The translations under genes and the position numbers were made by a program. The notes under the pieces were generated by a model. That model did no database searches and had not been told where the DNA came from. It worked only from the letters and a program-made list of their open reading frames with translations. Below are positions 1 through 64,000 of a stretch of 64,000 nt of DNA, piece by piece. The DNA comes from a virus: positions 1 to 64,000 of the IMG/VR virus record IMGVR_UViG_3300007512_002515. The stretch is one strand, 5' to 3'. Within the stretch, counting starts at the first letter, position 1. Each line of letters starts with the position of its first letter.

Positions 1-266
1 CGTTTAACGATTCCTTTATCATTGTCGATGAAGCACAAAATGCGACCATACACGAATTAAAAACACTTATCACAAGAGTTGGTAAGGGATCAAAAATCGT
101 TCTTCTTGGAGACACAGATCAAATTGATACGCCCTACATTAATAAATTAAGCAACGGATTATCAATCGTTGTCCACAAATTTAAGGATGAGAATGGTGCT
201 GCACATATTAAGTTGGCAAAAGGACAGAGATCAAATATAGCTACTAGAGCTTCTGCTATCCTTTAA
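1..266 (+). CDS. phoH: PhoH-like ATPase, C-terminal part (cut by window edge)
   Basis: An open frame enters from the left edge (first full codon at base 3) and stops at TAA 264-266, leaving 87 residues. It shows a Walker B-type motif (IIVDEAQN), a downstream GDTDQID motif and a terminal RS-containing element (KGQRSNIA). This is the pattern of the C-terminal half of PhoH-family P-loop ATPases, which are common in T4-like marine phages; their role in infection is unresolved. The Walker A motif lies outside the window. The gene is followed by a 35-nt gap and then the virion genes. I am confident of the family and cannot judge the full length. Confidence 0.88.
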   Translation, partial: FNDSFIIVDEAQNATIHELKTLITRVGKGSKIVLLGDTDQIDTPYINKLSNGLSIVVHKFKDENGAAHIKLAKGQRSNIATRASAIL

Positions 267-280
267 CTTTAGATCTCCAT

Positions 281-295
281 ATTTAGTTCGGAGGT
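281..295 (+). promoter_or_regulatory. Leader of the first virion gene: ATTTAGTT motif and strong Shine-Dalgarno
   Basis: The short gap after phoH holds ATTTAGTT at 281-288 and a near-perfect Shine-Dalgarno GGAGGT at 290-295, six bases before the ATG at 302. The ribosome site is clear. The octamer is of interest only because two more copies stand in the leader of the gene at 57854; a promoter role is a guess. Confidence 0.45.
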
Positions 296-301
296 CCACC
301 A

Positions 302-655
302 ATGTCTAATGCGAGAACTAAAAAGTACAATAGAAATCGTTATCGAAAGGTCTACCAACCGGTTCGAGCGTTACCTAATTGGGGCATCCGGTCCGATAAA
401 GAAGTAGTATTAGAGACCCTTCGAGTTCAATTCAACGGCGGTGATGAACGCACATTCGTGTTACTCGGCAGGTATAAGACACTTCCAGGAATCGTAGTGA
501 CCCCTGTCGGTGACCTTGCTGATGTGAATATATTCATTTCAGCGCTTTCTCTCGGTAGTGTTCCATACGACGGAGGTAAAGAAGTATCCATTACTCTCAG
601 CGCTAGTACCGCATTTGAGGGTGAAGTAATCGTACAGGCAATGATGATAGCATGA
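302..655 (+). CDS. Small probable virion protein, unknown function
   Basis: This 117-aa protein begins with a basic stretch (residues about 5-20, rich in Arg, Lys and Tyr), followed by a predicted beta-rich body with no membrane segment or known catalytic motif. The start is supported by GGAGGT at 290-295. It overlaps the next gene by four bases (ATGA at 652-655), which suggests translational coupling to the LamG protein. Position at the head of a fibre gene block suggests a structural, connector or assembly role. I do not recognise the family. Confidence 0.7.
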   Translation: MSNARTKKYNRNRYRKVYQPVRALPNWGIRSDKEVVLETLRVQFNGGDERTFVLLGRYKTLPGIVVTPVGDLADVNIFISALSLGSVPYDGGKEVSITLSASTAFEGEVIVQAMMIA

Positions 656-1878
656 TATTCAATCAAAGTGAGCATGAGCTGCAATACGGAATCATTGAGA
701 TAAAAGATGGTAAAGATAGCTTTGTCTTAGCTGTATCTGGGTCAAAAGAATTTGAACCTTCAATTATTTTGACTCCCTATGGTATTAATGCCAACTTAAA
801 TACATTCGTGATGGGTCCTTGTAAGTGGGGGTCGCTTGTATTAGAGCCAGATGATGGACAAAATGTATACGATCTAAACCAGACATGGCGAGCCAAATCA
901 AATCTAGCAGAATATGACGCTAAAGCAAATCTCAAGGTATGGTGGAGACTAAATGAAAAACCGCTCAGCTTGGTGGACTTGGTCATCGCGGATTCTTCTG
1001 GAAATGGAGTTAACTCAATAGGCCAAAACCAAAATAACCAAAAGCCGGATAGGTCGTTGTCAACTCCATCAACGTACATAGCTACAACAACTTTAGATTT
1101 CGAAAATACCGTCGGTGGCGCAGCCCATGGCAACGTAGCTTTTTTCAAGGCGAGTTATTGGAACAGTCTTGTTGGTGGAGAAGGTCCGACAACAAATGGT
1201 GGCACCTCAGGTCCTGGGAATTCGATGTCTATATCTTTTTGGTTTAGACCGTTGGACTGGACCGAGAACAATGATGGCCAGATAATCTTTCTTGCTGGTG
1301 ATAACGTCGGAGCAGGATCATTTCGGGGGGTCGTAATGTCTACTAACGGCAGCTCTTTTAAGGGTATTCGTATCGGATGGAATGCTGGATTGCCGAAGGA
1401 CAACTCATACGCTGGAACAAATTTTGCTGGCTCGTATAACGTTGCATTAAACACCTGGCATCATGCAGTCATAACAAGATCTGGGGCAGAATGGTCTGGT
1501 TCTGATTGGGTTGGTGGTAATCCTTACAAATTTTATCTAGACGGCGTCGAATACACAGATGTCACATATGCAGCAGTTGGAGGAGGTGGAATTAAACCTA
1601 ATCCGATTGTAGAGGCAGGTTCTCCAAACGCTCGTCTCGGCTACAACAGCGTCCATGGATTCAGTGGCGATTTATCAGATTTTGCGATCTGGGATACAGA
1701 ATTAACAGCTACACAAGTCGAGGCGCTATATGGTACGGCAGCGTCTGGTGTCGAAGATGCAGAAACAATTAGAGCGAAGGGTGACGTCTGGTGGGCAGTC
1801 ATAAAGAGATCCACAGATATCGGAGACGTTAACGTTCAATATCAGGCCATTGGGGCCTCTCCATTAAGGGTGAAGTAA
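652..1878 (+). CDS. LamG/concanavalin A-like domain virion protein
   Basis: This 408-aa protein carries one LamG-type (laminin G, concanavalin A-like) fold at about residues 85-360. The signs are the opening WWRLNE, a DSSGNG turn, the core strands around SISFWFRP and WHHAVITR, a YLDGVEY segment and the closing LSDFAIWDTELTATQV helix. Domains of this type bind glycans or serve as structural jelly rolls in virion adhesins. A short N-terminal region (about 1-80) resembles the preceding small protein in mentioning expected values and limits (SIILTPYG, NTFVMGP), so the two may form one assembly. It couples to its upstream neighbour by an ATGA overlap and ends two bases before the next start. Function in receptor or surface-glycan binding is inferred. 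Confidence 0.75.
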   Translation: MIFNQSEHELQYGIIEIKDGKDSFVLAVSGSKEFEPSIILTPYGINANLNTFVMGPCKWGSLVLEPDDGQNVYDLNQTWRAKSNLAEYDAKANLKVWWRLNEKPLSLVDLVIADSSGNGVNSIGQNQNNQKPDRSLSTPSTYIATTTLDFENTVGGAAHGNVAFFKASYWNSLVGGEGPTTNGGTSGPGNSMSISFWFRPLDWTENNDGQIIFLAGDNVGAGSFRGVVMSTNGSSFKGIRIGWNAGLPKDNSYAGTNFAGSYNVALNTWHHAVITRSGAEWSGSDWVGGNPYKFYLDGVEYTDVTYAAVGGGGIKPNPIVEAGSPNARLGYNSVHGFSGDLSDFAIWDTELTATQVEALYGTAASGVEDAETIRAKGDVWWAVIKRSTDIGDVNVQYQAIGASPLRVK

Positions 1879-1879
1879 A

Positions 1880-4800
1880 ATGGCAAAAGATTTTAGAAGT
1901 AATCAAATAAGAACAATAAAGCTTATCGGTTCCGGTGGAGTGAATATAACAAAGCCCTATCTGGGACTGCTAATTTATAGTTCTTCTGCTGCAACAAATT
2001 ATGATGGTGGTCATGAAGCAAAAATGCTACAAGACGTCGGCGATGACGTATGGATGTTTGTAAGCGGTTCTGCAAATACCACTGCATACATTGCAACACA
2101 GAAGCCCTCCGGAGGGTCCGTTCTTTTTGGTGGGGATGTCGTCGTAAGCGGAACGTTGTACGCTGAAAGACAGGTAATAGAAGTCGACTCAAGTGTTGAC
2201 GGGGATCTTCTGGTTCCCAATTCAATAGCAGGCGGTATTAAGGGGATGTCCACTGCCGGTGGAAACTATGCGAAGCTTCTTGTTGATCCTTTTACACAAA
2301 ATCTTGGAAAAGTTGGACCCCAAGCCCAACAGAAAGATGGCACTGTCTCCTTTAATATAGTAGCAGGACCCGGGGAAGGAAATGCATGGAGGTATGATGG
2401 CTCTCTAAAAGAAGACGTTTTCTTTCATGTTTCTGGAAGTCGAGGTGTAAGAGACACAAGACAAAGAGGCTTGGCTCTTTTTGATGGCGATCTCCATACG
2501 TCTGGTAACCTCAGTATGTCACCGGACTCAGTATGGACCACAGACATTATATTAGACAATTCTACTAACGACCCGCCAATATTTGCTCAACAAAATGGGT
2601 TCGGAAAACGCTGGACAGAAATTGCTGTCCAGCAGAAAGGTTTTGGTCAGTTTGATGTTGAGATAGCGAACTCTGGATCTGACGTTGATAGTAATTTAAA
2701 GTTCAAGACTAGAGCGGGTCATTCCGGGGAATACTCTATGGTATTTTCTGGATCAGGTGATCTAGGGCTGGATAGACCCTCTATGGGTCCTCGAAATCTT
2801 ATATTGGACGGCGCGCGCCAAACACGTATTTCCTCAGAGTGGGATAGTGTTACTGATGGTATGCAGCTAACACTTGAAGGAGCAGCAGATGGTAATGCCT
2901 CCATAATCTTTAATAAGTCAAATATAACAGGTTCAGGTGGGTATTATCTAAAAGCGGGGAGCATTGCCGCCGGGATGGGGGGCCAGGCTCTTGGTTTCCA
3001 ATTTACTGGTGGTGGCTCTGCTGGGACGACCACTGCGGGACTTTATTATAATAGGAGCGGGTTCGGGCTACAAAAGCACCCTATTCTTCAAGGCCCAAAT
3101 GATGCGCTGGTTATGACGTCAGCAAATGCTGGTGAGAAAATGCACATCGGTGCTGCAAAGGTGGAGGTCTGGGGACTGGAGAATGGGATTGAAATCAATG
3201 CATCCCACCCAACCTGGATAGACCAGGTCGGCGGTCCGATTTTGATGAGGGCAACCGGTTCCCATGCCGACGGTGGTGGAGTTGATATATGGGGTGATGT
3301 TCGTATGCGAGACAGTTTAGAGATTGATGGCAATCTTACTGTCTGGGGCGATAAGATCATTGGTCACGTAATATCAGCATCAATATCTGATCCACTGTTG
3401 CTACTAAACTCTGGTGCGGTATCCTCTGGTACACCAGGTCCTGGTGGCGGTATGAATCCATCAGGTGGCGGTATCGCCATCGCATCAGGATCTACGTACA
3501 TCGATCAAGCGATGGTTTTTGGTAGATATGTCCATAATAGCATAAAGAACACTTTCTTTGCTGGAAGGATGGACGTTAAAAATGGCGATGAATTACGATT
3601 TGATGGCGCTGAACCTATCCGAATGCTCGCGGCGGGGTATCGCTTTACTGGTGAAAGTACACCCCAGGCAGAAACGAACTTTTTGTTAACTGGCTCTGGC
3701 GGGGTGACAATACTTTCTGGTAGTCGCTTCGCGCTTGAGTCTGGTAAACCATGGTTCTTTAGTGATATAGGCACGAAAACAGGCGCAGCTCCTCCAGGCT
3801 CTTACTACATGGTCTATGATAATACAGACCCAAGCCCGGGAGTTCCTGATCTGCAACTGCATATTGGAACAGGTAGCTTTACGATAAACGCTGATCCCAG
3901 CACAGCTTCGCAATTATTTCTCGGGGCATCCAAACATACTTTATGGGAAGATGACCCGACTGGTTTTGGCGAGACAAAGTTTCTTACAGACAAACAGCTA
4001 ATTGTTTCTTCATCTGATGGCTTGGTACTTTCGACGTCTAATAATGATCTCGTAGTGTCAGCTTCCGCACCTATCGGTCCCAATCCCGCCATAAGGGTGC
4101 GAGGCGGAAACGTCTTTGTTAACACAACAAATAATAATGGCAAGATCGAGATTACATCGAATAAGCAACTTAAGTTATCTTCTTCAAACATAGACGGAAA
4201 AGTTCTCGTTACAGCAGGGGAAACCGCTGGATATGACGGTGGACAACTAGACTCAGCGCAGCTTTATCTTTCAGGAGGTATTGTTGATCCCCTGGGATAT
4301 AACGGCAGAATAGGTGCTGCGTTTGTAAACACTCCCATACTAGAATCAAAGTCCATTATAGAAACTTATCCCGATATTAACTTCTTTGTTTCCGGTTCAA
4401 TAGACAGTCGTCAGTCGACCCACCGCGGGGTAGGTGTATTCGGCGGGGACTTGGTCGTATCAGGTACTGCAAAGGTGGGCGCGCTAGCGATCGATAACCT
4501 CGTCTTAGAAGGTGCCGCTGTTGGTCAGCCATTCATTAGATTCGGGTTAACAACCGATTCTCCAAAGGTGTATCATAACGCTGGGAACCTTACATTTTTT
4601 GATGACTATATTACGACCCCTGGATACACACTAACACAAATAGCTGCAAGAGGTGTTGAGTTAAACAACAACATTTGGAAAAACACATATGCTGGTGGCG
4701 GCGGGGATTTTGGTAGCTATCTTGCTACAAGTGGTGCTGTATCGTTTGATTTTGACCAAAATTGGGCAGGTACACCAGATCCGTATGTTCCAAAGCGCAC

Positions 4801-5683
4801 AAATAGCCCGGGATTCGGTGGTTCAGACGTATTCTTTATTATTAGTGGTTCGAAGGGTGGTAAAAGTGCTGAGCACGAAAGAAGCACGTCAGTCTTTCGT
4901 GGTGATCTTCTCACATCAGGAGCCATGTATTGGGCAAGAATATCAACAGCGATGGCCGCAGCGCAAGTGGTCGGACCCGATGCAGTCTCAGTTTACGCCA
5001 AAGATGTAAGTGGAGAGACAAGACTATTTTACAGAAATGAAGTTAACGAATTACCGTTAGGCGCAGGCGGTAGCCTGGACGATGCTTATGATACCCCAAC
5101 TGGTGGCGGCTTAAAATCGACTGCCGCGGGAGCCGTTGTTGAAGTGGACGGCCGTCCGGTTCAATTAGAGGGAACAATCTCAAGTGGATCACCGGTTGTG
5201 TTAGTGACATCAGGGTCGGTGGCTCTTATTTCATCTGATAACAGCACTCCACCCAGCATAATTTGCGATACAGATGATAAAGCGGGTGGTGTCGATTTAG
5301 AATTCAAAATAAACAAGACCGGACCGCTAATGACAAAAGTATTTTCGTTGTCAGGCGGATCCGCTAATCTAGTTATGAACAACAATGCGTTATTAGCGTG
5401 GAATCAATCAGAGACTGAGGCGATTCTAAAATATAAAAATGATCCAGCTGCCAGCATATCTCACGGAATAGGAACCAAACACTTCTTACCTGACGCTGAC
5501 AATACCTATAATCTTGGAACACCAAACTTTCGTTGGGCAAACCTATATACCGGTGACCTCCACTTAAAGAATGAGCGTGGTAACTGGACCATACTTGAGG
5601 AAAGAGACTATCTATGTGTAATAAACAATATTACAGGGAAGAAATACAAGATGGCACTCGAGCCGTTGGAGGATGACGAATAA
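1880..5683 (+). CDS. Giant tail-fibre-like virion protein (1267 aa) with recurring VSGS/GGDL modules
   Basis: A 1267-aa Gly/Ser/Asn-rich, beta-strand-rich protein with few charged clusters, typical of trimeric phage fibres. A module of about 30 residues recurs at roughly residues 58-92, 181-210, 835-863 and 984-1015: an aromatic-VSGS start, a variable polar loop, then (F)GGDL and VSGT or TSG. The C-terminus (about 1200-1267) has the fibre ending NTYNLGTPNFRWANLYTGDL followed by a TGKKYKM strand, seen in many phage fibre proteins. No peptidase S74-type chaperone is evident. Its stop codon overlaps the start of the next fibre gene by one base, so the two are probably co-translated. It is likely a host-recognition fibre or adhesin; the receptor is unknown. 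Confidence 0.75.
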   Translation: MAKDFRSNQIRTIKLIGSGGVNITKPYLGLLIYSSSAATNYDGGHEAKMLQDVGDDVWMFVSGSANTTAYIATQKPSGGSVLFGGDVVVSGTLYAERQVIEVDSSVDGDLLVPNSIAGGIKGMSTAGGNYAKLLVDPFTQNLGKVGPQAQQKDGTVSFNIVAGPGEGNAWRYDGSLKEDVFFHVSGSRGVRDTRQRGLALFDGDLHTSGNLSMSPDSVWTTDIILDNSTNDPPIFAQQNGFGKRWTEIAVQQKGFGQFDVEIANSGSDVDSNLKFKTRAGHSGEYSMVFSGSGDLGLDRPSMGPRNLILDGARQTRISSEWDSVTDGMQLTLEGAADGNASIIFNKSNITGSGGYYLKAGSIAAGMGGQALGFQFTGGGSAGTTTAGLYYNRSGFGLQKHPILQGPNDALVMTSANAGEKMHIGAAKVEVWGLENGIEINASHPTWIDQVGGPILMRATGSHADGGGVDIWGDVRMRDSLEIDGNLTVWGDKIIGHVISASISDPLLLLNSGAVSSGTPGPGGGMNPSGGGIAIASGSTYIDQAMVFGRYVHNSIKNTFFAGRMDVKNGDELRFDGAEPIRMLAAGYRFTGESTPQAETNFLLTGSGGVTILSGSRFALESGKPWFFSDIGTKTGAAPPGSYYMVYDNTDPSPGVPDLQLHIGTGSFTINADPSTASQLFLGASKHTLWEDDPTGFGETKFLTDKQLIVSSSDGLVLSTSNNDLVVSASAPIGPNPAIRVRGGNVFVNTTNNNGKIEITSNKQLKLSSSNIDGKVLVTAGETAGYDGGQLDSAQLYLSGGIVDPLGYNGRIGAAFVNTPILESKSIIETYPDINFFVSGSIDSRQSTHRGVGVFGGDLVVSGTAKVGALAIDNLVLEGAAVGQPFIRFGLTTDSPKVYHNAGNLTFFDDYITTPGYTLTQIAARGVELNNNIWKNTYAGGGGDFGSYLATSGAVSFDFDQNWAGTPDPYVPKRTNSPGFGGSDVFFIISGSKGGKSAEHERSTSVFRGDLLTSGAMYWARISTAMAAAQVVGPDAVSVYAKDVSGETRLFYRNEVNELPLGAGGSLDDAYDTPTGGGLKSTAAGAVVEVDGRPVQLEGTISSGSPVVLVTSGSVALISSDNSTPPSIICDTDDKAGGVDLEFKINKTGPLMTKVFSLSGGSANLVMNNNALLAWNQSETEAILKYKNDPAASISHGIGTKHFLPDADNTYNLGTPNFRWANLYTGDLHLKNERGNWTILEERDYLCVINNITGKKYKMALEPLEDDE

Positions 5684-8600
5684 TGGCGATTTATACTACG
5701 TACGTATCTAGCTCTGGTGCTGGTGCACATACTGACATCGGCGGATCTATAACTGGATCACTCTTTATCCAAGGAGAAGCTAACTCTCCTCACACTGGAA
5801 AATTAGTCGTTAATACAATCTCTGGTTCAATGACCGACATGTTCCCAGGACTAGTTATATCAGGTTCTACAGGAGTCCCAGGTGATCTAGGCAGGATAAT
5901 AATGTCTGGGACTGTTGAATTTGAGCACAAACTAGAAATTAAAGATGCGATTACATCAAATTCTTCACTGCATATGTCTTCAAGTAATGGGCTCTTTGAT
6001 GTCTCTGCTCATCCATCCCCAGTCTCTGAAGGTGTAAAGTTTAGACTCAGCAACTCTTCCAATGTTATAAACAACAATTACATCTTAGGTCAAATTCAAT
6101 TTGCAGCAACGAAAGACACTGACGGACCCCGAGGTGTTGCTGCTTCGATTTTAGCTCGAGCTCCAGAAGGATATGATGGATCCATGCATTCGACCGGAGT
6201 GCCAGCAGACCTTGAATTTTATGCTGATGATCTCGCAACACCAAAGCTCTTTGTATCTTCTAGTGGACGAGTAGGAATTGGGACTGCTGCACCGGCAACG
6301 AAATTACACGTTGACGGTGTTACAAGATCGGTAACATCTGTTCAGACACCGTTAATAGAATATACAGACGGGGATGATGCTATCGAAATTTCTGATGGTG
6401 GATTTCTTACATTTCCAAAAGGAATATTAGAGTCACCATCTGTGTACGTAGGACAAGCGACCTCTGCTAATAAATGGTTTAAGATAGCCAGTTTAAAATA
6501 CTCGATGATCTCGAACCAAGTATCACAAGCATCATTTATGGTTCAACCTACTCCGATTAACAGCTCTACCGGCGCCAATCGAGGTGCTGGTATGTATATT
6601 ATAACCGTTCGAATCACCACAGAGACAGGTCCAGTTGTGCAGACACAGGGCAATGCCACATTTGTAACTGTTGAATATTCTGGCCCATCTACGGATGGCC
6701 AACGCCCAAGTTGGCATGCTAAAAATAACGTGGTCCTGAATTATGAAAGCGACGGTGCTGCTGCTGATCTGTGGTTTCGGGTTCCTAATGCTAGCGGATT
6801 CTATGGTAATTTATACGTAACTCCTGTTGTTGGTACCAGTGAGGCATCACCGGTCGCGTATAAGGGACCTCCATGGGTGATTAACGCGCCTGTTGCCCCT
6901 ACTACGCTACCCGCCACAAATGAATTCGAGTATGGCCAGTATGCATCTAAGATATTCGGTGTCGTAACAGGTAGCCAGTTTGTTGTATCGGGTGGTAATC
7001 CAGGACATGAGGTGCACATTAACGTCGACGGCCATGGAGCACTTTCTCTTACTGGGTCTTATTCGACAACGCTTGGCTTTGCCCACCCGTTTAGCAATAC
7101 CGAGGATACCTCTTTTATAGACAAATTAATAGGTGGCGGAGCTGGTGTCGAAGGAAGTGGCGGTCTTGCCATTACAGGTTCTTATGGTACTAATTCACAA
7201 GTCTTCTTCCACGGCGATCAGAATTCTAGGGTATTCATATCTGCGAATACTGGGGACCCATCTCTTACATTTACCACACCTGTTGCAGACGGCACCCAGC
7301 AAGAAAGATGGGCATTTGCTCTAGATGAAAGCAGAGATAATAGACTTGGCTTTAACCCTGGTAGTCCAGCTCCAGGTACTGATGACTTTCTTTCACTAAA
7401 ATCTGACGGTCCTAATATTCTAATGCGCTATTCTAGAAATGCTTTAGCAGATGTAGGAGATCCCGCAAATTATTTTATGCATGTTGTTAATAATGATGAC
7501 ACCCTGGGGCAAGGCGCAGGTATTGCATTTACCAGTGATGCCCCCTCCTCAGCTGGAATCGATGATCCAAATGTTGGCGGAAGTATTATTTTAAAGAATG
7601 CTGGAGCTGAATCGAAGGGAACTCTACAATTCTATACAAAACAATCGACAGTAGAGGGAGACACTCCAACCCTAGCAATGGAAATCGCTGGTGGTCAACT
7701 CAATCTACAATACGGAATGCAATTTGACGGTGGTACGCTTAAAGATTCTGGAACGAATGACATCATAACGTTTGATGGTTCTGGCAATATTGAAACGATC
7801 GCTCCAGTTTTAGATCAGCTCACCGTCATAGGGACAGATAATACAGCCGAGCCTGTTATAACCCTTGTTAGCACAAATACAACAAACCATAAAGCTGGCC
7901 AGCTTCAACTGGATCACTACCACGGTAGCGCTGGGGAAGACGGTGTAAATCTTGGGGAAATAAAATTTAGGGGTTCAAACGATGGATCCACGTGGGGTGT
8001 CGGTGCTTCTATTCAGGGTGTCGGTGATGGTGATTGGTCGACAGATGATTATCCAGGCAGGCTTGAATTTTATACTACTAGAGAGGAAGCGGGCGCTGGT
8101 ACTCTAGCACTCACAATCCACAAGGACCAACAAGCTGATTTCACAGGGAATGTAACAGTTGGGGGCGGATACGGAAGCACTGGTACAACAATTTCGACTG
8201 CTGGTGTTCTTGAAACTGATAGTTCAATCACTTGCGGTAACGTTTTATATGTCATAGGGGACTCTATAGCGGATTCTTCTTTGACAAGTGCAATCACCTT
8301 TGATGGAGCCGCGAATACGACGGTTGCAGGTGACCTAACAGTGGATGGAGATGATATCAAGGACAGTGGCGGAAATACCATACTTTCCTCTGATGGTAAC
8401 GGTTACATCGACGATCGTCCAACATTCAGAAATAGTAGCATGGCCTATCCGACCACTGGTATCGATACCAGCGCTCCGGACACAAATGATTTTCTTAATA
8501 TTTCTGGTTACCATTACTACACAACCACCGTATTGGGTTTAGCGTCCATTCAAGGAGGCGGCCAATATAGGGGGTGGCTTGGCGATGCAGCGGAAAACGG

Positions 8601-9747
8601 CACCGGGTCAGGGGCGCTAAATACAACTGATTGGACCTTTACGAATGGAACTGGTGCCTCCGAACTGCGGTATGACTACCTCGAAGACTACACTTATTTT
8701 GGTGGATCCAAAGCTAACTTTGGTAAGTTGTACATTCTACGTGACACTGGAACCCCTATTTGGCAAACCGCTAATACATTTGGTGCTGGCACATGGTACG
8801 TTAGATATCGGGGAATGAAAGCCAACACCTCCTGGGAAGAAGAGGATGAGATCCGCTGGCAAGTTCGAACCGATGGAGGCTCCTGGACTACTGTTCATAC
8901 TGTCTATTTAGACGCTTCTGCAACGACCAGCGCAGGTAATTTACCAATATATGATGATGCGACCAAGGCCTACGGTTGCTCGGTCGATTCTTTTACTTTC
9001 ACAGTCGGCGGAACTTCGTCTGAATTGCGTGGTTATAGATATTCTGGAAATACGAACGAGTGGGTGGCCATCTGGGAATTCCAGCAAGTAATGGCAAATG
9101 ATGGATCGAGGTATCCATGTCTAGACATCATGTCTCCTGTTGGTGGACCGGATCACAGCACGCAGTATTTGATGCGGTTTTTTACCAATGACGCAACGAC
9201 GAGCACTCACTATCCTGACGGTACTATTACGTTGAACGATGGAACTGTTAGCTATAATCAATTTACTGGCCAGCATGGTGGAAAAGTTACCGTTGAAAAT
9301 ATGAAATACTCAAAGGGATCGATCGTTAGAATTACTGGAATTGATAAAACAAAAAATGAGCCTGTTTACGAGATTGAAGAAACAACATCTGCGCAAGATA
9401 AAGCTGTTATAGGTGTATACAATAGCTTTGAGGGTGTCGGTGGGGTATCAAACTGCGGTATTGCCGCTGTAGGGAATGGCTATATACTTGTTTGTGATGA
9501 AGGTGGTGACATCGAGGTTGGAGACTATATTTGCTCGTCTAATATAAAGGGACATGGTATGAAGCAAGAAAGTGATCAAATGATGAATTACACGGTAGCA
9601 AAAGCAGCAGAACCTGTGGATTGGTCAACAATAACGTCTTCACGATGGGTAATTACAGGTACAGATGAAGAGGGAGAGCAGATTGGTGAGCATCAACAAT
9701 TTCCAGCAACACAAACAAGGATCAATTGTACATTCCACTGTGGATAG
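5683..9747 (+). CDS. Giant tail-fibre-like virion protein (1354 aa)
   Basis: This 1354-aa protein is dominated by beta-helix-like sequence. Around residues 189-211 it has the fibre motif GRVGIGTAAPATKLHVDG, very common in phage fibres and adhesins. Repeated NI/DSGG and LTVDGDD-like strands follow between about 680 and 920. The last 110 residues (VIGVYNSF, GDIEVGDYICSS, YTVAKA) match the type of C-terminal domain found on T4-like cyanophage fibres; whether it processes itself is not shown. The start ATG shares one base with the preceding stop. After this gene comes the largest gap in the window and then the glycan cassette, so this is the end of the first structural block. Confidence 0.72.
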   Translation: MAIYTTYVSSSGAGAHTDIGGSITGSLFIQGEANSPHTGKLVVNTISGSMTDMFPGLVISGSTGVPGDLGRIIMSGTVEFEHKLEIKDAITSNSSLHMSSSNGLFDVSAHPSPVSEGVKFRLSNSSNVINNNYILGQIQFAATKDTDGPRGVAASILARAPEGYDGSMHSTGVPADLEFYADDLATPKLFVSSSGRVGIGTAAPATKLHVDGVTRSVTSVQTPLIEYTDGDDAIEISDGGFLTFPKGILESPSVYVGQATSANKWFKIASLKYSMISNQVSQASFMVQPTPINSSTGANRGAGMYIITVRITTETGPVVQTQGNATFVTVEYSGPSTDGQRPSWHAKNNVVLNYESDGAAADLWFRVPNASGFYGNLYVTPVVGTSEASPVAYKGPPWVINAPVAPTTLPATNEFEYGQYASKIFGVVTGSQFVVSGGNPGHEVHINVDGHGALSLTGSYSTTLGFAHPFSNTEDTSFIDKLIGGGAGVEGSGGLAITGSYGTNSQVFFHGDQNSRVFISANTGDPSLTFTTPVADGTQQERWAFALDESRDNRLGFNPGSPAPGTDDFLSLKSDGPNILMRYSRNALADVGDPANYFMHVVNNDDTLGQGAGIAFTSDAPSSAGIDDPNVGGSIILKNAGAESKGTLQFYTKQSTVEGDTPTLAMEIAGGQLNLQYGMQFDGGTLKDSGTNDIITFDGSGNIETIAPVLDQLTVIGTDNTAEPVITLVSTNTTNHKAGQLQLDHYHGSAGEDGVNLGEIKFRGSNDGSTWGVGASIQGVGDGDWSTDDYPGRLEFYTTREEAGAGTLALTIHKDQQADFTGNVTVGGGYGSTGTTISTAGVLETDSSITCGNVLYVIGDSIADSSLTSAITFDGAANTTVAGDLTVDGDDIKDSGGNTILSSDGNGYIDDRPTFRNSSMAYPTTGIDTSAPDTNDFLNISGYHYYTTTVLGLASIQGGGQYRGWLGDAAENGTGSGALNTTDWTFTNGTGASELRYDYLEDYTYFGGSKANFGKLYILRDTGTPIWQTANTFGAGTWYVRYRGMKANTSWEEEDEIRWQVRTDGGSWTTVHTVYLDASATTSAGNLPIYDDATKAYGCSVDSFTFTVGGTSSELRGYRYSGNTNEWVAIWEFQQVMANDGSRYPCLDIMSPVGGPDHSTQYLMRFFTNDATTSTHYPDGTITLNDGTVSYNQFTGQHGGKVTVENMKYSKGSIVRITGIDKTKNEPVYEIEETTSAQDKAVIGVYNSFEGVGGVSNCGIAAVGNGYILVCDEGGDIEVGDYICSSNIKGHGMKQESDQMMNYTVAKAAEPVDWSTITSSRWVITGTDEEGEQIGEHQQFPATQTRINCTFHCG

Positions 9748-9934
9748 TGGTATAATAACTTAAATTAATTAATTATTAAATTAATAAACAGGTTTTATCA
9801 GTATTTGGTTAACTGGGAAACTGAATTCAGAATTAATATACAACCTCTGTAAAATTTGTACACGCAAAAAACTGAACTTTCTTTTTCATATACAGCTGCT
9901 CACTAGAGGTTATTATTCCTTGTGAGGTAGCTGA
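9748..9934 (+). promoter_or_regulatory. AT-rich intergenic region before the glycan cassette, possible promoter
   Basis: This 187-bp gap, the longest in the window, separates the fibre genes from the glycan cassette. It opens with TATAAT at 9751-9756, followed by an AT-only run to about 9788. The only upstream candidate for a -35 box is TTGTAC at 9726-9731 with a long 19-bp spacer, so the match to a sigma-70 promoter is partial. The decamer TACAGCTGCT at 9891-9900 recurs at 17671-17680 in another gap of the cassette. I see no hairpin with a T-tract. A promoter here is plausible but unproven. Confidence 0.35.
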
Positions 9935-11884
9935 ATGTTTAATAGTCCCTTTGAAGATACCAGAATTAAAATTGATCGATCTGCAGATGTAGTGTTTGTT
10001 GCAGATCTTTTTGTTGAGAATTATGTTGGTGGAGCAGAACTGACAACCCAGGCTCTTATCGATGCTTCTGATGACGTAATTGTTCAGAAGCTTCATGCTC
10101 AAAATGTTACGCTAGAATTATTAGAAGCTGGAATGGACAAGCATTGGATATTCGGTAATTTTTCTACGTTAAATCCCCAACTAATTCCCAGTATTATAGG
10201 AAACATTTCATATTCGATTCTAGAGTATGACTATAAATTTTGTCAGCATCGGTCTATTGAAAAACATCTTTCAGAGAGAGATGAAGTATGTGACTGTCAT
10301 AATGAATTACATGGAAAGATGGTGTCTTCATTTTTTCACGGTGCAAAAACGATCTGGTGGATGAGTGAAGAGCAAGAACGAAGATATCTTTCAAGATTTC
10401 CATTTTTAGAAGAGAATGATAGAGTTGTCTTGAGTAGTGTTTTTGATGAAAGCTATTTTGCAGTGGTCAAGGCGCTTAATGATAAATACAAAGAAGTTGA
10501 CCGTAAGGGCTGGATTGTATTGGGTGCTGAATCTTGGATCAAGGGTGCATCAGACGCAATTGCTTATTGCGAAGAAAATAATCTAGAATATGAAGTGCTA
10601 TGGAAGAGACCATACGGCGAAGTTTTAGAAAGGCTAGCCACCGCTGAAGGGCTTGTGTATTTGCCACGCGGAGGTGATACATGCCCTCGAATGGTAATTG
10701 AAGCCAAGATGCTGGGCTGTGAACTAGTTTTAAACCAAGATGTACAACATGCCGATGAAGAGTGGTTTAAGGCTTCTCCAATAGACATGGTTTCATATTT
10801 GTACGCTGCCAGAAATCGATTCTGGGTGTCAATCAAGAGTGTGATGGGATGGACTGCAACTATTAGTGGGTATACAACAGTTCGAAACGCTAATGATATG
10901 GGTTATCCTTGGAAGGCATGTGTAGAATCAATGCTCGGATTTTGTGACGAAGTGATTGTTGTAGATGGTGGATCAAATGATAATACATGGAAGCAGCTAC
11001 AGGAATGGAGCAAAAAAGAACAACGTATTAAAGCGCATCAAATTTCTGTCAATCCCGATGACCCAAGCTTTGCATACGAATCCGATGGAAAATTAAAGGC
11101 CAAAGCTAGAGACTTATGTAAGATGCAATATTGCTGGCAGATGGATGCTGATGAAATATTACATGAAGATGACTATGAACAAGTTCGACAGATAATAAGA
11201 AATTTTCCCAAAATGGTTGATATTGTTGCACTTCCCATCATCGAATACTGGGGATCAAAAGAGAAAGTAAGGGTTGACATCAATCCCTGGAAGTGGAGAT
11301 TGAGTAGAAATCTTCCTCATATTACACAAGGAATTCCAGCAGAGCTTAGAAAATTTGATGATGACGGTAATGAGTATGCAGGCTGGGGTACCGACACATG
11401 CGACTATATACACAAGGAGTCACGTGAAAGACTTCCAATAGCTTCTTTTTACACTGAGGAAGTAAACAAGTTCAGAGCTGCAGCTCTTGAAGGAGATAAA
11501 AAAGCTCTAGAAATGTATGAGGGATGGTATAACAGCGTTGTTGAACAACTACCAACAGTCCACCACTATTCGTGGTTCGATATATCTGCAAAGATAAAAC
11601 AATATAGAAAGCACTGGGCAAAATTTTGGAAAAGTCAATATCGATTGGACATAGAAGACACTGCAAAAAATAATGTAATGTTCAACAAAGCGTGGAGCGA
11701 CGTAACAGATAATGATATTAACATATTTGCATCTCGATTAGCGACAGAAATGGGAGGATGGATATTTCACGAACCGGTAAACTTTTCTGCGCCCACTCCA
11801 CATGTAGTGATAGGTAGAAATCATCCACAGGCTTATCTAGATAACGTTTCGAGCGATAAAGAGGAAGAAGATGCCAAAAGTTAG
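9935..11884 (+). CDS. Two-domain glycosyltransferase (GT4-like plus GT2-like fusion)
   Basis: This 649-aa protein joins two transferase modules. Residues about 12-285 look like a GT-B/GT4 enzyme: GGAELTTQ near the N-terminus, GAESWIKG, and an acidic C-terminal motif PRMVIEAKMLGCELVLN with the spaced glutamate typical of retaining GT4s. Residues about 305-560 are a GT-A/GT2 enzyme: a GYTTVRNA start, a DGGSNDNTW nucleotide-binding loop and the DxD-type metal motif WQMDADE. A GAGG-type ribosome site precedes the ATG. It overlaps the next gene by 14 nt. It probably adds two sugars in sequence to a surface glycan; donor and acceptor are unknown. Confidence 0.82.
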   Translation: MFNSPFEDTRIKIDRSADVVFVADLFVENYVGGAELTTQALIDASDDVIVQKLHAQNVTLELLEAGMDKHWIFGNFSTLNPQLIPSIIGNISYSILEYDYKFCQHRSIEKHLSERDEVCDCHNELHGKMVSSFFHGAKTIWWMSEEQERRYLSRFPFLEENDRVVLSSVFDESYFAVVKALNDKYKEVDRKGWIVLGAESWIKGASDAIAYCEENNLEYEVLWKRPYGEVLERLATAEGLVYLPRGGDTCPRMVIEAKMLGCELVLNQDVQHADEEWFKASPIDMVSYLYAARNRFWVSIKSVMGWTATISGYTTVRNANDMGYPWKACVESMLGFCDEVIVVDGGSNDNTWKQLQEWSKKEQRIKAHQISVNPDDPSFAYESDGKLKAKARDLCKMQYCWQMDADEILHEDDYEQVRQIIRNFPKMVDIVALPIIEYWGSKEKVRVDINPWKWRLSRNLPHITQGIPAELRKFDDDGNEYAGWGTDTCDYIHKESRERLPIASFYTEEVNKFRAAALEGDKKALEMYEGWYNSVVEQLPTVHHYSWFDISAKIKQYRKHWAKFWKSQYRLDIEDTAKNNVMFNKAWSDVTDNDINIFASRLATEMGGWIFHEPVNFSAPTPHVVIGRNHPQAYLDNVSSDKEEEDAKS

Positions 11885-12632
11885 TATTGTTCTTCCTTGC
11901 TATAATGGTGAAGCGACTATCGAACGAGCTATTAAATCAATTGCTGCGCAAACATATCGCGATTTTGAGACTGTTTTTGTTGACAACAAATCAGATGACA
12001 GAACATTATCGATAATTGAGCGATATAGACAATCCGCGAATATTCGAATCGTAACTTGCGATACAGCAGGAATCGTTCCAGCGTTGAATACTGGAATATA
12101 TCATAGCGATTCTTCTTTTGTTGCAAGACAAGATGACGATGACTATTGGTACCCAACGAAATTAGAAAAACAAATGCTGCATTTTGAAGAAAATCCCGCC
12201 ACGTCTATTTTGGGTACACGAATTCGTCTTCTTGACGAAGAAGGTAAAGCTCAGGATTTAGGTACGTATGGCCGACCAGTGAATTATCCTGTAGACGATC
12301 ATACGATTCGATATATGCTTATTTTGGGTCAAAATCCGCTGTGTCATCCATCAGTGGTAATGCGTAGAGAGGTACCCCTTGTCGCTGGTGGATATAGCCA
12401 GCATTTTTTCTTGGCAGAAGACATGCATCTTTGGTTAAAGGCATTTCCGTTTTTTAAGTTCGCAAATTTACCAGAGGTTTTGCTAGATTACACCCAGACG
12501 GTTCGTGAAGACTATGACCCTCGTGTAGTGAAGGATTTAGCAACTTTCTACTATAACCTCTATAAGTCACAGGGGATAATCGAAGGAGATCGTCCTGCGC
12601 TAGTCTATGATTGGGAAAGAGGAGTAAAGTGA
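11871..12632 (+). CDS. GT2 family glycosyltransferase
   Basis: A 253-aa GT-A fold inverting transferase with the classic GT2 opening (VSIVLPCYNGEATI), the substrate loop DNKSDDRT, and the metal-binding region ARQDDDDYW. The helix HLWLKAFPFF and the preceding AED supply a likely catalytic acid region. It starts inside the previous gene with GAGGAAG upstream. It is a clear paralogue of the proteins at 14306 and, more distantly, 15168: all share the RQD.DD-type centre and the AEDMHLW-type segment. It is a cytosolic transferase in the cassette; its sugar specificity cannot be read from sequence. Confidence 0.86.
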   Translation: MPKVSIVLPCYNGEATIERAIKSIAAQTYRDFETVFVDNKSDDRTLSIIERYRQSANIRIVTCDTAGIVPALNTGIYHSDSSFVARQDDDDYWYPTKLEKQMLHFEENPATSILGTRIRLLDEEGKAQDLGTYGRPVNYPVDDHTIRYMLILGQNPLCHPSVVMRREVPLVAGGYSQHFFLAEDMHLWLKAFPFFKFANLPEVLLDYTQTVREDYDPRVVKDLATFYYNLYKSQGIIEGDRPALVYDWERGVK

Positions 12633-13477
12633 AACCACTATTACAGACCATAATTTTTTCAAAAAATCGAGCATTTCAATTACATGCATTGCTGTCTTCT
12701 ATGAGATTGAAGGTAAAGACCTTGAAGCCGTTCATTCATACGGCAATATTGTGGTCAGCTGATGGTGCTCATAAGGATCAATATTCCGAATTAATTCAAA
12801 TGTATCCTGAATTTGAGTGGATTGAAGAGACGTCATTTCGTGATCAAGTAATTCAGAAATTAGATGGCTCGAAAGCAAAAAGATGCATGTTTCTTGTGGA
12901 CGATATTATTTTTACAAGAGAAGTAGACTTAGTTGACGCAGTGCAGCTGTGGGATGCTAATGAAGGAGGAGCATATCGCGTCGCTGTATCATTAAGGTTG
13001 GGAATACACTTAACGAGGTGTTATGCACTGGATTGTGAGCAAGTTCACCCAAACACTGGACGCATTGTCGGGCCCTGGTTCGTCTGGAATTGGAAAGATG
13101 CGCACTCAAAGGGAGATTGGAGTTATCCGTTTTCACTAGACGGTCATATCTTCTCTACTGGAAAACTACGAAGCTGGATCGATCATTTAGACTTTGGGAA
13201 CCCCAACGAAATGGAGTCAGAGATGGCTTCAAAGATTCCAATGACATTTAACGTTTCACAAAGTATGCTTTGTTATGTGCATGCGCCTCTTTTTAATATG
13301 CCGCTTAATCGTGTTCAGGACCAATTTAAGAATCGATGTGAAGAAATATCTGTCCAAGAATTATTTGAACATTTTCATAATGGCGATGAGCTAGATTTAG
13401 ATCGATATGATAACATTCTCAATACAGGATGTCATTTTCCAATGCCTGTTTATTTGAGAAAGAGGAAGATAGATTGA
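12629..13477 (+). CDS. Probable GT-A-like glycosyltransferase, unassigned family
   Basis: I place the start at GTG 12629 (282 aa) because GAGGAG at 12619-12624 sits four bases upstream and the codon overlaps the previous stop (GTGA). A TTG 18 bases upstream is possible but has no ribosome site. The N-terminus LQTIIFSKNRAFQL resembles GT-A enzymes that begin with a strand plus NR loop, and FLVDDIIF gives a candidate DxD-like acidic pair near residue 90. The C-terminal third (WFVWNWKDAH, LDGHIFSTG) looks like an acceptor-binding region. Its place between GT genes supports a transferase role, but no family is certain. Confidence 0.6.
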   Translation: MKPLLQTIIFSKNRAFQLHALLSSMRLKVKTLKPFIHTAILWSADGAHKDQYSELIQMYPEFEWIEETSFRDQVIQKLDGSKAKRCMFLVDDIIFTREVDLVDAVQLWDANEGGAYRVAVSLRLGIHLTRCYALDCEQVHPNTGRIVGPWFVWNWKDAHSKGDWSYPFSLDGHIFSTGKLRSWIDHLDFGNPNEMESEMASKIPMTFNVSQSMLCYVHAPLFNMPLNRVQDQFKNRCEEISVQELFEHFHNGDELDLDRYDNILNTGCHFPMPVYLRKRKID

Positions 13478-14301
13478 TGAAAAGAAAAGAATTAAAAATC
13501 GGTATACTGTCAGTCGCTACTGGAAAGTATATAGATTTTCTAGAACCACTTTATGAGTCTATAGAGCATAGATTTTTAAGCGGTTATAAAAAGACATATT
13601 TCGTTTTTACCGATAACCCTAAAGCTGTTCAAACAATCGCTGCAAATGTTGGAGTTGATGCGCTATCTATCCCTATCGAACGTCAAGGATTTCCTGGCGA
13701 CACTTTATTACGATATAACTACTTTTCTAGACTCCCGGCAGCCTTAGCAGAAGTAGGTTCCGAACCTCCTGATGTGCTTTTTTATTTAGACGCTGACATG
13801 TTAGTCTTTTTCCCCGTCGGACCTGAAGTGCTTCCAGTCCCACCGCACTCTGAGCTTGTGGCTACTTCACATCCCGGATATTACAACCACAGAACACCTA
13901 CTCATCCGCTGGGTGATCCAGATCAAAATCCCAAAAGTAGAGCCTATATTCGATCATACGAAGCTGGTGGCGATCATCGTCGTCGAAAAAGAATATGCTA
14001 TCTTGCAGGTGGATTTAACGGTGGTACCTATTCAGCTTTCATGAAGATGTGTGAAGTTTTATCTAAACAAATTGCAGATGACTTAGCAGATGGTGTGATG
14101 GCAAGATGGCATGATGAGTCGCATTTGAATGAGTACTGTAGCAGATATTACATTTTTGAGCGCTTGAAAATTTTGACACCCGAGTACTGTTTTGATCAAA
14201 AAGATATGGAGATAGATGGTAACGATATTCGAATCAAGGGAGTACAGTACGCTCCACGAATAGTTGCACTAGATAAAGACCATAACAAGGTTAGGAGCTG
14301 A
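13477..14301 (+). CDS. GT6 family glycosyltransferase (ABO/alpha-galactosyltransferase-like), DAD motif
   Basis: The best start is ATG 13477 (274 aa), which overlaps the previous stop as TGATG and has GAGGAAG upstream. Diagnostic GT6 segments appear in order: SVATGKYIDF, YKKTYFVFTD, FYLDADMLVFFP, SHPGYY, AGGFNGGTYSAF, RWHDESHLN and LTPEYCFD. GT6 enzymes are retaining transferases that make alpha-1,3 Gal or GalNAc linkages, as in human ABO antigens. From memory, most bacterial GT6 members have NxN in place of DxD, whereas vertebrate and a cyanophage member keep DxD. This copy has DAD, so it is probably metal-dependent. Its acceptor is often fucosylated in ABO-type enzymes, which fits the GDP-fucose genes downstream. 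Confidence 0.88.
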   Translation: MKRKELKIGILSVATGKYIDFLEPLYESIEHRFLSGYKKTYFVFTDNPKAVQTIAANVGVDALSIPIERQGFPGDTLLRYNYFSRLPAALAEVGSEPPDVLFYLDADMLVFFPVGPEVLPVPPHSELVATSHPGYYNHRTPTHPLGDPDQNPKSRAYIRSYEAGGDHRRRKRICYLAGGFNGGTYSAFMKMCEVLSKQIADDLADGVMARWHDESHLNEYCSRYYIFERLKILTPEYCFDQKDMEIDGNDIRIKGVQYAPRIVALDKDHNKVRS

Positions 14302-14305
14302 CATA

Positions 14306-15154
14306 ATGACAAATATACCAAGGGTTTCTGTTTTAATACCCCTGCATAACTGCGAAAAAACTGTATTTCGTGCGATCGACTCTGTTCTGCAACAAACATA
14401 TACTGACTTTGAGGTGGTATGTGTACTAAATAATTGCTCTGATGCAACGGAAGATATACTACGAGATATCCAAGATGAGCGCATAAAGATCGTTTATCAA
14501 AATAAGTTGAAAGGAATTACGCCAACATTAAATCATGGATTTAGACATTGCCTCGGCGAATTTATCGCGCGCCAAGACGGTGATGATTATTGGTATCCAG
14601 AAAAGTTAAAAAAGCAAATGGATTATTTCGAGAGTAATCCAGAAGTTGATATTCTTGGAACACAAATTCGAATGGTGACGTCCGATGGTCAAGATTTTGT
14701 AAACAGAGATGCTGGATATGCTACGTCACAAAACAAATTGGTTACTTGGGATGCGGGAAATCCTGAGACAGATCAAGAAATTCGAGGGTTACTTTTGGAG
14801 GGTGACAATGTAATTGCTCATCCCAGCGTGGTTATGAGGGCAGTTGTATTAGACTGTGTTGGGGGTTATGATCCACTATACATAAGGGCGGAAGATTTGC
14901 ACTTGTGGATGAAGGCATTACCCTTCTTTACATTCGCAAATTTGCAAGAGGTTCTAGTTGACTATACGGTAAAGGAATCATCGAAAGAAGATTGGATGTG
15001 GGGTCAGGACTGGAAAATGGCTGAATGCTTAAAGCCCTTTATTCTGATATTAGAAGAGGAAGATTTACGTGCTGGTAAGTCACGGCGAGAATTTCTAAAA
15101 TCTGTGGGAGCCAATCCACCAACACCTGTCCCTCCCCACAAGCCACTAAAGTAA
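14306..15154 (+). CDS. GT2 family glycosyltransferase
   Basis: A 282-aa GT-A enzyme with the opening VSVLIPLHNCEKTV, the loop LNNCSDAT, and the metal centre ARQDGDDYWYPEKLKKQM. That centre is almost the same as the paralogue at 11871 (ARQDDDDYWYPTKLEKQM). Both also share a HPSVVMR strand and AED.HLW.KA.PFF near the C-terminal third, so the two arose by duplication. AGGAG at 14292-14296 fixes the ATG. The final residues are Pro-rich. It is expected to be a cytosolic transferase acting on the same glycan as its neighbours. Confidence 0.86.
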   Translation: MTNIPRVSVLIPLHNCEKTVFRAIDSVLQQTYTDFEVVCVLNNCSDATEDILRDIQDERIKIVYQNKLKGITPTLNHGFRHCLGEFIARQDGDDYWYPEKLKKQMDYFESNPEVDILGTQIRMVTSDGQDFVNRDAGYATSQNKLVTWDAGNPETDQEIRGLLLEGDNVIAHPSVVMRAVVLDCVGGYDPLYIRAEDLHLWMKALPFFTFANLQEVLVDYTVKESSKEDWMWGQDWKMAECLKPFILILEEEDLRAGKSRREFLKSVGANPPTPVPPHKPLK

Positions 15155-15167
15155 CTTTGGAGAAAAA

Positions 15168-15878
15168 ATGTTCACTATTCTTCTACCAGTTTTTAATGGT
15201 GAGCGCTGGATTATTGAGGCGATACAAAACTTAAAAGACCAGGTTTATACGGATTTTGAAGTCATTATAGTATGCAACGGTTGCACAGATCGATCCGCTA
15301 GTTTTGCATCAAGTCAGATAGCAGAAGATAAAAGGTTTAGATTAGTAGACACAAAATTTGCGAATAAATCATCCGCACTAAATATTGGGGTAATGATGGC
15401 GTCACGAGAGTGGATAGCAATATATGATGTTGATGACCGCTGGCATATAGAAAAACTAGATTATCAAGCCAGAGAGATATTATCTTCTTCTTCCTTGGAA
15501 GTTTTGGGAACACAAATGTTTTATCTGACAGAAGATAATGAAGTACAACCTGAGGGTCCCCTTTTGCCGCTGTCTCATGAAGATATAATGAGCTATTTGC
15601 TGGAAAGAAAAAGCAATCCATTTTGCAATAGCAGTATTACGTATCGAAGAGATTTGCATTTCACTAGAGTGGGATTTTATGATCCGCAATGTGCTGTAGA
15701 AGATTATGACTTTTGGATTCGATGCGCACTTGCTGGTACTCATTTTAAAAATTTGGCCGGGTTTTTAGCATTTCATAGGCTTCATTCTGGATCACATTTT
15801 AACGGATCAAATAAGCAACGCAACGATAAAATTTTTTTAGATAGTATGATGGAGCATAGAAGAAAGGGAGCCGAGTAA
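15168..15878 (+). CDS. GT2 family glycosyltransferase, shorter paralogue
   Basis: This 236-aa protein has the GT2 opening FTILLPVFNGERWI, the loop CNGCTDRS, and an acidic centre IYDVDDRWHIEKL in the place of the RQD.DD motif of its two paralogues. A VEDYDFW segment follows at about residue 185, where the other two have AED.HLW. It is a more diverged third member of the family in this cassette. TTTGGAGAA lies just upstream of the ATG. Substrates are unknown. Confidence 0.84.
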   Translation: MFTILLPVFNGERWIIEAIQNLKDQVYTDFEVIIVCNGCTDRSASFASSQIAEDKRFRLVDTKFANKSSALNIGVMMASREWIAIYDVDDRWHIEKLDYQAREILSSSSLEVLGTQMFYLTEDNEVQPEGPLLPLSHEDIMSYLLERKSNPFCNSSITYRRDLHFTRVGFYDPQCAVEDYDFWIRCALAGTHFKNLAGFLAFHRLHSGSHFNGSNKQRNDKIFLDSMMEHRRKGAE

Positions 15879-15883
15879 TTGAT

Positions 15884-16741
15884 ATGGTAGAAGAATTTTG
15901 TAAAAAATATGGTGTCTCAAAAGACGATGTGGTTTGGATAGATTTACAAGACACAGACTTATCAAAGCTTAAAGCTCTTAGTGAGAGCTTAATAGCGGTC
16001 AAATATGTTAGGATAACAAAGCCATCGATTAATCAAGAATTGCTTAATGACATAAACAATCATTTGACAAATTATTTTTGTTTCCGACGGGTTGACGGTC
16101 CAAATGATCAAGACATCGTTTACGAAAATAAATTTCATACTGATCCGGTTTGGCCTGGGATTGATGTTTCTGGATATGAGAACACTTACATAAGAGGAAA
16201 ACCGAAAGAATATTTACTCCACACAATAAGCCTGTTTAAGCAATTTACAAAGGCTCGTACAATTCTTGAAATCGGATCCGTACGAGCCGTGATGGAGCAT
16301 ACTATTGACGAATTTAATCCCGCATGTTGCAACGATGGTCATTCTACATATTTTTGGAGTCATTATACAGGTGCTGAAGTACACACCGTTGACAACCATC
16401 CCCATAGAAAGAGAAATATTATGGATGTTGATGCTAGACTTTCAAGCGTCTTTGCGCACACTGCCGATGGCATAGAATTTATAAAGAATTTTGACCAAGA
16501 GATCGATTTGCTCTTTTTGGATGCATGGGATGTGATACCCGATACACCATACGCCGAAAGACATTTAGAAGCTTATATCGCTTCGAAACAAAAATTAGCA
16601 GCAAGCTGCTTAGTGCTTATCGACGATACAGACGTCGGTGGCGGCGGTAAGGGTAGACTAGTCATTCCAGAACTTAAGAAAGATGGGTTTCAATGCATAG
16701 CGAATAGAAGACAAACAATCTTTTTGAGGACAGCGCAGTGA
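15884..16741 (+). CDS. Class I SAM-dependent methyltransferase-like protein
   Basis: A 285-aa protein with an N-terminal region of about 100 residues of unknown fold, followed by a Rossmann-like methyltransferase domain. Motif I is ILEIGSVRAV at about residue 127, the acidic strand-2 end is VHTVDNHPHR, and strand 4 is DLLFLDAWDV with an ensuing LVLIDDTD strand. This is the arrangement of Methyltransf_24-type enzymes often found in polysaccharide loci. It probably methylates a sugar of the glycan, though the acceptor is unknown. It overlaps the next gene by GTGA. Confidence 0.68.
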   Translation: MVEEFCKKYGVSKDDVVWIDLQDTDLSKLKALSESLIAVKYVRITKPSINQELLNDINNHLTNYFCFRRVDGPNDQDIVYENKFHTDPVWPGIDVSGYENTYIRGKPKEYLLHTISLFKQFTKARTILEIGSVRAVMEHTIDEFNPACCNDGHSTYFWSHYTGAEVHTVDNHPHRKRNIMDVDARLSSVFAHTADGIEFIKNFDQEIDLLFLDAWDVIPDTPYAERHLEAYIASKQKLAASCLVLIDDTDVGGGGKGRLVIPELKKDGFQCIANRRQTIFLRTAQ

Positions 16742-17661
16742 CACGTATAGTATTGATAAACACACCAACTCTTCCTTGTCCAGATACACATTATTTACAT
16801 GTTAAGAAATTTCTAAAAGGGTTTGTTCAAAACGGCTTTCCGCTTATTGAGGTTAATAATAAAAGAGAAATTGATGCCTTAACTCATGACGACATTGTAT
16901 ACATCTCCAATCATGGGTTCGAACCATGGGCTGGTGTAAGTCGCGAAGATCTACCAATACAAAATGCTTTAAAGCAAATGGAGCTTCTGGAGAAGAAATG
17001 TCATTATGCGATATTGTGGCATTTTCATCAAGCGTTGTTCAGATTTTTTTATGAGCCGCAATTTAAGAACGTTATTTTAACCGGCCACTGGCGTGGGTCA
17101 TGGGCTGATGAAGAATATTTCGATTTTTCATTTACACCGTATAGTCAATTGGAGAATTTTGTTCCTATGAGATTTGCTACTGACCTTCATCCCTCTGAAA
17201 TTGAGGATCCGCTTGACAAGGTTTATGACGCATGCTTTATTGGGACTCCATATAAGATACCGTGGATTCAAGAAATTGCCGGTCGCCACAATGTATATGC
17301 TCATTTTGGTAAACCGTGGTTACCAGAAGCAGATAGGCTTCGTGTTCTAAGAACTTCTACAATTGGTCTGGGCTTTGGTGCCGACCAGAATGTGAAGGAG
17401 GGTGTAATGACTGAAAGAGTTATTGAAAGCATTGCTCATGGGTGTGTTGTGATAAGTGATTGCGCCACTGCACCAGAAAGAACCGGTGGCGCAGCAATTT
17501 ATGTCGAAAGCAAGCAACACGCTCTTGAAGAAGTAAAACGGATTTTACATTCACCTGAGTTCGCTAGAGAAAAAATGCACCTCGGCCTTGAGTTTGTTAG
17601 AAATGAGGGCACCTATTTTCATCTTGCAAAAGATATGCTTGATGCACTGAATATCACATAA
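16738..17661 (+). CDS. GT-B glycosyltransferase, CgeB-like (glycosyl transferases group 1)
   Basis: The 307-aa protein starts at GTG 16738, overlapping the previous stop by four bases, with GAGGA upstream. The N-terminal half holds the strand-loop pattern of a GT-B fold (IVLINTPTLPC, VYISNHGFE). The C-terminal half carries ACFIGTPYKIPW, then VMTERVIESIAHGCVVISD, the nucleotide-sugar-binding segment typical of CgeB-like and related GT4-clan proteins. It is the last gene before a 64-bp gap. Role in glycan assembly is inferred. Confidence 0.75.
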   Translation: MTRIVLINTPTLPCPDTHYLHVKKFLKGFVQNGFPLIEVNNKREIDALTHDDIVYISNHGFEPWAGVSREDLPIQNALKQMELLEKKCHYAILWHFHQALFRFFYEPQFKNVILTGHWRGSWADEEYFDFSFTPYSQLENFVPMRFATDLHPSEIEDPLDKVYDACFIGTPYKIPWIQEIAGRHNVYAHFGKPWLPEADRLRVLRTSTIGLGFGADQNVKEGVMTERVIESIAHGCVVISDCATAPERTGGAAIYVESKQHALEEVKRILHSPEFAREKMHLGLEFVRNEGTYFHLAKDMLDALNIT

Positions 17662-17725
17662 GCGAACTTGTACAGCTGCTATATTTTAAATAAAATGTTT
17701 AGAACATGTTATTCTGGGTTTAGTA
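17662..17725 (+). promoter_or_regulatory. Intergenic gap with possible promoter in the glycan cassette
   Basis: This is one of only two noncoding gaps longer than about 15 bp between cassette genes up to 26789. It has TTGTAC at 17668-17673 and TAAAAT at 17691-17696, a 17-bp spacing; the -10 agrees with consensus at five of six positions but the -35 at only three. TACAGCTGCT at 17671-17680 is the same decamer as at 9891-9900. An internal promoter is possible; nothing here is decisive. Confidence 0.3.
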
Positions 17726-18496
17726 ATGCAAGAAATCATATTGGGGTCTCCTTATGGCGGGCTAGGAGACAATATTCAACTTTCTACGCTACCAGAGCTG
17801 TACGCTAAAGCGGGACATGATGTCTATATTTGCAGTGAAGCTTATTTTCGTAATCCCGAAATAAAAGAGCTCATTTGGGAATGTAATCCTTTTGTGAGGG
17901 GTACAAAGTCAGGTATTTGTAATGCTGGAGACACCCCCGGCCGCCACCGTCCAGTGCACCCAAATCCCATATCTAATTGGGAGATTCTTCATGGGTTTTC
18001 ACCAACAAACACGATACCAAAGATTTATTATACTCCACAAAAGATCGATATATTCCAAGATGTATTTCTTGTGGATTTTTCTTCAATATCAGCAGTTTTT
18101 AGTACGAGAGTTGTGGAAGAAGCTTATTTGATGATTAAAGAAAAGTACCCTGACAAAACTTTTCGACGTGTCCGATTTCAACAAAACTTAAATCCTGTCA
18201 ACGAAAAAGCACAATGGCAAAATGGCGTCTTTAGAGAATTAAACATCAGCGTAGGCAATGACGTAGTTGTAAATAACATCTTTGAGTATTGTGATATAAT
18301 ATGCTCATCTTTTGGATTCTTATCAATCTATAGTGGCGCCAGCCATCTAAGTTCTGCACTGAAAGAGTATAATCGAGAGTTGATTAGCTTATGTGTAGTA
18401 AGACAGGAGCACTATGAACATAATCGACGTAATTCGCTTCATTTATACGATAATATTGAATATATTCTTGTCTCATCCGATGGACTAGGGTTTTAA
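17726..18496 (+). CDS. GT9/heptosyltransferase-like protein
   Basis: A 256-aa protein opening with SPYGGLGDNIQLSTLPELY, close to the GxGDxLxxTP start of GT9 ADP-heptose:LPS heptosyltransferases, and followed by a YICSEAYFRNPEI strand. It is shorter than usual heptosyltransferases (about 320-350 aa) and the C-terminal half is poorly conserved; SSFGFLSIYSGASHL resembles the GT9 DSG..H acceptor-site loop. Its next-door neighbour is a heptose-1-phosphate adenylyltransferase homologue, which fits a heptose transfer role. No good ribosome site is seen before the ATG. Family assignment is tentative. Confidence 0.55.
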   Translation: MQEIILGSPYGGLGDNIQLSTLPELYAKAGHDVYICSEAYFRNPEIKELIWECNPFVRGTKSGICNAGDTPGRHRPVHPNPISNWEILHGFSPTNTIPKIYYTPQKIDIFQDVFLVDFSSISAVFSTRVVEEAYLMIKEKYPDKTFRRVRFQQNLNPVNEKAQWQNGVFRELNISVGNDVVVNNIFEYCDIICSSFGFLSIYSGASHLSSALKEYNRELISLCVVRQEHYEHNRRNSLHLYDNIEYILVSSDGLGF

Positions 18497-18499
18497 TAT

Positions 18500-18898
18500 A
18501 TGAACGTTGATAGTCAAAAAAGGATATTCACTAACGGTTGTTTCGATGTTTTACATCGAGGTCATATTGAGCTTTTAAAATATTGTAAAACTTTGGGGTA
18601 TGTGATTGTGGGATTGAATAGTGATAAAAGCGTTAAGAGGCTAAAGGGTGACAATAGGCCATTCTTCTCTCAAGATGATAGAAAATTTATACTAGAGTCT
18701 TGTCGGTTCGTGGATGAGGTACGTATCTTTGAGGATGACACACCGCTCAGAATGATAAAAGCCTTGAGGCCAGATATGATTGTGAAAGGTGCAGATTATA
18801 TGCCCCAAGAAGTGGCTGGTCATGAAATTTGTGAAGTTAGAATATTCCAAATTTTAGATGGATATTCCACAACAAATATTTTGGAAAAAATACAATGA
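18500..18898 (+). CDS. rfaE2: D-beta-D-heptose 1-phosphate adenylyltransferase-like (HldE C-terminal domain)
   Basis: This 132-aa nucleotidyltransferase carries FTNGCFDVLHRGHIELL with the HxGH active-site motif. It also has GLNSDKSVKRLKGDNRP, VKGADYMPQEVAGHE and the end motif GYSTTNILEKIQ. All match the C-terminal half of E. coli HldE (RfaE2), which makes ADP-D-beta-D-heptose from heptose 1-phosphate and ATP. TagD-type glycerol-3-phosphate cytidylyltransferases are related, but the SVKRLKG and KGADY segments favour the heptose enzyme. The kinase half is a separate gene 4.4 kb downstream at 23280. It overlaps the next gene by ATGA. Confidence 0.85.
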   Translation: MNVDSQKRIFTNGCFDVLHRGHIELLKYCKTLGYVIVGLNSDKSVKRLKGDNRPFFSQDDRKFILESCRFVDEVRIFEDDTPLRMIKALRPDMIVKGADYMPQEVAGHEICEVRIFQILDGYSTTNILEKIQ

Positions 18899-19215
18899 TA
18901 TATGTGTTCGATATAGACGGCACCATTTGTGAAAATTCTAATAGCGAATATCAAAATTCTATACCGAAATTAAATCGTATTGAAAGAGTAAATAAGCTTT
19001 ATGATGAAGGACACACAATAATATTTCAAACTGCAAGGGGAATGGGTCGAAGTGGGAACTCCTCAGCGTATGCTTACAAAGCATTTTATGAATTTACTAA
19101 AAACCAACTTGATTCTTGGGGAGTGAAGTATCACTCATTGTTCTTAGGAAAGCCAGCAGGAGACACATACATCGATGATAAGGGAATTAGAGATGAAGAC
19201 TTCTTTACCGATTAA
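18895..19215 (+). CDS. HAD-family phosphatase of capsule/LPS loci
   Basis: A 106-aa HAD fold protein without a cap. The four motifs are present: FDIDGT (nucleophile and acid Asp), IIFQTARG (Thr), the Lys of LGKPAGD, and YIDDKG with paired aspartates. Small HAD proteins of this type accompany nucleotide-sugar genes in capsule and LPS loci. It may dephosphorylate heptose 1,7-bisphosphate, the step GmhB performs, or another sugar phosphate; sequence alone does not decide. It overlaps its upstream neighbour by four bases and the following cupin start lies inside its 3' end. Confidence 0.75.
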   Translation: MIYVFDIDGTICENSNSEYQNSIPKLNRIERVNKLYDEGHTIIFQTARGMGRSGNSSAYAYKAFYEFTKNQLDSWGVKYHSLFLGKPAGDTYIDDKGIRDEDFFTD

Positions 19216-19552
19216 ATTCGTTCCGAAGGGATGGGGATTTGAGAAGTGGATTGTTAATTGCGAAGAGTATTGCGGAAAACTTCTTTATTTTGTGAAGGGT
19301 AAACGCTGTTCATGGCACTATCATAAACTGAAAGATGAGGTGTTCTATGTGCAATCTGGAAAGATTTTGGTAAAATACTCAGAGGAAGATGATATCGAAA
19401 ATGTTGGGGTAATAACACTCGGCCCAGGAGATAACTTCCATGTTTATCGTGGGCTTAGACATCAGATGATCGCTCTTGAAGATACTGAGCTTTTTGAATT
19501 CTCAACGCAACATTTCGATGAGGATAGTCATAGGCTTCAAAAGGGAGACTAA
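19193..19552 (+). CDS. Cupin-fold protein of the glycan cassette
   Basis: I prefer ATG 19193 (119 aa) because AAGGGA at 19180-19185 stands seven bases upstream; the in-frame ATG at 19175 lacks such a site. The start lies inside the preceding HAD gene. The cupin metal ligands are visible in SWHYHKLKDEVFYVQSGK (two His and a Glu) and in the second motif GPGDNFHVYRGLRHQM. The fold is that of type II mannose-6-phosphate isomerase and sugar-epimerase-like cupins. It may act as a sugar isomerase or as a sensor for a sugar phosphate. Substrate is unknown. Confidence 0.72.
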   Translation: MKTSLPIKFVPKGWGFEKWIVNCEEYCGKLLYFVKGKRCSWHYHKLKDEVFYVQSGKILVKYSEEDDIENVGVITLGPGDNFHVYRGLRHQMIALEDTELFEFSTQHFDEDSHRLQKGD

Positions 19553-19555
19553 TAT

Positions 19556-20212
19556 ATGCGCACAAAGAGAGTACTTATAACAGGATCTTCACGAGGTCTT
19601 GGAAAGCATTTAGCGACCCAATTTGAGATGGCTGGATGTGGCGTTTTTAGACACGCAAGGATGGATGATTCAGGATACGATATTACTGGAGACATCACAA
19701 GTGACAATTTTTATGATTTGTTAGAAAGTTTTATCAGAGATAATCACATTAGTATCTTTGTAAATAATGCAGCGATCCATGAGCCGAAAGCATTTTTAGA
19801 GTATAGCGAAAATGATATTCGTATTGTGTTGGTAACAAATCTAGTTTCTCAAATTCTTATGATACAACGAGTGTATAAAGTCTTTAAAGAACGAGGTTCC
19901 GGAATAGTCGTTAACATTAATTCTTTGGCAGGCCGGAATCCATCATCAAATGAAACAATTTATTGTGCAAGCAAATACGGTCTTCGTGGATTTTCCGAAT
20001 CACTCCAGATTGAATCTATTGGTAAGAACATAAAGATTTTAGATTTTTATCCTGGCGCAATGAAAACAGACATGTGCAAAAATAGAGAAAATTATGATAG
20101 CTTAATGGATCCCCATGAGGTGGCTGAAATAATATGCGACACCGTTTTACGTAATGATACCACTATTTTACCCACTGAGACAATTATAAGAAAATTTTTA
20201 TCAAAGGACTAA
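19556..20212 (+). CDS. Short-chain dehydrogenase/reductase (SDR)
   Basis: A classical SDR of 218 aa: cofactor loop TGSSRGLG at the N-terminus, NNAAIHEP, the serine strand VVNINSLAGRNPSS, and the catalytic YCASKYGLRGF (YxxxK). GGGAG lies eight bases before the ATG at 19556. The neighbours on the right are an MDR dehydrogenase, a methyltransferase and a transketolase pair. From memory this SDR-MDR-transketolase grouping recurs in polysaccharide loci, so a redox step on a sugar intermediate is likely. The exact substrate cannot be read. Confidence 0.82.
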   Translation: MRTKRVLITGSSRGLGKHLATQFEMAGCGVFRHARMDDSGYDITGDITSDNFYDLLESFIRDNHISIFVNNAAIHEPKAFLEYSENDIRIVLVTNLVSQILMIQRVYKVFKERGSGIVVNINSLAGRNPSSNETIYCASKYGLRGFSESLQIESIGKNIKILDFYPGAMKTDMCKNRENYDSLMDPHEVAEIICDTVLRNDTTILPTETIIRKFLSKD

Positions 20213-20221
20213 AGCAAGATT

Positions 20222-21232
20222 ATGAAAGCAGCAATTTTAGAAGAAATTAATGGACCACTAGCCATTAAAGAAGTCGAGCTAACCTCGTTAAAGCCGGGGC
20301 AGGTTTTGGTAAAGATCTTAGTTAGTGGGTTATGTGGCGCTCAATTACATGAAATCCGTGGTCATAAAGGTAATGCAAAGTTTCTTCCCCACTTAATGGG
20401 TCATGAGGGCTGTGGAATCGTACAAGAAGTGGGCACCGGAGTCATGACTGTTGCACCTGGGGATAAGGTTGTAATGCATTGGAGACCTGGTACAGGAATG
20501 GAGGCGCCATTTCCAGAATATATTTTGAATGGTAAAAAGATAAGCAGCGGAAAAGTGACAACACTTAGCGAATATTCTATAGTCTCAGAAAACAGGGTGA
20601 CGACAGTTCCGGCAGATACTCCAAATAATCTTTGCGCGCTTCTGGGTTGCGGATTGACAACAGCATTAGGAATTATCGATAATGAAATAGATCTTAAAAT
20701 GGGCGAAAGCGTGATGGTTATTGGCTGTGGTGGTGTAGGGCTGAACTTAATACAAGGCGCAAAAATGAAGAGCGCATTTCCAATCGTAGCAATTGATCAA
20801 TCCGAGTATAAAAGACAAAAAGCTTTAGAGGCAGGAGCTAGCCTCTTTATTAATACTGCAACCGAGGAGTCCCAACCTAACGAGATTGATGTGATAATCG
20901 ACACCACGGGAAATGTCAACGTAATCGCAGATGCGATAGGGCGCCTGTCTAAGAATGGCAGAATGATTTTAGTAGGTCAACCTTCTCCTAACGAAGAATT
21001 GACGATCCCTAATGGTATCACATTATTCGGTGGTTCTGGAAAGTCTATAAAAGCGAGTCAGGGTGGAAGGACCGAGCCAGCTATGGACATCCCGCGATAT
21101 ATCAAGATGTATCGAGCTGGAATTTTAGACATTGATAAAATTGTAACCCATACGTTTTCACTTGAAGACGTGAATGAAGCGTTTGACTTGTTAAAGACAG
21201 GCACCGCTGGTAGAATAATGGTAAAGATGTGA
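20222..21232 (+). CDS. Zinc-dependent alcohol dehydrogenase-like protein (MDR family)
   Basis: A 336-aa MDR enzyme. The catalytic zinc ligands appear as GLCGAQLHEIRG (Cys), LMGHEGCGIV (His-Glu) and LLGCGLTTALG (third Cys), and the Rossmann loop is VIGCGGVGLNL. The lobe that usually holds four cysteines for structural zinc is replaced by MHWRPGTGMEAPFPEY, with no Cys quartet. Such enzymes sit beside transketolase-like pairs in surface glycan loci. Ribulose-5-phosphate reductase (TarJ) is a related MDR and an alternative function. It ends in ATGTGA, sharing bases with the next gene's GTG start. Confidence 0.8.
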   Translation: MKAAILEEINGPLAIKEVELTSLKPGQVLVKILVSGLCGAQLHEIRGHKGNAKFLPHLMGHEGCGIVQEVGTGVMTVAPGDKVVMHWRPGTGMEAPFPEYILNGKKISSGKVTTLSEYSIVSENRVTTVPADTPNNLCALLGCGLTTALGIIDNEIDLKMGESVMVIGCGGVGLNLIQGAKMKSAFPIVAIDQSEYKRQKALEAGASLFINTATEESQPNEIDVIIDTTGNVNVIADAIGRLSKNGRMILVGQPSPNEELTIPNGITLFGGSGKSIKASQGGRTEPAMDIPRYIKMYRAGILDIDKIVTHTFSLEDVNEAFDLLKTGTAGRIMVKM

Positions 21233-22065
21233 AGAAGACTATCTATCAATTCTTAAAAGAAATTCAAGTCTATGATTGCGAATTCCAGAAGGTCAGAATA
21301 GGTAATGAGTCAGATGGAGGCTATGTTGCGCTACATGAAGTGTGTGATAAAACCCGAACGCTTTATTCTTTTGGTGTCGAAGATAACATCACTTTTGAAC
21401 AAGACTTCGTCCGGCGATATCCCCAGGCGCTCGTAAAACTATTTGATCATACAGTGGATGGATTGCCGTCTAATCATCCCAATTTTGCTTTTGTAAAGAA
21501 AGGTATCGCCGCCACCCCCTCCAAAAACTTCGTTGCACTTTCTAGCATATTAGACGAAGAATGTACAGGTATAACTTTAAAGATGGATATTGAGTGGGAT
21601 GAATGGAGTGTTTTGGGTTCGTTAAGTTCTGATCAGCTAAAAAAAATAGACCAAATGCTGGTCGAATTTCACTTAGTCACTGTAGATGTTGATAACAAAT
21701 TTATAGCAAATACAGACCCTGAATATAGGCTAACGCCTTATTTCGATTCATTTTATAGAGCGACTTATGACAAAGTTAATGATGCTCTTTTTATGACATA
21801 CCTTAATACAATGAAGAAAATTAATGAATGGTTTTACGCTTTTCATATTCATCCCAATAATTCGCTAAAGAAGGTTAAGACCGGTGGATATAGTTTTCCA
21901 CCACTTTTAGAAATAAGCTTTGTAAGAAAAGACTTGGTAAAAAATATTAGGGCTACTACGTGTAATTTTCCTATTTCTGGTTTAGATTTTCCAAATAAGC
22001 CCTACAAGAAGGAAATTAAGAATTATTATCCACTAGCTCAAGAGGAAAAAGGAGAAAAATGCTGA
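21229..22065 (+). CDS. Methyltransferase-like protein (Methyltransf_22/FkbM type)
   Basis: The 278-aa protein starts at GTG 21229, overlapping the dehydrogenase stop by four bases. The N-terminal segment VRIGNESDGGYVALHE followed by TLYSFGVEDNITFEQDF and KLFDHTVDG matches the METTL24-like (Methyltransf_22) group, where the acidic residue of the FDHT strand binds SAM. LKMDIEWDEWSVL gives a further acidic strand. It may methylate a sugar. The ending EEKGEKC overlaps the transketolase start by seven bases. Catalysis has not been shown for this branch. Confidence 0.62.
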   Translation: MKKTIYQFLKEIQVYDCEFQKVRIGNESDGGYVALHEVCDKTRTLYSFGVEDNITFEQDFVRRYPQALVKLFDHTVDGLPSNHPNFAFVKKGIAATPSKNFVALSSILDEECTGITLKMDIEWDEWSVLGSLSSDQLKKIDQMLVEFHLVTVDVDNKFIANTDPEYRLTPYFDSFYRATYDKVNDALFMTYLNTMKKINEWFYAFHIHPNNSLKKVKTGGYSFPPLLEISFVRKDLVKNIRATTCNFPISGLDFPNKPYKKEIKNYYPLAQEEKGEKC

Positions 22066-22796
22066 ATAACAGGTCAAAACAAATCAGGAGGGACACCATT
22101 ACTTTATCAAAGGCCAATGGTGGTTATCATTATGGGGGTTGCTTTTCAGCAGTAGAGTTACTCGTTTCCTTGTACGATCATATCTTAACCGATGATGATA
22201 GATTTATATTAAGTAAGGGTCATGGCTGCTGGCCATATTACGTTTTGCTTAGGGAGCGTGGGTATGACCCTAGACCTACCGGCCATCCAGAACGTGATGT
22301 GCATAATGGAATTCACTGGACAACAGGTAGCGAAGGACACGGATTTCCAGCTGCCATTGGAATGGCAATAGCAAAGAAAATGTTAAAAAAGTCTGGAAAG
22401 ATTTACGTTATTATTGGTGATGGAGAATGCCAGGAGGGCACAACTTGGGAATCTCTTTTACTGGCTGCACATCACAAGCTTGATAATCTAGTTATTATCG
22501 CTGACTGGAATGGTATTCAGGGCTCAGGGTATACAAAAGATATTTTACCCATCCCAAACTTCGACCAGATTGCTGAGGCAATCGGGTGGTCAACGTCAGT
22601 CATCGATGGGCATTCATATGAAGAAATTTTAGGTGCCCTGGCTATCTATAAAAAAGAAACGCCACGTCTTATTATTGCAAATACGATAAAGGGTAAGGGG
22701 GTGAGCTATATGGAAAATCAGCCTTGCTGGCATGCTCAATGGCCGCCACCAGACAAAGAAGAACAAGCGCTTAAAGAGCTGGAGGATTCAGAGTAA
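22059..22796 (+). CDS. Transketolase N-terminal-like subunit (ThDP-binding domain)
   Basis: A 245-aa protein equal to the pyrophosphate-binding first domain of transketolase. RFILSKGHGCWPYYVLL carries the SKGH signature, HPERDVHNGIHWTTGSEGHG resembles the substrate and ThDP loop, and the ThDP-Mg motif GDGECQEGTTWE ends at DWN. This is the usual size for the alpha half of split transketolases in polysaccharide clusters. Partnership with the next gene is supported by one-base stop-start overlap. The pair could transfer a two-carbon ketol unit between sugar phosphates, for instance to make sedoheptulose 7-phosphate, or could build a modified sugar. Confidence 0.88.
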   Translation: MLNNRSKQIRRDTITLSKANGGYHYGGCFSAVELLVSLYDHILTDDDRFILSKGHGCWPYYVLLRERGYDPRPTGHPERDVHNGIHWTTGSEGHGFPAAIGMAIAKKMLKKSGKIYVIIGDGECQEGTTWESLLLAAHHKLDNLVIIADWNGIQGSGYTKDILPIPNFDQIAEAIGWSTSVIDGHSYEEILGALAIYKKETPRLIIANTIKGKGVSYMENQPCWHAQWPPPDKEEQALKELEDSE

Positions 22797-23278
22797 TGAG
22801 ACGTGCATTTGGAAAGACGATTGTTAGGATCGCTGAAAAAGATGACAGAGTTATTTTAATATCTGGTGATGTTGAACAATGCATGGAGGAATTTCAAGAG
22901 CGCTGGCCTGAAAGGTATATTAATGCCGGGTTATGCGAGCAATCGATGATCAGTATGGCAGCGGGGATGGCAGCAGAGGGATTGAGACCAATCGTTTATT
23001 CAATCACACCATTTTTGATTGAGCGCCCATTTGAGCAGATCAAAATTGATATCGATGAGCAGAAATTACCTGTTATGCTTGTAGGACAAGCTGATTACCC
23101 CACCCATGGTCCAACACATCGTCCACTAAACGCTGAAGGTCTAATCGCCTTATTTAAGAATACGACTGGATACTTCCCCAAGTCTCAGCAAGAGACAGAA
23201 AAAGCAATGATTGATGCTTATTTGATGGGTGAACCAGCGATTATCTGTCTTAAGCGCGACGGTTTACCGTTTTTCTAA
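22796..23278 (+). CDS. Transketolase C-terminal-like subunit, pyrimidine-binding domain only
   Basis: A 160-aa protein matching only the second (Pyr) transketolase domain: VILISGDVEQC, a YINAGLCEQSM motif holding the Glu that activates ThDP, MAAGMAAEGLRPIVYS, and GQADYPTHGPTH in the substrate loop. The usual third, C-terminal domain of about 130 residues is absent, since the frame closes directly after the domain at TAA 23276-23278. That domain is not catalytic in transketolases, so activity may remain. GGAGG at 22781-22785 precedes the ATG, which shares a base with the previous stop. Confidence 0.83.
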   Translation: MRRAFGKTIVRIAEKDDRVILISGDVEQCMEEFQERWPERYINAGLCEQSMISMAAGMAAEGLRPIVYSITPFLIERPFEQIKIDIDEQKLPVMLVGQADYPTHGPTHRPLNAEGLIALFKNTTGYFPKSQQETEKAMIDAYLMGEPAIICLKRDGLPFF

Positions 23279-23279
23279 G

Positions 23280-24011
23280 ATGAAAGAGGTTTTAGTTATA
23301 GGTGATAGCTGCAAAGATGTATTTGTGTATTGCAGCGCAAATAGGCTGTGCCCTGATGTTCCTGTTCCTGTTTTAAATGAGAAATATCGTACATCGAATC
23401 CTGGGATGGCTGCGAATGTGCATAGAAACATTCTGGCTTTAGGTGTTGAGTGCGATTTGCTCACCAATCAGAATTGGGAAGATTTTTCTAAAATCAGGTA
23501 TGTTCATGATGAAAGTAATCATATGTTTTTTCGAGCCGACTCTTTACCCCGCATAAAACCATTCGATACAAGTAAGATTTGCTATGATTACCATTTGATA
23601 ATTGTATCAGATTATGATAAGGGATTTTTATCTAAATCTGATATAAGGACAATTTGTTCCCATCACGATAACGTATTTATTGATTCAAAAAAAATTCTGG
23701 GGTCTTGGGCGCATGATGCAAGATACATCAAGATTAATCACACTGAGTATCACCGCTCAAAGGACCATATTGATAAATTTTTAGTTGATAAGATTATTCG
23801 AACAGAGGGTCCGCGGGGATGTGTGTACCAAGATGAAATATACCCTGTTAAAAAAGCTGAAATTAAAGACGTTTCTGGCGCTGGAGACAGTTTTCTAGCG
23901 TCGTTGGTTGTGAAGTATTTAGAGAATAGTGACATAATAGAAAGCATTAAATTTGCAAACAAGTGTGCTTCTGAGGTTGTTACAAGAAGAGGAATTTCAA
24001 TAATCCAGTGA
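23280..24011 (+). CDS. rfaE1: D-glycero-beta-D-manno-heptose 7-phosphate kinase-like (HldE N-terminal, PfkB family)
   Basis: ATG 23280 follows the previous stop after one base and gives 243 aa, shorter than the roughly 318-aa kinase half of HldE. PfkB features follow that enzyme closely: CPDVPVPVL and NPGMAANVHRNILALG near the N-terminus, VSDYDKGFL, FIDSKK, and DVSGAGDSFLA with the catalytic Asp. HldE-type kinases phosphorylate D-glycero-D-manno-heptose 7-phosphate at C1. The gene is followed by an HldD-like epimerase (GTGA overlap), and the cognate adenylyltransferase homologue is at 18500. Substrate is inferred from homology. Confidence 0.82.
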   Translation: MKEVLVIGDSCKDVFVYCSANRLCPDVPVPVLNEKYRTSNPGMAANVHRNILALGVECDLLTNQNWEDFSKIRYVHDESNHMFFRADSLPRIKPFDTSKICYDYHLIIVSDYDKGFLSKSDIRTICSHHDNVFIDSKKILGSWAHDARYIKINHTEYHRSKDHIDKFLVDKIIRTEGPRGCVYQDEIYPVKKAEIKDVSGAGDSFLASLVVKYLENSDIIESIKFANKCASEVVTRRGISIIQ

Positions 24012-24817
24012 AAATATTAGTAACAGGTGCAAATGGATTTATAGGCAAAAACATGGTAGCTGCTTTGTGTCAGCATGAAGTAGTATGTCTGGATGATGAT
24101 CATTTGGATAATACCCAATGGAAGAATCTCTGGTCAACACTTTTAAAAGATAACACTTTAGACGCAGTCTTTCATATCGGCGCATGCTCAGACACATTAG
24201 AGCAGAATGTCAATTTTATGATGCAACGTAATTATGAGACGACAAAGTTTCTTGTTGATTGGTGTGTTGAAAACAATATACCCATGATTTATTCTTCTTC
24301 TGCTGCAAACTACGGCGCAAATAATGATCATCCATCCAATTTGTACGGATGGAGTAAGTACGTAGCAGAAGACTATGTTGTGAGTAATTCAGGTATAGCA
24401 TTACGATATTTCAACGTGTATGGCCCCGGCGAAGAGCGTAAGGGTAGGATGGCGTCTGTAGCTTATCAAATGTGTACAAGAGATCAAAGCAATCTTGAGT
24501 GTAAGTTATTTCCAGACTCTCCGCGGAGAGACTTTGTATACGTAAAAGATGTCGTCTCTGCGAATATTCATGCTTATGAAAATTATGAAGCGCTTCAAGG
24601 TAAATATTATGATGTAGGAAGTGGCCAAGCAAGGGCCTTTGAAGAAGTTCTTGACTTGCTGGAGATCAAGTATTCTTATCATTCTTCTGATGCGATCCCA
24701 GAAGGTTATCAGTTTTTTACTCGTAGCAATAAAGAGAGGTGGTTACCGGGGTGGGAGCCAAGATATCAGCTTGAGGAAGGGATATCAGATTATCGAAAAG
24801 TTTTGGAGACTAGATGA
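24008..24817 (+). CDS. hldD: ADP-L-glycero-D-manno-heptose 6-epimerase-like (HldD/RfaD)
   Basis: The 269-aa SDR-extended protein begins at GTG 24008, overlapping the kinase stop by four bases. Markers shared with HldD are the NAD loop TGANGFIGKN, FHIGACSDT, SSSAANYG, YGWSKYVAEDY (YxxxK), and above all RYFNVYGPGEERKGRMASVAY followed by RRDFVYVKDV. The family member is about 40 residues shorter than E. coli HldD (310 aa). It would convert ADP-D,D-heptose to ADP-L,D-heptose. Together with the split kinase and adenylyltransferase it gives three of the steps of the pathway. Confidence 0.85.
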   Translation: MKILVTGANGFIGKNMVAALCQHEVVCLDDDHLDNTQWKNLWSTLLKDNTLDAVFHIGACSDTLEQNVNFMMQRNYETTKFLVDWCVENNIPMIYSSSAANYGANNDHPSNLYGWSKYVAEDYVVSNSGIALRYFNVYGPGEERKGRMASVAYQMCTRDQSNLECKLFPDSPRRDFVYVKDVVSANIHAYENYEALQGKYYDVGSGQARAFEEVLDLLEIKYSYHSSDAIPEGYQFFTRSNKERWLPGWEPRYQLEEGISDYRKVLETR

Positions 24818-25746
24818 AAATCCTCGTCACAGGCGGAACCGGAATGGTTGGGTCTGCTTTTAGAAATCTAAAAACCGACCATGAATTGGTTCTATATGGG
24901 TCAGAACAATACGACTTGAGAGACGATCAGCAGGTTGATGATATGTTTTATCGCAATCAAGTTGATGCAGTTATTCATTTGGCTGCAAAAGTAGGTGGTG
25001 TGAAGGGGAATATGGATTTCATGGCAGACTTCTATTCTGATAACATTAAGATAAACACCAATGTTCTAGATTCAGCACACAGTCATGGGGTCAAAAAAGT
25101 TGTTTCATTGTTATCAACATGCGTTTATCCAGACGCCGTTTCATACCCCTTGACAGAAGAACAAGTGCACCAGGGCGAACCGCATTACAGTAATTTCGGC
25201 TATGCGTACGCAAAAAGGATGCTAGACGTACACTCCAGGGCTCTTCGTAAACAATATGGGTGTAACTTCATCTGTGCTATACCAAATAATCTATATGGCC
25301 CTCATGATAATTTTGATTTAGAGAACGGTCATGTAATTCCCGCAATAATCAGGAAAGTGTGGGAAGCAAAGCTTACTAAGACAGCCCCAGTGTTTTGGGG
25401 AGACGGATCCCCGCTACGTGAATTTACGTACGCACCCGATGTTGCCAGGATCTTACTTTACCTTTTAGAAAAGTATGATAGCTCGGTGCCCATTAATATT
25501 GGGATGACGAATGAGCAGAGTATAAGCAGTATAGTAGATCTAGTGTGTAAAGAGCTAGATGTTAGCACCTCCATTATTTGGGATCGATCAAAGCCCGCTG
25601 GACAATTTAGGAAACCAAGCTCAAACAAGAACCTATTGAAGCTTGGATGGGAAGAAAGCGAGTATACTTCGTTGGAGTCTGGAATAAAGCAAATGTGTGA
25701 ATGGTTCTCTACAAATTATCCCAATATAAGAGGTATGAATAAATGA
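24814..25746 (+). CDS. fcl: GDP-L-fucose synthase
   Basis: A 310-aa SDR-extended epimerase/reductase. The NADP loop is [11 protein letters not shown], followed by [20 protein letters not shown] and the catalytic YAYAKRMLD (YxxxK), then [19 protein letters not shown], which is diagnostic for GDP-4-keto-6-deoxymannose epimerase/reductase. It starts with an ATGA overlap and its 3' end overlaps the dehydratase gene. It would complete GDP-L-fucose from the product of the Gmd at 25743. The order fcl before gmd is the reverse of the order in enteric loci. Confidence 0.9.
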
Positions 25747-26789
25747 AAACAGCAATGATAACAGGCGTAACTGGCCAAGATGGGTCGTATCTCGCAGAGC
25801 TTTTGTTAAGCAAAGGATATAGGGTCATTGGTCTAAAAAGACGGACAAGCTTAATAACAACCGACCGTGTAAATGCGATTTATAATAATCCCAATTTTGA
25901 ACTACGCTATTATTCTCTTCACGATCCTTCAACCCTATATCGCCTATTAGAAGAATATGAGCCAACTGAATTTTATAATCTTGCTGCTCAATCTCATGTG
26001 CGGGTTTCTTTCGACGTACCAATCGAGACCGTGGATACAATCGCAATGGGTACCCTTCGTGTTCTAGAAGCTATTAGACATGTCAATAAAGACATAAGAA
26101 TATACCAGGCTTCCTCTTCAGAGATGTTCGGTGATAACCCTCAAGCTCCACAGGATGAGAAAACTATTTTAATGCCGGCGTCCCCATACGCTTGTGCTAA
26201 AGTTTTTGCGCATAATCTGTGCAGAAACTATCGTGAATCCTATGATATGCATATTTCATGTGGAATATTGTTTAATCATGAATCCCCAAGAAGAGGTGAG
26301 ACGTTCGTAACACGTAAAATTACTAGGGCCGCTGCGCGTATAAAAATGGGGCTTCAAGAAAAGCTATATCTTGGTAACCTTGAAGCAAAGAGAGACTGGG
26401 GTTTCGCTGGAGACTTCGTAGAAGCTATGTGGCTCATGATGCAACAAGACCAACCAGACGATTATGTTATAGCTACTGGAGAAACACACTCAGTACAAGA
26501 ATGGCTAGACTGTGTTTTCTGTGTAGCGTCTCTACCACAAGCCGGGAACGTTGAAATCGATCAAAGGCTTTTTCGACCTCATGAGGTACCATTGCTGTTG
26601 GGTGACCCATCAAAGGCGTTGAAGGAACTTGGGTGGAAACCAACAATAAGATTCAATGAATTAGCTAAAATGATGTATAATGCAGATAAGATTTTCGCAG
26701 AGGGTGAGCTTCGATTGCTCGGCCGAGATTTAAAGATTGAAGCGCTTATTGATGGTCGAAAAATGCCCTATCAATCTTCAAAGAAATAG
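25743..26789 (+). CDS. gmd: GDP-mannose 4,6-dehydratase
   Basis: A 348-aa protein with the Gmd signatures [48 protein letters not shown] (catalytic Thr replaced by Ser here, with Glu), [12 protein letters not shown] (YxxxK) and [17 protein letters not shown]. It dehydrates GDP-D-mannose to the 4-keto-6-deoxy sugar in the cytosol. The protein matches the usual length of the family. Its last segment ([19 protein letters not shown]) is also typical. It ends the continuous cassette; the host must supply GDP-mannose since no ManC or ManB gene is present here. Confidence 0.92.
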
Positions 26790-26837
26790 AGTAAATCTGC
26801 ATAACTTCTTTTAAAATATAAAATAAGGAAGTTGTAT
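26790..26837 (+). promoter_or_regulatory. Short AT-rich gap before the nuclease gene
   Basis: This 48-bp gap has an AT-rich centre with TTTTAAAATATAAAATA at about 26811-26827, which is near the T4-type late -10 TATAAATA but with an extra A, and then AAGGA at 26825-26829. It may mark a new transcription unit after the glycan cassette. The match is loose. Confidence 0.25.
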
Positions 26838-27710
26838 ATGCATATTAAAAACCCCGAAGAGATAGATTTTCGTACTGGGAAGCCACACGTTTCATTTTCT
26901 GAAATACGCTGTTGGAAGGAGTGCGCTTATAGACATAAGCTTTTGTATATTGACAAGATTGGTGTCGATGAGCCTTCTCCCTATTTATCTTATGGAACAG
27001 CTGTACATGAAGCAATTGAAGCATTCTTAAATACAGGAAACATGGACCCATCTATCGCAATTTCAATGATAGAAAGTGAGTGGGAAAAACACGGTTTCGA
27101 ATCAAAAGAATTCAACGATGCCCATGCAGCGTACAGAAAGTCTCAAGGGTGGAAGCCTAAGCCATATCCTCCATTACATGAGTGGAAAGAATATGCCCTA
27201 ACGGCGCTAACTGAACTACCACCATTTTTGAAAGAGACGTTTGGGGACTATGAGGTGGTGTCTGCCGAAGAGCAGCTATATGAATACTATCCTGAGTCGG
27301 ATATCTTTTTCAAGGGCTTTATCGATGCTCTTATTAAGACTAAGCTCCGGGGAAAGGATGTCTATTATGTTATTGACTGGAAAACCGCTGGTGATAAAGG
27401 GTGGTTTAGAAATAAAAAGCAAGATATTTTGACATGGGGCCAGATTGCTCTTTACAAGACTTTTTGGCGAAATAAGCTAGGTTTGGATACAAAACAGGTA
27501 AGATGTGGGTTTGTACTTTTAAAGCGCGGCGCTCCAGCAGAAAAAGTTTGCGAGCTTGTGAGCGTTTCAGTGGGCCCCAAGGCAGAAGAGAAATCGATGG
27601 CCATTCTACGAAGCATGATTAAAACTGTCCGCCGCGGTATTTTTCTTAAAAATCGAAATTCTTGTTTATTTTGTGAGTTTAAAAAGACACCCAATTGTCC
27701 AGGAGGATGA
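26838..27710 (+). CDS. RecB/Cas4-type PD-(D/E)XK nuclease with putative Fe-S cysteines
   Basis: ATG 26838 (290 aa) is preferred over TTG 26832 because AAGGA lies eight bases upstream. The N-terminus VSFSEIRCWKECAYRHKL and YGTAVHEAIEAFL hold the RecB-family His motif. KGFIDAL and YVIDWKTAG supply the GxxD and DxK catalytic motifs. A C-terminal NSCLFCEFKKTPNCPGG has C-x2-C-x8-C, and one more Cys lies in CWKEC, the arrangement of the Fe-S cluster in AddB/Cas4 nucleases. It is a DNA processing enzyme; its place between glycan genes and glycosyltransferases is unexplained by function. Confidence 0.85.
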   Translation: MHIKNPEEIDFRTGKPHVSFSEIRCWKECAYRHKLLYIDKIGVDEPSPYLSYGTAVHEAIEAFLNTGNMDPSIAISMIESEWEKHGFESKEFNDAHAAYRKSQGWKPKPYPPLHEWKEYALTALTELPPFLKETFGDYEVVSAEEQLYEYYPESDIFFKGFIDALIKTKLRGKDVYYVIDWKTAGDKGWFRNKKQDILTWGQIALYKTFWRNKLGLDTKQVRCGFVLLKRGAPAEKVCELVSVSVGPKAEEKSMAILRSMIKTVRRGIFLKNRNSCLFCEFKKTPNCPGG

Positions 27711-27767
27711 TTCTTAGACATATACGTTGAACTTTTATCGGTTATGATTATCTGGTGAGGTACGTAT

Positions 27768-29015
27768 ATGGAAAAATATAAAATACTAATGCTCTCGGAT
27801 CATGCCCTCTCAACATCGGGTGTGGGTTGTCAATCACGATTTTTGATAAATGGGTTGGTTGAAAAGGGGTGTTGGTCAGTAAGACAGTTCGGGGCAGCAT
27901 TAAAACACAACGAATATGACGTTGTGAAAATATCTGATGACTTTATTATCAAGCCAATAGATGGCTTTGGTAATCCAGATATGCTAAGAATAACTCTGGC
28001 CACTGAAAAGCCTGATGTCATTCTGCTGTTTACCGACCCAAGGTTTTTTACGTGGTTGTGGGAAATCGAGGATGAGATTCATCAGATGTGCCCCATCGCC
28101 TATTGGCATGTTTGGGATAATGATCCTCGGCCATTATTTAACGACAGTTATTACCAGGCAACAGATTTAATAAACTGTCACTCTTACCCAACCTTTAAGC
28201 AGGTAAGCTCAAAGTTTCCAGAACGTACTAATTTTATACCTCACGCCCTCCCAACTGATGTTTTCTATGAGTTTTCCGATTCAGATAAAAAACGGTACAA
28301 AGAGCAAGTTTTAGGATACCAGAAAAGAAACGACTTTGTGGCGCTATGGATTAACAGAAATGCAAAAAGAAAGAGGCCAGCCGATGTTCTCTGGGCCTGG
28401 AAAGAATTTCTAGACGAGTCTAAAGCTGAGCATGCTACATTGATAATGCATACCCAGCCGAATGACCAAGAGGGACCAAACCTAATAGCGGTCGCGGAAA
28501 GGTTAGGAATTCAGCATTCAGTACTTTTCTCTCCAGAAAGAGTTGATTTTGAGAAGATGAATGTGCTTCATAACATTTCTGATTGCTGCATAAACATCGC
28601 ATACGCAGAAGGGTTTGGACTGCCAACTTTGGAAGCTATGCAAGTTGGTAATCCGATTATCGCTGCAAAAACAGGCGGTTTAACAAGACAAGTTGTTGAC
28701 CACCGCGACGGTAGTCAAAACGGTGTCGCATTAGATATAAAGTTAAGAACGCTTGTAGGATCACAAGGTGTACCGTACATATACGAGGATTACGCTGACG
28801 TAAAAGACTTGGCAAACGCTATTATGCACTTATATTCCATGGAACCAGAAGACAGGAAAAAGCTTAGCAAGAAATGTTCAGACTATGTTAAGGAGGAATT
28901 TTCGCTTCAACGTACCATCGATGATTGGCACACAACCTTGTTAGACCTCGTGGAAAATTGGAAGCGAGGTACTCGTACAACACCACGTTTTGAAATGATA
29001 GAAATAGGAGCATAG
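27768..29015 (+). CDS. GT4 family glycosyltransferase
   Basis: A 415-aa GT-B transferase. The N-terminal strand KILMLSDHALSTSGVGCQSRFL is followed at about residue 270-310 by the C-terminal donor-site motif YAEGFGLPTLEAMQVGNPIIAAKTGG, the E-x7-E region of retaining GT4 enzymes. LWINRNAKRKRPADVL is the linker strand typical of the second domain. GAGGT precedes the ATG. It is separated from the main glycan cassette by the nuclease. It may act on the surface glycan or on another acceptor such as DNA or a virion protein; context does not settle this. Confidence 0.82.
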   Translation: MEKYKILMLSDHALSTSGVGCQSRFLINGLVEKGCWSVRQFGAALKHNEYDVVKISDDFIIKPIDGFGNPDMLRITLATEKPDVILLFTDPRFFTWLWEIEDEIHQMCPIAYWHVWDNDPRPLFNDSYYQATDLINCHSYPTFKQVSSKFPERTNFIPHALPTDVFYEFSDSDKKRYKEQVLGYQKRNDFVALWINRNAKRKRPADVLWAWKEFLDESKAEHATLIMHTQPNDQEGPNLIAVAERLGIQHSVLFSPERVDFEKMNVLHNISDCCINIAYAEGFGLPTLEAMQVGNPIIAAKTGGLTRQVVDHRDGSQNGVALDIKLRTLVGSQGVPYIYEDYADVKDLANAIMHLYSMEPEDRKKLSKKCSDYVKEEFSLQRTIDDWHTTLLDLVENWKRGTRTTPRFEMIEIGA

Positions 29016-29019
29016 TAAT

Positions 29020-30171
29020 ATGGAGGTTGTCATAAGAGGACCGCTTTTAAGCGTCACTGGTTACGGCGTACACACGCGCCAACTATTTTCGTGGGCTCAG
29101 TCTCGTGGTATGAACGTACATGCAAGTATTGTACCCTGGGGTATTTGTACGTACTATGTGAATCCCGAAGCACTAAATGGATTGATTGGTGAAATTATGA
29201 GTAAAACAACGCCAGTCGAAAATGCTGATCTCTCATTCCAGGTTCAGTTGCCAGATGAATGGGACCCTACACTAGCGAAAACGAATATTGGTGTCACTGC
29301 GGGTGTCGAGGCAGATATCTGTTCGCAGACATGGGTTGAGGCATGTAAGAAAATGCATAAAGTAATAGTCCCAAGCACATTTACTAAAAAAACCTTTGTT
29401 AGAAGCGGGGTCCCTGAAGACAAAATTTGGGTGATTCCAGAAGCGCATAGCGTAAAAGATGACACTTCCCTTATACTCGATGCGCAGTTAAGCGGTCTTC
29501 CAACTAGCTTTAATTTTTTAATGTTTGGGCAGTTAACAGGCCACACTCCGGAAACAGATAGAAAAAATACGTTTTACGCGCTCCGTTGGCTTTCAGAACT
29601 GTTTAAGGACGACAAAGATGTTGGGATAATAGTAAAAACGAACCTGGGTCGGTTCACTACAAAAGATAGAGAGCATGCCAGAATCCTTTTTGAGGGTCTA
29701 GTAAACGAAATTAGGGTAGGCGATTACCCAAGGTTTTATCTTGCTCATGGAATGCTAGACGAAACTGAGATATCAACCCTGTATAGAAACAAAACAGTGA
29801 AGGCTTTGATTGCGCCCACCAGAGGCGAGGGCTGGGGGTTACCTATTCTAGACGCTGCATGTGCTGGGTTACCAATCATTACCACTGATTACTCTGGCCA
29901 TTTAGACTTTTTAGAAAGTGTAAAATTTCTATCACTAGACTATACTCTTGTTCCAGTTCCGCCTTCTAGATGCGATGGAAGAGTGTGGATCGAGGGATCG
30001 AAGTGGGCAGACGTGAAAGAGTCCTCGTTTAAGTCTCGTGTAAAGAAATTTAGGAAGGGCTCTACTTTACCCGAAGAGTGGGCTAAGTCAGCTGCCCCGA
30101 AATTACAAAAAGAATACTCACTAAATGCCGTATCAATGGAATATGACAAATTCATGGAGAAGTGCTTTTGA
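29020..30171 (+). CDS. GT4-like glycosyltransferase
   Basis: A 383-aa GT-B protein starting four bases after its neighbour, with AGGAG upstream of the ATG. GYGVHTRQLFSWA gives the N-terminal glycine loop and APTRGEGWGLPILDAACAGLPIITTD is the donor-binding motif near residue 265-295. A FLMFGQLTGH strand begins the second domain. It pairs with the upstream GT4 and is followed, with overlap, by a small membrane protein. Acceptor and sugar are unknown. Confidence 0.78.
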   Translation: MEVVIRGPLLSVTGYGVHTRQLFSWAQSRGMNVHASIVPWGICTYYVNPEALNGLIGEIMSKTTPVENADLSFQVQLPDEWDPTLAKTNIGVTAGVEADICSQTWVEACKKMHKVIVPSTFTKKTFVRSGVPEDKIWVIPEAHSVKDDTSLILDAQLSGLPTSFNFLMFGQLTGHTPETDRKNTFYALRWLSELFKDDKDVGIIVKTNLGRFTTKDREHARILFEGLVNEIRVGDYPRFYLAHGMLDETEISTLYRNKTVKALIAPTRGEGWGLPILDAACAGLPIITTDYSGHLDFLESVKFLSLDYTLVPVPPSRCDGRVWIEGSKWADVKESSFKSRVKKFRKGSTLPEEWAKSAAPKLQKEYSLNAVSMEYDKFMEKCF

Positions 30172-30500
30172 CTGGGGTAGAGATAATATTGGCATGTAGC
30201 TTATTCATTATGACCGTGATTGCAGGAATTGCGATATATTTTGCTGTAAAATTTGGTGTTTTGATTTTGAGTATTGAAGATGCTATTGAGGAGAGTCTTG
30301 ATGTGTTAGATGAAAGATACATGTCTATTAGCGAGGTCATTGAGATTCCGCTATTTTCAGACAGCCCGCAGATTCGACAAGTTCATTTTGATTTGCGACG
30401 ATCAAGAGAAGCCATTCTTTCAATCGCGCATATACTAGTTGACGATTTTAATAGATTAGAGGATATTGAGGATGGCGAAGACCAGAAAAAAAATACGTAG
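30168..30500 (+). CDS. Small membrane-anchored protein, unknown function
   Basis: I choose TTG 30168 (110 aa), which overlaps the previous stop (TTGA) and lies eight bases after GGAG at 30156-30159; GTG 30162 is an in-frame alternative two bases from that site. One membrane segment occupies about residues 5-28 (IILACSLFIMTVIAGIAIYF), followed by a charged, helical cytosolic tail with LRRSREAILSIAHILVDD. It overlaps the sigma factor gene. I cannot name a function. Confidence 0.6.
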   Translation: MTGVEIILACSLFIMTVIAGIAIYFAVKFGVLILSIEDAIEESLDVLDERYMSISEVIEIPLFSDSPQIRQVHFDLRRSREAILSIAHILVDDFNRLEDIEDGEDQKKNT

Positions 30501-31203
30501 AAATCCTGGTAAAAAAAGGAACATGTATTTTAATAAAGATACACAGGCAGCGATTGAAGAATACCAGCAAGAGGAGTGCCTCGATAAAAGAGAGGTTATT
30601 TATCGGGAAAAAATTCTACCTGCATTTGAGCAATTATCAGAGAGCTTAATCTTTGTTTATGGGTTTCATTCCCCCTATGACAGCGTGCACGCTCTTAAGT
30701 CTGATTGCGTAACCTTTTTATACGAAACGATTTATAAGTGGGACCCCGCAAGAGGAACAAAGGCCTTCTCTTATTTTAATGTCGTCGCAAAAAATTGGCT
30801 TATTATCCGTTGTCGGAACGCGATGAAAGAGAACCGTCGTCACGTATCGATGTCAGACCTCTCAACAATGTCTTCTAGAGATAAGCACAAAGTGGCAAAC
30901 AGCAGTGTCGCTCCATCGCCGCAAGATATTTTAGAGTTGGGAGAGTTACGGGGAAATATCCTGAAGGTGATTGAAGAGATCGAAAAGCGGGTATCAAAAG
31001 ATAACGAGAAAATCTGTGTAAGCGCTATACGAACTGTTTTTGAAAACATTGATAACCTTGATTTTTTGAACAAGCGTGCTATTTACGTTTACGTAAGGGA
31101 GATCTCGGGTTTGACTTCGAAGCAGTTATCAGTTGCAATGTCAAAGATACGAAAGCACTACAAGGATATTGTTCATGATTCCCGAATCGTGGATTTATTT
31201 TAG
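30472..31203 (+). CDS. Late-transcription sigma factor, T4 gp55-like
   Basis: A 243-aa protein starting at ATG 30472, after AGAGGA, within the end of the previous gene. It has a basic N-terminus (KTRKKIRRNPGKKRN) and a region like sigma region 2, with YETIYKWDPARGTKAFSYFNVVAKNWL, which corresponds to the gp55 segment FDPxKxxKAFSYFxxxAxN known from T4-like phages. It lacks region 4. Such factors direct host RNA polymerase to late promoters with a sliding clamp. It is probably the regulator of the structural genes that surround it. Its presence is one of the main reasons to call this T4-like. Confidence 0.78.
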   Translation: MAKTRKKIRRNPGKKRNMYFNKDTQAAIEEYQQEECLDKREVIYREKILPAFEQLSESLIFVYGFHSPYDSVHALKSDCVTFLYETIYKWDPARGTKAFSYFNVVAKNWLIIRCRNAMKENRRHVSMSDLSTMSSRDKHKVANSSVAPSPQDILELGELRGNILKVIEEIEKRVSKDNEKICVSAIRTVFENIDNLDFLNKRAIYVYVREISGLTSKQLSVAMSKIRKHYKDIVHDSRIVDLF

Positions 31204-31212
31204 GTAAGCATT

Positions 31213-31581
31213 ATGGCTGACAACATCAAAAGTACACTTCAAAACTTTGAAAAAACAAAAAAGAAAATAGCAGACTTTGAAGAGATCCTCACCAAGATTA
31301 AGCATGCCGATGCAAAGAAACGTATATTATGGAAAGAGATATATGATAATGCATTAACCGATCGTCAAAATGCTCATATCTTGTTTGTTGAGGCATACAC
31401 ATGCATGACAAATTCATCTGCGGAACATGTCACCTTGGGTTCTACACTATCGAAATATTTAGAGAGGATGGCAAAATCAAACGAGCAATTATTGAAGCTG
31501 GCTGACTTAATTTCAAAGTCAGAATCAGAGCATAATTCGATAAACGCTGATGAGCTATTTTCGAAAATTCAGGATGAGTGA
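31213..31581 (+). CDS. Helical protein upstream of the baseplate hub gene
   Basis: A 122-aa protein predicted to be almost all helix, with Lys/Glu heptad-like patterns at residues 1-45 and again at 80-115 (LSKYLERMAKSNEQLLKLADLISK). No catalytic motif is seen. AGGTAAG precedes the ATG, and its stop overlaps the hub gene. Small helical proteins at this place in T4-like phages are often hub or tail assembly factors. I assign no function. Confidence 0.6.
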   Translation: MADNIKSTLQNFEKTKKKIADFEEILTKIKHADAKKRILWKEIYDNALTDRQNAHILFVEAYTCMTNSSAEHVTLGSTLSKYLERMAKSNEQLLKLADLISKSESEHNSINADELFSKIQDE

Positions 31582-33323
31582 TGGCAAAAGGTTCAGGAAC
31601 TGACGCAGTAGCGAAAATTAATAACCCCACCTCGAGCATTGCAGCAGAGGTGGAAGCAGCCCAAACTGCAGGTCCAACACAGGTCCTGCAACGCGCCGTG
31701 GTGGTTGAAGTGCTATATGATCTCGCTGCATTTACCGAAGATGAATTTACAGAGCTACAAGCGATTGTTTCGACACCAGACCTTTTAGCTTCCACTCCAC
31801 GGAACTCTATTATAGCTCGACCAGTTACTGCCGGAGCAGATAAACGAGCGACCGTTGAGAAGGATGAAGAGAGTGGAGAAGAAAAGGGAGTCGTGGGGGT
31901 TCTTTGTTACCCTTTCTTTCCGCCCCATCTGTGTTTTCCAGTTAAGCCCGGAGAACAAGTGTGGCTTATATCTGATTCGCCAGATGTAACAGCGGGAGTT
32001 CTCTACTGGATGTGTCGTATTCCAGAAGCAGACCATATTGATGGTCTCAATTTCACTCATGGTGATAGAAAATTTATTGGTTCGACTGGTGAGAAAAGTT
32101 CATCTGAAAAAGCCGCTTCCGCACAAGGCGAAGAAGTAGCAGAAGCAGCAGAAGTATTTGGGTTCCCTAATGGCCCCGGGGTGCAGGATGCGTATTCCTT
32201 GAATGGCGAGCTCGCGTATGAAGATGTTGTGAACGCTTCGTTGAGTTATATGTCATTTATTCCAGAACCAATTCCTCGCTTTACTAAGAGGCCTGGCGAT
32301 CTAGTCATTCAAGGCTCAAATAATGCATTGATTTGCCTTGGTCAAGATCGCGGATGGACCCATGATTCTAGTAATGCTGCTCGACAAACCTCAGACGGAG
32401 CAGAGCAGTCAAATGCAACGTTAGAAGACGGTGACACGACTAAGGACGCTGAAATAAGCACGGGGGCAGTGGATATTGTTGCTGGAAGAGGACGCTACGA
32501 TTTTCGAGTGCTTGGCGGCGCGGTAGATGATGATCCCGCATTAACATCTTCAAGAACTGTAGAGAACGTACCTCCCGATGAGGGTCGGGAGCCTTATCCA
32601 GAAACAAACAAAAACCCTGTTGGGAATGACACAGCTGGCGTAAATCGTTTCGACGGTCCCACAGAGGGAGACCCCGACTTAGAAAATGACGCTGCAAGAG
32701 TGTATGTTGCGATGGCAACTGAAGTAGATAAGAACTTCCATATTGATACTCCTGGAGACACCATCCCGACAGCGATCGATAGCAATGTTAAAGCAGCAGA
32801 AGATGAGTCATCTATTGAATATCCCGCTGCTGTGGTCGTAAAGTCCGATGAGGTGAGAATAATAGCCAGGAAGAAGGACTCGGGGGACCCTGTTAGTGGC
32901 GCTCCAGAAATTAATGGTAGCATTAGGCTCATTAAGGAGGGGGACGCCAGTGATGATCTGGCTGCTATCTTTATACTTCCTGATGGCACCATTCAAATTA
33001 GTGGAAAGCAGATTCTTTTAGGACGTGCTCACGCGGACGGCAGAACAAAGTCTATCTACGCAATGCTGGATGGCGGTGATCCCATGGGTCCTGATGATGC
33101 TGAACCCTGGGTTCGCTTTTCTGATTTAAAGAAATTATTTGGTCAACTTTATGAAGCTTTAGACCAGTGTTGTCAAACGCTTCAGACAAATATTTGTCCA
33201 ATCATTGGACCCAACCCTCAAGTTACTGCCGCTGCAACGCAGCTTCAAGCAATGTTGAAAATTCATAAGACTCGCACACAAGATTTTGACGAGTTAGCAT
33301 CTACAAGAATTTGGGGAGAATAA
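31581..33323 (+). CDS. Baseplate hub OB-fold protein, T4 gp5-like, no lysozyme domain
   Basis: ATG 31581 (580 aa) follows AGGA and shares a base with the previous stop. Residues about 95-165 form the gp5-type OB domain: VVGVLCYPFFPPHLCFPVKPGEQVWLIS and GVLYWMCRI, matching the pattern of hub proteins in T4-like cyanophages. The remainder is acidic, low-complexity linker plus beta segments (SIRLIKEGD, AIFILPDGTIQISGKQILL) that may form the needle. There is no lysozyme-like catalytic Glu-x8-Asp module, unlike T4 gp5. It is the central spike or hub of the baseplate. Confidence 0.72.
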   Translation: MAKGSGTDAVAKINNPTSSIAAEVEAAQTAGPTQVLQRAVVVEVLYDLAAFTEDEFTELQAIVSTPDLLASTPRNSIIARPVTAGADKRATVEKDEESGEEKGVVGVLCYPFFPPHLCFPVKPGEQVWLISDSPDVTAGVLYWMCRIPEADHIDGLNFTHGDRKFIGSTGEKSSSEKAASAQGEEVAEAAEVFGFPNGPGVQDAYSLNGELAYEDVVNASLSYMSFIPEPIPRFTKRPGDLVIQGSNNALICLGQDRGWTHDSSNAARQTSDGAEQSNATLEDGDTTKDAEISTGAVDIVAGRGRYDFRVLGGAVDDDPALTSSRTVENVPPDEGREPYPETNKNPVGNDTAGVNRFDGPTEGDPDLENDAARVYVAMATEVDKNFHIDTPGDTIPTAIDSNVKAAEDESSIEYPAAVVVKSDEVRIIARKKDSGDPVSGAPEINGSIRLIKEGDASDDLAAIFILPDGTIQISGKQILLGRAHADGRTKSIYAMLDGGDPMGPDDAEPWVRFSDLKKLFGQLYEALDQCCQTLQTNICPIIGPNPQVTAAATQLQAMLKIHKTRTQDFDELASTRIWGE

Positions 33324-33326
33324 CCG

Positions 33327-34406
33327 ATGGCTGAGAAATTTACGTTTGGGCTTGAGTCAGAAGCAGCCGATGCGACAGTCAAATTAATACAAATAGACAC
33401 GCTCGGAATCAGAGTGACTGCTGCAAACCTCGCCGCAGTTGCTGCCGCCATGGCCCTCGCCGCAGCCGAAGCCGCTATGGCAGCAGCTGAAGATGAGTTG
33501 GCTCTTGCCGAAGCAGCTGAGGCCGCAGCCCTCGCGGCACTGGCGGGCGGTGCTGAAACACCCGCCGGCCTTCTTCGAGCTTTGCCCCTTCCATTCGGGT
33601 CAATTATTCCCGAGCCTCCCGAGATAGCCTTACCGACGCTTAGCGGAAGCGGCCCTGATGTAGAGGGAGATACAGAGACTGTTGAGATGTTTGCCGCCCT
33701 AACAGAGATGAGCGGAATTCAAAAAGAGATGGGTGATGCTGTATTCGCAACACTAGACCCAATCCTCCAAGGGCTTGAGGGCGATCTTACGTACGCTGTA
33801 GCTGATACCGCAATTTTCGCTGCAGGTATAACCGACGAGCCCCATGATACCCGTCCACCGCTTCCTGTATCAGAGGTTGTGCCAAGCATGGCCCGAATGC
33901 AATTATTTGACGAGTTTGTATACGCTCTCCGCCGCGCAACCATGGCCGCCGGAACTGAAGACCCCGAAGCTCCTGGAAAAATTCTTTGTGCATATATGGC
34001 ATTAGCGGTTGAGAAATTTGTACGTAGAGCAGTTATTCGGGTGTCATTACCAGATGACAAAATTATATCATTAACCGCTGATCTTAATACCTTCGGGACA
34101 AACACAGCTGCAAAATCTGCTGAGAACATTACGTTATTCGGTAATCCAAGCTTAACAGAGTGCGACTATAATGGTACCAGCGGCGAACTTGGTTCATACG
34201 ATCTACAGTCTGCAGATATGTTACTTGGATTTAACATCGTTCCGCAGCTCACATTTTATGGTGGTATCGATACACTAAAGGACTACGGGTATAATTTCGA
34301 TGCTGGAAATAGTGATCCGCTGTATCGAGCGGAGGGAGGGGAGGTACCCTTGGTGAATCTTCAAGCTATCCTGATGGGCCTTAAAAACGGAATAAACTTT
34401 ATCTAG
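33327..34406 (+). CDS. Baseplate-region structural protein with Ala-rich helix
   Basis: This 359-aa protein has a very alanine-rich helical segment at about residues 32-75 (AAVAAAMALAAAEAAMAAAE and following), with no basic residues, then a Pro-rich linker (PLPFGSIIPEPPEIALP) and a mixed alpha/beta body. GGGGAG lies before the ATG. It lies between the hub and the gp25-like wedge gene, where T4-like phages keep hub completion proteins. The helix could insert into or slide in an assembly, but it is not a standard signal peptide. Its family is not recognised. Confidence 0.62.
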   Translation: MAEKFTFGLESEAADATVKLIQIDTLGIRVTAANLAAVAAAMALAAAEAAMAAAEDELALAEAAEAAALAALAGGAETPAGLLRALPLPFGSIIPEPPEIALPTLSGSGPDVEGDTETVEMFAALTEMSGIQKEMGDAVFATLDPILQGLEGDLTYAVADTAIFAAGITDEPHDTRPPLPVSEVVPSMARMQLFDEFVYALRRATMAAGTEDPEAPGKILCAYMALAVEKFVRRAVIRVSLPDDKIISLTADLNTFGTNTAAKSAENITLFGNPSLTECDYNGTSGELGSYDLQSADMLLGFNIVPQLTFYGGIDTLKDYGYNFDAGNSDPLYRAEGGEVPLVNLQAILMGLKNGINFI

Positions 34407-34450
34407 ATGAGGGAATTTATCGGGGTAGATAATTAACGTCAGGAGTCGAC

Positions 34451-34957
34451 ATGGCAATAGTCCCAATTGGTAATAGAAAAGTTTATTCTTTCAAGTCTGT
34501 AGGGCAAGATGCTGCTGAAAGAAAAAAGTTTAGAGCGGAGCAGATTAGCGCTAGAAATAAGACGGCTTTTGGTATAAAGACTCCAGTACAATTATCAACT
34601 GGAGGTACTGAATTTCTTAAGATGAATTATTCTATGGCAGATCAAGTTTCCGATAATTTTAGAAACTTGATTTTGACAAATCATGGAGAGCGGTTGGGGT
34701 TTCCAGATTTCGGGGCAAATCTCATGGAATTGGCATTCGAGTTACAGAGCGAAGACGGCCAACAGGAAGCTGTTCACCGTATTAGCAAAGCAGCTGGAAA
34801 GTATATGCCCTATTTAATACCCAATACTTTTGAAGCGATTGTTGATCATTTTGATAATCAGACGGTTGCGAAAGTCGGCCTTAGGATAAGTTACGATATT
34901 CCGAAACTAAAGGTAAGTAATAGAATTTTAGAAGTGATCATCTACACTGCGAGTTAA
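34451..34957 (+). CDS. Baseplate wedge protein, gp25-like
   Basis: A 168-aa member of the gp25/GPW family, judged by DQVSDNFRNLILTNHGERLGFPDFGANLMELAFE in the middle; the family core is the turn RxGxPxFG. AGGAG at 34441-34445 precedes the ATG. In T4 gp25 joins wedges of the baseplate and primes the sheath. An N-terminal extension of about 60 residues is longer than in T4 gp25 (132 aa). It is followed directly by the gp6-like gene, as expected. Confidence 0.86.
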   Translation: MAIVPIGNRKVYSFKSVGQDAAERKKFRAEQISARNKTAFGIKTPVQLSTGGTEFLKMNYSMADQVSDNFRNLILTNHGERLGFPDFGANLMELAFELQSEDGQQEAVHRISKAAGKYMPYLIPNTFEAIVDHFDNQTVAKVGLRISYDIPKLKVSNRILEVIIYTAS

Positions 34958-34963
34958 TAAAAA

Positions 34964-36808
34964 ATGGCAAATGATATAAAGAAGCAATTAAAGAAAGAGC
35001 TACAACGAAATTATCTCGCAAAAGATTTTACGGGTTTTAGGAGTGACTTATTGAGTCATGCTAGGGTGTATTTCCCTGACAAAATAAAAGACTTCACAGA
35101 AGCTAGTCTTGGGGGTATGCTTTTAGATATGGCAGCATTCGTGGGAGACTCGATGTCTTTCTATTTAGACCACCAATTTAATGAGCTAAATTGGTCCACT
35201 GCTATTGAAGCTAAAAATGTTAAGAAGCATCTACGAAATGCTGGTGTAAAGGTTCGAGGAGCAGCTCCCTCCATTGCAGAGGTAAGGTTTTATTTTGAGA
35301 TACCAGCAAAGCTATCTGGGACCGAGTACGGTCCAGACTCTTCTCTTTTGCCCAAGGTGGGTCGAGGCACTAAGTTAGCTTCTGCTAAAGGGGTTCCATT
35401 TTCGTTGATAGACGATCTAGACTTTACTGAGAAAGACTTATTGGGAAACTACCTTTATGATGCGATACTTGTTGAAGTTGATGATGCTGGAGATCCATCC
35501 AGCTATGTTGTTAGCATGATCGGAATATGTCTATCTGGTGAAGAAAAGACTGAGTCAATAAAGATCCCCAATTTGCACAAGCCCTTTCGTACGTTGACAT
35601 TAGCCGCTGAAAATATCACAGACATCATAAGCGTAAAGGACAGCGAAGATAATGAATATTACGAGGTAGATAATCTTACACAAGATACTGTGTTTCAGGC
35701 TGTGCTTAATACGACTGAAGACGCTGAGCAGGTGCCTAATAATATTGAAATAATCCCAGCTCCCTACCGCTTTCTTACAATCTATGATTACAATACAAAA
35801 TTAACGAAACTTCGATTTGGTGGTGGTGATGCTCAGACTCTTGATAACGACATTGTTCCTGATCCAGCCGATTTAGCATTGCCAATGTACGGAAAAACTG
35901 TAATGAGTAGATTTTCCATTGATCCTGGCTCGTTATTACAAACACAAACTCTTGGAATAGCACCTAGAAATACAACTCTAAAAATAACATATCGCTACGG
36001 TGGAGGGCTAAATCATAACGTGGCTGCCAATACAATCAAGACGGTAGACACACTATATCTCACATTCCCCAGCGTCGCAAACGCGACAGGAGCCAATAAT
36101 GTTAGGGGCTCGGTAGATATTTTGAACGAAGATCCCGCCTCAGGTGCAGATAATGCTCCAACTCTTGAAGAGCTTCGTGCACAGATTCCAGCGGCGCGTC
36201 AAGCCCAGAATAGAATCATTACCAAACCCGATTTGGTTTCAAGAATTTATACCTTGCCCAACAAGTTTGGGAGAGTGTATCGTGTAGGTGTACAGCCAAA
36301 CCCTATAAATTCTTTAGCGTCTCAAATATTCGTTATTTCAAGAGACAAAAACAAAAAGCTTGGACTAACACCTGATACGCTTAAGAAAAACATGAGAAAA
36401 TACCTTAATGAATTTCGTGCTGTTAGCGATGCATTTGATATTTTAGATGCTCAGATTATTAATTTTGCTCTTGATTTTGTGATTGTAGCTCATCCGGCAT
36501 CTAATAAGACACAGGTTGCGCAAAAAGCAATCCAAGCTTTGGCGAAGATTTTAGACACGAAGAATTTTCAGATCGATATGCCTATTGCGCTTTCAGACAT
36601 AACAAACACAATCTTAAATACTGACGGGGTAATTTCTTTGGTGGCACTGGAACTTTCAAATAAGACGGGTACAATCGAAGATCGCGTCTATAGCGATGTT
36701 TCATTCAACCCTCAGGCAAACACATACCAACAGATGGTGATTGGCCCCGCTGGGTCAATCTTTGAATTGAAGTTTCCAAAATCTGATATAACAGTTTCGG
36801 TAAGGTGA
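34964..36808 (+). CDS. Baseplate wedge protein, gp6-like (baseplate J family)
   Basis: A 614-aa protein with the gp6/baseplate-J N-terminus: KDFTGFRSDLLSHARVYFPD, then EASLGGMLLDMAAFVGDSMSFYLDHQFNE at about residues 45-80. It forms the wedge ring around the hub in T4. The body has KKHLRNAGVKVRGAAPS and the C-terminal AQIINFALDFVIVAHPASN, which matches the domain common in baseplate J proteins. It is close to T4 gp6 in size (660 aa). Its place after gp25 supports the call. Confidence 0.85.
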   Translation: MANDIKKQLKKELQRNYLAKDFTGFRSDLLSHARVYFPDKIKDFTEASLGGMLLDMAAFVGDSMSFYLDHQFNELNWSTAIEAKNVKKHLRNAGVKVRGAAPSIAEVRFYFEIPAKLSGTEYGPDSSLLPKVGRGTKLASAKGVPFSLIDDLDFTEKDLLGNYLYDAILVEVDDAGDPSSYVVSMIGICLSGEEKTESIKIPNLHKPFRTLTLAAENITDIISVKDSEDNEYYEVDNLTQDTVFQAVLNTTEDAEQVPNNIEIIPAPYRFLTIYDYNTKLTKLRFGGGDAQTLDNDIVPDPADLALPMYGKTVMSRFSIDPGSLLQTQTLGIAPRNTTLKITYRYGGGLNHNVAANTIKTVDTLYLTFPSVANATGANNVRGSVDILNEDPASGADNAPTLEELRAQIPAARQAQNRIITKPDLVSRIYTLPNKFGRVYRVGVQPNPINSLASQIFVISRDKNKKLGLTPDTLKKNMRKYLNEFRAVSDAFDILDAQIINFALDFVIVAHPASNKTQVAQKAIQALAKILDTKNFQIDMPIALSDITNTILNTDGVISLVALELSNKTGTIEDRVYSDVSFNPQANTYQQMVIGPAGSIFELKFPKSDITVSVR

Positions 36809-36814
36809 TTAAGA

Positions 36815-38365
36815 ATGTTTTACATCGTAACAGCTAGTTCAGACACTTATATTACAAACAAGATTATAGACAATAACTTTAGAGCGACCGACGCTAACGT
36901 AGGAAGAGCCGCAACGTTAGACCTCTTTAAACTATACGACGAGTCGGTCTATACATCGGGATCTACGAGGGTTACTTCATCTGTCAGCGAGCTATCGAGA
37001 ATATTAGTTAAATTTAATTACGACACAATCCAGACACTAGCAAGCTCATCGCTAGATTTTACTCATTCGAGTTTCAAGGCAGTACTGGAATTAAATGAAA
37101 TACAAACTGGTGCTCCGGTTCCACGAGATTTCTGGGTCGTTTCTTATCCGCTAGCGCAGCAGTTCAATGAAGGCTCCGGCCGGGATACATCACGCTTTAC
37201 TGACGTCGACGCTGCAAACTACACAACTGCCTCATATTCATCTGGGACACCTGTATTATGGAACACGAGCGGGTCTAACAAAGGTGGATACCTGGGAGAC
37301 TCTGGGGTCGATTTTATTCTTAGCGGTGCCATTGGATCGTCAGTGGTTGATTTTGGAGCCTCTCAATATTTTAAAGAAGGTCCTGGGAAGATCTCTCTTG
37401 ATGTCACGAATGTAGTGTCTTGTTCACTAGCCAGCTCAATTCCTAATTTCGGTTTCAGGATAACTTTTAGTGGCTCGTATGACACTGATACAAAGACACG
37501 GTTTGCTAAACGTTTTGCATCTAGACATGTAAGAAATAAGTTGCTATCTCCACGTCTTCTCATTACGTGGAATAATACGATGAAAGATTCACACCTTAAT
37601 TTCGTATTTAACTCATCTGCTAGTTTATTTTTACGAAATACCATTGGTGGCACGTCAACCAACCTAAGGTCTGGTTCGGCATTGACTGAGCTGAGTGGTG
37701 AAGACTGCATTTTATTAACGCTGGTCAGCGGCTCGGGTGCTACTGCTTCGTATACATTTATTACTGCATCTCAGCATACTGGCTCCGCCACAAGCGCCGG
37801 TATGCCGGGAGTGTACTCTGCTTCATTCGCGTTGAACCAATTTGATTCATCATTTTTTAAGACGATGAAAGGTAATAATGAACTTACATTTACTGAAATA
37901 TGGTCATCGCTTGATCGTACTATCGGATATATGACGGGATCGTTAACCGTTAAAAAAACAGCTGTGGCATCTAACGCGTTTGTGAATAGAAAGCTTTTAT
38001 TCACCGCGACCAATGCATTGCCTGAGTATAAGCAATATTCTCGTGTTACGATGAGGTTATTTGTAGAAGATGTTGAAGCGCAACGTAAGACAAAGGCGTA
38101 CAAGCTTCCTCGAGAACTTGAAACGATAATTGTTGACAAAGTGTATTACAGGATTCGTGATATCGAGTCTGGCACCATTATGGTTCCCTTCGATGAGATA
38201 CGTGATTCCACCAGAGTAGCTGTTGATTCTGCCGGGATGTATATAGACTTTCGTACTTCTGGATTGCCCCACAACAGAAATTACACTATTGACCTACTCG
38301 TAAAAGATAGAAACATCTCTGAAATTGTTGAGCTTAATAACGTATCATTTATGGTTGTTTCTTAA
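36815..38365 (+). CDS. Baseplate-region structural protein, unknown
   Basis: A 516-aa protein rich in Ser, Thr and Asn with beta strand patterns throughout. Residues about 1-240 (TASSDTYITNKIID, VLELNE, VSCSLASSIPNFGFRITFSGSY) resemble DNRLRE-like jelly-roll domains by pattern. The C-terminal 100 residues look like a second sandwich (RVTMRLFVEDVE). Its stop and the next start share one base (TAATG at 38363-38367). It lies where T4-like phages carry gp7/gp8 wedge proteins, but I do not see true similarity to these. Confidence 0.62.
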   Translation: MFYIVTASSDTYITNKIIDNNFRATDANVGRAATLDLFKLYDESVYTSGSTRVTSSVSELSRILVKFNYDTIQTLASSSLDFTHSSFKAVLELNEIQTGAPVPRDFWVVSYPLAQQFNEGSGRDTSRFTDVDAANYTTASYSSGTPVLWNTSGSNKGGYLGDSGVDFILSGAIGSSVVDFGASQYFKEGPGKISLDVTNVVSCSLASSIPNFGFRITFSGSYDTDTKTRFAKRFASRHVRNKLLSPRLLITWNNTMKDSHLNFVFNSSASLFLRNTIGGTSTNLRSGSALTELSGEDCILLTLVSGSGATASYTFITASQHTGSATSAGMPGVYSASFALNQFDSSFFKTMKGNNELTFTEIWSSLDRTIGYMTGSLTVKKTAVASNAFVNRKLLFTATNALPEYKQYSRVTMRLFVEDVEAQRKTKAYKLPRELETIIVDKVYYRIRDIESGTIMVPFDEIRDSTRVAVDSAGMYIDFRTSGLPHNRNYTIDLLVKDRNISEIVELNNVSFMVVS

Positions 38366-41300
38366 TGTCAAAAGGCCCAAAGATAAAGCGCGTTTTTGAA
38401 AATCAACGACTGTTTACTCCCAAGGTAATCAGAAGATACACAAATTCATCTGGTGTTCTTAGAAACCAGACAGCTGCCTCGTTATCTGGTTCAGCCCCTA
38501 CATCTACAACAGGCTCTTTTAGGTATGATCCCCCCGGATCACCTATGAAGTCCACACAGCAATTGCCGCTTGATTTTTCGCAATTCGAGAACCACACATT
38601 TTTTGCATCCGCTGAATCAAATGTTAATGTCGCTTTTGAAAAAATTGTTAATCAATTTCCTTTTGACGGAACGACTGAGGAATATGAGAATTTTCTAGAT
38701 GATTTGACTGGTTTCGAAAACTACGTTTTGGATTCGTTTCCGCACTATGTAGGATACCTAACTTTTGACAACACTGTGCTGGGTTCAGTTGATGGGAAGC
38801 ATCAATCCATAGAAGTCAAGGATAGGGCCGGCGTTTTATTTCCTGCTTTATCTAGAATCCGTTCTGCAAAAACTATTTTAGATCCATCTGGTGGCTCATT
38901 TTCTGTTGAGTGTAAGTTGTCTTTGCCACCAGAAGTGAATACAAAACAGATCGTCTTTAGTCATATGAGCGATGGGGGTGTTGGTTATTCTGCATTTTTA
39001 GAAGATGGTGATGAAGCTTCCGCAAACATAAAGTTTGTAGTTGCTAGTGGTTCACATCATATTTCTGCTTCTCATAACTTAGAGAAAGGAGAAGTCTGGC
39101 ACTCTTTAAGCTTCGTTTATGACCGTGATGTGACACAAAGAAATGCAAAGATATTAAGTTGTTCTACTGTGATAGCTACGTCGCCACGCTACCGATTTAA
39201 TAGTCTAAGTACACAAGGTGCTTCTTTTTTCATCGCAACCGGAAGCACAATCCAGACCGGTGGATCTTATTTCACTCCAGCCGATACATTTGCCGGTTCC
39301 ATTGACGAATTTAGAGTATTTGCAGGTGTGAGGCCACCTGGTGATATTGATTATTACATGCAAAGAAATATATTCGCTCGAAAAGATCTAAAGCTGTCTT
39401 TTCGTTTTAATGAGCCAACAGGATCATATACAAACAATGACGTTGTATTAGACCACTCTGGTATGAGCTTACATTCTAAAATCACAGGGTGGAGGGAAAA
39501 CCAGATTAGAGTAGTAAATACTGACAATATGCCTCCGATGTTATTTGAGGGATCTGTAAAGCATCCAGTACTTTTTCCTTCATACCCCTCTCTCGTTACG
39601 CTGAATGAGCAATTGCTATTGTCGGCATCTCAGTATGATTCCAACAACCCAAACTTAATTACGAAATTAATTCCAGCGCACTATTTGGACGAAGCAGCAG
39701 CCTCACTTGCGATATCAGACAATCCTGATGGTACCCTTATGGATGGAATCTCAGCGATGTCTCCAAGTTATGATGTGCCTGGCGGCGCAAGGTTGGGACA
39801 ACCACAAATAATCGCGTCTTTGTTGTTTATGTGGGCCAGGGAATTTGATATGGTGAAGGCATTTTTAGATCATGTTAGTAATCTAATTTTTGCTGAGTAT
39901 GATTATAATGAGTCGATAGCTGATCACCTTTTACCCGTATTAGCAGAACACTACGGGCTAGAATTACCCAACATGTTTCGAAATGCAAAAATGAATCAAT
40001 TCTTTTCAGGTGAAGAAGTCGTTACTGGAAAGCTTACAAGAAGTCTTCAATTTGCACAAAATGAAATATGGCGAAGAATTTTAATAAATGTTAGAGAAAT
40101 AATTTCTTCAAAGGGTACAGTACACGCCATCAAGGCATTATTTAGAACTTCCGGGATAGACCCAGACAGAATTTTTAGGTTTGTAGAATATGGTGGCACA
40201 ACTACTCAACGACTTGGTACGGCTCGAGAAGTGGCTACTGAGGTTTCAACCTTAATAGATTTCTCAGGTAGTCTGGCACACCAAACATCTGTCACAACAG
40301 ATGCACAGGGGTTCTACGATAAATATCCGTCTATCCAAAGTGTGTTTCTGTCTTCTTCTAGAGTTGAGAAGGGATGGCCTCCGCCAGCCGGAGACTTTGT
40401 TATGCTCAACAACCAGGTATTGGGCACAGATAACACAAATGACGGACTTCAAACATCTGGAAGCTGGACAATCGAAACTCGAGTTAAGTTTCCTTTAGCT
40501 CGTGGACTCACTTCAAAACAAAGCTTATTTAGGCTTCATACCACATCTTCTGGCACGCCACATAACATGATATTGAATCTTGTTGCTACACCACCTACGT
40601 CTAGGGCTGTTTATGCGGAGAAGGCTGGGGAGAAAATTACGCTTTATTGCCGTCCTGGCTTCGGTTCAGACGCACCCTTGATTGAGCTTCCGCTCACCGG
40701 CGCAGACATTTTTGATGGACGTGTATGGATGATCACTTGTGGTAGGGAAAGATATGATAGGTGTGGTTCGTATGTATCTTCTAGCTATTTTATAAGGGCA
40801 ACGAAGCAAGAATATGGAAATATTGTTGAATATCATACGACATCGTCCTTTTTCGCAGAACAATCGGATCCTCCGTATATGAACTATGGAGAAAATATTT
40901 GGCAGTTAAAAGAAGAGCCAGGCTCCAAGGCTCTGGAAAATGCGAGTGGTTCATTTTTAGCTTTCGGAAATCAGAGCATTACAACTACCGGTATAAATTT
41001 CCTGAATAACGCTGCTGCTGTGACAAATAATGATGCTAGAACAACGTTATTTCAAGGGTTAATGGGGCATACTCGTTTTTGGTCTGAAGCTTTAGACGAG
41101 CAAGAAACAAAAGAGCACTTATTAAATTTTCGATCGCTGGGTGTCCGAAACCCTCTTGTGAATTTCGGTTTCACACCTGATGTAACAGGATCGTTCGAAA
41201 AGCTTCGCTTGAATATATCATCCGATCAGCCATCCACAGAGAGTAACGATACCGGCGGTCTCTTTTTAATAGATTTCTCTCAGAACTTTAATCTATCTGG

Positions 41301-41970
41301 GTCTCAGTATTATCTACCAGCATCCGGATCGATGATAGGCGCCGTTGGACAAGGGTTTGAGGTAGAGAAGGGAGTGATTAAACCCGAGCGAATCGACTTT
41401 AGTTATCTATCACCAAATTGGGATGAGATGCCAGAGCAAAATAAAGTAAGAGTTGCCGGTTTCACACAGGGCAAGAATCTATTTGAGCTTGGTGGTCAAC
41501 CAGCGCCTGTTTACGAGATTCCAAAGTCTGCCGAGCCTGTGGATGATGCAAGATTTGGTATTGAGTTTTCGATTATGCAAGCCCTGGATGAGGACATCAT
41601 GAACATATTTGCAACTCTTGATGCACTAGATTTAGCGATTGGGGCTCCAGAATTGATGTTCGCAGAAGAATATCCAGAGTTAGCACGATTGAGAAAAGTT
41701 TATTTTAATCGCTTAACAGATCAGATCAATTATAAAAAGCTGTTTGATTTTTTTAGGTGGCTAGACGACTCGTTTGACTCGATAATAGAGGGATTAATCC
41801 CACGTAAGACAAATTACATGGGGTTCAATTTTATAATTGAGGGCCACGGACTAGAACGTCCTAAGGTGGCGTATGGGTCTGGAGACGTTTATCTCGGTGA
41901 GAGTACCAGGAGAAATTTAAAGGGAATCATATTACTTCGACAACTTGTCGGTGACATGAGGAAGTTCTAA
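38365..41970 (+). CDS. Large wedge-like tail protein with two LamG domains and a gpI-like core (1201 aa)
   Basis: A 1201-aa protein. LamG domain 1 spans about residues 120-350 (FSVECKLSLPP, WHSLSFVYDRD, FAGSIDEFRVFAG). Residues about 430-615 are a tail domain resembling P2 gpI or gp7-type wedge proteins (IIASLLFMWAREFDMVKAFLD, RRILINVREIISSKGT). LamG domain 2 spans about 695-930 (WTIETRVKFPL, MGHTRFWSEALD). A final helical part has RLRKVYFNRLTDQINYKK. It begins with a TAATG overlap. The mix of adhesin and structural parts suggests that it both builds the baseplate and shows binding domains outward. Confidence 0.72.
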   Translation: MSKGPKIKRVFENQRLFTPKVIRRYTNSSGVLRNQTAASLSGSAPTSTTGSFRYDPPGSPMKSTQQLPLDFSQFENHTFFASAESNVNVAFEKIVNQFPFDGTTEEYENFLDDLTGFENYVLDSFPHYVGYLTFDNTVLGSVDGKHQSIEVKDRAGVLFPALSRIRSAKTILDPSGGSFSVECKLSLPPEVNTKQIVFSHMSDGGVGYSAFLEDGDEASANIKFVVASGSHHISASHNLEKGEVWHSLSFVYDRDVTQRNAKILSCSTVIATSPRYRFNSLSTQGASFFIATGSTIQTGGSYFTPADTFAGSIDEFRVFAGVRPPGDIDYYMQRNIFARKDLKLSFRFNEPTGSYTNNDVVLDHSGMSLHSKITGWRENQIRVVNTDNMPPMLFEGSVKHPVLFPSYPSLVTLNEQLLLSASQYDSNNPNLITKLIPAHYLDEAAASLAISDNPDGTLMDGISAMSPSYDVPGGARLGQPQIIASLLFMWAREFDMVKAFLDHVSNLIFAEYDYNESIADHLLPVLAEHYGLELPNMFRNAKMNQFFSGEEVVTGKLTRSLQFAQNEIWRRILINVREIISSKGTVHAIKALFRTSGIDPDRIFRFVEYGGTTTQRLGTAREVATEVSTLIDFSGSLAHQTSVTTDAQGFYDKYPSIQSVFLSSSRVEKGWPPPAGDFVMLNNQVLGTDNTNDGLQTSGSWTIETRVKFPLARGLTSKQSLFRLHTTSSGTPHNMILNLVATPPTSRAVYAEKAGEKITLYCRPGFGSDAPLIELPLTGADIFDGRVWMITCGRERYDRCGSYVSSSYFIRATKQEYGNIVEYHTTSSFFAEQSDPPYMNYGENIWQLKEEPGSKALENASGSFLAFGNQSITTTGINFLNNAAAVTNNDARTTLFQGLMGHTRFWSEALDEQETKEHLLNFRSLGVRNPLVNFGFTPDVTGSFEKLRLNISSDQPSTESNDTGGLFLIDFSQNFNLSGSQYYLPASGSMIGAVGQGFEVEKGVIKPERIDFSYLSPNWDEMPEQNKVRVAGFTQGKNLFELGGQPAPVYEIPKSAEPVDDARFGIEFSIMQALDEDIMNIFATLDALDLAIGAPELMFAEEYPELARLRKVYFNRLTDQINYKKLFDFFRWLDDSFDSIIEGLIPRKTNYMGFNFIIEGHGLERPKVAYGSGDVYLGESTRRNLKGIILLRQLVGDMRKF

Positions 41971-44588
41971 TGGCGAAATATGAAATAATCACTCCCCATG
42001 GTGTCGAAGCACCATACAGTCTAACGGGATCCATGTACGTAGGCGGCCCACCTTTTGATGGCTACTATACCGCTGGGTCATCTTTGGTTGGCTGGTGGCG
42101 CTTCCAGGATTTAACGTCTTTCCCTTCTTCTGGCGACGCGCCAGACTCAAGTGGTCAAGATAATCCCGCGACGAGTTTTAAAGCCAAGAGACCAGATTTT
42201 TCGATATCGTCCCCAGGCGATAGAATTCAACCAAATTCTGTATTATTAACCCAATCACCAGATATACAATCTGCCACCATCAAAGATCTCGCGGCAGATT
42301 CTGTTCTTTCATTCGGGGACGGGGAAACAGATAGTTCATTTTCAATTGCCGCGCGCGTACGGAGACCGTCTCTATCGTTAAATGGTGCGTACGGGACGAT
42401 TATTCACAAGGGAAAAGAAAATTCCGCTGATGAAGTAGAGTACCAGCTTGTACTTTGGGACAATAACACAGACGGTGCCTCGAGGGTGCAATTTAAAATT
42501 GGTGATCGTTCTGAAGAAGCTTTTCTGCGAGTTCAGAGTCCTGCGGAGTCATTAACGGCCGATGAGTGGCATAGCGTAGTTGTGACGTATGACGGAACAG
42601 CCAAGGCAACTCTAGATGATGGTGGCAGCTCTATAAATTGTATGGCAATATACATCGATGGACGGCCTCAGCCGCTGGAAGATAATTCTCTTAATCCCCT
42701 GTTATATGTAGCGATGGAGGGATCGACCGAACGTTTTCGGATGGGCGCTCGAGGAAGTGGTGGAGGTGCGAACGGTTTCGAGGGGAACCTGGCAGACATA
42801 GCAATATGGAATAGGGAGTTAACTGAAATTGAGATAGCTGCGATCGCGAATGCAGCAAGTGGTCCGATTTATTGGTCATATCGAAACTTCCACCTTGTAG
42901 GATATGGTCAGCGGCTTTCACCCACTGGATCACAAGAACGCCTGTCTCTTCAAGGTTTGGACGCGCGTCCAGATGATGTATATTTCCCAAGCCTGCTTCC
43001 TCGTATTCGTCAAGGCGCTCCAATGTCGATATGGAGACAGGGCGAAAAGATATCTGACAAGTATTTTGATGACACTTTGTCCTTCCCCCATTCAGGGTCT
43101 ACAAGTCTCCGCGGCGAAAATGATGTCAAGATTAATATGCGGATGAATTTTGAGTGGGAAAAGCTCAACTTTGGTCAAGCACCGGTAGTTCAGCAGGGGG
43201 AATCTTTTGTTGAGACTAACCCCTTCAATGCAGTAGACTTTATTACATCACCCGAAAGTACCTTCTGGCCCGTAAATTTATTCAACCTTGGGTCTCTACT
43301 CGATCATGAGTTCGACGGTGTAATAGAGCCACTAGACATTCGTTCTGAACTTCTTGGATTGGTTCGCTCTAGATTCGAGGGGCATTCTGTCCGCGGCTCG
43401 CTTATGGGTCCTGCTAGCGAAACATACTTTGGTAGCAAGCTTATTGTTGACAAGTGGCGCTCTGATGACGGAAAGACTCCATTTTTTCTCGATGCACCAA
43501 TTAACTGGAGCGAGCTAACACCAAGCGCATCAGCGACATGGGACAGTTTGCCGGTGGCGGTTTATTCTAATATAACGACCGAGCCGGATCGACCGTTTGT
43601 TGATCACGATGCGTTTGAGCAGACCGTTTCTACTTTGGTAATGAATAACCCACAGCTGCCTGGTGGAATTATCCCCTATAATTTAGCTTTATCCCCTCCA
43701 GGTTTTTCCTTTGGTAGTCAGCTTTCGTTACCATGGGCCAATGAATTGTTGGCTTGGTGGAGACTAAACCGCGAAAGTAGCAGTGGGGGTACAGTACCCG
43801 ATTCGTCAGGTAATGGTCGTGACGCGACATTCTCTTCCACTCCCACTGTTACTTCAGCAGAAACGCCAATGCCGTATATTCAAGAGACTGTTCAGCAATT
43901 CGTCAATGAGAGTGACAAAATCTTCCTCGGGACCGATGCAGTCTGGGAGCCGCTGATCGGTGGCGCCGGGGATGATGCAAAACCATTTTCAATATCTGCT
44001 TGGTTTAATGCGCAAGCGCTGGGAAGCTCGTTCCCCCACGCCGGGAAATTAATAGAGTTTGGTTTCGCCAGCAGAACAATCATCACCACCCATCCTATTG
44101 ATCCCGACTACGATCTCGGCCTGAGGTTTGACTGTGGCGCCGGCACCCCCCCCAGGACCCAAGACATATTCTTTAATACGTGGTATCACATGGTTTGGAC
44201 ATATTCTGGTGGGTCCAACCACGGTGGAAACAAGAAAGCAAGGGTATACATCAATGGCGTCCAGCATGACGTTGAGACCCAGACAGCTATAGCTATAGCA
44301 TCAGGTCACGGGTATCTTGGGGGTGATCACGATGGAGGAAGCGGATGGGCGGGCTATATTGCTGATGTGAGTATATGGAGTCGCAGACTACTGTGGGCTG
44401 AAGTTCAAGCGCTTTACAGTGCACGAAACGGTATATCCAGATATGATTTAAAGGACGACACGCTGATAGCGGCGATGCGTCAAATGAACTCAACAGCATA
44501 TCCCACTATCGATCATGCCGAACGGCGTGCTAATCATGGATTTTACTTCGGACAAAATGCTGGTTCAATTGTGTATGGAGATGAGTAG
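41970..44588 (+). CDS. Tail protein with two LamG domains (872 aa)
   Basis: A 872-aa protein with two concanavalin A-like domains. The first, about residues 40-290, opens GWWRFQDL, has DSSGQDN, EWHSVVVTYDG and closes LADIAIWNRELTEIEIAAI. The second, about 595-840, opens LAWWRLNRES, has DSSGNGRDA, WYHMVWTYSGG and closes IADVSIWSRRLLWAEVQAL. A middle region of unknown fold lies between them. TAATG overlap with the previous stop. LamG domains often bind glycans; such use in the phage tail is plausible but not shown. Confidence 0.78.
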   Translation: MAKYEIITPHGVEAPYSLTGSMYVGGPPFDGYYTAGSSLVGWWRFQDLTSFPSSGDAPDSSGQDNPATSFKAKRPDFSISSPGDRIQPNSVLLTQSPDIQSATIKDLAADSVLSFGDGETDSSFSIAARVRRPSLSLNGAYGTIIHKGKENSADEVEYQLVLWDNNTDGASRVQFKIGDRSEEAFLRVQSPAESLTADEWHSVVVTYDGTAKATLDDGGSSINCMAIYIDGRPQPLEDNSLNPLLYVAMEGSTERFRMGARGSGGGANGFEGNLADIAIWNRELTEIEIAAIANAASGPIYWSYRNFHLVGYGQRLSPTGSQERLSLQGLDARPDDVYFPSLLPRIRQGAPMSIWRQGEKISDKYFDDTLSFPHSGSTSLRGENDVKINMRMNFEWEKLNFGQAPVVQQGESFVETNPFNAVDFITSPESTFWPVNLFNLGSLLDHEFDGVIEPLDIRSELLGLVRSRFEGHSVRGSLMGPASETYFGSKLIVDKWRSDDGKTPFFLDAPINWSELTPSASATWDSLPVAVYSNITTEPDRPFVDHDAFEQTVSTLVMNNPQLPGGIIPYNLALSPPGFSFGSQLSLPWANELLAWWRLNRESSSGGTVPDSSGNGRDATFSSTPTVTSAETPMPYIQETVQQFVNESDKIFLGTDAVWEPLIGGAGDDAKPFSISAWFNAQALGSSFPHAGKLIEFGFASRTIITTHPIDPDYDLGLRFDCGAGTPPRTQDIFFNTWYHMVWTYSGGSNHGGNKKARVYINGVQHDVETQTAIAIASGHGYLGGDHDGGSGWAGYIADVSIWSRRLLWAEVQALYSARNGISRYDLKDDTLIAAMRQMNSTAYPTIDHAERRANHGFYFGQNAGSIVYGDE

Positions 44589-44590
44589 CG

Positions 44591-47500
44591 ATGTTTAACA
44601 CAAAGAATCAATGGATCTGGCCAGACCTTTCAAGATATGTTTCTTCGATTGGAAGCCACGGCAAGCGATGGGAATTGAAACCCATTTGTAAAGCTTACTA
44701 TAGATTTAATGAGTGGTCCGCATCAGGTGAGCCAGGGTTTAAAGATCGTGCCGGCGCCCAAGAACCACTGATGATAGTCACCGGCAGTGGAACTGCTGGA
44801 ACCACCTCAACGACATATCCGCCAATCCTTCCATATAATAAGGAGATGTTGCCCTTAGATTTTGACAAGTCATTAGCTGGCAGCTTACCAAAGTTTACTC
44901 CCACTTCATTAGAGCTTGTTCCTAACTCTGAAACTCGAGTTGCACGTCCGCTTGTCATGAAGTGTTTTGACTTCGGAACCCGCGACCGCCGCTTTTTACT
45001 GAGCAACACTCTTAAGAATATTGACACCACTTTCCTCCAGGAAGAGTATACATTCGTTACAAGGGTATGTGTTACTTCACCTGCCGGCGATCCAGAGCTT
45101 ATATTTTCACTATCAGAATTTAATCTGACCTTATTGTCTCTTTCTTGTACATCAGCGTCAGCGACACAATATACTTTGGGAGCGAAGGTCTTTGATACGG
45201 TCGGCACCACTGAGTCCGTTTCAGGAAACCTCTATTATGATAAATGGTACACTGCCTTTATTTCTGTAAGGGGCCCAACTGCTTCTACGGCTGGTCAGGT
45301 AAAACTGAGTGTGTGGGAAATGACAGACGGAACTCGTACTGCGGTACCGACCGTCACCGCAATTACCGCTGGAAAAACTCTTCTTAGTCTCACATCTCCT
45401 AGAATATTCGTCGGATACGGAGACCCGACTTCTGCTCCTAATCCTTCATTCCCTCCAGGCGAATCGAATAATTGGGGACATCATTCCAAAATTTTTGAGT
45501 TAGCAATTCTTGGAAATTGGACTTCTAGTGAATTAAACCAGGCGATCGCATCAGGATGGTCTGACGAAACTCTTACCGGACATCCTCGTCTTTTCACAAA
45601 TTGGACATCTGGGTTTGATAGCGAAAAAGCTAGAAAAGCATTACGATTGATGGACGACGCAAGAGCAGCTTATCCATCGATAGTAAGAACCGGTGACGGA
45701 ACCCGGTTAGGGAACCAACCAGTATCACCATTTAACGATGATAATACGCTAATTTTTACCGCTAGCTCTCATTTGCGCTTTCCAGAAATGTTGCCCGAAG
45801 ACTTATTTGCTGACAGCGGAGCTGGTGGTAGTCTGGAGAGGTATTCTAGAAAGAATTTAACGCACACTTCACCGACCGATCTCGGTGCCGACCCATGGAT
45901 AATTGCCTCCGGCAGTGTCAGACCCGGTATTATGTCTAGAGAAGCATTCATTTTTAATAGAAATGATGGGATATATGGTCAGCAATTACAACACAGGAAT
46001 AGACTAGCTAGCGCGATGCCTCCCTTTGATGATTCCGCCCGTGATACCGCTGTAGAAATAATTCACTTACCTGCCACACCACTTTCTACCACACTAGGTT
46101 TTGATCAACCGCTGGGTAGCAGAATCGCGATTGTTATAGATTTAAACCCCACCCAAGATCTGGCTTTAGGCCATGTCAGTAGAGACCTTATATTGACAGG
46201 ATCCGAGGGAGTGGGCGGTGGCTTAGAAAATCGTACTTGTGTACCCGACTTTTCCAATGTAGGTAAGGCAATCGACAGTATCGCCTATTTTAATTTCGCC
46301 AAAAGCCGCTGGGACTTAAAGGGTAGTATTATTGATGACTCTATACTCCCGATGCCATCGAGCCTGGACAATTACAAGTCACCCTTTATTGTTTCTTCTT
46401 CTCTTGCATTCGGGGCCACAACGGGCTTCGTTGTGAATCCAGATGCAGAGGATCCAGTCTTACCCTTAATGGCGCGAGGACGACCGACTGATACTTTTGG
46501 ATTTCCGTTTGATGAAAAGTGGTCACCACAGCGTGAACAGAAATTAAATTTGGCAAAATATATTTCTGCTCCTTTCTTGTTAGAGAAAATGGTCATTAAG
46601 CATGACATAGAATTCTATGAGGCGGGTGATGAGGGGCTTGGATATATGATAAGGGAAAAGAAGAGTCCGTCGGATGGATCTTTTCTTGCTCATTCTTCAT
46701 CAAGAGCGGGAGACACTGTCCCCAATTATGCTCGCGTCGATGTGACCGTGCAACCTCCACAAGGGTCGCTCTGGACCACCGCCACCGCATCCTGGCAGGA
46801 TTTATTTTATGCCGGTACATCTCGTTCCGATAAACTTACATACGGTCGATTTCCCCTTATGGGAGGGATGAGAGGAAGCGGCGGCGTCGCAGCAGGGATA
46901 AGAGGCGGCTTGTTAATGCCGTCTGATGATAGCAAGTATAAGGTTGTACCCAATGTCCTTCTTCCGCTTGAGGAAAACGGCGCTCCCTGGCGTCGGTTTC
47001 CAGCAGACAAATCGTTATACATTAATGCCGACATAGAAGAGATCGAACTAACAGCTGGGCAAACACCTGGCGGAGCAGCATTCTGGCGTGCCGATACTTT
47101 CTTCTTACTTCGTGACACAGTGGGTCGGGTTAACCGAGTAACAGAACGAACCCCTCCAGATGCTTTCTTGACCGGCGCATCGAGAGGACGATGGTGGCCA
47201 CGTGGAGTGTTCGACAACGCGCAAACCACCGAAGGCTGGCCTTATTCGATTCCACAACGTTATACAGTCAACTCGGTATCTTCCGGTTCAATTCGAGAGC
47301 TTATTACCTACGCGCAAATAGCTCACTGTGGTTATGTAAGAACAGACATGAATAGTCAAGCTCTTAAGAGCGGCTCTACGTGGCAAGAAACCCATCCCCT
47401 CCGCGCCGGTGCTATGCACTACCCTCGGCAGAACAGAACGGGCACTCCATTTACAATAGCTGGTCAAGAGAGATGGGAACAACCACTAGACAATGCTGCC

Positions 47501-50500
47501 TGGAGCGGCGCCGCCGAAGCCTGGCGAAACTACGATTCTCGAGGGTACCCACATCATGGCCAGACCTCTGCTGAAATGGGGGACCAGCCCCCAATGTGGG
47601 CAAACATTGTGGGATACGTCCAAGACGATACCGGATACCCCGGCCCCACAATCACGCTGCAGGGATTCGAGCCAACGTGGCCGAGTCCCCACCCTTGGGA
47701 TACGCAGCCGGCTACGGGTTGGTTCTCTGAAAACACGTGGGAATCTCAGTTCGTTAATGCGGTGTATCCGTACCAGGCTCAATACCATCCCCTTGGTCTT
47801 GATGATTGTGTTGTAGGTATCCCCAATGGTCCCCAACAGTTTCCAGGAAAAGAATTTGTGGTAGATGCTACCGGCAATGCCAACTATGGCGTCCCCAGCG
47901 CCGAACACAAATGGTCTCGGGCATTTAACGGCCAGTGGCACTCGGGCAGCCGCGAAACAGGTGGGGGTTCTTTTATATCAAACCCTGTTATGTTCGTTTC
48001 AGAATCAGCTGTTCTGGCACGAGCCAATATTGATGAGGACCATGGCGCATATGATTTCGCGTTGTATGGAGGATTTAATACTCCGGGGAAGATTACCAGA
48101 AAGACTTTACTTGATGCCGGCTTAAGACGAGATTTAACGATCCAATTAGAAGAGGGTAATCGCTTCGTAAGACTCCTCACAGCAGACCCCCACCCGGGAA
48201 TGCTCGGGTGGTGTGATCTTCCTCCGTGGACTTATAGTTTGGATGGTAATATCTCATTCACGACTGTCAATTGGGAAAAGCTCCAGCCAACGTCAGCATA
48301 CATCGTCGCGACCGCAAGTAGAGCAGCCTATCAATCCGGACACAATCTTCCACTTTCTCCAGATATAGCTGTCCTAAATTCTGGTACCTTCACAATTGTG
48401 TCAGACATTAAGAACAACACAAAGGGCGGCGCTATTTCAGGTCTAACATATCGTAGCGCGTTCCCACAGCACGGCCATAAGCTGGTTTCTGGCTATGACT
48501 ATATTCCCCCCGTCAACTGGCACTTCGACGGCTCAGGAGGTACCACCGACGGTTGGGATAAAGCATTTTCTCAAGTTCAAACACCATTACCAGTTATTCC
48601 TCCAAATATTCTGTGCAGCGTAAAATCCCTCACATACCCTCGAGAAGGAGGATGGACAGCTGGACTCGAAGAGCTTAGTCCTGTGAATCCCACAATGCGA
48701 AGTCTTGGAATGTCTTCAGGCAGGTCTTATATTCGTGGAGTAGTTGGGACGATCGAGACGACACAAAAAGGATGGTACGCTGCTCCAGCTAGAGATCTCA
48801 CGCCTCCGACCTACTTTGACGCTGGTACCGGCCCCTATGGATGGTCCGGACCTGTTGGTGCTGCCCACTTTACGCAACAGCACGATTTTAAAACAGCGTT
48901 TGGGGCGAACAATCAAAATTGCTTTCTCGGACAATTACTTCCTTATGCATTAGGTTATGATACCAGAAACTGGGTTACGTGTTTTCCAAACCTTGGAGAG
49001 AACTCCGTCTTCATCGGCAACAATGAGGCAGGAGTACAAAATGCTCCAACATTTTCTGCGAATCATCCACCATTTTGTCTGGGGATAATGCAGCAACTGT
49101 CATCTTCATACTCAAGGGAGTACGTCTATAACTCTCCATATCTCCTGTTTCCCAGCGATGATCTGGTTTTTGGTTTTCAACCTGCCATTGGGGGCGGAAA
49201 CGAAGGCGCTCCAAGAGCAATCAACACGCCTTCAGGTCCGTTTAGTCTGTCAGATGGAGACGGTTATCAGGGGGTACAGTCAAACAATTATAGAGATGGT
49301 ACTTGTAACGTCCACGAACCTGTTGTTATCAACAACAACTCTTCTTTCGGTGATCCATTCCCCGTGCTCGTAGACCCAAAAGGGACGGGCGGCCCTCCAA
49401 GACGTGCAGATTTGGGCGACCTGTGTGGAAACAAAGGTTATCAGTGCTCAGGCGGCGTAAACTCGTATAAAGACCTCTCAATGGCCTATCTTGCTGGAAA
49501 TAATAGAAGCTCACTTTCTGAACAGTTACGCCAGACTATCTTGAAGGGTGGTGACGCAAAGCTTATACTCTACGGAACACTGCTAAGAAATCAAAGACCG
49601 CTTCCCGCTGAGTTGAATCAGCAGCTTGTAACAAATGCTGTCCATGAAGCTTTACATTATGATAACCCCGTGCTTGATCAATTTCAGGTACAACAAGAAT
49701 CAGAATATAAATCCTCTTATTTGACACAATATATTACAGGAAGCCTACAAAGAAGGCCACATCAGCGAGGTGTTGTAGGAACGTCTTGGGACGGTACCCT
49801 TAGCTATAATGCATCATTTAACAGGTTCGTTACACTTACTGATGAAAGTGAAGTATATTGGGATTCATTATTACCTGATCCATTCGGAATATGGGATAAG
49901 GACGGTGTAGTATTGTCTGACATGGTGGTGGATGATGAAGGCCAAGGCCTCGCCGAGGATGTCAATAAGCTGGGCGGCATTTACATTTTCGCACTGGGCT
50001 CTTATTACAGCAGCCCGAACTGGAACCCCGCTGCCGAGGCCATCAATTTTGTGTGGAACAGGGCTTTTCCGTTTGAGGCAAGATATTCGGAAGTCTTACG
50101 CTCATTGGTAGATCCAGCCGCGGAATTTGGGATTGCTAGACGAGCATACGCCCTTGGTGGATACCCTACATTCACACCAAAACGCGTCGCTTGGCCACTA
50201 AATCGTGATAATGGTCGTCCCGGTGTAGTGGTTGGTAACTCGCATCAAACAACATGGGCTATGAATGGTGAAATACACCCGCTTGGTATAGGTAATGTTG
50301 ATGCCCCATGGGTCACAAAGCAAGCTAGAACAACCCCCTCCATTGGAAACGCTGCATATCTCTTTGGGTTTTGTAGAACTCAAGGGTTGTATGGCGATCC
50401 AGACTCACAGTATAGTGGGACGTCCCCTTATAGCGATACTACCCCACCGCAATATGGCGGTATGTATTATATCGAGGACGGAGTGACTTATTTACCACTC

Positions 50501-50917
50501 ACTGATATCGAGCCCCGACCCGGGCGATGGGACCATCCAGAAGGTGTAAAGTACGGATTGAAGAATTATGTGTGGCAATCGACAGCGGGAGTTTTCCGGT
50601 CGGATCGCTACGGACAATTACGAGACATGCTAGAACAAAGAAGGTACACCAAGGTTTTCCATCGAGGCGATGATGATATCGACCGCGGTGAAAAAGACGC
50701 CGCAGTCTCTTGTATCTTTGTCGATAGCGATGGAAATCCAGTCGATGATCCAACGACAACGCAATGCTTGAACATCAGTACATTTATGACTTCTTCTATT
50801 CCTTATTTTGAGGGCATCTCTCAGAGAGTAATTCCGCCATCTCAATTTATATCGATAAGCATTAATGATGCCTCGGCGGTAAGCTTAAGAACAACGCCTA
50901 CGAGATCAAGCCGATAA
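44591..50917 (+). CDS. Giant tail protein (2108 aa) with N-terminal LamG-like domain
   Basis: This 2108-aa protein is the largest in the window. About residues 30-250 form a LamG-like domain (CKAYYRFNEWSASGE, WYTAFISVRG, FELAILGNWTSSEL). The rest has no family I recognise: it is rich in Gly, Pro, Trp and Tyr, with many turn-like segments, and includes Cys residues scattered in the middle and C-terminal parts. It follows the last gene after two bases. Such a giant in the baseplate region could be a tape-like ring, a fibre socket or a depolymerising tailspike; no catalytic motif was identified. It ends before an intergenic gap of 77 bp. Confidence 0.68.
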   Translation: MFNTKNQWIWPDLSRYVSSIGSHGKRWELKPICKAYYRFNEWSASGEPGFKDRAGAQEPLMIVTGSGTAGTTSTTYPPILPYNKEMLPLDFDKSLAGSLPKFTPTSLELVPNSETRVARPLVMKCFDFGTRDRRFLLSNTLKNIDTTFLQEEYTFVTRVCVTSPAGDPELIFSLSEFNLTLLSLSCTSASATQYTLGAKVFDTVGTTESVSGNLYYDKWYTAFISVRGPTASTAGQVKLSVWEMTDGTRTAVPTVTAITAGKTLLSLTSPRIFVGYGDPTSAPNPSFPPGESNNWGHHSKIFELAILGNWTSSELNQAIASGWSDETLTGHPRLFTNWTSGFDSEKARKALRLMDDARAAYPSIVRTGDGTRLGNQPVSPFNDDNTLIFTASSHLRFPEMLPEDLFADSGAGGSLERYSRKNLTHTSPTDLGADPWIIASGSVRPGIMSREAFIFNRNDGIYGQQLQHRNRLASAMPPFDDSARDTAVEIIHLPATPLSTTLGFDQPLGSRIAIVIDLNPTQDLALGHVSRDLILTGSEGVGGGLENRTCVPDFSNVGKAIDSIAYFNFAKSRWDLKGSIIDDSILPMPSSLDNYKSPFIVSSSLAFGATTGFVVNPDAEDPVLPLMARGRPTDTFGFPFDEKWSPQREQKLNLAKYISAPFLLEKMVIKHDIEFYEAGDEGLGYMIREKKSPSDGSFLAHSSSRAGDTVPNYARVDVTVQPPQGSLWTTATASWQDLFYAGTSRSDKLTYGRFPLMGGMRGSGGVAAGIRGGLLMPSDDSKYKVVPNVLLPLEENGAPWRRFPADKSLYINADIEEIELTAGQTPGGAAFWRADTFFLLRDTVGRVNRVTERTPPDAFLTGASRGRWWPRGVFDNAQTTEGWPYSIPQRYTVNSVSSGSIRELITYAQIAHCGYVRTDMNSQALKSGSTWQETHPLRAGAMHYPRQNRTGTPFTIAGQERWEQPLDNAAWSGAAEAWRNYDSRGYPHHGQTSAEMGDQPPMWANIVGYVQDDTGYPGPTITLQGFEPTWPSPHPWDTQPATGWFSENTWESQFVNAVYPYQAQYHPLGLDDCVVGIPNGPQQFPGKEFVVDATGNANYGVPSAEHKWSRAFNGQWHSGSRETGGGSFISNPVMFVSESAVLARANIDEDHGAYDFALYGGFNTPGKITRKTLLDAGLRRDLTIQLEEGNRFVRLLTADPHPGMLGWCDLPPWTYSLDGNISFTTVNWEKLQPTSAYIVATASRAAYQSGHNLPLSPDIAVLNSGTFTIVSDIKNNTKGGAISGLTYRSAFPQHGHKLVSGYDYIPPVNWHFDGSGGTTDGWDKAFSQVQTPLPVIPPNILCSVKSLTYPREGGWTAGLEELSPVNPTMRSLGMSSGRSYIRGVVGTIETTQKGWYAAPARDLTPPTYFDAGTGPYGWSGPVGAAHFTQQHDFKTAFGANNQNCFLGQLLPYALGYDTRNWVTCFPNLGENSVFIGNNEAGVQNAPTFSANHPPFCLGIMQQLSSSYSREYVYNSPYLLFPSDDLVFGFQPAIGGGNEGAPRAINTPSGPFSLSDGDGYQGVQSNNYRDGTCNVHEPVVINNNSSFGDPFPVLVDPKGTGGPPRRADLGDLCGNKGYQCSGGVNSYKDLSMAYLAGNNRSSLSEQLRQTILKGGDAKLILYGTLLRNQRPLPAELNQQLVTNAVHEALHYDNPVLDQFQVQQESEYKSSYLTQYITGSLQRRPHQRGVVGTSWDGTLSYNASFNRFVTLTDESEVYWDSLLPDPFGIWDKDGVVLSDMVVDDEGQGLAEDVNKLGGIYIFALGSYYSSPNWNPAAEAINFVWNRAFPFEARYSEVLRSLVDPAAEFGIARRAYALGGYPTFTPKRVAWPLNRDNGRPGVVVGNSHQTTWAMNGEIHPLGIGNVDAPWVTKQARTTPSIGNAAYLFGFCRTQGLYGDPDSQYSGTSPYSDTTPPQYGGMYYIEDGVTYLPLTDIEPRPGRWDHPEGVKYGLKNYVWQSTAGVFRSDRYGQLRDMLEQRRYTKVFHRGDDDIDRGEKDAAVSCIFVDSDGNPVDDPTTTQCLNISTFMTSSIPYFEGISQRVIPPSQFISISINDASAVSLRTTPTRSSR

Positions 50918-50980
50918 TTTTTTAGTCACCCTCGGCCCACCGTTTCCATCTTACGCGAGAGATGAATAGTTAAGAAGGCC

Positions 50981-50987
50981 AGGAGGA
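50981..50987 (+). promoter_or_regulatory. Strong Shine-Dalgarno that fixes a TTG start
   Basis: AGGAGGA at 50981-50987 lies seven bases before TTG 50995. No ATG or GTG is placed at a comparable distance in this frame. This is the best evidence that the 1654-aa fibre gene starts at a rare TTG codon. Confidence 0.7.
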
Positions 50988-50994
50988 ATCTTAA

Positions 50995-53900
50995 TTGCCG
51001 CGCGAGTCAAAGAGCGATCTAAGAAAATCTGATTTTTTGATTATTAGATCAAAAACAGACGGTTCTATTGTGAAAATCGTGTCACCCCAGCATTTCCAGG
51101 TGGGGTTTGATGATGCTGATTTTGAGCGTGTTGTTTTGGTCAATGGCACGGTCAAATCAACAATGGGTGTTTATTCCCCGGCATTCTCTGGGTCGTTACA
51201 AACGTTGATGGATGGTACATCTTATCTACGTGAGGGTAACAACGTATCAATCACCTCTGGCTCTGATGGATCAATTACGATAGCCGCAGGCACGGCTGGC
51301 ATTGCACACTCTTTAACAGGTGGCGGCGCATCAAAGGGAATAAAAGCTTTTGATTACGATGGCACTTCGGCTAAAGAGGTTGAAGTTGATTTAGATACTA
51401 TCAATGGTGGCCTTGGCTTTTCTAAGTGGGGTCTGGCTGTGATACCCTCTAAGGCCAACTCTATTCTTGATTCCGAAGATCTTTCTCAATCAGATCTATT
51501 GGTTATTGAAGATGTCACCGACGCCGATGAGGGTGTTAAGAAAATTACGGTGGGTGACTTAATGTCTGCCGCCACTACAGGGGTGCTTAGTAACGCTATA
51601 ACGTTTGGTAACGGAATATACGATTCTGCGAACGCGGCAGCTTCGTACAACAATAGCGCTGCAGCAACGATAGCAGTTGATCTTCAGACAGACCCAGGTT
51701 TATCATTTAGCCAACAAAAATTAGGGGTGCTATTAAATGGAGCCACGATAAGCAACGGTGCGTCAGGCTTGAGCGTTGCGAGTGTCCCCAGCGCAGTGAC
51801 TTGGGGTGTAGGACTTTTATCCACCGTAGGCAATTCATTTGATGGTTCTGCCGCCACAACAGTATCAATTGATACAGGAATAATACCTGCCCTCGGAACG
51901 CCAAACACATTTACGGGTGTCAATACATTCTCTTCTCTAGCTGGTGGCGGAATTATTGGCTCGATACAAGAGGTATCACCCGGTACTGACTATCTGGTTG
52001 GTGGTAGTAATGTTACAATTACAAAAGACCTTCCCGGAGCCGGCCAGATAACGATAGCTGCTTCCATGGGAACGGGCGGCGATCTGACTCAAGGTTCTGG
52101 AATCCAGACCTTTCTCTATAATGGAACAGCCCCTGCAACAGTGGCCTTAGATGCTACATCCCTAGCAGTGTCAGGTGATAGAACGTCATATGTTTTTCTT
52201 TCTGATGGAGGAACCACAATAACTAAGCGCACTGTGGCAACCCTAGTGGATCTAGCAGATAGAACTGCTCTAGTTGCTTCAAAGGTAGGTGGGGGAATAA
52301 CTGTTGAGTTCCCCGGGTCAACTGTTCCAGCACAATTTTCTATTGATAGTGATGGAACAACACTCCGGGTTGGCAGCAGTGGATTAGAAGTTAAAAAGGT
52401 TCCGTATAACTTAACTCAAACAACTGGGATCGCGACATTTTCATTTAATGGATCGTCTGCGCAGACTGTGGGTATCGACACCGGTGTGGTACCCCGGAAG
52501 GGTGTCGATAATACCTGGACGGGTCAAAATACATTCGGTGTATCCACCACCGCTGGTTTGACGGGTTCTCTCCAAGAAGTGACCGCCGGCGTGCCCTATC
52601 TCGCAACCGGCACAGGCATGAGTATTACTACATCATCAAATGGCCAGGTTGTTATTTCTACAAACGGAGAAGAAGTAACAGGTATAACGGCTGGTGATGG
52701 ATTGTCTGGGACCCGTACAGGAGGTGATGTAACGTTAGCTGTTGATTTAGCGCCCCACCCGGGTCTTGAATTTAGCACTGGAAAGCTAAAGGTAGATCTC
52801 GACGGTAACACACTTTCATTAGGGATCTCTGGGATATCTGTCGCAAGTCTTCCCTCGGCATTATCACAAGATGTAGGTATTAATACATTTTCGTTTGACG
52901 GCTCAACAGCTAGAACGGTTGGTATCGACACTGCAATCGTTCCACGAAAAAATGTTGACAATACATGGTCAGGAAAAAATACATTCGGCGTATCCGCTAC
53001 AGCTGGATTAACAGGCTCTCTACAGGAGGTGACTAATGGAGTGCCCTATCTATTGGCATCCGCAGGGGTCACCATAACCACCGCATCGAACGGCCAAATT
53101 ACCATCTCTGCTACAGGCACAGGAGGAACAATCACTGGCTTGACCGCAGGTGACGGATTGTCAGGCGGTGGTAGCTCTGGGAACGTAACAGTGGATATTG
53201 ATCTTGCTACGGACCCCGGACTTCAATTCACAACTGGGAAACTAGATGCGAAGCTTAACCCTAATGATACGATAAGAAAAGATGCCGATGGTCTTGCAGT
53301 CAATAAAGTACCGTATGATTTGACCCAAGGCGCAGGAATCAGCTCGTTTGGATTCGATGGTAGCTCTGGTGGACAAGTTGTTTCAATCGATCAAACCCAA
53401 GTTCCAATGCTTGCAAACGACAATACGTGGACAGGCGATAATATATTCTCGGTTGGTTTATCCGGTTCGTTACAAATGCTAAGCGATGGCAATACGAAGT
53501 ACATGGCAGGAATCGGTGGTATTAAGATTTCTACGTCATCATTAGGACAAATTTTAGTATCGGGTAGCGAGGGTAAGATTTATACCGCCGGCCTCGGCTT
53601 AGATCTCGCTACAGATCAATTTTCGGTTGATAATGCCATTGTCGCTACCTTGACAGGGTCGCAATTTAGCGGTGACGTTGGGATTACCGGTTCTTTGGGC
53701 GTCGAGGCAAATGCAATTTTCAAGACAGGGTTGTCTGGTTCTCTTCAAATGTTGTCGGATGGTACGACGGAGTATCTAGCTGGAATCGGCGGAATAGCTA
53801 TTACAACTGCCTCAAATGGTCAAATAACGATTAGCGGTAGTGTGGGGCGTGTGTATACGTCAGGGGTCGGCCTAAGCTTGGAGGAAGATCAGTTCTTTGT

Positions 53901-55959
53901 AGATAATTCTATTGTAGCAACATTAACTGGGTCTGTTTTTAGTGGAGACCTCATCGCACAAACAGGATTGTCTGGTTCTCTTCAAATGTTGTCAGATGGA
54001 ACGACGAAATATCTCGCGGCTGGTTCTGGAATAACAATCTTGACGGCGTCAAATGGTCAAGTAACAATAGCTACCACTGGTGTGTCGGGCTTGAGCAGCG
54101 TTTCTCAAGCTGGGGGCTCTTCATTTTCTGATATTACAGCTGTGGTCTTCACAGGAAGTCTTGTGACTGAGCCCACCTCGGGTACTGCACAGATAACACC
54201 CGTGATTGGTGCCCCAGAGGATGGAGATTATACCGATGGCCTCTTTACTGATTTTTCTTATGGAACTAACATTGGTACTGCGATCGATAGGTTCAACGAG
54301 GTCCTGAAGGGACTGGCTCCACCCGCTGCACCAATACTGGATGATATGAACTGTTCGGACTCTGGGGCTACTGCAAATCTGTCTTTCGGCTCGTCACAAT
54401 CTATATCTGGGTATACAAATGCTCAACCTTCTACTCTAACCCCGAGTAGTGGACTATCAGACACCAATATAAATGGCACCTATAATTCTGACACCGCCAG
54501 CAATGATCTTCAAGTTGCGTGCTTTCAATCGACCATTATAAATGGTACACTAAATGCTGACATTCCCGCTGACGGAGTTAATTACAGCGCTGATTCATTC
54601 GGGAATGCTGATCAGGGAACATTAAAGCTATATGTGAATGATAATGTAACCCCTGTCCATTCTGTCGATTTAAGTACATTCGGCTCTGGTAATTCGTTAA
54701 ATGGGAATGGAACAGGATTTAATCTAACTGCAAAAACAGCTGGTCACTTTGCTGATGGAAGTAATTTTGAAACATTCCAGCACAGACAAGGAACCTACAC
54801 CATCGCTGCCGGTGTTGAGATATCAGATGACCAGCGGAACGGGTGGAATTGGGCAAGAGTAGTACATACAATATCCGATGTGGATACAACGTGCAATTAT
54901 GTCGAGTGGGTGAACGACACCACTGATAATGTAACGTATCCACTTTCATCAACTGGAGCGTCTTTTGGAGCACTATCGATGACAGGGACTGAATATTTGT
55001 CAGGTGTGAAGTACTACACAGGTGGGTCTGCGACATATAGCGTAACGGTGGATAACGCTTATAGGAACGTATACTCAAATAGCTTTATAACATTTAACGG
55101 CACAAATTGTGGAAATGAGACGCAGGCCTTTGACCCAATAGATTGGTCAGGTGGTGAAAATGAGTCAAAACAAATGAGTCTAAGTCAATTGATGACGATT
55201 AATGTAAGCAGTATCTTAGATGGACCAATATCCACTAGCGTTACCGTACCCCATCCGCTAAGGGCAAATCTTTCAAGCGCGTCTTCTCAATCTCACAATA
55301 ACATTCTTTTGTACAACCGAAGTGATAATTCAACTGATACATACGAGTCATTTCGCGGAGAAAGTAGAAGAGTGAAGTCTGGTAGCTATGTTGATCAAGC
55401 AGCCGTAACAGCAGGCGGAAACGTATGGGTATCTACAACAGCGTTGACCACGGTTGACGGATTGATGTTCTATGACCAGAAGCTTGTTGGTCCAGATGAA
55501 GGTGCAAACGGATCCGATTTTAGCAGTGTTGCAAATGGACCCGCCGGGAATGTAGATTATAGTGGGATAACCTCTGGGCTAAGAACATTTTATAGATGGT
55601 TTCGAAACCCAACTGCTGGAAGTGATAGGACGGGTTTTGATTTAGAGATTAATGGAGCCGGAACAATCGTGACACAACCCACTGCGTTAACTGGAAACAG
55701 AATTCATGTGCTATGTAAGCTTCCCACCGGCTCCGCGGGTGAAACTGGATGGATGGATCTTGCGATTGGATTTTCTACAGGGCAAACGTCGGACGGCGAC
55801 GGATGCTATTCGGGGGCGTTCGACTCTAGTTTATCTGCAACTAACACTGCAACTTTCGGCACACAAACAGTTGCAGCTGGTGAATATGTAATGGTAAAGG
55901 TCGAGGCCGATGCATCATGGACAGGAAATATATCATCGATGACGGTAGCGTGGAGCTAG
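50995..55959 (+). CDS. Repeat-built fibre protein (1654 aa), TTG start
   Basis: The gene starts at TTG with a strong ribosome site. A recurring module (SGSLQ.LSDGT.YLA, then I.I.T.SNGQITIS) is seen seven times, near nucleotides 51187, 51952, 52555, 53005, 53455, 53728 and 53965. A second motif (DNTWTG.NTF) precedes three copies, and TAGDGLSG..SGNVT occurs twice. The C-terminal 550 residues (from about 1110) are unlike the repeats: ILDDMNCSDSGATANLSFG, then Ser/Thr/Gly strands with Cys. It looks like a long trimeric fibre with a distinct tip domain. The direct neighbour at 55963 carries an eighth copy. Confidence 0.75.
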   Translation: MPRESKSDLRKSDFLIIRSKTDGSIVKIVSPQHFQVGFDDADFERVVLVNGTVKSTMGVYSPAFSGSLQTLMDGTSYLREGNNVSITSGSDGSITIAAGTAGIAHSLTGGGASKGIKAFDYDGTSAKEVEVDLDTINGGLGFSKWGLAVIPSKANSILDSEDLSQSDLLVIEDVTDADEGVKKITVGDLMSAATTGVLSNAITFGNGIYDSANAAASYNNSAAATIAVDLQTDPGLSFSQQKLGVLLNGATISNGASGLSVASVPSAVTWGVGLLSTVGNSFDGSAATTVSIDTGIIPALGTPNTFTGVNTFSSLAGGGIIGSIQEVSPGTDYLVGGSNVTITKDLPGAGQITIAASMGTGGDLTQGSGIQTFLYNGTAPATVALDATSLAVSGDRTSYVFLSDGGTTITKRTVATLVDLADRTALVASKVGGGITVEFPGSTVPAQFSIDSDGTTLRVGSSGLEVKKVPYNLTQTTGIATFSFNGSSAQTVGIDTGVVPRKGVDNTWTGQNTFGVSTTAGLTGSLQEVTAGVPYLATGTGMSITTSSNGQVVISTNGEEVTGITAGDGLSGTRTGGDVTLAVDLAPHPGLEFSTGKLKVDLDGNTLSLGISGISVASLPSALSQDVGINTFSFDGSTARTVGIDTAIVPRKNVDNTWSGKNTFGVSATAGLTGSLQEVTNGVPYLLASAGVTITTASNGQITISATGTGGTITGLTAGDGLSGGGSSGNVTVDIDLATDPGLQFTTGKLDAKLNPNDTIRKDADGLAVNKVPYDLTQGAGISSFGFDGSSGGQVVSIDQTQVPMLANDNTWTGDNIFSVGLSGSLQMLSDGNTKYMAGIGGIKISTSSLGQILVSGSEGKIYTAGLGLDLATDQFSVDNAIVATLTGSQFSGDVGITGSLGVEANAIFKTGLSGSLQMLSDGTTEYLAGIGGIAITTASNGQITISGSVGRVYTSGVGLSLEEDQFFVDNSIVATLTGSVFSGDLIAQTGLSGSLQMLSDGTTKYLAAGSGITILTASNGQVTIATTGVSGLSSVSQAGGSSFSDITAVVFTGSLVTEPTSGTAQITPVIGAPEDGDYTDGLFTDFSYGTNIGTAIDRFNEVLKGLAPPAAPILDDMNCSDSGATANLSFGSSQSISGYTNAQPSTLTPSSGLSDTNINGTYNSDTASNDLQVACFQSTIINGTLNADIPADGVNYSADSFGNADQGTLKLYVNDNVTPVHSVDLSTFGSGNSLNGNGTGFNLTAKTAGHFADGSNFETFQHRQGTYTIAAGVEISDDQRNGWNWARVVHTISDVDTTCNYVEWVNDTTDNVTYPLSSTGASFGALSMTGTEYLSGVKYYTGGSATYSVTVDNAYRNVYSNSFITFNGTNCGNETQAFDPIDWSGGENESKQMSLSQLMTINVSSILDGPISTSVTVPHPLRANLSSASSQSHNNILLYNRSDNSTDTYESFRGESRRVKSGSYVDQAAVTAGGNVWVSTTALTTVDGLMFYDQKLVGPDEGANGSDFSSVANGPAGNVDYSGITSGLRTFYRWFRNPTAGSDRTGFDLEINGAGTIVTQPTALTGNRIHVLCKLPTGSAGETGWMDLAIGFSTGQTSDGDGCYSGAFDSSLSATNTATFGTQTVAAGEYVMVKVEADASWTGNISSMTVAWS
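53731..53993 (+). repeat. Near-identical direct repeat inside the fibre gene
   Basis: The 26 bases at 53731-53756 are identical to those at 53968-53993, 237 bp later, and the match continues with few changes through the following codons. They encode the LSGSLQMLSDGTT module. Identity at the DNA level, not only the protein level, suggests recent duplication or gene conversion between modules. Confidence 0.85.
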
Positions 55960-55962
55960 ATA

Positions 55963-57537
55963 ATGGGATATGATGCAACAACTGAGAGGCTTATTGCATT
56001 AAAGAAGCTTGCAGGAAAAGCGCAGACTTCTAACCTCAAGGGTCTATCAAATGAAGGGCTACCATCAGGCCTTACTGTGTCTTTTGAAACAGTATTCGGT
56101 GAAAGTATTACCACGGAGCCGTCCAATAGCTCACTTTATCAAATCACAGGACAAGTAGAATATCTTAGATTTCCTGCAACATTCATAGCAGGTACTGCGA
56201 CGACAGCTGGTCGTCATGGTTTTGAATTAAAATTACCAGCAGACTATGAAGCGAATTCTTCAAATCCAAAAGCCGGAACGTATCCTTACATAGACGATCA
56301 GGTAATAAACATTACCTCGGGATCGCTACAAGTGATACCGCCGTCTTTTGCAACTGGCTATGAAGTAAAGCCATATTACGGAGGCACCACCGCGAAAGAT
56401 TCCGGAACACAAATCCTTCTTTTAGATTCTAGAGATTGGTATCTAGATTATTTTAATGGTGTGTTTTTCCAACAGGACCCTCCCGGTACCGGTGATGATG
56501 AACAAAATCCAGACTACGTTGAGGGGTATCTTTACATTGGAGATTATCTCAACGATACATCTGGGGGTGGAACTATTACCGATGTTGTTGCTGGTACTGG
56601 ATTAACCGGTGGAGGTGGCACGCCTACGGTAACACTAAATATTGATAATTCGGTCGTGGCTACGTTGACAGGTTCGCAATTTACTGGTGATGTGGATGTA
56701 ACTGGGTCTTTCTTGGTGAGGACCGGAGACTTTAGAGTGGAGTCAGTTGGTGAGGATCAAGCTTTATTCTTAGACGCTTCTTCTAATCAATTTTATATTA
56801 ATAAAGGGGCAACTTCATTTACGACTATCATTAAGAATACAAACAATGAGGTTTTTAGAGCTGGCGCAGGCGGCGCAATATTCAACGAGTATGGTAATAA
56901 GCATATTGATTTTAGAATTGAGTCGTGGGACAAGCCCTATGCATTCTACATTGAGTCACAAAAAAATCAGATACTAATCCTTTCAGGTGGTGGAGGAACT
57001 TCACCGGATGAAATGACATATACTGACATGAATTTCTTTGTTTCGGGCTCTATTGGGTCTAGAAACAGCTCTACTAAGGGTACTTCTATTTTTGGTGGAG
57101 ACGTACTTTCTTCTGGTTCCCTCACGGCCTTGAGTGGTTTATCGGGCTCCCTAACAAAGCTTTCAGATGGCACTTCATACCTGAGGGCCGGCTCAAATGT
57201 AACAATTACGTCGGGATCTGGCGGATTTATTACTATTGCTTCATCGGGAGGCGGCGGAGGTGGCCTAACTCGTGCTAAAGATAGCTATTTTCTTTCTTCC
57301 TCCGTACCAACACTTCAGGCAATACCAGTCGCATCATCAGATTTTTCCGATGCCAGTTATGATTCTAACTTGATAGATGTTCTTTTGAACGGTCAGCTTA
57401 TGCACTCTGGCAGCGCGCCAGAGGTAACAGCATCAGAAAGAGATTATTATGTAGCAGGACCATCCTCTCTTAAGTTTGCGTTTCAACTAGATATAAATGA
57501 CATCATTGATGTTGTTGTTTATACGGTGGCAGAGTAA
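55963..57537 (+). CDS. Fibre-like protein (524 aa) sharing modules with both other fibre genes
   Basis: A 524-aa mosaic. Residues about 205-230 have VAGTGLTGGGGTPTVTLN, then a VVATLTGSQFTGDVDVTGS strand pair also found in the 1654-aa neighbour. About 356-386 is a FFVSGS..SR..STKG..IFGGDV module otherwise found in the 1267-aa protein at 1880. About 390-425 is the SGSLTKLSDGTSYLRAGSN module of the neighbour. The last 80 residues (LIDVLLNGQL, DINDIIDVVVY) match the C-terminus of the 57854 protein. It is probably a fibre segment or adaptor linking other fibre parts. Confidence 0.72.
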   Translation: MGYDATTERLIALKKLAGKAQTSNLKGLSNEGLPSGLTVSFETVFGESITTEPSNSSLYQITGQVEYLRFPATFIAGTATTAGRHGFELKLPADYEANSSNPKAGTYPYIDDQVINITSGSLQVIPPSFATGYEVKPYYGGTTAKDSGTQILLLDSRDWYLDYFNGVFFQQDPPGTGDDEQNPDYVEGYLYIGDYLNDTSGGGTITDVVAGTGLTGGGGTPTVTLNIDNSVVATLTGSQFTGDVDVTGSFLVRTGDFRVESVGEDQALFLDASSNQFYINKGATSFTTIIKNTNNEVFRAGAGGAIFNEYGNKHIDFRIESWDKPYAFYIESQKNQILILSGGGGTSPDEMTYTDMNFFVSGSIGSRNSSTKGTSIFGGDVLSSGSLTALSGLSGSLTKLSDGTSYLRAGSNVTITSGSGGFITIASSGGGGGGLTRAKDSYFLSSSVPTLQAIPVASSDFSDASYDSNLIDVLLNGQLMHSGSAPEVTASERDYYVAGPSSLKFAFQLDINDIIDVVVYTVAE

Positions 57538-57538
57538 T

Positions 57539-57754
57539 ATGGCTGACAATACATTCAAAACAGCAGACCTCGGACTCGCAGCATATTTGCTTACAAAAGG
57601 AGCAGAGTTGAAGTCCGCAACAAGAGAAAAAAATAGGTTTGCCTTTGTATTTTCTGAACGTACCGCATGCCAGCGACTAGCGATTGAATATGTGAATAGC
57701 GAGTTTTCAAAATTCGATGCAAATCTTAAAAATTTAAAAAATCTTGTTAGTTAG
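57539..57754 (+). CDS. Small DUF5659-like protein
   Basis: I take ATG 57539 (71 aa), two bases after the previous stop; the upstream ATG at 57497 would lie inside the fibre gene. FKTADLGLAAYLLTKGAEL, then FAFVFSERTACQRLAIEYVNSEF and a basic LKNLKNL end resemble the DUF5659 family, short proteins found in phages and mobile elements with no known function. I am moderately sure of that match from memory. Confidence 0.62.
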   Translation: MADNTFKTADLGLAAYLLTKGAELKSATREKNRFAFVFSERTACQRLAIEYVNSEFSKFDANLKNLKNLVS

Positions 57755-57853
57755 TTTAAGCTGACATGTATAGTTAATTGCGAGTTTGTCCTGTTCGTCC
57801 ATTTAGTTTCGTTATTTAGTTTGTAAGAACATATAACAACAAGGAAATTTATT
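57755..57853 (+). promoter_or_regulatory. Leader of the 442-aa virion gene with doubled ATTTAGTT
   Basis: This 99-bp gap has ATTTAGTT at 57801-57808 and again at 57814-57821, 13 bp apart, and AAGGAAA at 57841 before the ATG at 57854. A third copy lies at 281-288 before the first virion gene. With the clear terminator downstream, this gap is a fair place for a promoter of its own. No standard sigma-70 pair is convincing. Confidence 0.35.
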
Positions 57854-59182
57854 ATGGCTATTACATCAAAATTGCGCCTATTACAACTGACAGGATCAGT
57901 TGCAAATGCCAGTTCAGTCTCCACCGCGGCTGAAGTGTCAGGAAAGCTCGTCGGCGCCGGGCAAAATATGCTGGATCCCTCAGCGAACTCAGGTAACTAT
58001 CAACTCCCAGCTGGCGCCACCCTGGATGGATTGAATCTCGGCGCACTGGACAGGTCTAGCGACCTTTCTGGTGTAATGCAGCTCCTCGCTGATGGTCTTG
58101 GAAAGATCACTGGTAGAGCCGACTGGACAAACCAGACTCCTGGAACAATCGAATTCGGAGACATTGGAGCAGAGTCCCGCGGACAAAACACGTTTGATCT
58201 CCAGCTTCTACAGTCCGCCGCTGATAATAAGATTAAGGTCGACTCAGTGGGACAACTGCAGCTTGGATCAGATAAGCTTTTCAGCGTTGCTAGTAACAAG
58301 ACTGGCGGTACCGCGCTGAAGATTCAGACTGGTGGCGACGGTCGAGGTCCTGGTACACACGGAGCCGGAGTGACCGCCGGTGGTATCGACGTCCTCAGTC
58401 AGATGTCACTCCTCTTGAGTTCATCGAACTCTAGTGTCACGCTGAAGTCTAAGGCTGACGGCCCAGGCGCAGTGATTCTGTCAGCATCTGGAGGTAGCTC
58501 TCCTTCGGTTCGAGTCCAATCGAACCGATTCGAGTGGATGGCTACAGGTAATGCCGGTGATGGCGACGTCAAGTCGGATTTCCGGATAGGCACTTGGGGA
58601 ACATATCCCGCTGTCGGAATCGGTGGTATCAAAGACGACCAGAATGTGACGCTTTATGCTGGCGCGAAAGGTGGGCAACTATTCCTTTCCGGTTCAGAGG
58701 CTACTGCTCCGGTTGGATTTTCATGCGGAAACAACCAAGCCGATGGCACATACCCCAGCTCTGCTGGACCAGGTGGACTTGCACTCTATAATAATATTTC
58801 AGAGGCATCCGGATATGTTACGGCAATGGGTCAGAGCACTTCACTCCTGAAGGCCATCGTGGATCTGAACGATAAGATTGCATCGAATGCAGAGCCCACT
58901 CTGTTCTCGAAGCTCATCTCGGCCGCCGGCGGAGTCGCTGCAAATGACGCCGTTACACTCACCAAGATCACGGGTAACAATGATGACTTACAGGGTCATA
59001 AGCCGAACAACATCCAGGTGATGTTGAATGGGCAATTGCTTCTGTCGGCTTCTGGGACAACCGATGGTGTTGTTAACAATGATGGCGATTATGCGGTCAA
59101 GGAAACCGGTTCAACTGATGAAATCCGATTTGGGTTCGGGTTGCAAGCTGATGATATTATCCGACTGTACTACTTTGGGTAG
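57854..59182 (+). CDS. Probably abundant virion protein (442 aa)
   Basis: A 442-aa Gly/Ala/Ser-rich protein with strands like those of the fibre genes (VTLYAGAKGGQLFLSGS) and a C-terminal 90-residue domain with IQVMLNGQLLLSAS and GLQADDIIRLYYFG, matched by the C-terminus of the 524-aa neighbour. Its codons end in C or G much more often than those of nearby genes (for example the run from 57950 to 58100). It has its own leader and a strong terminator. These point to high expression, so it may be a major fibre or decoration protein; I find no capsid (HK97-type) evidence. Confidence 0.7.
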   Translation: MAITSKLRLLQLTGSVANASSVSTAAEVSGKLVGAGQNMLDPSANSGNYQLPAGATLDGLNLGALDRSSDLSGVMQLLADGLGKITGRADWTNQTPGTIEFGDIGAESRGQNTFDLQLLQSAADNKIKVDSVGQLQLGSDKLFSVASNKTGGTALKIQTGGDGRGPGTHGAGVTAGGIDVLSQMSLLLSSSNSSVTLKSKADGPGAVILSASGGSSPSVRVQSNRFEWMATGNAGDGDVKSDFRIGTWGTYPAVGIGGIKDDQNVTLYAGAKGGQLFLSGSEATAPVGFSCGNNQADGTYPSSAGPGGLALYNNISEASGYVTAMGQSTSLLKAIVDLNDKIASNAEPTLFSKLISAAGGVAANDAVTLTKITGNNDDLQGHKPNNIQVMLNGQLLLSASGTTDGVVNNDGDYAVKETGSTDEIRFGFGLQADDIIRLYYFG

Positions 59183-59207
59183 AGTCTAGATTTAAGGTTT
59201 ATACCTG

Positions 59208-59239
59208 CGAGGGCCACAATGTGGCCCTCGTTTTTTTTT
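59208..59239 (+). terminator. Intrinsic (rho-independent) terminator
   Basis: CGAGGGCCACA at 59208-59218 pairs with TGTGGCCCTCG at 59220-59230 (11-bp arms, tight loop), followed by nine T residues at 59231-59239. It is 25 bp after the stop of the 442-aa gene and is the only clear terminator I see in the window. Confidence 0.93.
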
Positions 59240-59295
59240 ATATTCATCACATTCCTTATATTATGTGTATATGTGTAGTGAGGAGCTAACTTATT

Positions 59296-59844
59296 ATGAA
59301 AACATTCACTGATGATATAGAGAAAACCATCTCCGCGATCAAGGAGCAGATTCAAGAGGAAAATTCAAAAATTCTAACCCCTTCGTTTCATTCTAGTCGT
59401 CTTCAGAAAGCGCTACAAACGTCTGTTGGTGGAATATCCAAAGATGCCGACCCGAAAGAAGTAATTCAGCAACTTTTGAATATTATTAATCAGGTACCAT
59501 CATTCGCAGGTGCCACCATCTCTGAAACCCTGACAAGAATTTCGACACGCCAGACAGAATTACAGGTGTGGGTAAACGTTCGCGCGCAATACGAAGATTA
59601 TCTTGCGAAGAGAGAAGAAGAACAAAGACAAGCAGCTCAGATAGCAGCAGAGCAAGCACAGCAAGCTATCGACCAGGAGCTTTCGCTAGCTGCAAGAGCC
59701 GAACGAGTACTAGATGATGTTGCGAGCGGGAAAGTTAAAGAACGTGAGGTGGGCGAACGCCCACGAGACCTTGGCACACATCCAGGTCCAACAGTTAGAG
59801 AATTAAGAGCTGCAAAAGCTAAGCTCAAGCAATCTAGTAGCTAA
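59296..59844 (+). CDS. Coiled-coil protein, unknown (182 aa)
   Basis: A 182-aa protein, helical and charged, with a long coiled coil at about residues 90-145 (REEEQRQAAQIAAEQAQQAI and following). The N-terminal half has EKTISAIKEQIQEENSK and the C-terminal end is basic (LRAAKAKLKQ). AGGAG at 59281-59285 lies ten bases before the ATG. It is the first gene after the terminator. It could be an assembly factor or tail chaperone; I cannot name it. Confidence 0.62.
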   Translation: MKTFTDDIEKTISAIKEQIQEENSKILTPSFHSSRLQKALQTSVGGISKDADPKEVIQQLLNIINQVPSFAGATISETLTRISTRQTELQVWVNVRAQYEDYLAKREEEQRQAAQIAAEQAQQAIDQELSLAARAERVLDDVASGKVKEREVGERPRDLGTHPGPTVRELRAAKAKLKQSSS

Positions 59845-59855
59845 TACTTAGATGC

Positions 59856-60806
59856 ATGGCTGGTATATTAGACCCAAAAACAAGATTTATGGATACGTTC
59901 CTAACGCAGGTTGGAAGAGACCAGCTTGCACATTGGGAACTTCGGTTTGCGTTTGCTACTTTTTCTGATTACGCTACCTTTTATGAGCCAGATGGAGATG
60001 TCCCGACAAGGGCTACCGACCCGTTAAATAGAATATTTTTCGAGGCAGCCAATCGCCCTCAAGATCAAGTAATTCCAGAATTTGATAATGATGGTCAAAT
60101 TTCGTTTCCAGCTGGAGATTTCGAATTAACAAATGGATCATTATTGGTTCTATCTGGAACTACTGGTGGCACGGAGTTTTTGTCTGGTGACGAGCTTGTT
60201 TCAAGTGCTAGTGTGGCATTTAAAGACTGCTTATTATCATTAAAAGACATGCAGCCATTAAGATCTTCTGAGCTTTTAAGCGAAAATAATGATTTTAAAG
60301 TCAGCGCTTATAAGCACTCGTTTGAAGTAACGACCCAGCTACCTCTTGCCACGTCAGCCCCGAAAACAATTTCATTAGAAAATTGTGAAAGCTTATGGCA
60401 GGATAAGAAGTTAAGTCACATTCCCAATTATCAATTTTTGCCCCCAAAAAATAAAATTTCTGGTGATGTAATAAGAGATTTTCCGAAATTGCAACAACCT
60501 ACACCGACAAGCTATGATGATCTGATGTTTTCACTCCAGGGAACGAATCCAGACGATGGTGAGACAGGAGTAGGGGCGCCCTTAAAGTTGACGTTCCCAC
60601 AAACTTCCAAAGAGAATAATTTAGTATGTCAAATTTTCGAGGTATGTAGCGGTAGTATAGACAAACTACGTGTTATTGATTTTGGTGAATTTGAAGATGA
60701 AGATCCATTTAGTCCTGGAAAGCATGTATTTTTTGCTGGTAAGCTATTTACTGATTCAGACGGTGATGAAACATTCGTGAATTTATTTACGCTGGTATTT
60801 GATTAA
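59856..60806 (+). CDS. Probable tail/neck structural protein (316 aa)
   Basis: The 316-aa protein opens ILDPKTRFMDTFLTQVGRDQLAHWELRFAF with ATFSDYATFYE, an N-terminal pattern I associate from memory with uncharacterised structural proteins of marine T4-like phages. The rest is mixed alpha/beta with an acidic C-terminal half (EDEDPFSPGKHVFFAGKLF). There is no clear ribosome site. The neighbour downstream encodes an FnIII-like virion protein. No catalytic motif seen. Confidence 0.6.
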   Translation: MAGILDPKTRFMDTFLTQVGRDQLAHWELRFAFATFSDYATFYEPDGDVPTRATDPLNRIFFEAANRPQDQVIPEFDNDGQISFPAGDFELTNGSLLVLSGTTGGTEFLSGDELVSSASVAFKDCLLSLKDMQPLRSSELLSENNDFKVSAYKHSFEVTTQLPLATSAPKTISLENCESLWQDKKLSHIPNYQFLPPKNKISGDVIRDFPKLQQPTPTSYDDLMFSLQGTNPDDGETGVGAPLKLTFPQTSKENNLVCQIFEVCSGSIDKLRVIDFGEFEDEDPFSPGKHVFFAGKLFTDSDGDETFVNLFTLVFD

Positions 60807-60818
60807 GCAGGCACATTC

Positions 60819-63275
60819 ATGTTAATAAGACCCATAATAACAACACCTATTATTACGATTCCTGAGAAGTATGTCGAAATGATTGATGTGACAGGCGAAA
60901 CCGGCTCTAGGGAGTTCACCTATAAATTTACGTTCAGTCTCAATGTAACACAAGCCCTAAACAAAAATGCGCTATTTTTAGAAATTGATTTGTTATCAAA
61001 AAAACCGGATCCACCCCAAGCCAGACCTGCTGCGGTATTGCCCAAGTCATTTCGTGGTTCAACAAAGGTTCTGGAAAGAACGTCGCAGAGTCTTCTTGCA
61101 GCGTTGATGGCGTCTCGATTTGCTTTTTCACGATCTGATATTACAGATGTAATACCCAATAGTACCGCTTCATCGATCGCCTCAGGAAAGAAGGCATTCG
61201 TTGTACCCTTGGTGAGACCGACTATACCCGTATTGAATACATCTCTTTTTGCGTTACCTATGTCATCTAGTTTGCCTCGAAAAACGAACGTAAGCTTGTC
61301 GAAGGTTTCACATTCATTTATCTCTACGCAACGAGACCCTGCTCAGATGGTCAGTATTAAGAATTCTCCACCTGCATCTCTTTCTTTTCTCAAAAAGGCC
61401 GACGCGTTGCGCGCTCAAAAGGTGATGTTTAGACCACCCAAAAAAATAATCGCTCCGAAGCGATTTACAGTATTTTCTACAAAGGCTTCGATCAGCAGGA
61501 AAATCGTATTATCAGAAGCCGTTTTAGGTAGCAAGTCAAAATTTTATCTTCGCGTTAAACTTAAGTCTAATAAGGGTGTAACACTGTCTACGACGGCAGT
61601 TTGGTGCCCTCATGCAAAAATTTTAAATGATTTTTTAACTCCAACGATACCTCCAGAGCTTTTTGTGTCACAACCATCATCCGGAGAAATGTCTGTGGGA
61701 ATTAGCCAGATAGACCCAAAGGCGACTAGAGTAAAACTATTCCGAAGAATCGCTCCTTCACCTTCGTCAAAAGGCTCTGAATGGAAGCTAATCTTAGACC
61801 AAGACCTCGAGGTAGGTGAGGGTGATACTAGATTTCGAGATCCAATTGCATCTCCAAATGCCATAATGTATAGAGCATTGTGTCTTGGTACAAATTCTAG
61901 ATCTGCAGAGAAATTTACTTCTCGGGTTATTACACCACGAAAAGAGATCCAGGTCAATTATCAAGGGAAGGGCTCAGCGACTGCTAGACTGGAATCAACT
62001 TCAATAGTTGTAAAAGTAACTGATTTTCCTGAAAATGCTGTCTCCGCAGGAGTCAGAAGGTATAATCTAACAACAAATTCATATTCGGAATTTCAAGCGC
62101 AAAAAGCTACTGGGTATATTCAGGTTGGCGCCACATTCGAAGCCCAGATTCAAGAAATAACGTCACAAGATGATACGCTAAGTTTTGTTGACACCCCGGT
62201 TTCTGGCTCCACACCGCTTCTTCCCGGATCAATTTATAAATACGTTCCTGTTACTTACACTTTATATGGGAAAGAAGTCATTGGTAAGCCAGCGATTATC
62301 GATTTTGTATCTTCTGAAAGTGATAATGCAAAAGTGGCTTTAACTGTTGGTGCTGGTAGATTAGCATCCTCAAAAACTGGCCAGTCTGTTTCTTTTACTC
62401 TCGCTGGAGCTTTTACAGAGTTTGGGTTTGAGGAAGTCGAAGCGGTTTTAAGTAACGCAAATCAAGCCGCCTTGTTTACTGGTGATATTTCTTCAAATCG
62501 AAGCAAATTTTCTTCTTTAATAACATTCTTAGTTGAGAGACAGAACATCAAAACGGGTGAAGTTGAGTCATTTGGTGTACAAGAATCGGGTCCATTTACC
62601 GATAATCAAGAATCTCAGCAAGCAAAGAATATTAAGCCTCTTGAGTCTGGTACACGTTACGCGTACACAGTGACAGCTTGTATACGCCCTGCTGAAACAT
62701 TGTTTCCCACCATCGCTGCACCAGAAGCGAATGCTACTACTCTAATGGCATTTACTAGATCTATACAAAAGTTTCGTGGTCCAATGCAACTACGCAAATC
62801 CACGTTGGCTTCCACGGCTCGTCAAACCGATTCATCGGCACCGAGTGCATTAGAGCCCTCTAATCCGATGCTGGCTGGCAAAACATCTATTCAAAGCACT
62901 GTTGAGATTGCTATCCCTGGAACAGTCTCTAAGGGCTCGGCGGCGTCAATAGAGAAACGCATGACTCATACCTTAATAAAGTGGATATATGTCGGTGATG
63001 TGAAATCTATAGACCATTTTCAAGTATTTCTTGTTGCTGATGGTGGGTTTGAGTTACTGGGCACAGTCCATGCAGATTTTTCTTCCTCCAATTTTTCTTT
63101 TCGACATTTTCTAGCTGAAGACGTGATATATGAGAGCAAATATTTTTACGAAGTTAAGGCAATAGGCTTAAACTTTAAAGAGGGCCAAAAGATGCGAACT
63201 CAATCTGCGGTTCAACAATCGTTTGGCGGAATTTCACCCCAGCTGCTTCAGGGCGCGAAGGTTATACAAAGATAA
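60819..63275 (+). CDS. Fibronectin III-like virion protein (818 aa)
   Basis: A 818-aa protein made mainly of beta-sandwich-like stretches. The last domain (about 720-800; HFQVFLVADGGFELLGTV, YFYEVKAIGLNF) reads like fibronectin type III, and similar strand patterns (SVGISQIDPKATRVKLFRR; TRYAYTVTACI) occur earlier, which suggests several Ig/FnIII domains. An N-terminal stretch of basic, Pro-rich sequence (about 55-210) is unusual. Its stop shares a base with the next ATG. It is likely a tail decoration or fibre-attachment protein. Confidence 0.62.
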   Translation: MLIRPIITTPIITIPEKYVEMIDVTGETGSREFTYKFTFSLNVTQALNKNALFLEIDLLSKKPDPPQARPAAVLPKSFRGSTKVLERTSQSLLAALMASRFAFSRSDITDVIPNSTASSIASGKKAFVVPLVRPTIPVLNTSLFALPMSSSLPRKTNVSLSKVSHSFISTQRDPAQMVSIKNSPPASLSFLKKADALRAQKVMFRPPKKIIAPKRFTVFSTKASISRKIVLSEAVLGSKSKFYLRVKLKSNKGVTLSTTAVWCPHAKILNDFLTPTIPPELFVSQPSSGEMSVGISQIDPKATRVKLFRRIAPSPSSKGSEWKLILDQDLEVGEGDTRFRDPIASPNAIMYRALCLGTNSRSAEKFTSRVITPRKEIQVNYQGKGSATARLESTSIVVKVTDFPENAVSAGVRRYNLTTNSYSEFQAQKATGYIQVGATFEAQIQEITSQDDTLSFVDTPVSGSTPLLPGSIYKYVPVTYTLYGKEVIGKPAIIDFVSSESDNAKVALTVGAGRLASSKTGQSVSFTLAGAFTEFGFEEVEAVLSNANQAALFTGDISSNRSKFSSLITFLVERQNIKTGEVESFGVQESGPFTDNQESQQAKNIKPLESGTRYAYTVTACIRPAETLFPTIAAPEANATTLMAFTRSIQKFRGPMQLRKSTLASTARQTDSSAPSALEPSNPMLAGKTSIQSTVEIAIPGTVSKGSAASIEKRMTHTLIKWIYVGDVKSIDHFQVFLVADGGFELLGTVHADFSSSNFSFRHFLAEDVIYESKYFYEVKAIGLNFKEGQKMRTQSAVQQSFGGISPQLLQGAKVIQR

Positions 63276-64000
63276 TGCCAAATTTGTTAAAAAATGCAGA
63301 TCTATCTCCGTTGACGAACGTTGACGAGACAGCGCAGCCAAGCCTTGCGCAGCTCTTGCTTAGCGAAGAAGCGTATGAAGCTCTTGTTGTAAAGAGGGCC
63401 GCCGAGCAGGCGTCTGCAAAAACAACAAAGTCCTCCCGCTCTGCGCGGTTATCCCGGACCAGAAGCGCATCAACGTCAACCCGCGGACAGGTTTCAGCAG
63501 GAATGCAAAAGTCTGAACAGCTGCGAAAAGAAAAGAGTCAACAAGAAGAAGCAAAGAAAAGGCTCGAGCAGTGGCAACTTCAGGAAGGAGCAAAGCATGG
63601 GGGGTCGACTCAAGCACCGGCTTTAAATAAGAAAAAAGACACAAGCTCATCACTAACCGAAACAAAAGAAAATTCATTAATAATAAATGAAAAGTTGCGC
63701 CCTGTTGTTTTTGGGCTTTTAGACTTTATGCCAACAGTGGACTCAAGTGGTAATTCAACTGTCGCGGGAGATATAATGAGCTTTAATAGGGCGATTAAAG
63801 TCTTAAATGCTGAACATATGCCTGATGACGCAAAGCGCTCAAACGAAGAAGACTCGGTACTAACACTACAATGGCTAGATGAATACACACAATATGTGAA
63901 TATGGTTGAAGCTTTTTTAACATCTCTAGATGCCAATAATTTTACATTTTTAGACGACATGCTCAGTTTTTTAGCTATTCAAAAGGAAAGCTCAACAACG
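63275..64000 (+). CDS. Gene cut by the right window edge (242 codons seen)
   Basis: An open frame starts at ATG 63275, which shares a base with the stop of the previous gene, and stays open to the last base, giving 242 residues. The N-terminal 120 residues are basic and low in complexity, with Lys/Ser/Arg tracts and a Gln/Glu/Lys-rich coiled coil (EKSQQEEAKKRLEQW). The following part is more regular (LRPVVFGLLDFMP, DFLDDM-like segments). This resembles scaffold, tape or chaperone-type tail proteins but no family is recognised. Product and length are unknown. Confidence 0.65.
   Translation, partial: MPNLLKNADLSPLTNVDETAQPSLAQLLLSEEAYEALVVKRAAEQASAKTTKSSRSARLSRTRSASTSTRGQVSAGMQKSEQLRKEKSQQEEAKKRLEQWQLQEGAKHGGSTQAPALNKKKDTSSSLTETKENSLIINEKLRPVVFGLLDFMPTVDSSGNSTVAGDIMSFNRAIKVLNAEHMPDDAKRSNEEDSVLTLQWLDEYTQYVNMVEAFLTSLDANNFTFLDDMLSFLAIQKESSTT

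Follow-up and report, generated by a model that had tools for sequence, protein, structure and literature searches.

The window, a 64,000-nucleotide stretch of viral DNA, carries two adjacent fibre genes on its + strand. Fibre gene A (50995..55959, +) encodes 1,654 residues from a TTG start with AGGAGG upstream, and fibre gene B (55963..57537, +) encodes 524 residues. Gene A is composed of an N-terminal anchor formed by the first ~60 residues (50995..51174, +) and conserved in 22 of 69 distinct complete relatives, a middle region bearing seven copies of a short motif, and a C-terminal all-beta domain of 585 residues (54202..55956, +) that serves as the family marker; gene B bears one motif copy. 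Two baseplate wedge subunit genes, at 34451..34957 (+; PHROG 43/261) and 34964..36808 (+; PHROG 219), lie 14-16 kb upstream on the same strand as the fibre genes. Their proteins have relatives in Flavobacterium and Microcystis phages, and in the Flavobacterium phage, genes annotated as tail fibre and tail spike follow the baseplate wedge gene at a distance of ~9-13 kb. The wedge genes upstream, the matches of relatives' units to PHROG tail fiber and virion structural proteins, and the anchor-shaft-tip architecture bear out the first-pass annotation, which had named both genes as fibre genes. An island preceding the tail genes (9935-30171) encodes glycosyltransferases, nucleotide-sugar epimerases and an alcohol dehydrogenase-like gene. 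Fibre gene B shares a C-terminal domain with the next long ORF (57854-59182), positions 57253-57534 matching 58901-59179 with 25 of 71 residues identical (E 8e-8). The prokaryote genome collection yields a single match, on a 305,838-bp contig within a Methylococcaceae MAG bin, possibly a phage contig.

A profile search recovers eight motif copies, seven in the 1,654-residue ORF and one in its neighbour, as first described, and none further. On the + strand of gene A these are copy 1 (51181..51306), copy 2, the most diverged (51949..52077), copy 3 (52555..52680), copy 4 (53005..53130), copy 5 (53455..53580), copy 6 (53728..53850) and copy 7 (53965..54087), with copy 8 (57136..57258, +) in gene B. 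The profile was made from the window's own eight copies, which score 60.7-67.1 bits in gene A and 61.8 bits in gene B; in its control, 200 shuffles of the protein, the top domain score is 3.3 bits, against at least 60.7 for the true copies. A second profile, which includes seven of the eight window copies, finds exactly eight across the whole 178,344-bp record, all within the two fibre genes. The pattern originally written for the motif, SGSLQ.LSDGT.YLA, serves as a loose consensus but fails as a literal one, with no copy matching every letter: copies 3 and 4 read GSLQEVT.GVPYL, and copies 6 and 7 have one additional residue ahead of YL. Tandem Repeats Finder, run on the repeat region, reports only a 9-bp element and misses the larger units because these are too diverged.

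The true repeat is longer than the written pattern and combines the motif with linkers. The motif itself, ~40 residues long, forms a loop followed by a predicted beta-hairpin in a low-confidence model; after it come one of several linkers and then, usually, an ATLTGS.FSG element. The resulting composite unit, made of interchangeable pieces, mostly measures 78-113 residues. Within gene A, copies 3-4 and 4-5 are each spaced by 150 residues, copies 5-6 by 91 and copies 6-7 by 79. Across 32 loci, the spacing of consecutive copies has a minimum of 78 residues and clusters at 78-79, 83-85, 90-93, 95-98, 102-103 and 107-113, beyond which spacings are larger and irregular. Copies 3 and 4 are enclosed by a 450-bp-spaced DNA repeat (52435..53051, +; 72% over 167 nt), and a linker element with ATLTGSQFSGDV (53627..53696, +) recurs in gene B at 56642-56711 with 76% identity. 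The AlphaFold2 monomer model of the repeat contains two hairpins at low confidence (pLDDT 65.5, pTM 0.27).

Among 37 shaft segments, five, all from relatives and none from the window, match PHROG 38058 'tail fiber protein' at E<=0.01, and seven match PHROG 2824 'virion structural protein'; no PHROG match above noise is obtained with the shaft proteins of the window itself. One 37-residue stretch of the window's shaft (53194..53304, +) matches Pfam PF06536 (avian adenovirus fibre) at 30.1 bits, above the gathering cut-off of 22.7, which recalls adenovirus-type fibre shafts; the likeness is limited to that stretch, with 0 of 37 unit segments matching, and a trimer or triple beta-spiral would be conjectural. 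A shaft piece has no tblastn match in 50,697 phage records, one unit has none in 72,556 plasmids, and solved structures searched by sequence show no significant match.

The C-terminal domain, by sequence comparison, is a family of its own. It has 175 relatives in viral contigs, 80 of which were kept. Thirty members have no match in Pfam, one label-less PHROG is matched by three of 27 members, and the window's own tip has no PHROG match. In a tblastn search of phage records, the C-terminal part alone matches five metagenomic records of 462-735 kb. AlphaFold2 predicts a confident all-beta tip (pLDDT 85.6, pTM 0.72). Searches against PDB folds place bacterial adhesin and immunoglobulin-like domains in the top Foldseek rows at TM <0.2 by query length, and the best VIA-align hit (Z 8.3) has an rmsd of 11.3, perhaps just a common arrangement; both were rejected. 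Predicted structures in BFVD are closer: unannotated proteins of the jumbo phages CcrColossus, Atu_ph07 and PTm1 have C-terminal domains of similar fold (Foldseek E 5e-22 to 2e-15; TM 0.44-0.53 by query length) at only 12-18% identity, and the viral entry A0A516MAW2 is nearer to the window's tip, with 37% identity and a TM of 0.78.

Comparison of relatives supports a change of fibre length by whole units. Of 85 loci with the C-terminal domain that were examined, 10 near-identical and 6 open-ended ones were removed, leaving 69. Motif copies, counted at domain E<0.01, number zero in 35 of these loci and 1-10 in the other 34; a stricter cut-off lowers a few counts (L051 to 9 from 10, L057 to 5 from 7). 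All 22 loci with the N-terminal anchor carry copies, from 1 to 10. In the 34 ORFs that bear the motif, the number of copies correlates with length ahead of the tip (Spearman 0.85), a value uncorrected for kinship and partly due to the length that the copies themselves occupy. The alignment of L050 with L018 contains a single gap of exactly 91 residues, one unit, and that of L055 with L018 a single gap of 156 residues, two 78-residue units. Other gaps are split (31+31 for L055 against L050; 83, 84 and 63 for L051 against L055), and the gap between the window and L018, 21+36+19 residues in the pairwise alignment, becomes one block of about one unit in a full-length multiple alignment. Gap placement within repeats is ambiguous, and whole-unit size is the firm part. 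Anchor and tip are conserved and the middle is variable across gene A relatives; the C-terminal part of L050, L051 and L055 reaches ~1,200 residues, longer than in L018 and the window, and tips therefore vary too. Among 76 sources, 46 carry the motif (stop-to-stop ORFs, E<1e-3); in 24 it is present both in the ORF with the C-terminal domain and in the one immediately downstream, although several of the loci stop short of the end of the second gene. Paired fibre genes of this kind are therefore frequent in the family.

The last two copies of gene A share more than their protein sequence. The 26 identical bases noted previously are exact at 53731..53756 and, 237 bp downstream, at 53968..53993 (both +). 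When synonymous codons are redrawn 50,000 times for the two fixed peptides, weighted by codon usage in 13 ORFs of the window, a run of 26 nt arises 12 times, which makes codon choice alone an unlikely cause. Codons agree at 18 of the 27 residues that copies 6 and 7 have in common, compared with 9 of 25, 7 of 22 and 7 of 25 in three other pairs. Copies 6 and 7 are therefore related by duplication or conversion, and a common DNA descent beyond protein constraint is supported. The high identity spans ~56 bp at 89% inside 109 bp at 78%, and an exchange between the two copies would delete 79 residues with the frame kept. Such a run is ordinary among relatives: across 25 ORFs bearing two or more copies, that of the window among them, the longest exact internal repeat is 44 bp (L090), with 32 bp in L025 and L063 and 30 bp in L050. 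Identity between the best internal DNA repeats of these ORFs mostly lies at 67-85%, and neither the window nor the 24 relatives contain near-identical tandem units.

In a tree of 29 units, built by a quick method with 11 of 26 inner branches open, the closest neighbour of window unit 5 is L018 unit 4, whereas window unit 6 falls closest to units of L051. Unit 6 is thus nearer to units of another locus than to unit 5, which leaves a simple duplication of 5 into 6 unsupported. The six L051 units require two label changes, a number as low in 1 of 500 shuffles, and this clustering shows lineage expansion. Shared descent and local expansion have therefore both shaped the arrays.

Near-identical genomes address whether copy number is changing now. 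Five motif-bearing sets (window/L020, L021/22/23, L051/52/53, L046/L089 and L047/48) contain 0 indels and the same copy number through the fibre gene and as far as 2.5 kb past it; contigs within a set may be non-independent, representing one virus from linked samples, and short-read assembly may collapse, and so hide, identical tandem copies. L020 is the same contig as L008, and L014-16 are the same contigs as L021-23. The first-pass proposal that copy number changes and alters fibre length thus holds between relatives, with 1-10 copies in 22 orthologues and whole-unit gaps, and not within the five sets; its recombination between the last two copies is matched by their shared DNA descent but not by any variation in copy number among near-identical genomes. 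The sister contig L008 differs from the window at four bases in 13,488 (52367, 53062, 57301 and 57379), all inside the two fibre genes and all altering an amino acid, a weak observation given so few sites.

Our preferred reading, which we consider probable, is that both genes encode tail fibres and that the phage is large and myovirus-like. The conserved N-terminal piece of fibre A probably fixes the fibre to the virion. The middle would form an extended shaft whose repeat units, beta-rich and each opened by the motif, are interchangeable, and the C-terminal 585 residues a conserved beta-sandwich tip. Over evolutionary time, recombination would have added, removed, swapped and homogenised whole units, always in frame, so that fibre length changes while anchor and tip persist. 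The fibre is presumably trimeric and attached at the baseplate, the tip would bind the receptor, and we infer that recombination is the agent of unit change.

Three other explanations bear on the same data. The shaft may be an old array that is now stable, in which the 26 bp shared by copies 6 and 7 reflect local gene conversion with copy number unchanged; this is a substantial possibility, if clearly on the less probable side. It fits the short extent of high identity between the two copies, the constant copy number inside near-identical sets and the published stability of the BACON arrays of crAssphage (PMC6949934), whereas the whole-unit gaps among orthologues indicate that copy number in the family did change. 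We regard as unlikely the stronger form of the first-pass proposal, that copy number is being switched in the present phage population by repeat recombination, giving fibres of several lengths. The exact repeat would permit the in-frame loss of 79 residues, and in-frame tail-fibre tandem duplications are described for coevolving EfV12-phi1 (PMC6365445); however, perfect homology extends over just 26 bp inside 78% identical DNA, and the near-identical sets are free of indels, a result that assembly collapse or linked samples may mask. Slightly more doubtful still is a role of the motif as a binding module instead of a spacer, in which avidity would come from ligand-binding hairpins, one per copy, displayed along the fibre. 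Pfam CBM_X2 matches 10 of 37 unit segments weakly (best E 8.9e-6), but in the window protein it stays under the cut-off, at 11 of 28.9 bits across 19 residues, and the fold modelled as globular with confidence belongs to the tip, not the shaft.

Changes in repeat number have already been published for phage tail proteins (PMC6365445, PMC6949934); the fibre family itself is new and unnamed. In EfV12-phi1, tandem duplication within a tail-fibre gene likewise keeps the frame, lies ahead of a predicted carbohydrate-binding domain and yields genes of several lengths, its 1.8-kb copies having arisen in days under selection (PMC6365445); the window's family differs in its diverged units of 237-450 bp, with no variation seen in near-identical sets. 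The crAssphage BACON repeats are also a tail-associated array, one that expanded through internal duplication and transfer of domains and is stable within a lineage (PMC6949934), but they consist of another domain, whereas the family described here has a short beta motif and interchangeable linkers, in 1-10 copies between a common anchor and tip. The motif is without mention in the literature searched on phage fibres and repeats and may nonetheless be published. A widespread, hitherto unlabelled fibre family in large environmental phages is now described, and its natural series of 1 to 10 units is usable for studying how fibre length affects host range. A broader generalisation, to which we give slightly less than even weight, is a 'cassette' fibre in large phages, with one anchor, one tip and a shaft drawn from a small alphabet of interchangeable units of ~78, 84, 91, 96, 102 and 108 residues, its reach tuned through recombination by the choice and number of units in both adjacent genes.

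Several relatives contain further repeat arrangements. The fibres of L047 (6954-7495) and L049 (7208-7526), whose C-terminal DNA is 84% identical, carry an 84-bp (28-residue) tandem repeat in 6.5 and 3.8 copies, respectively, which changes faster than the main motif. L016 has a 240-bp repeat with 87% identity past the fibre genes (14021-14260 and 14435-14674). In L025, a second fibre gene (9765-17759) bears 14 motif copies in a frame that extends near the locus end. L063 (2910-11633) joins a fibre-B-like N-terminus, a resemblance judged by eye, to the fibre A C-terminal domain with nine copies between, a possible domain swap.
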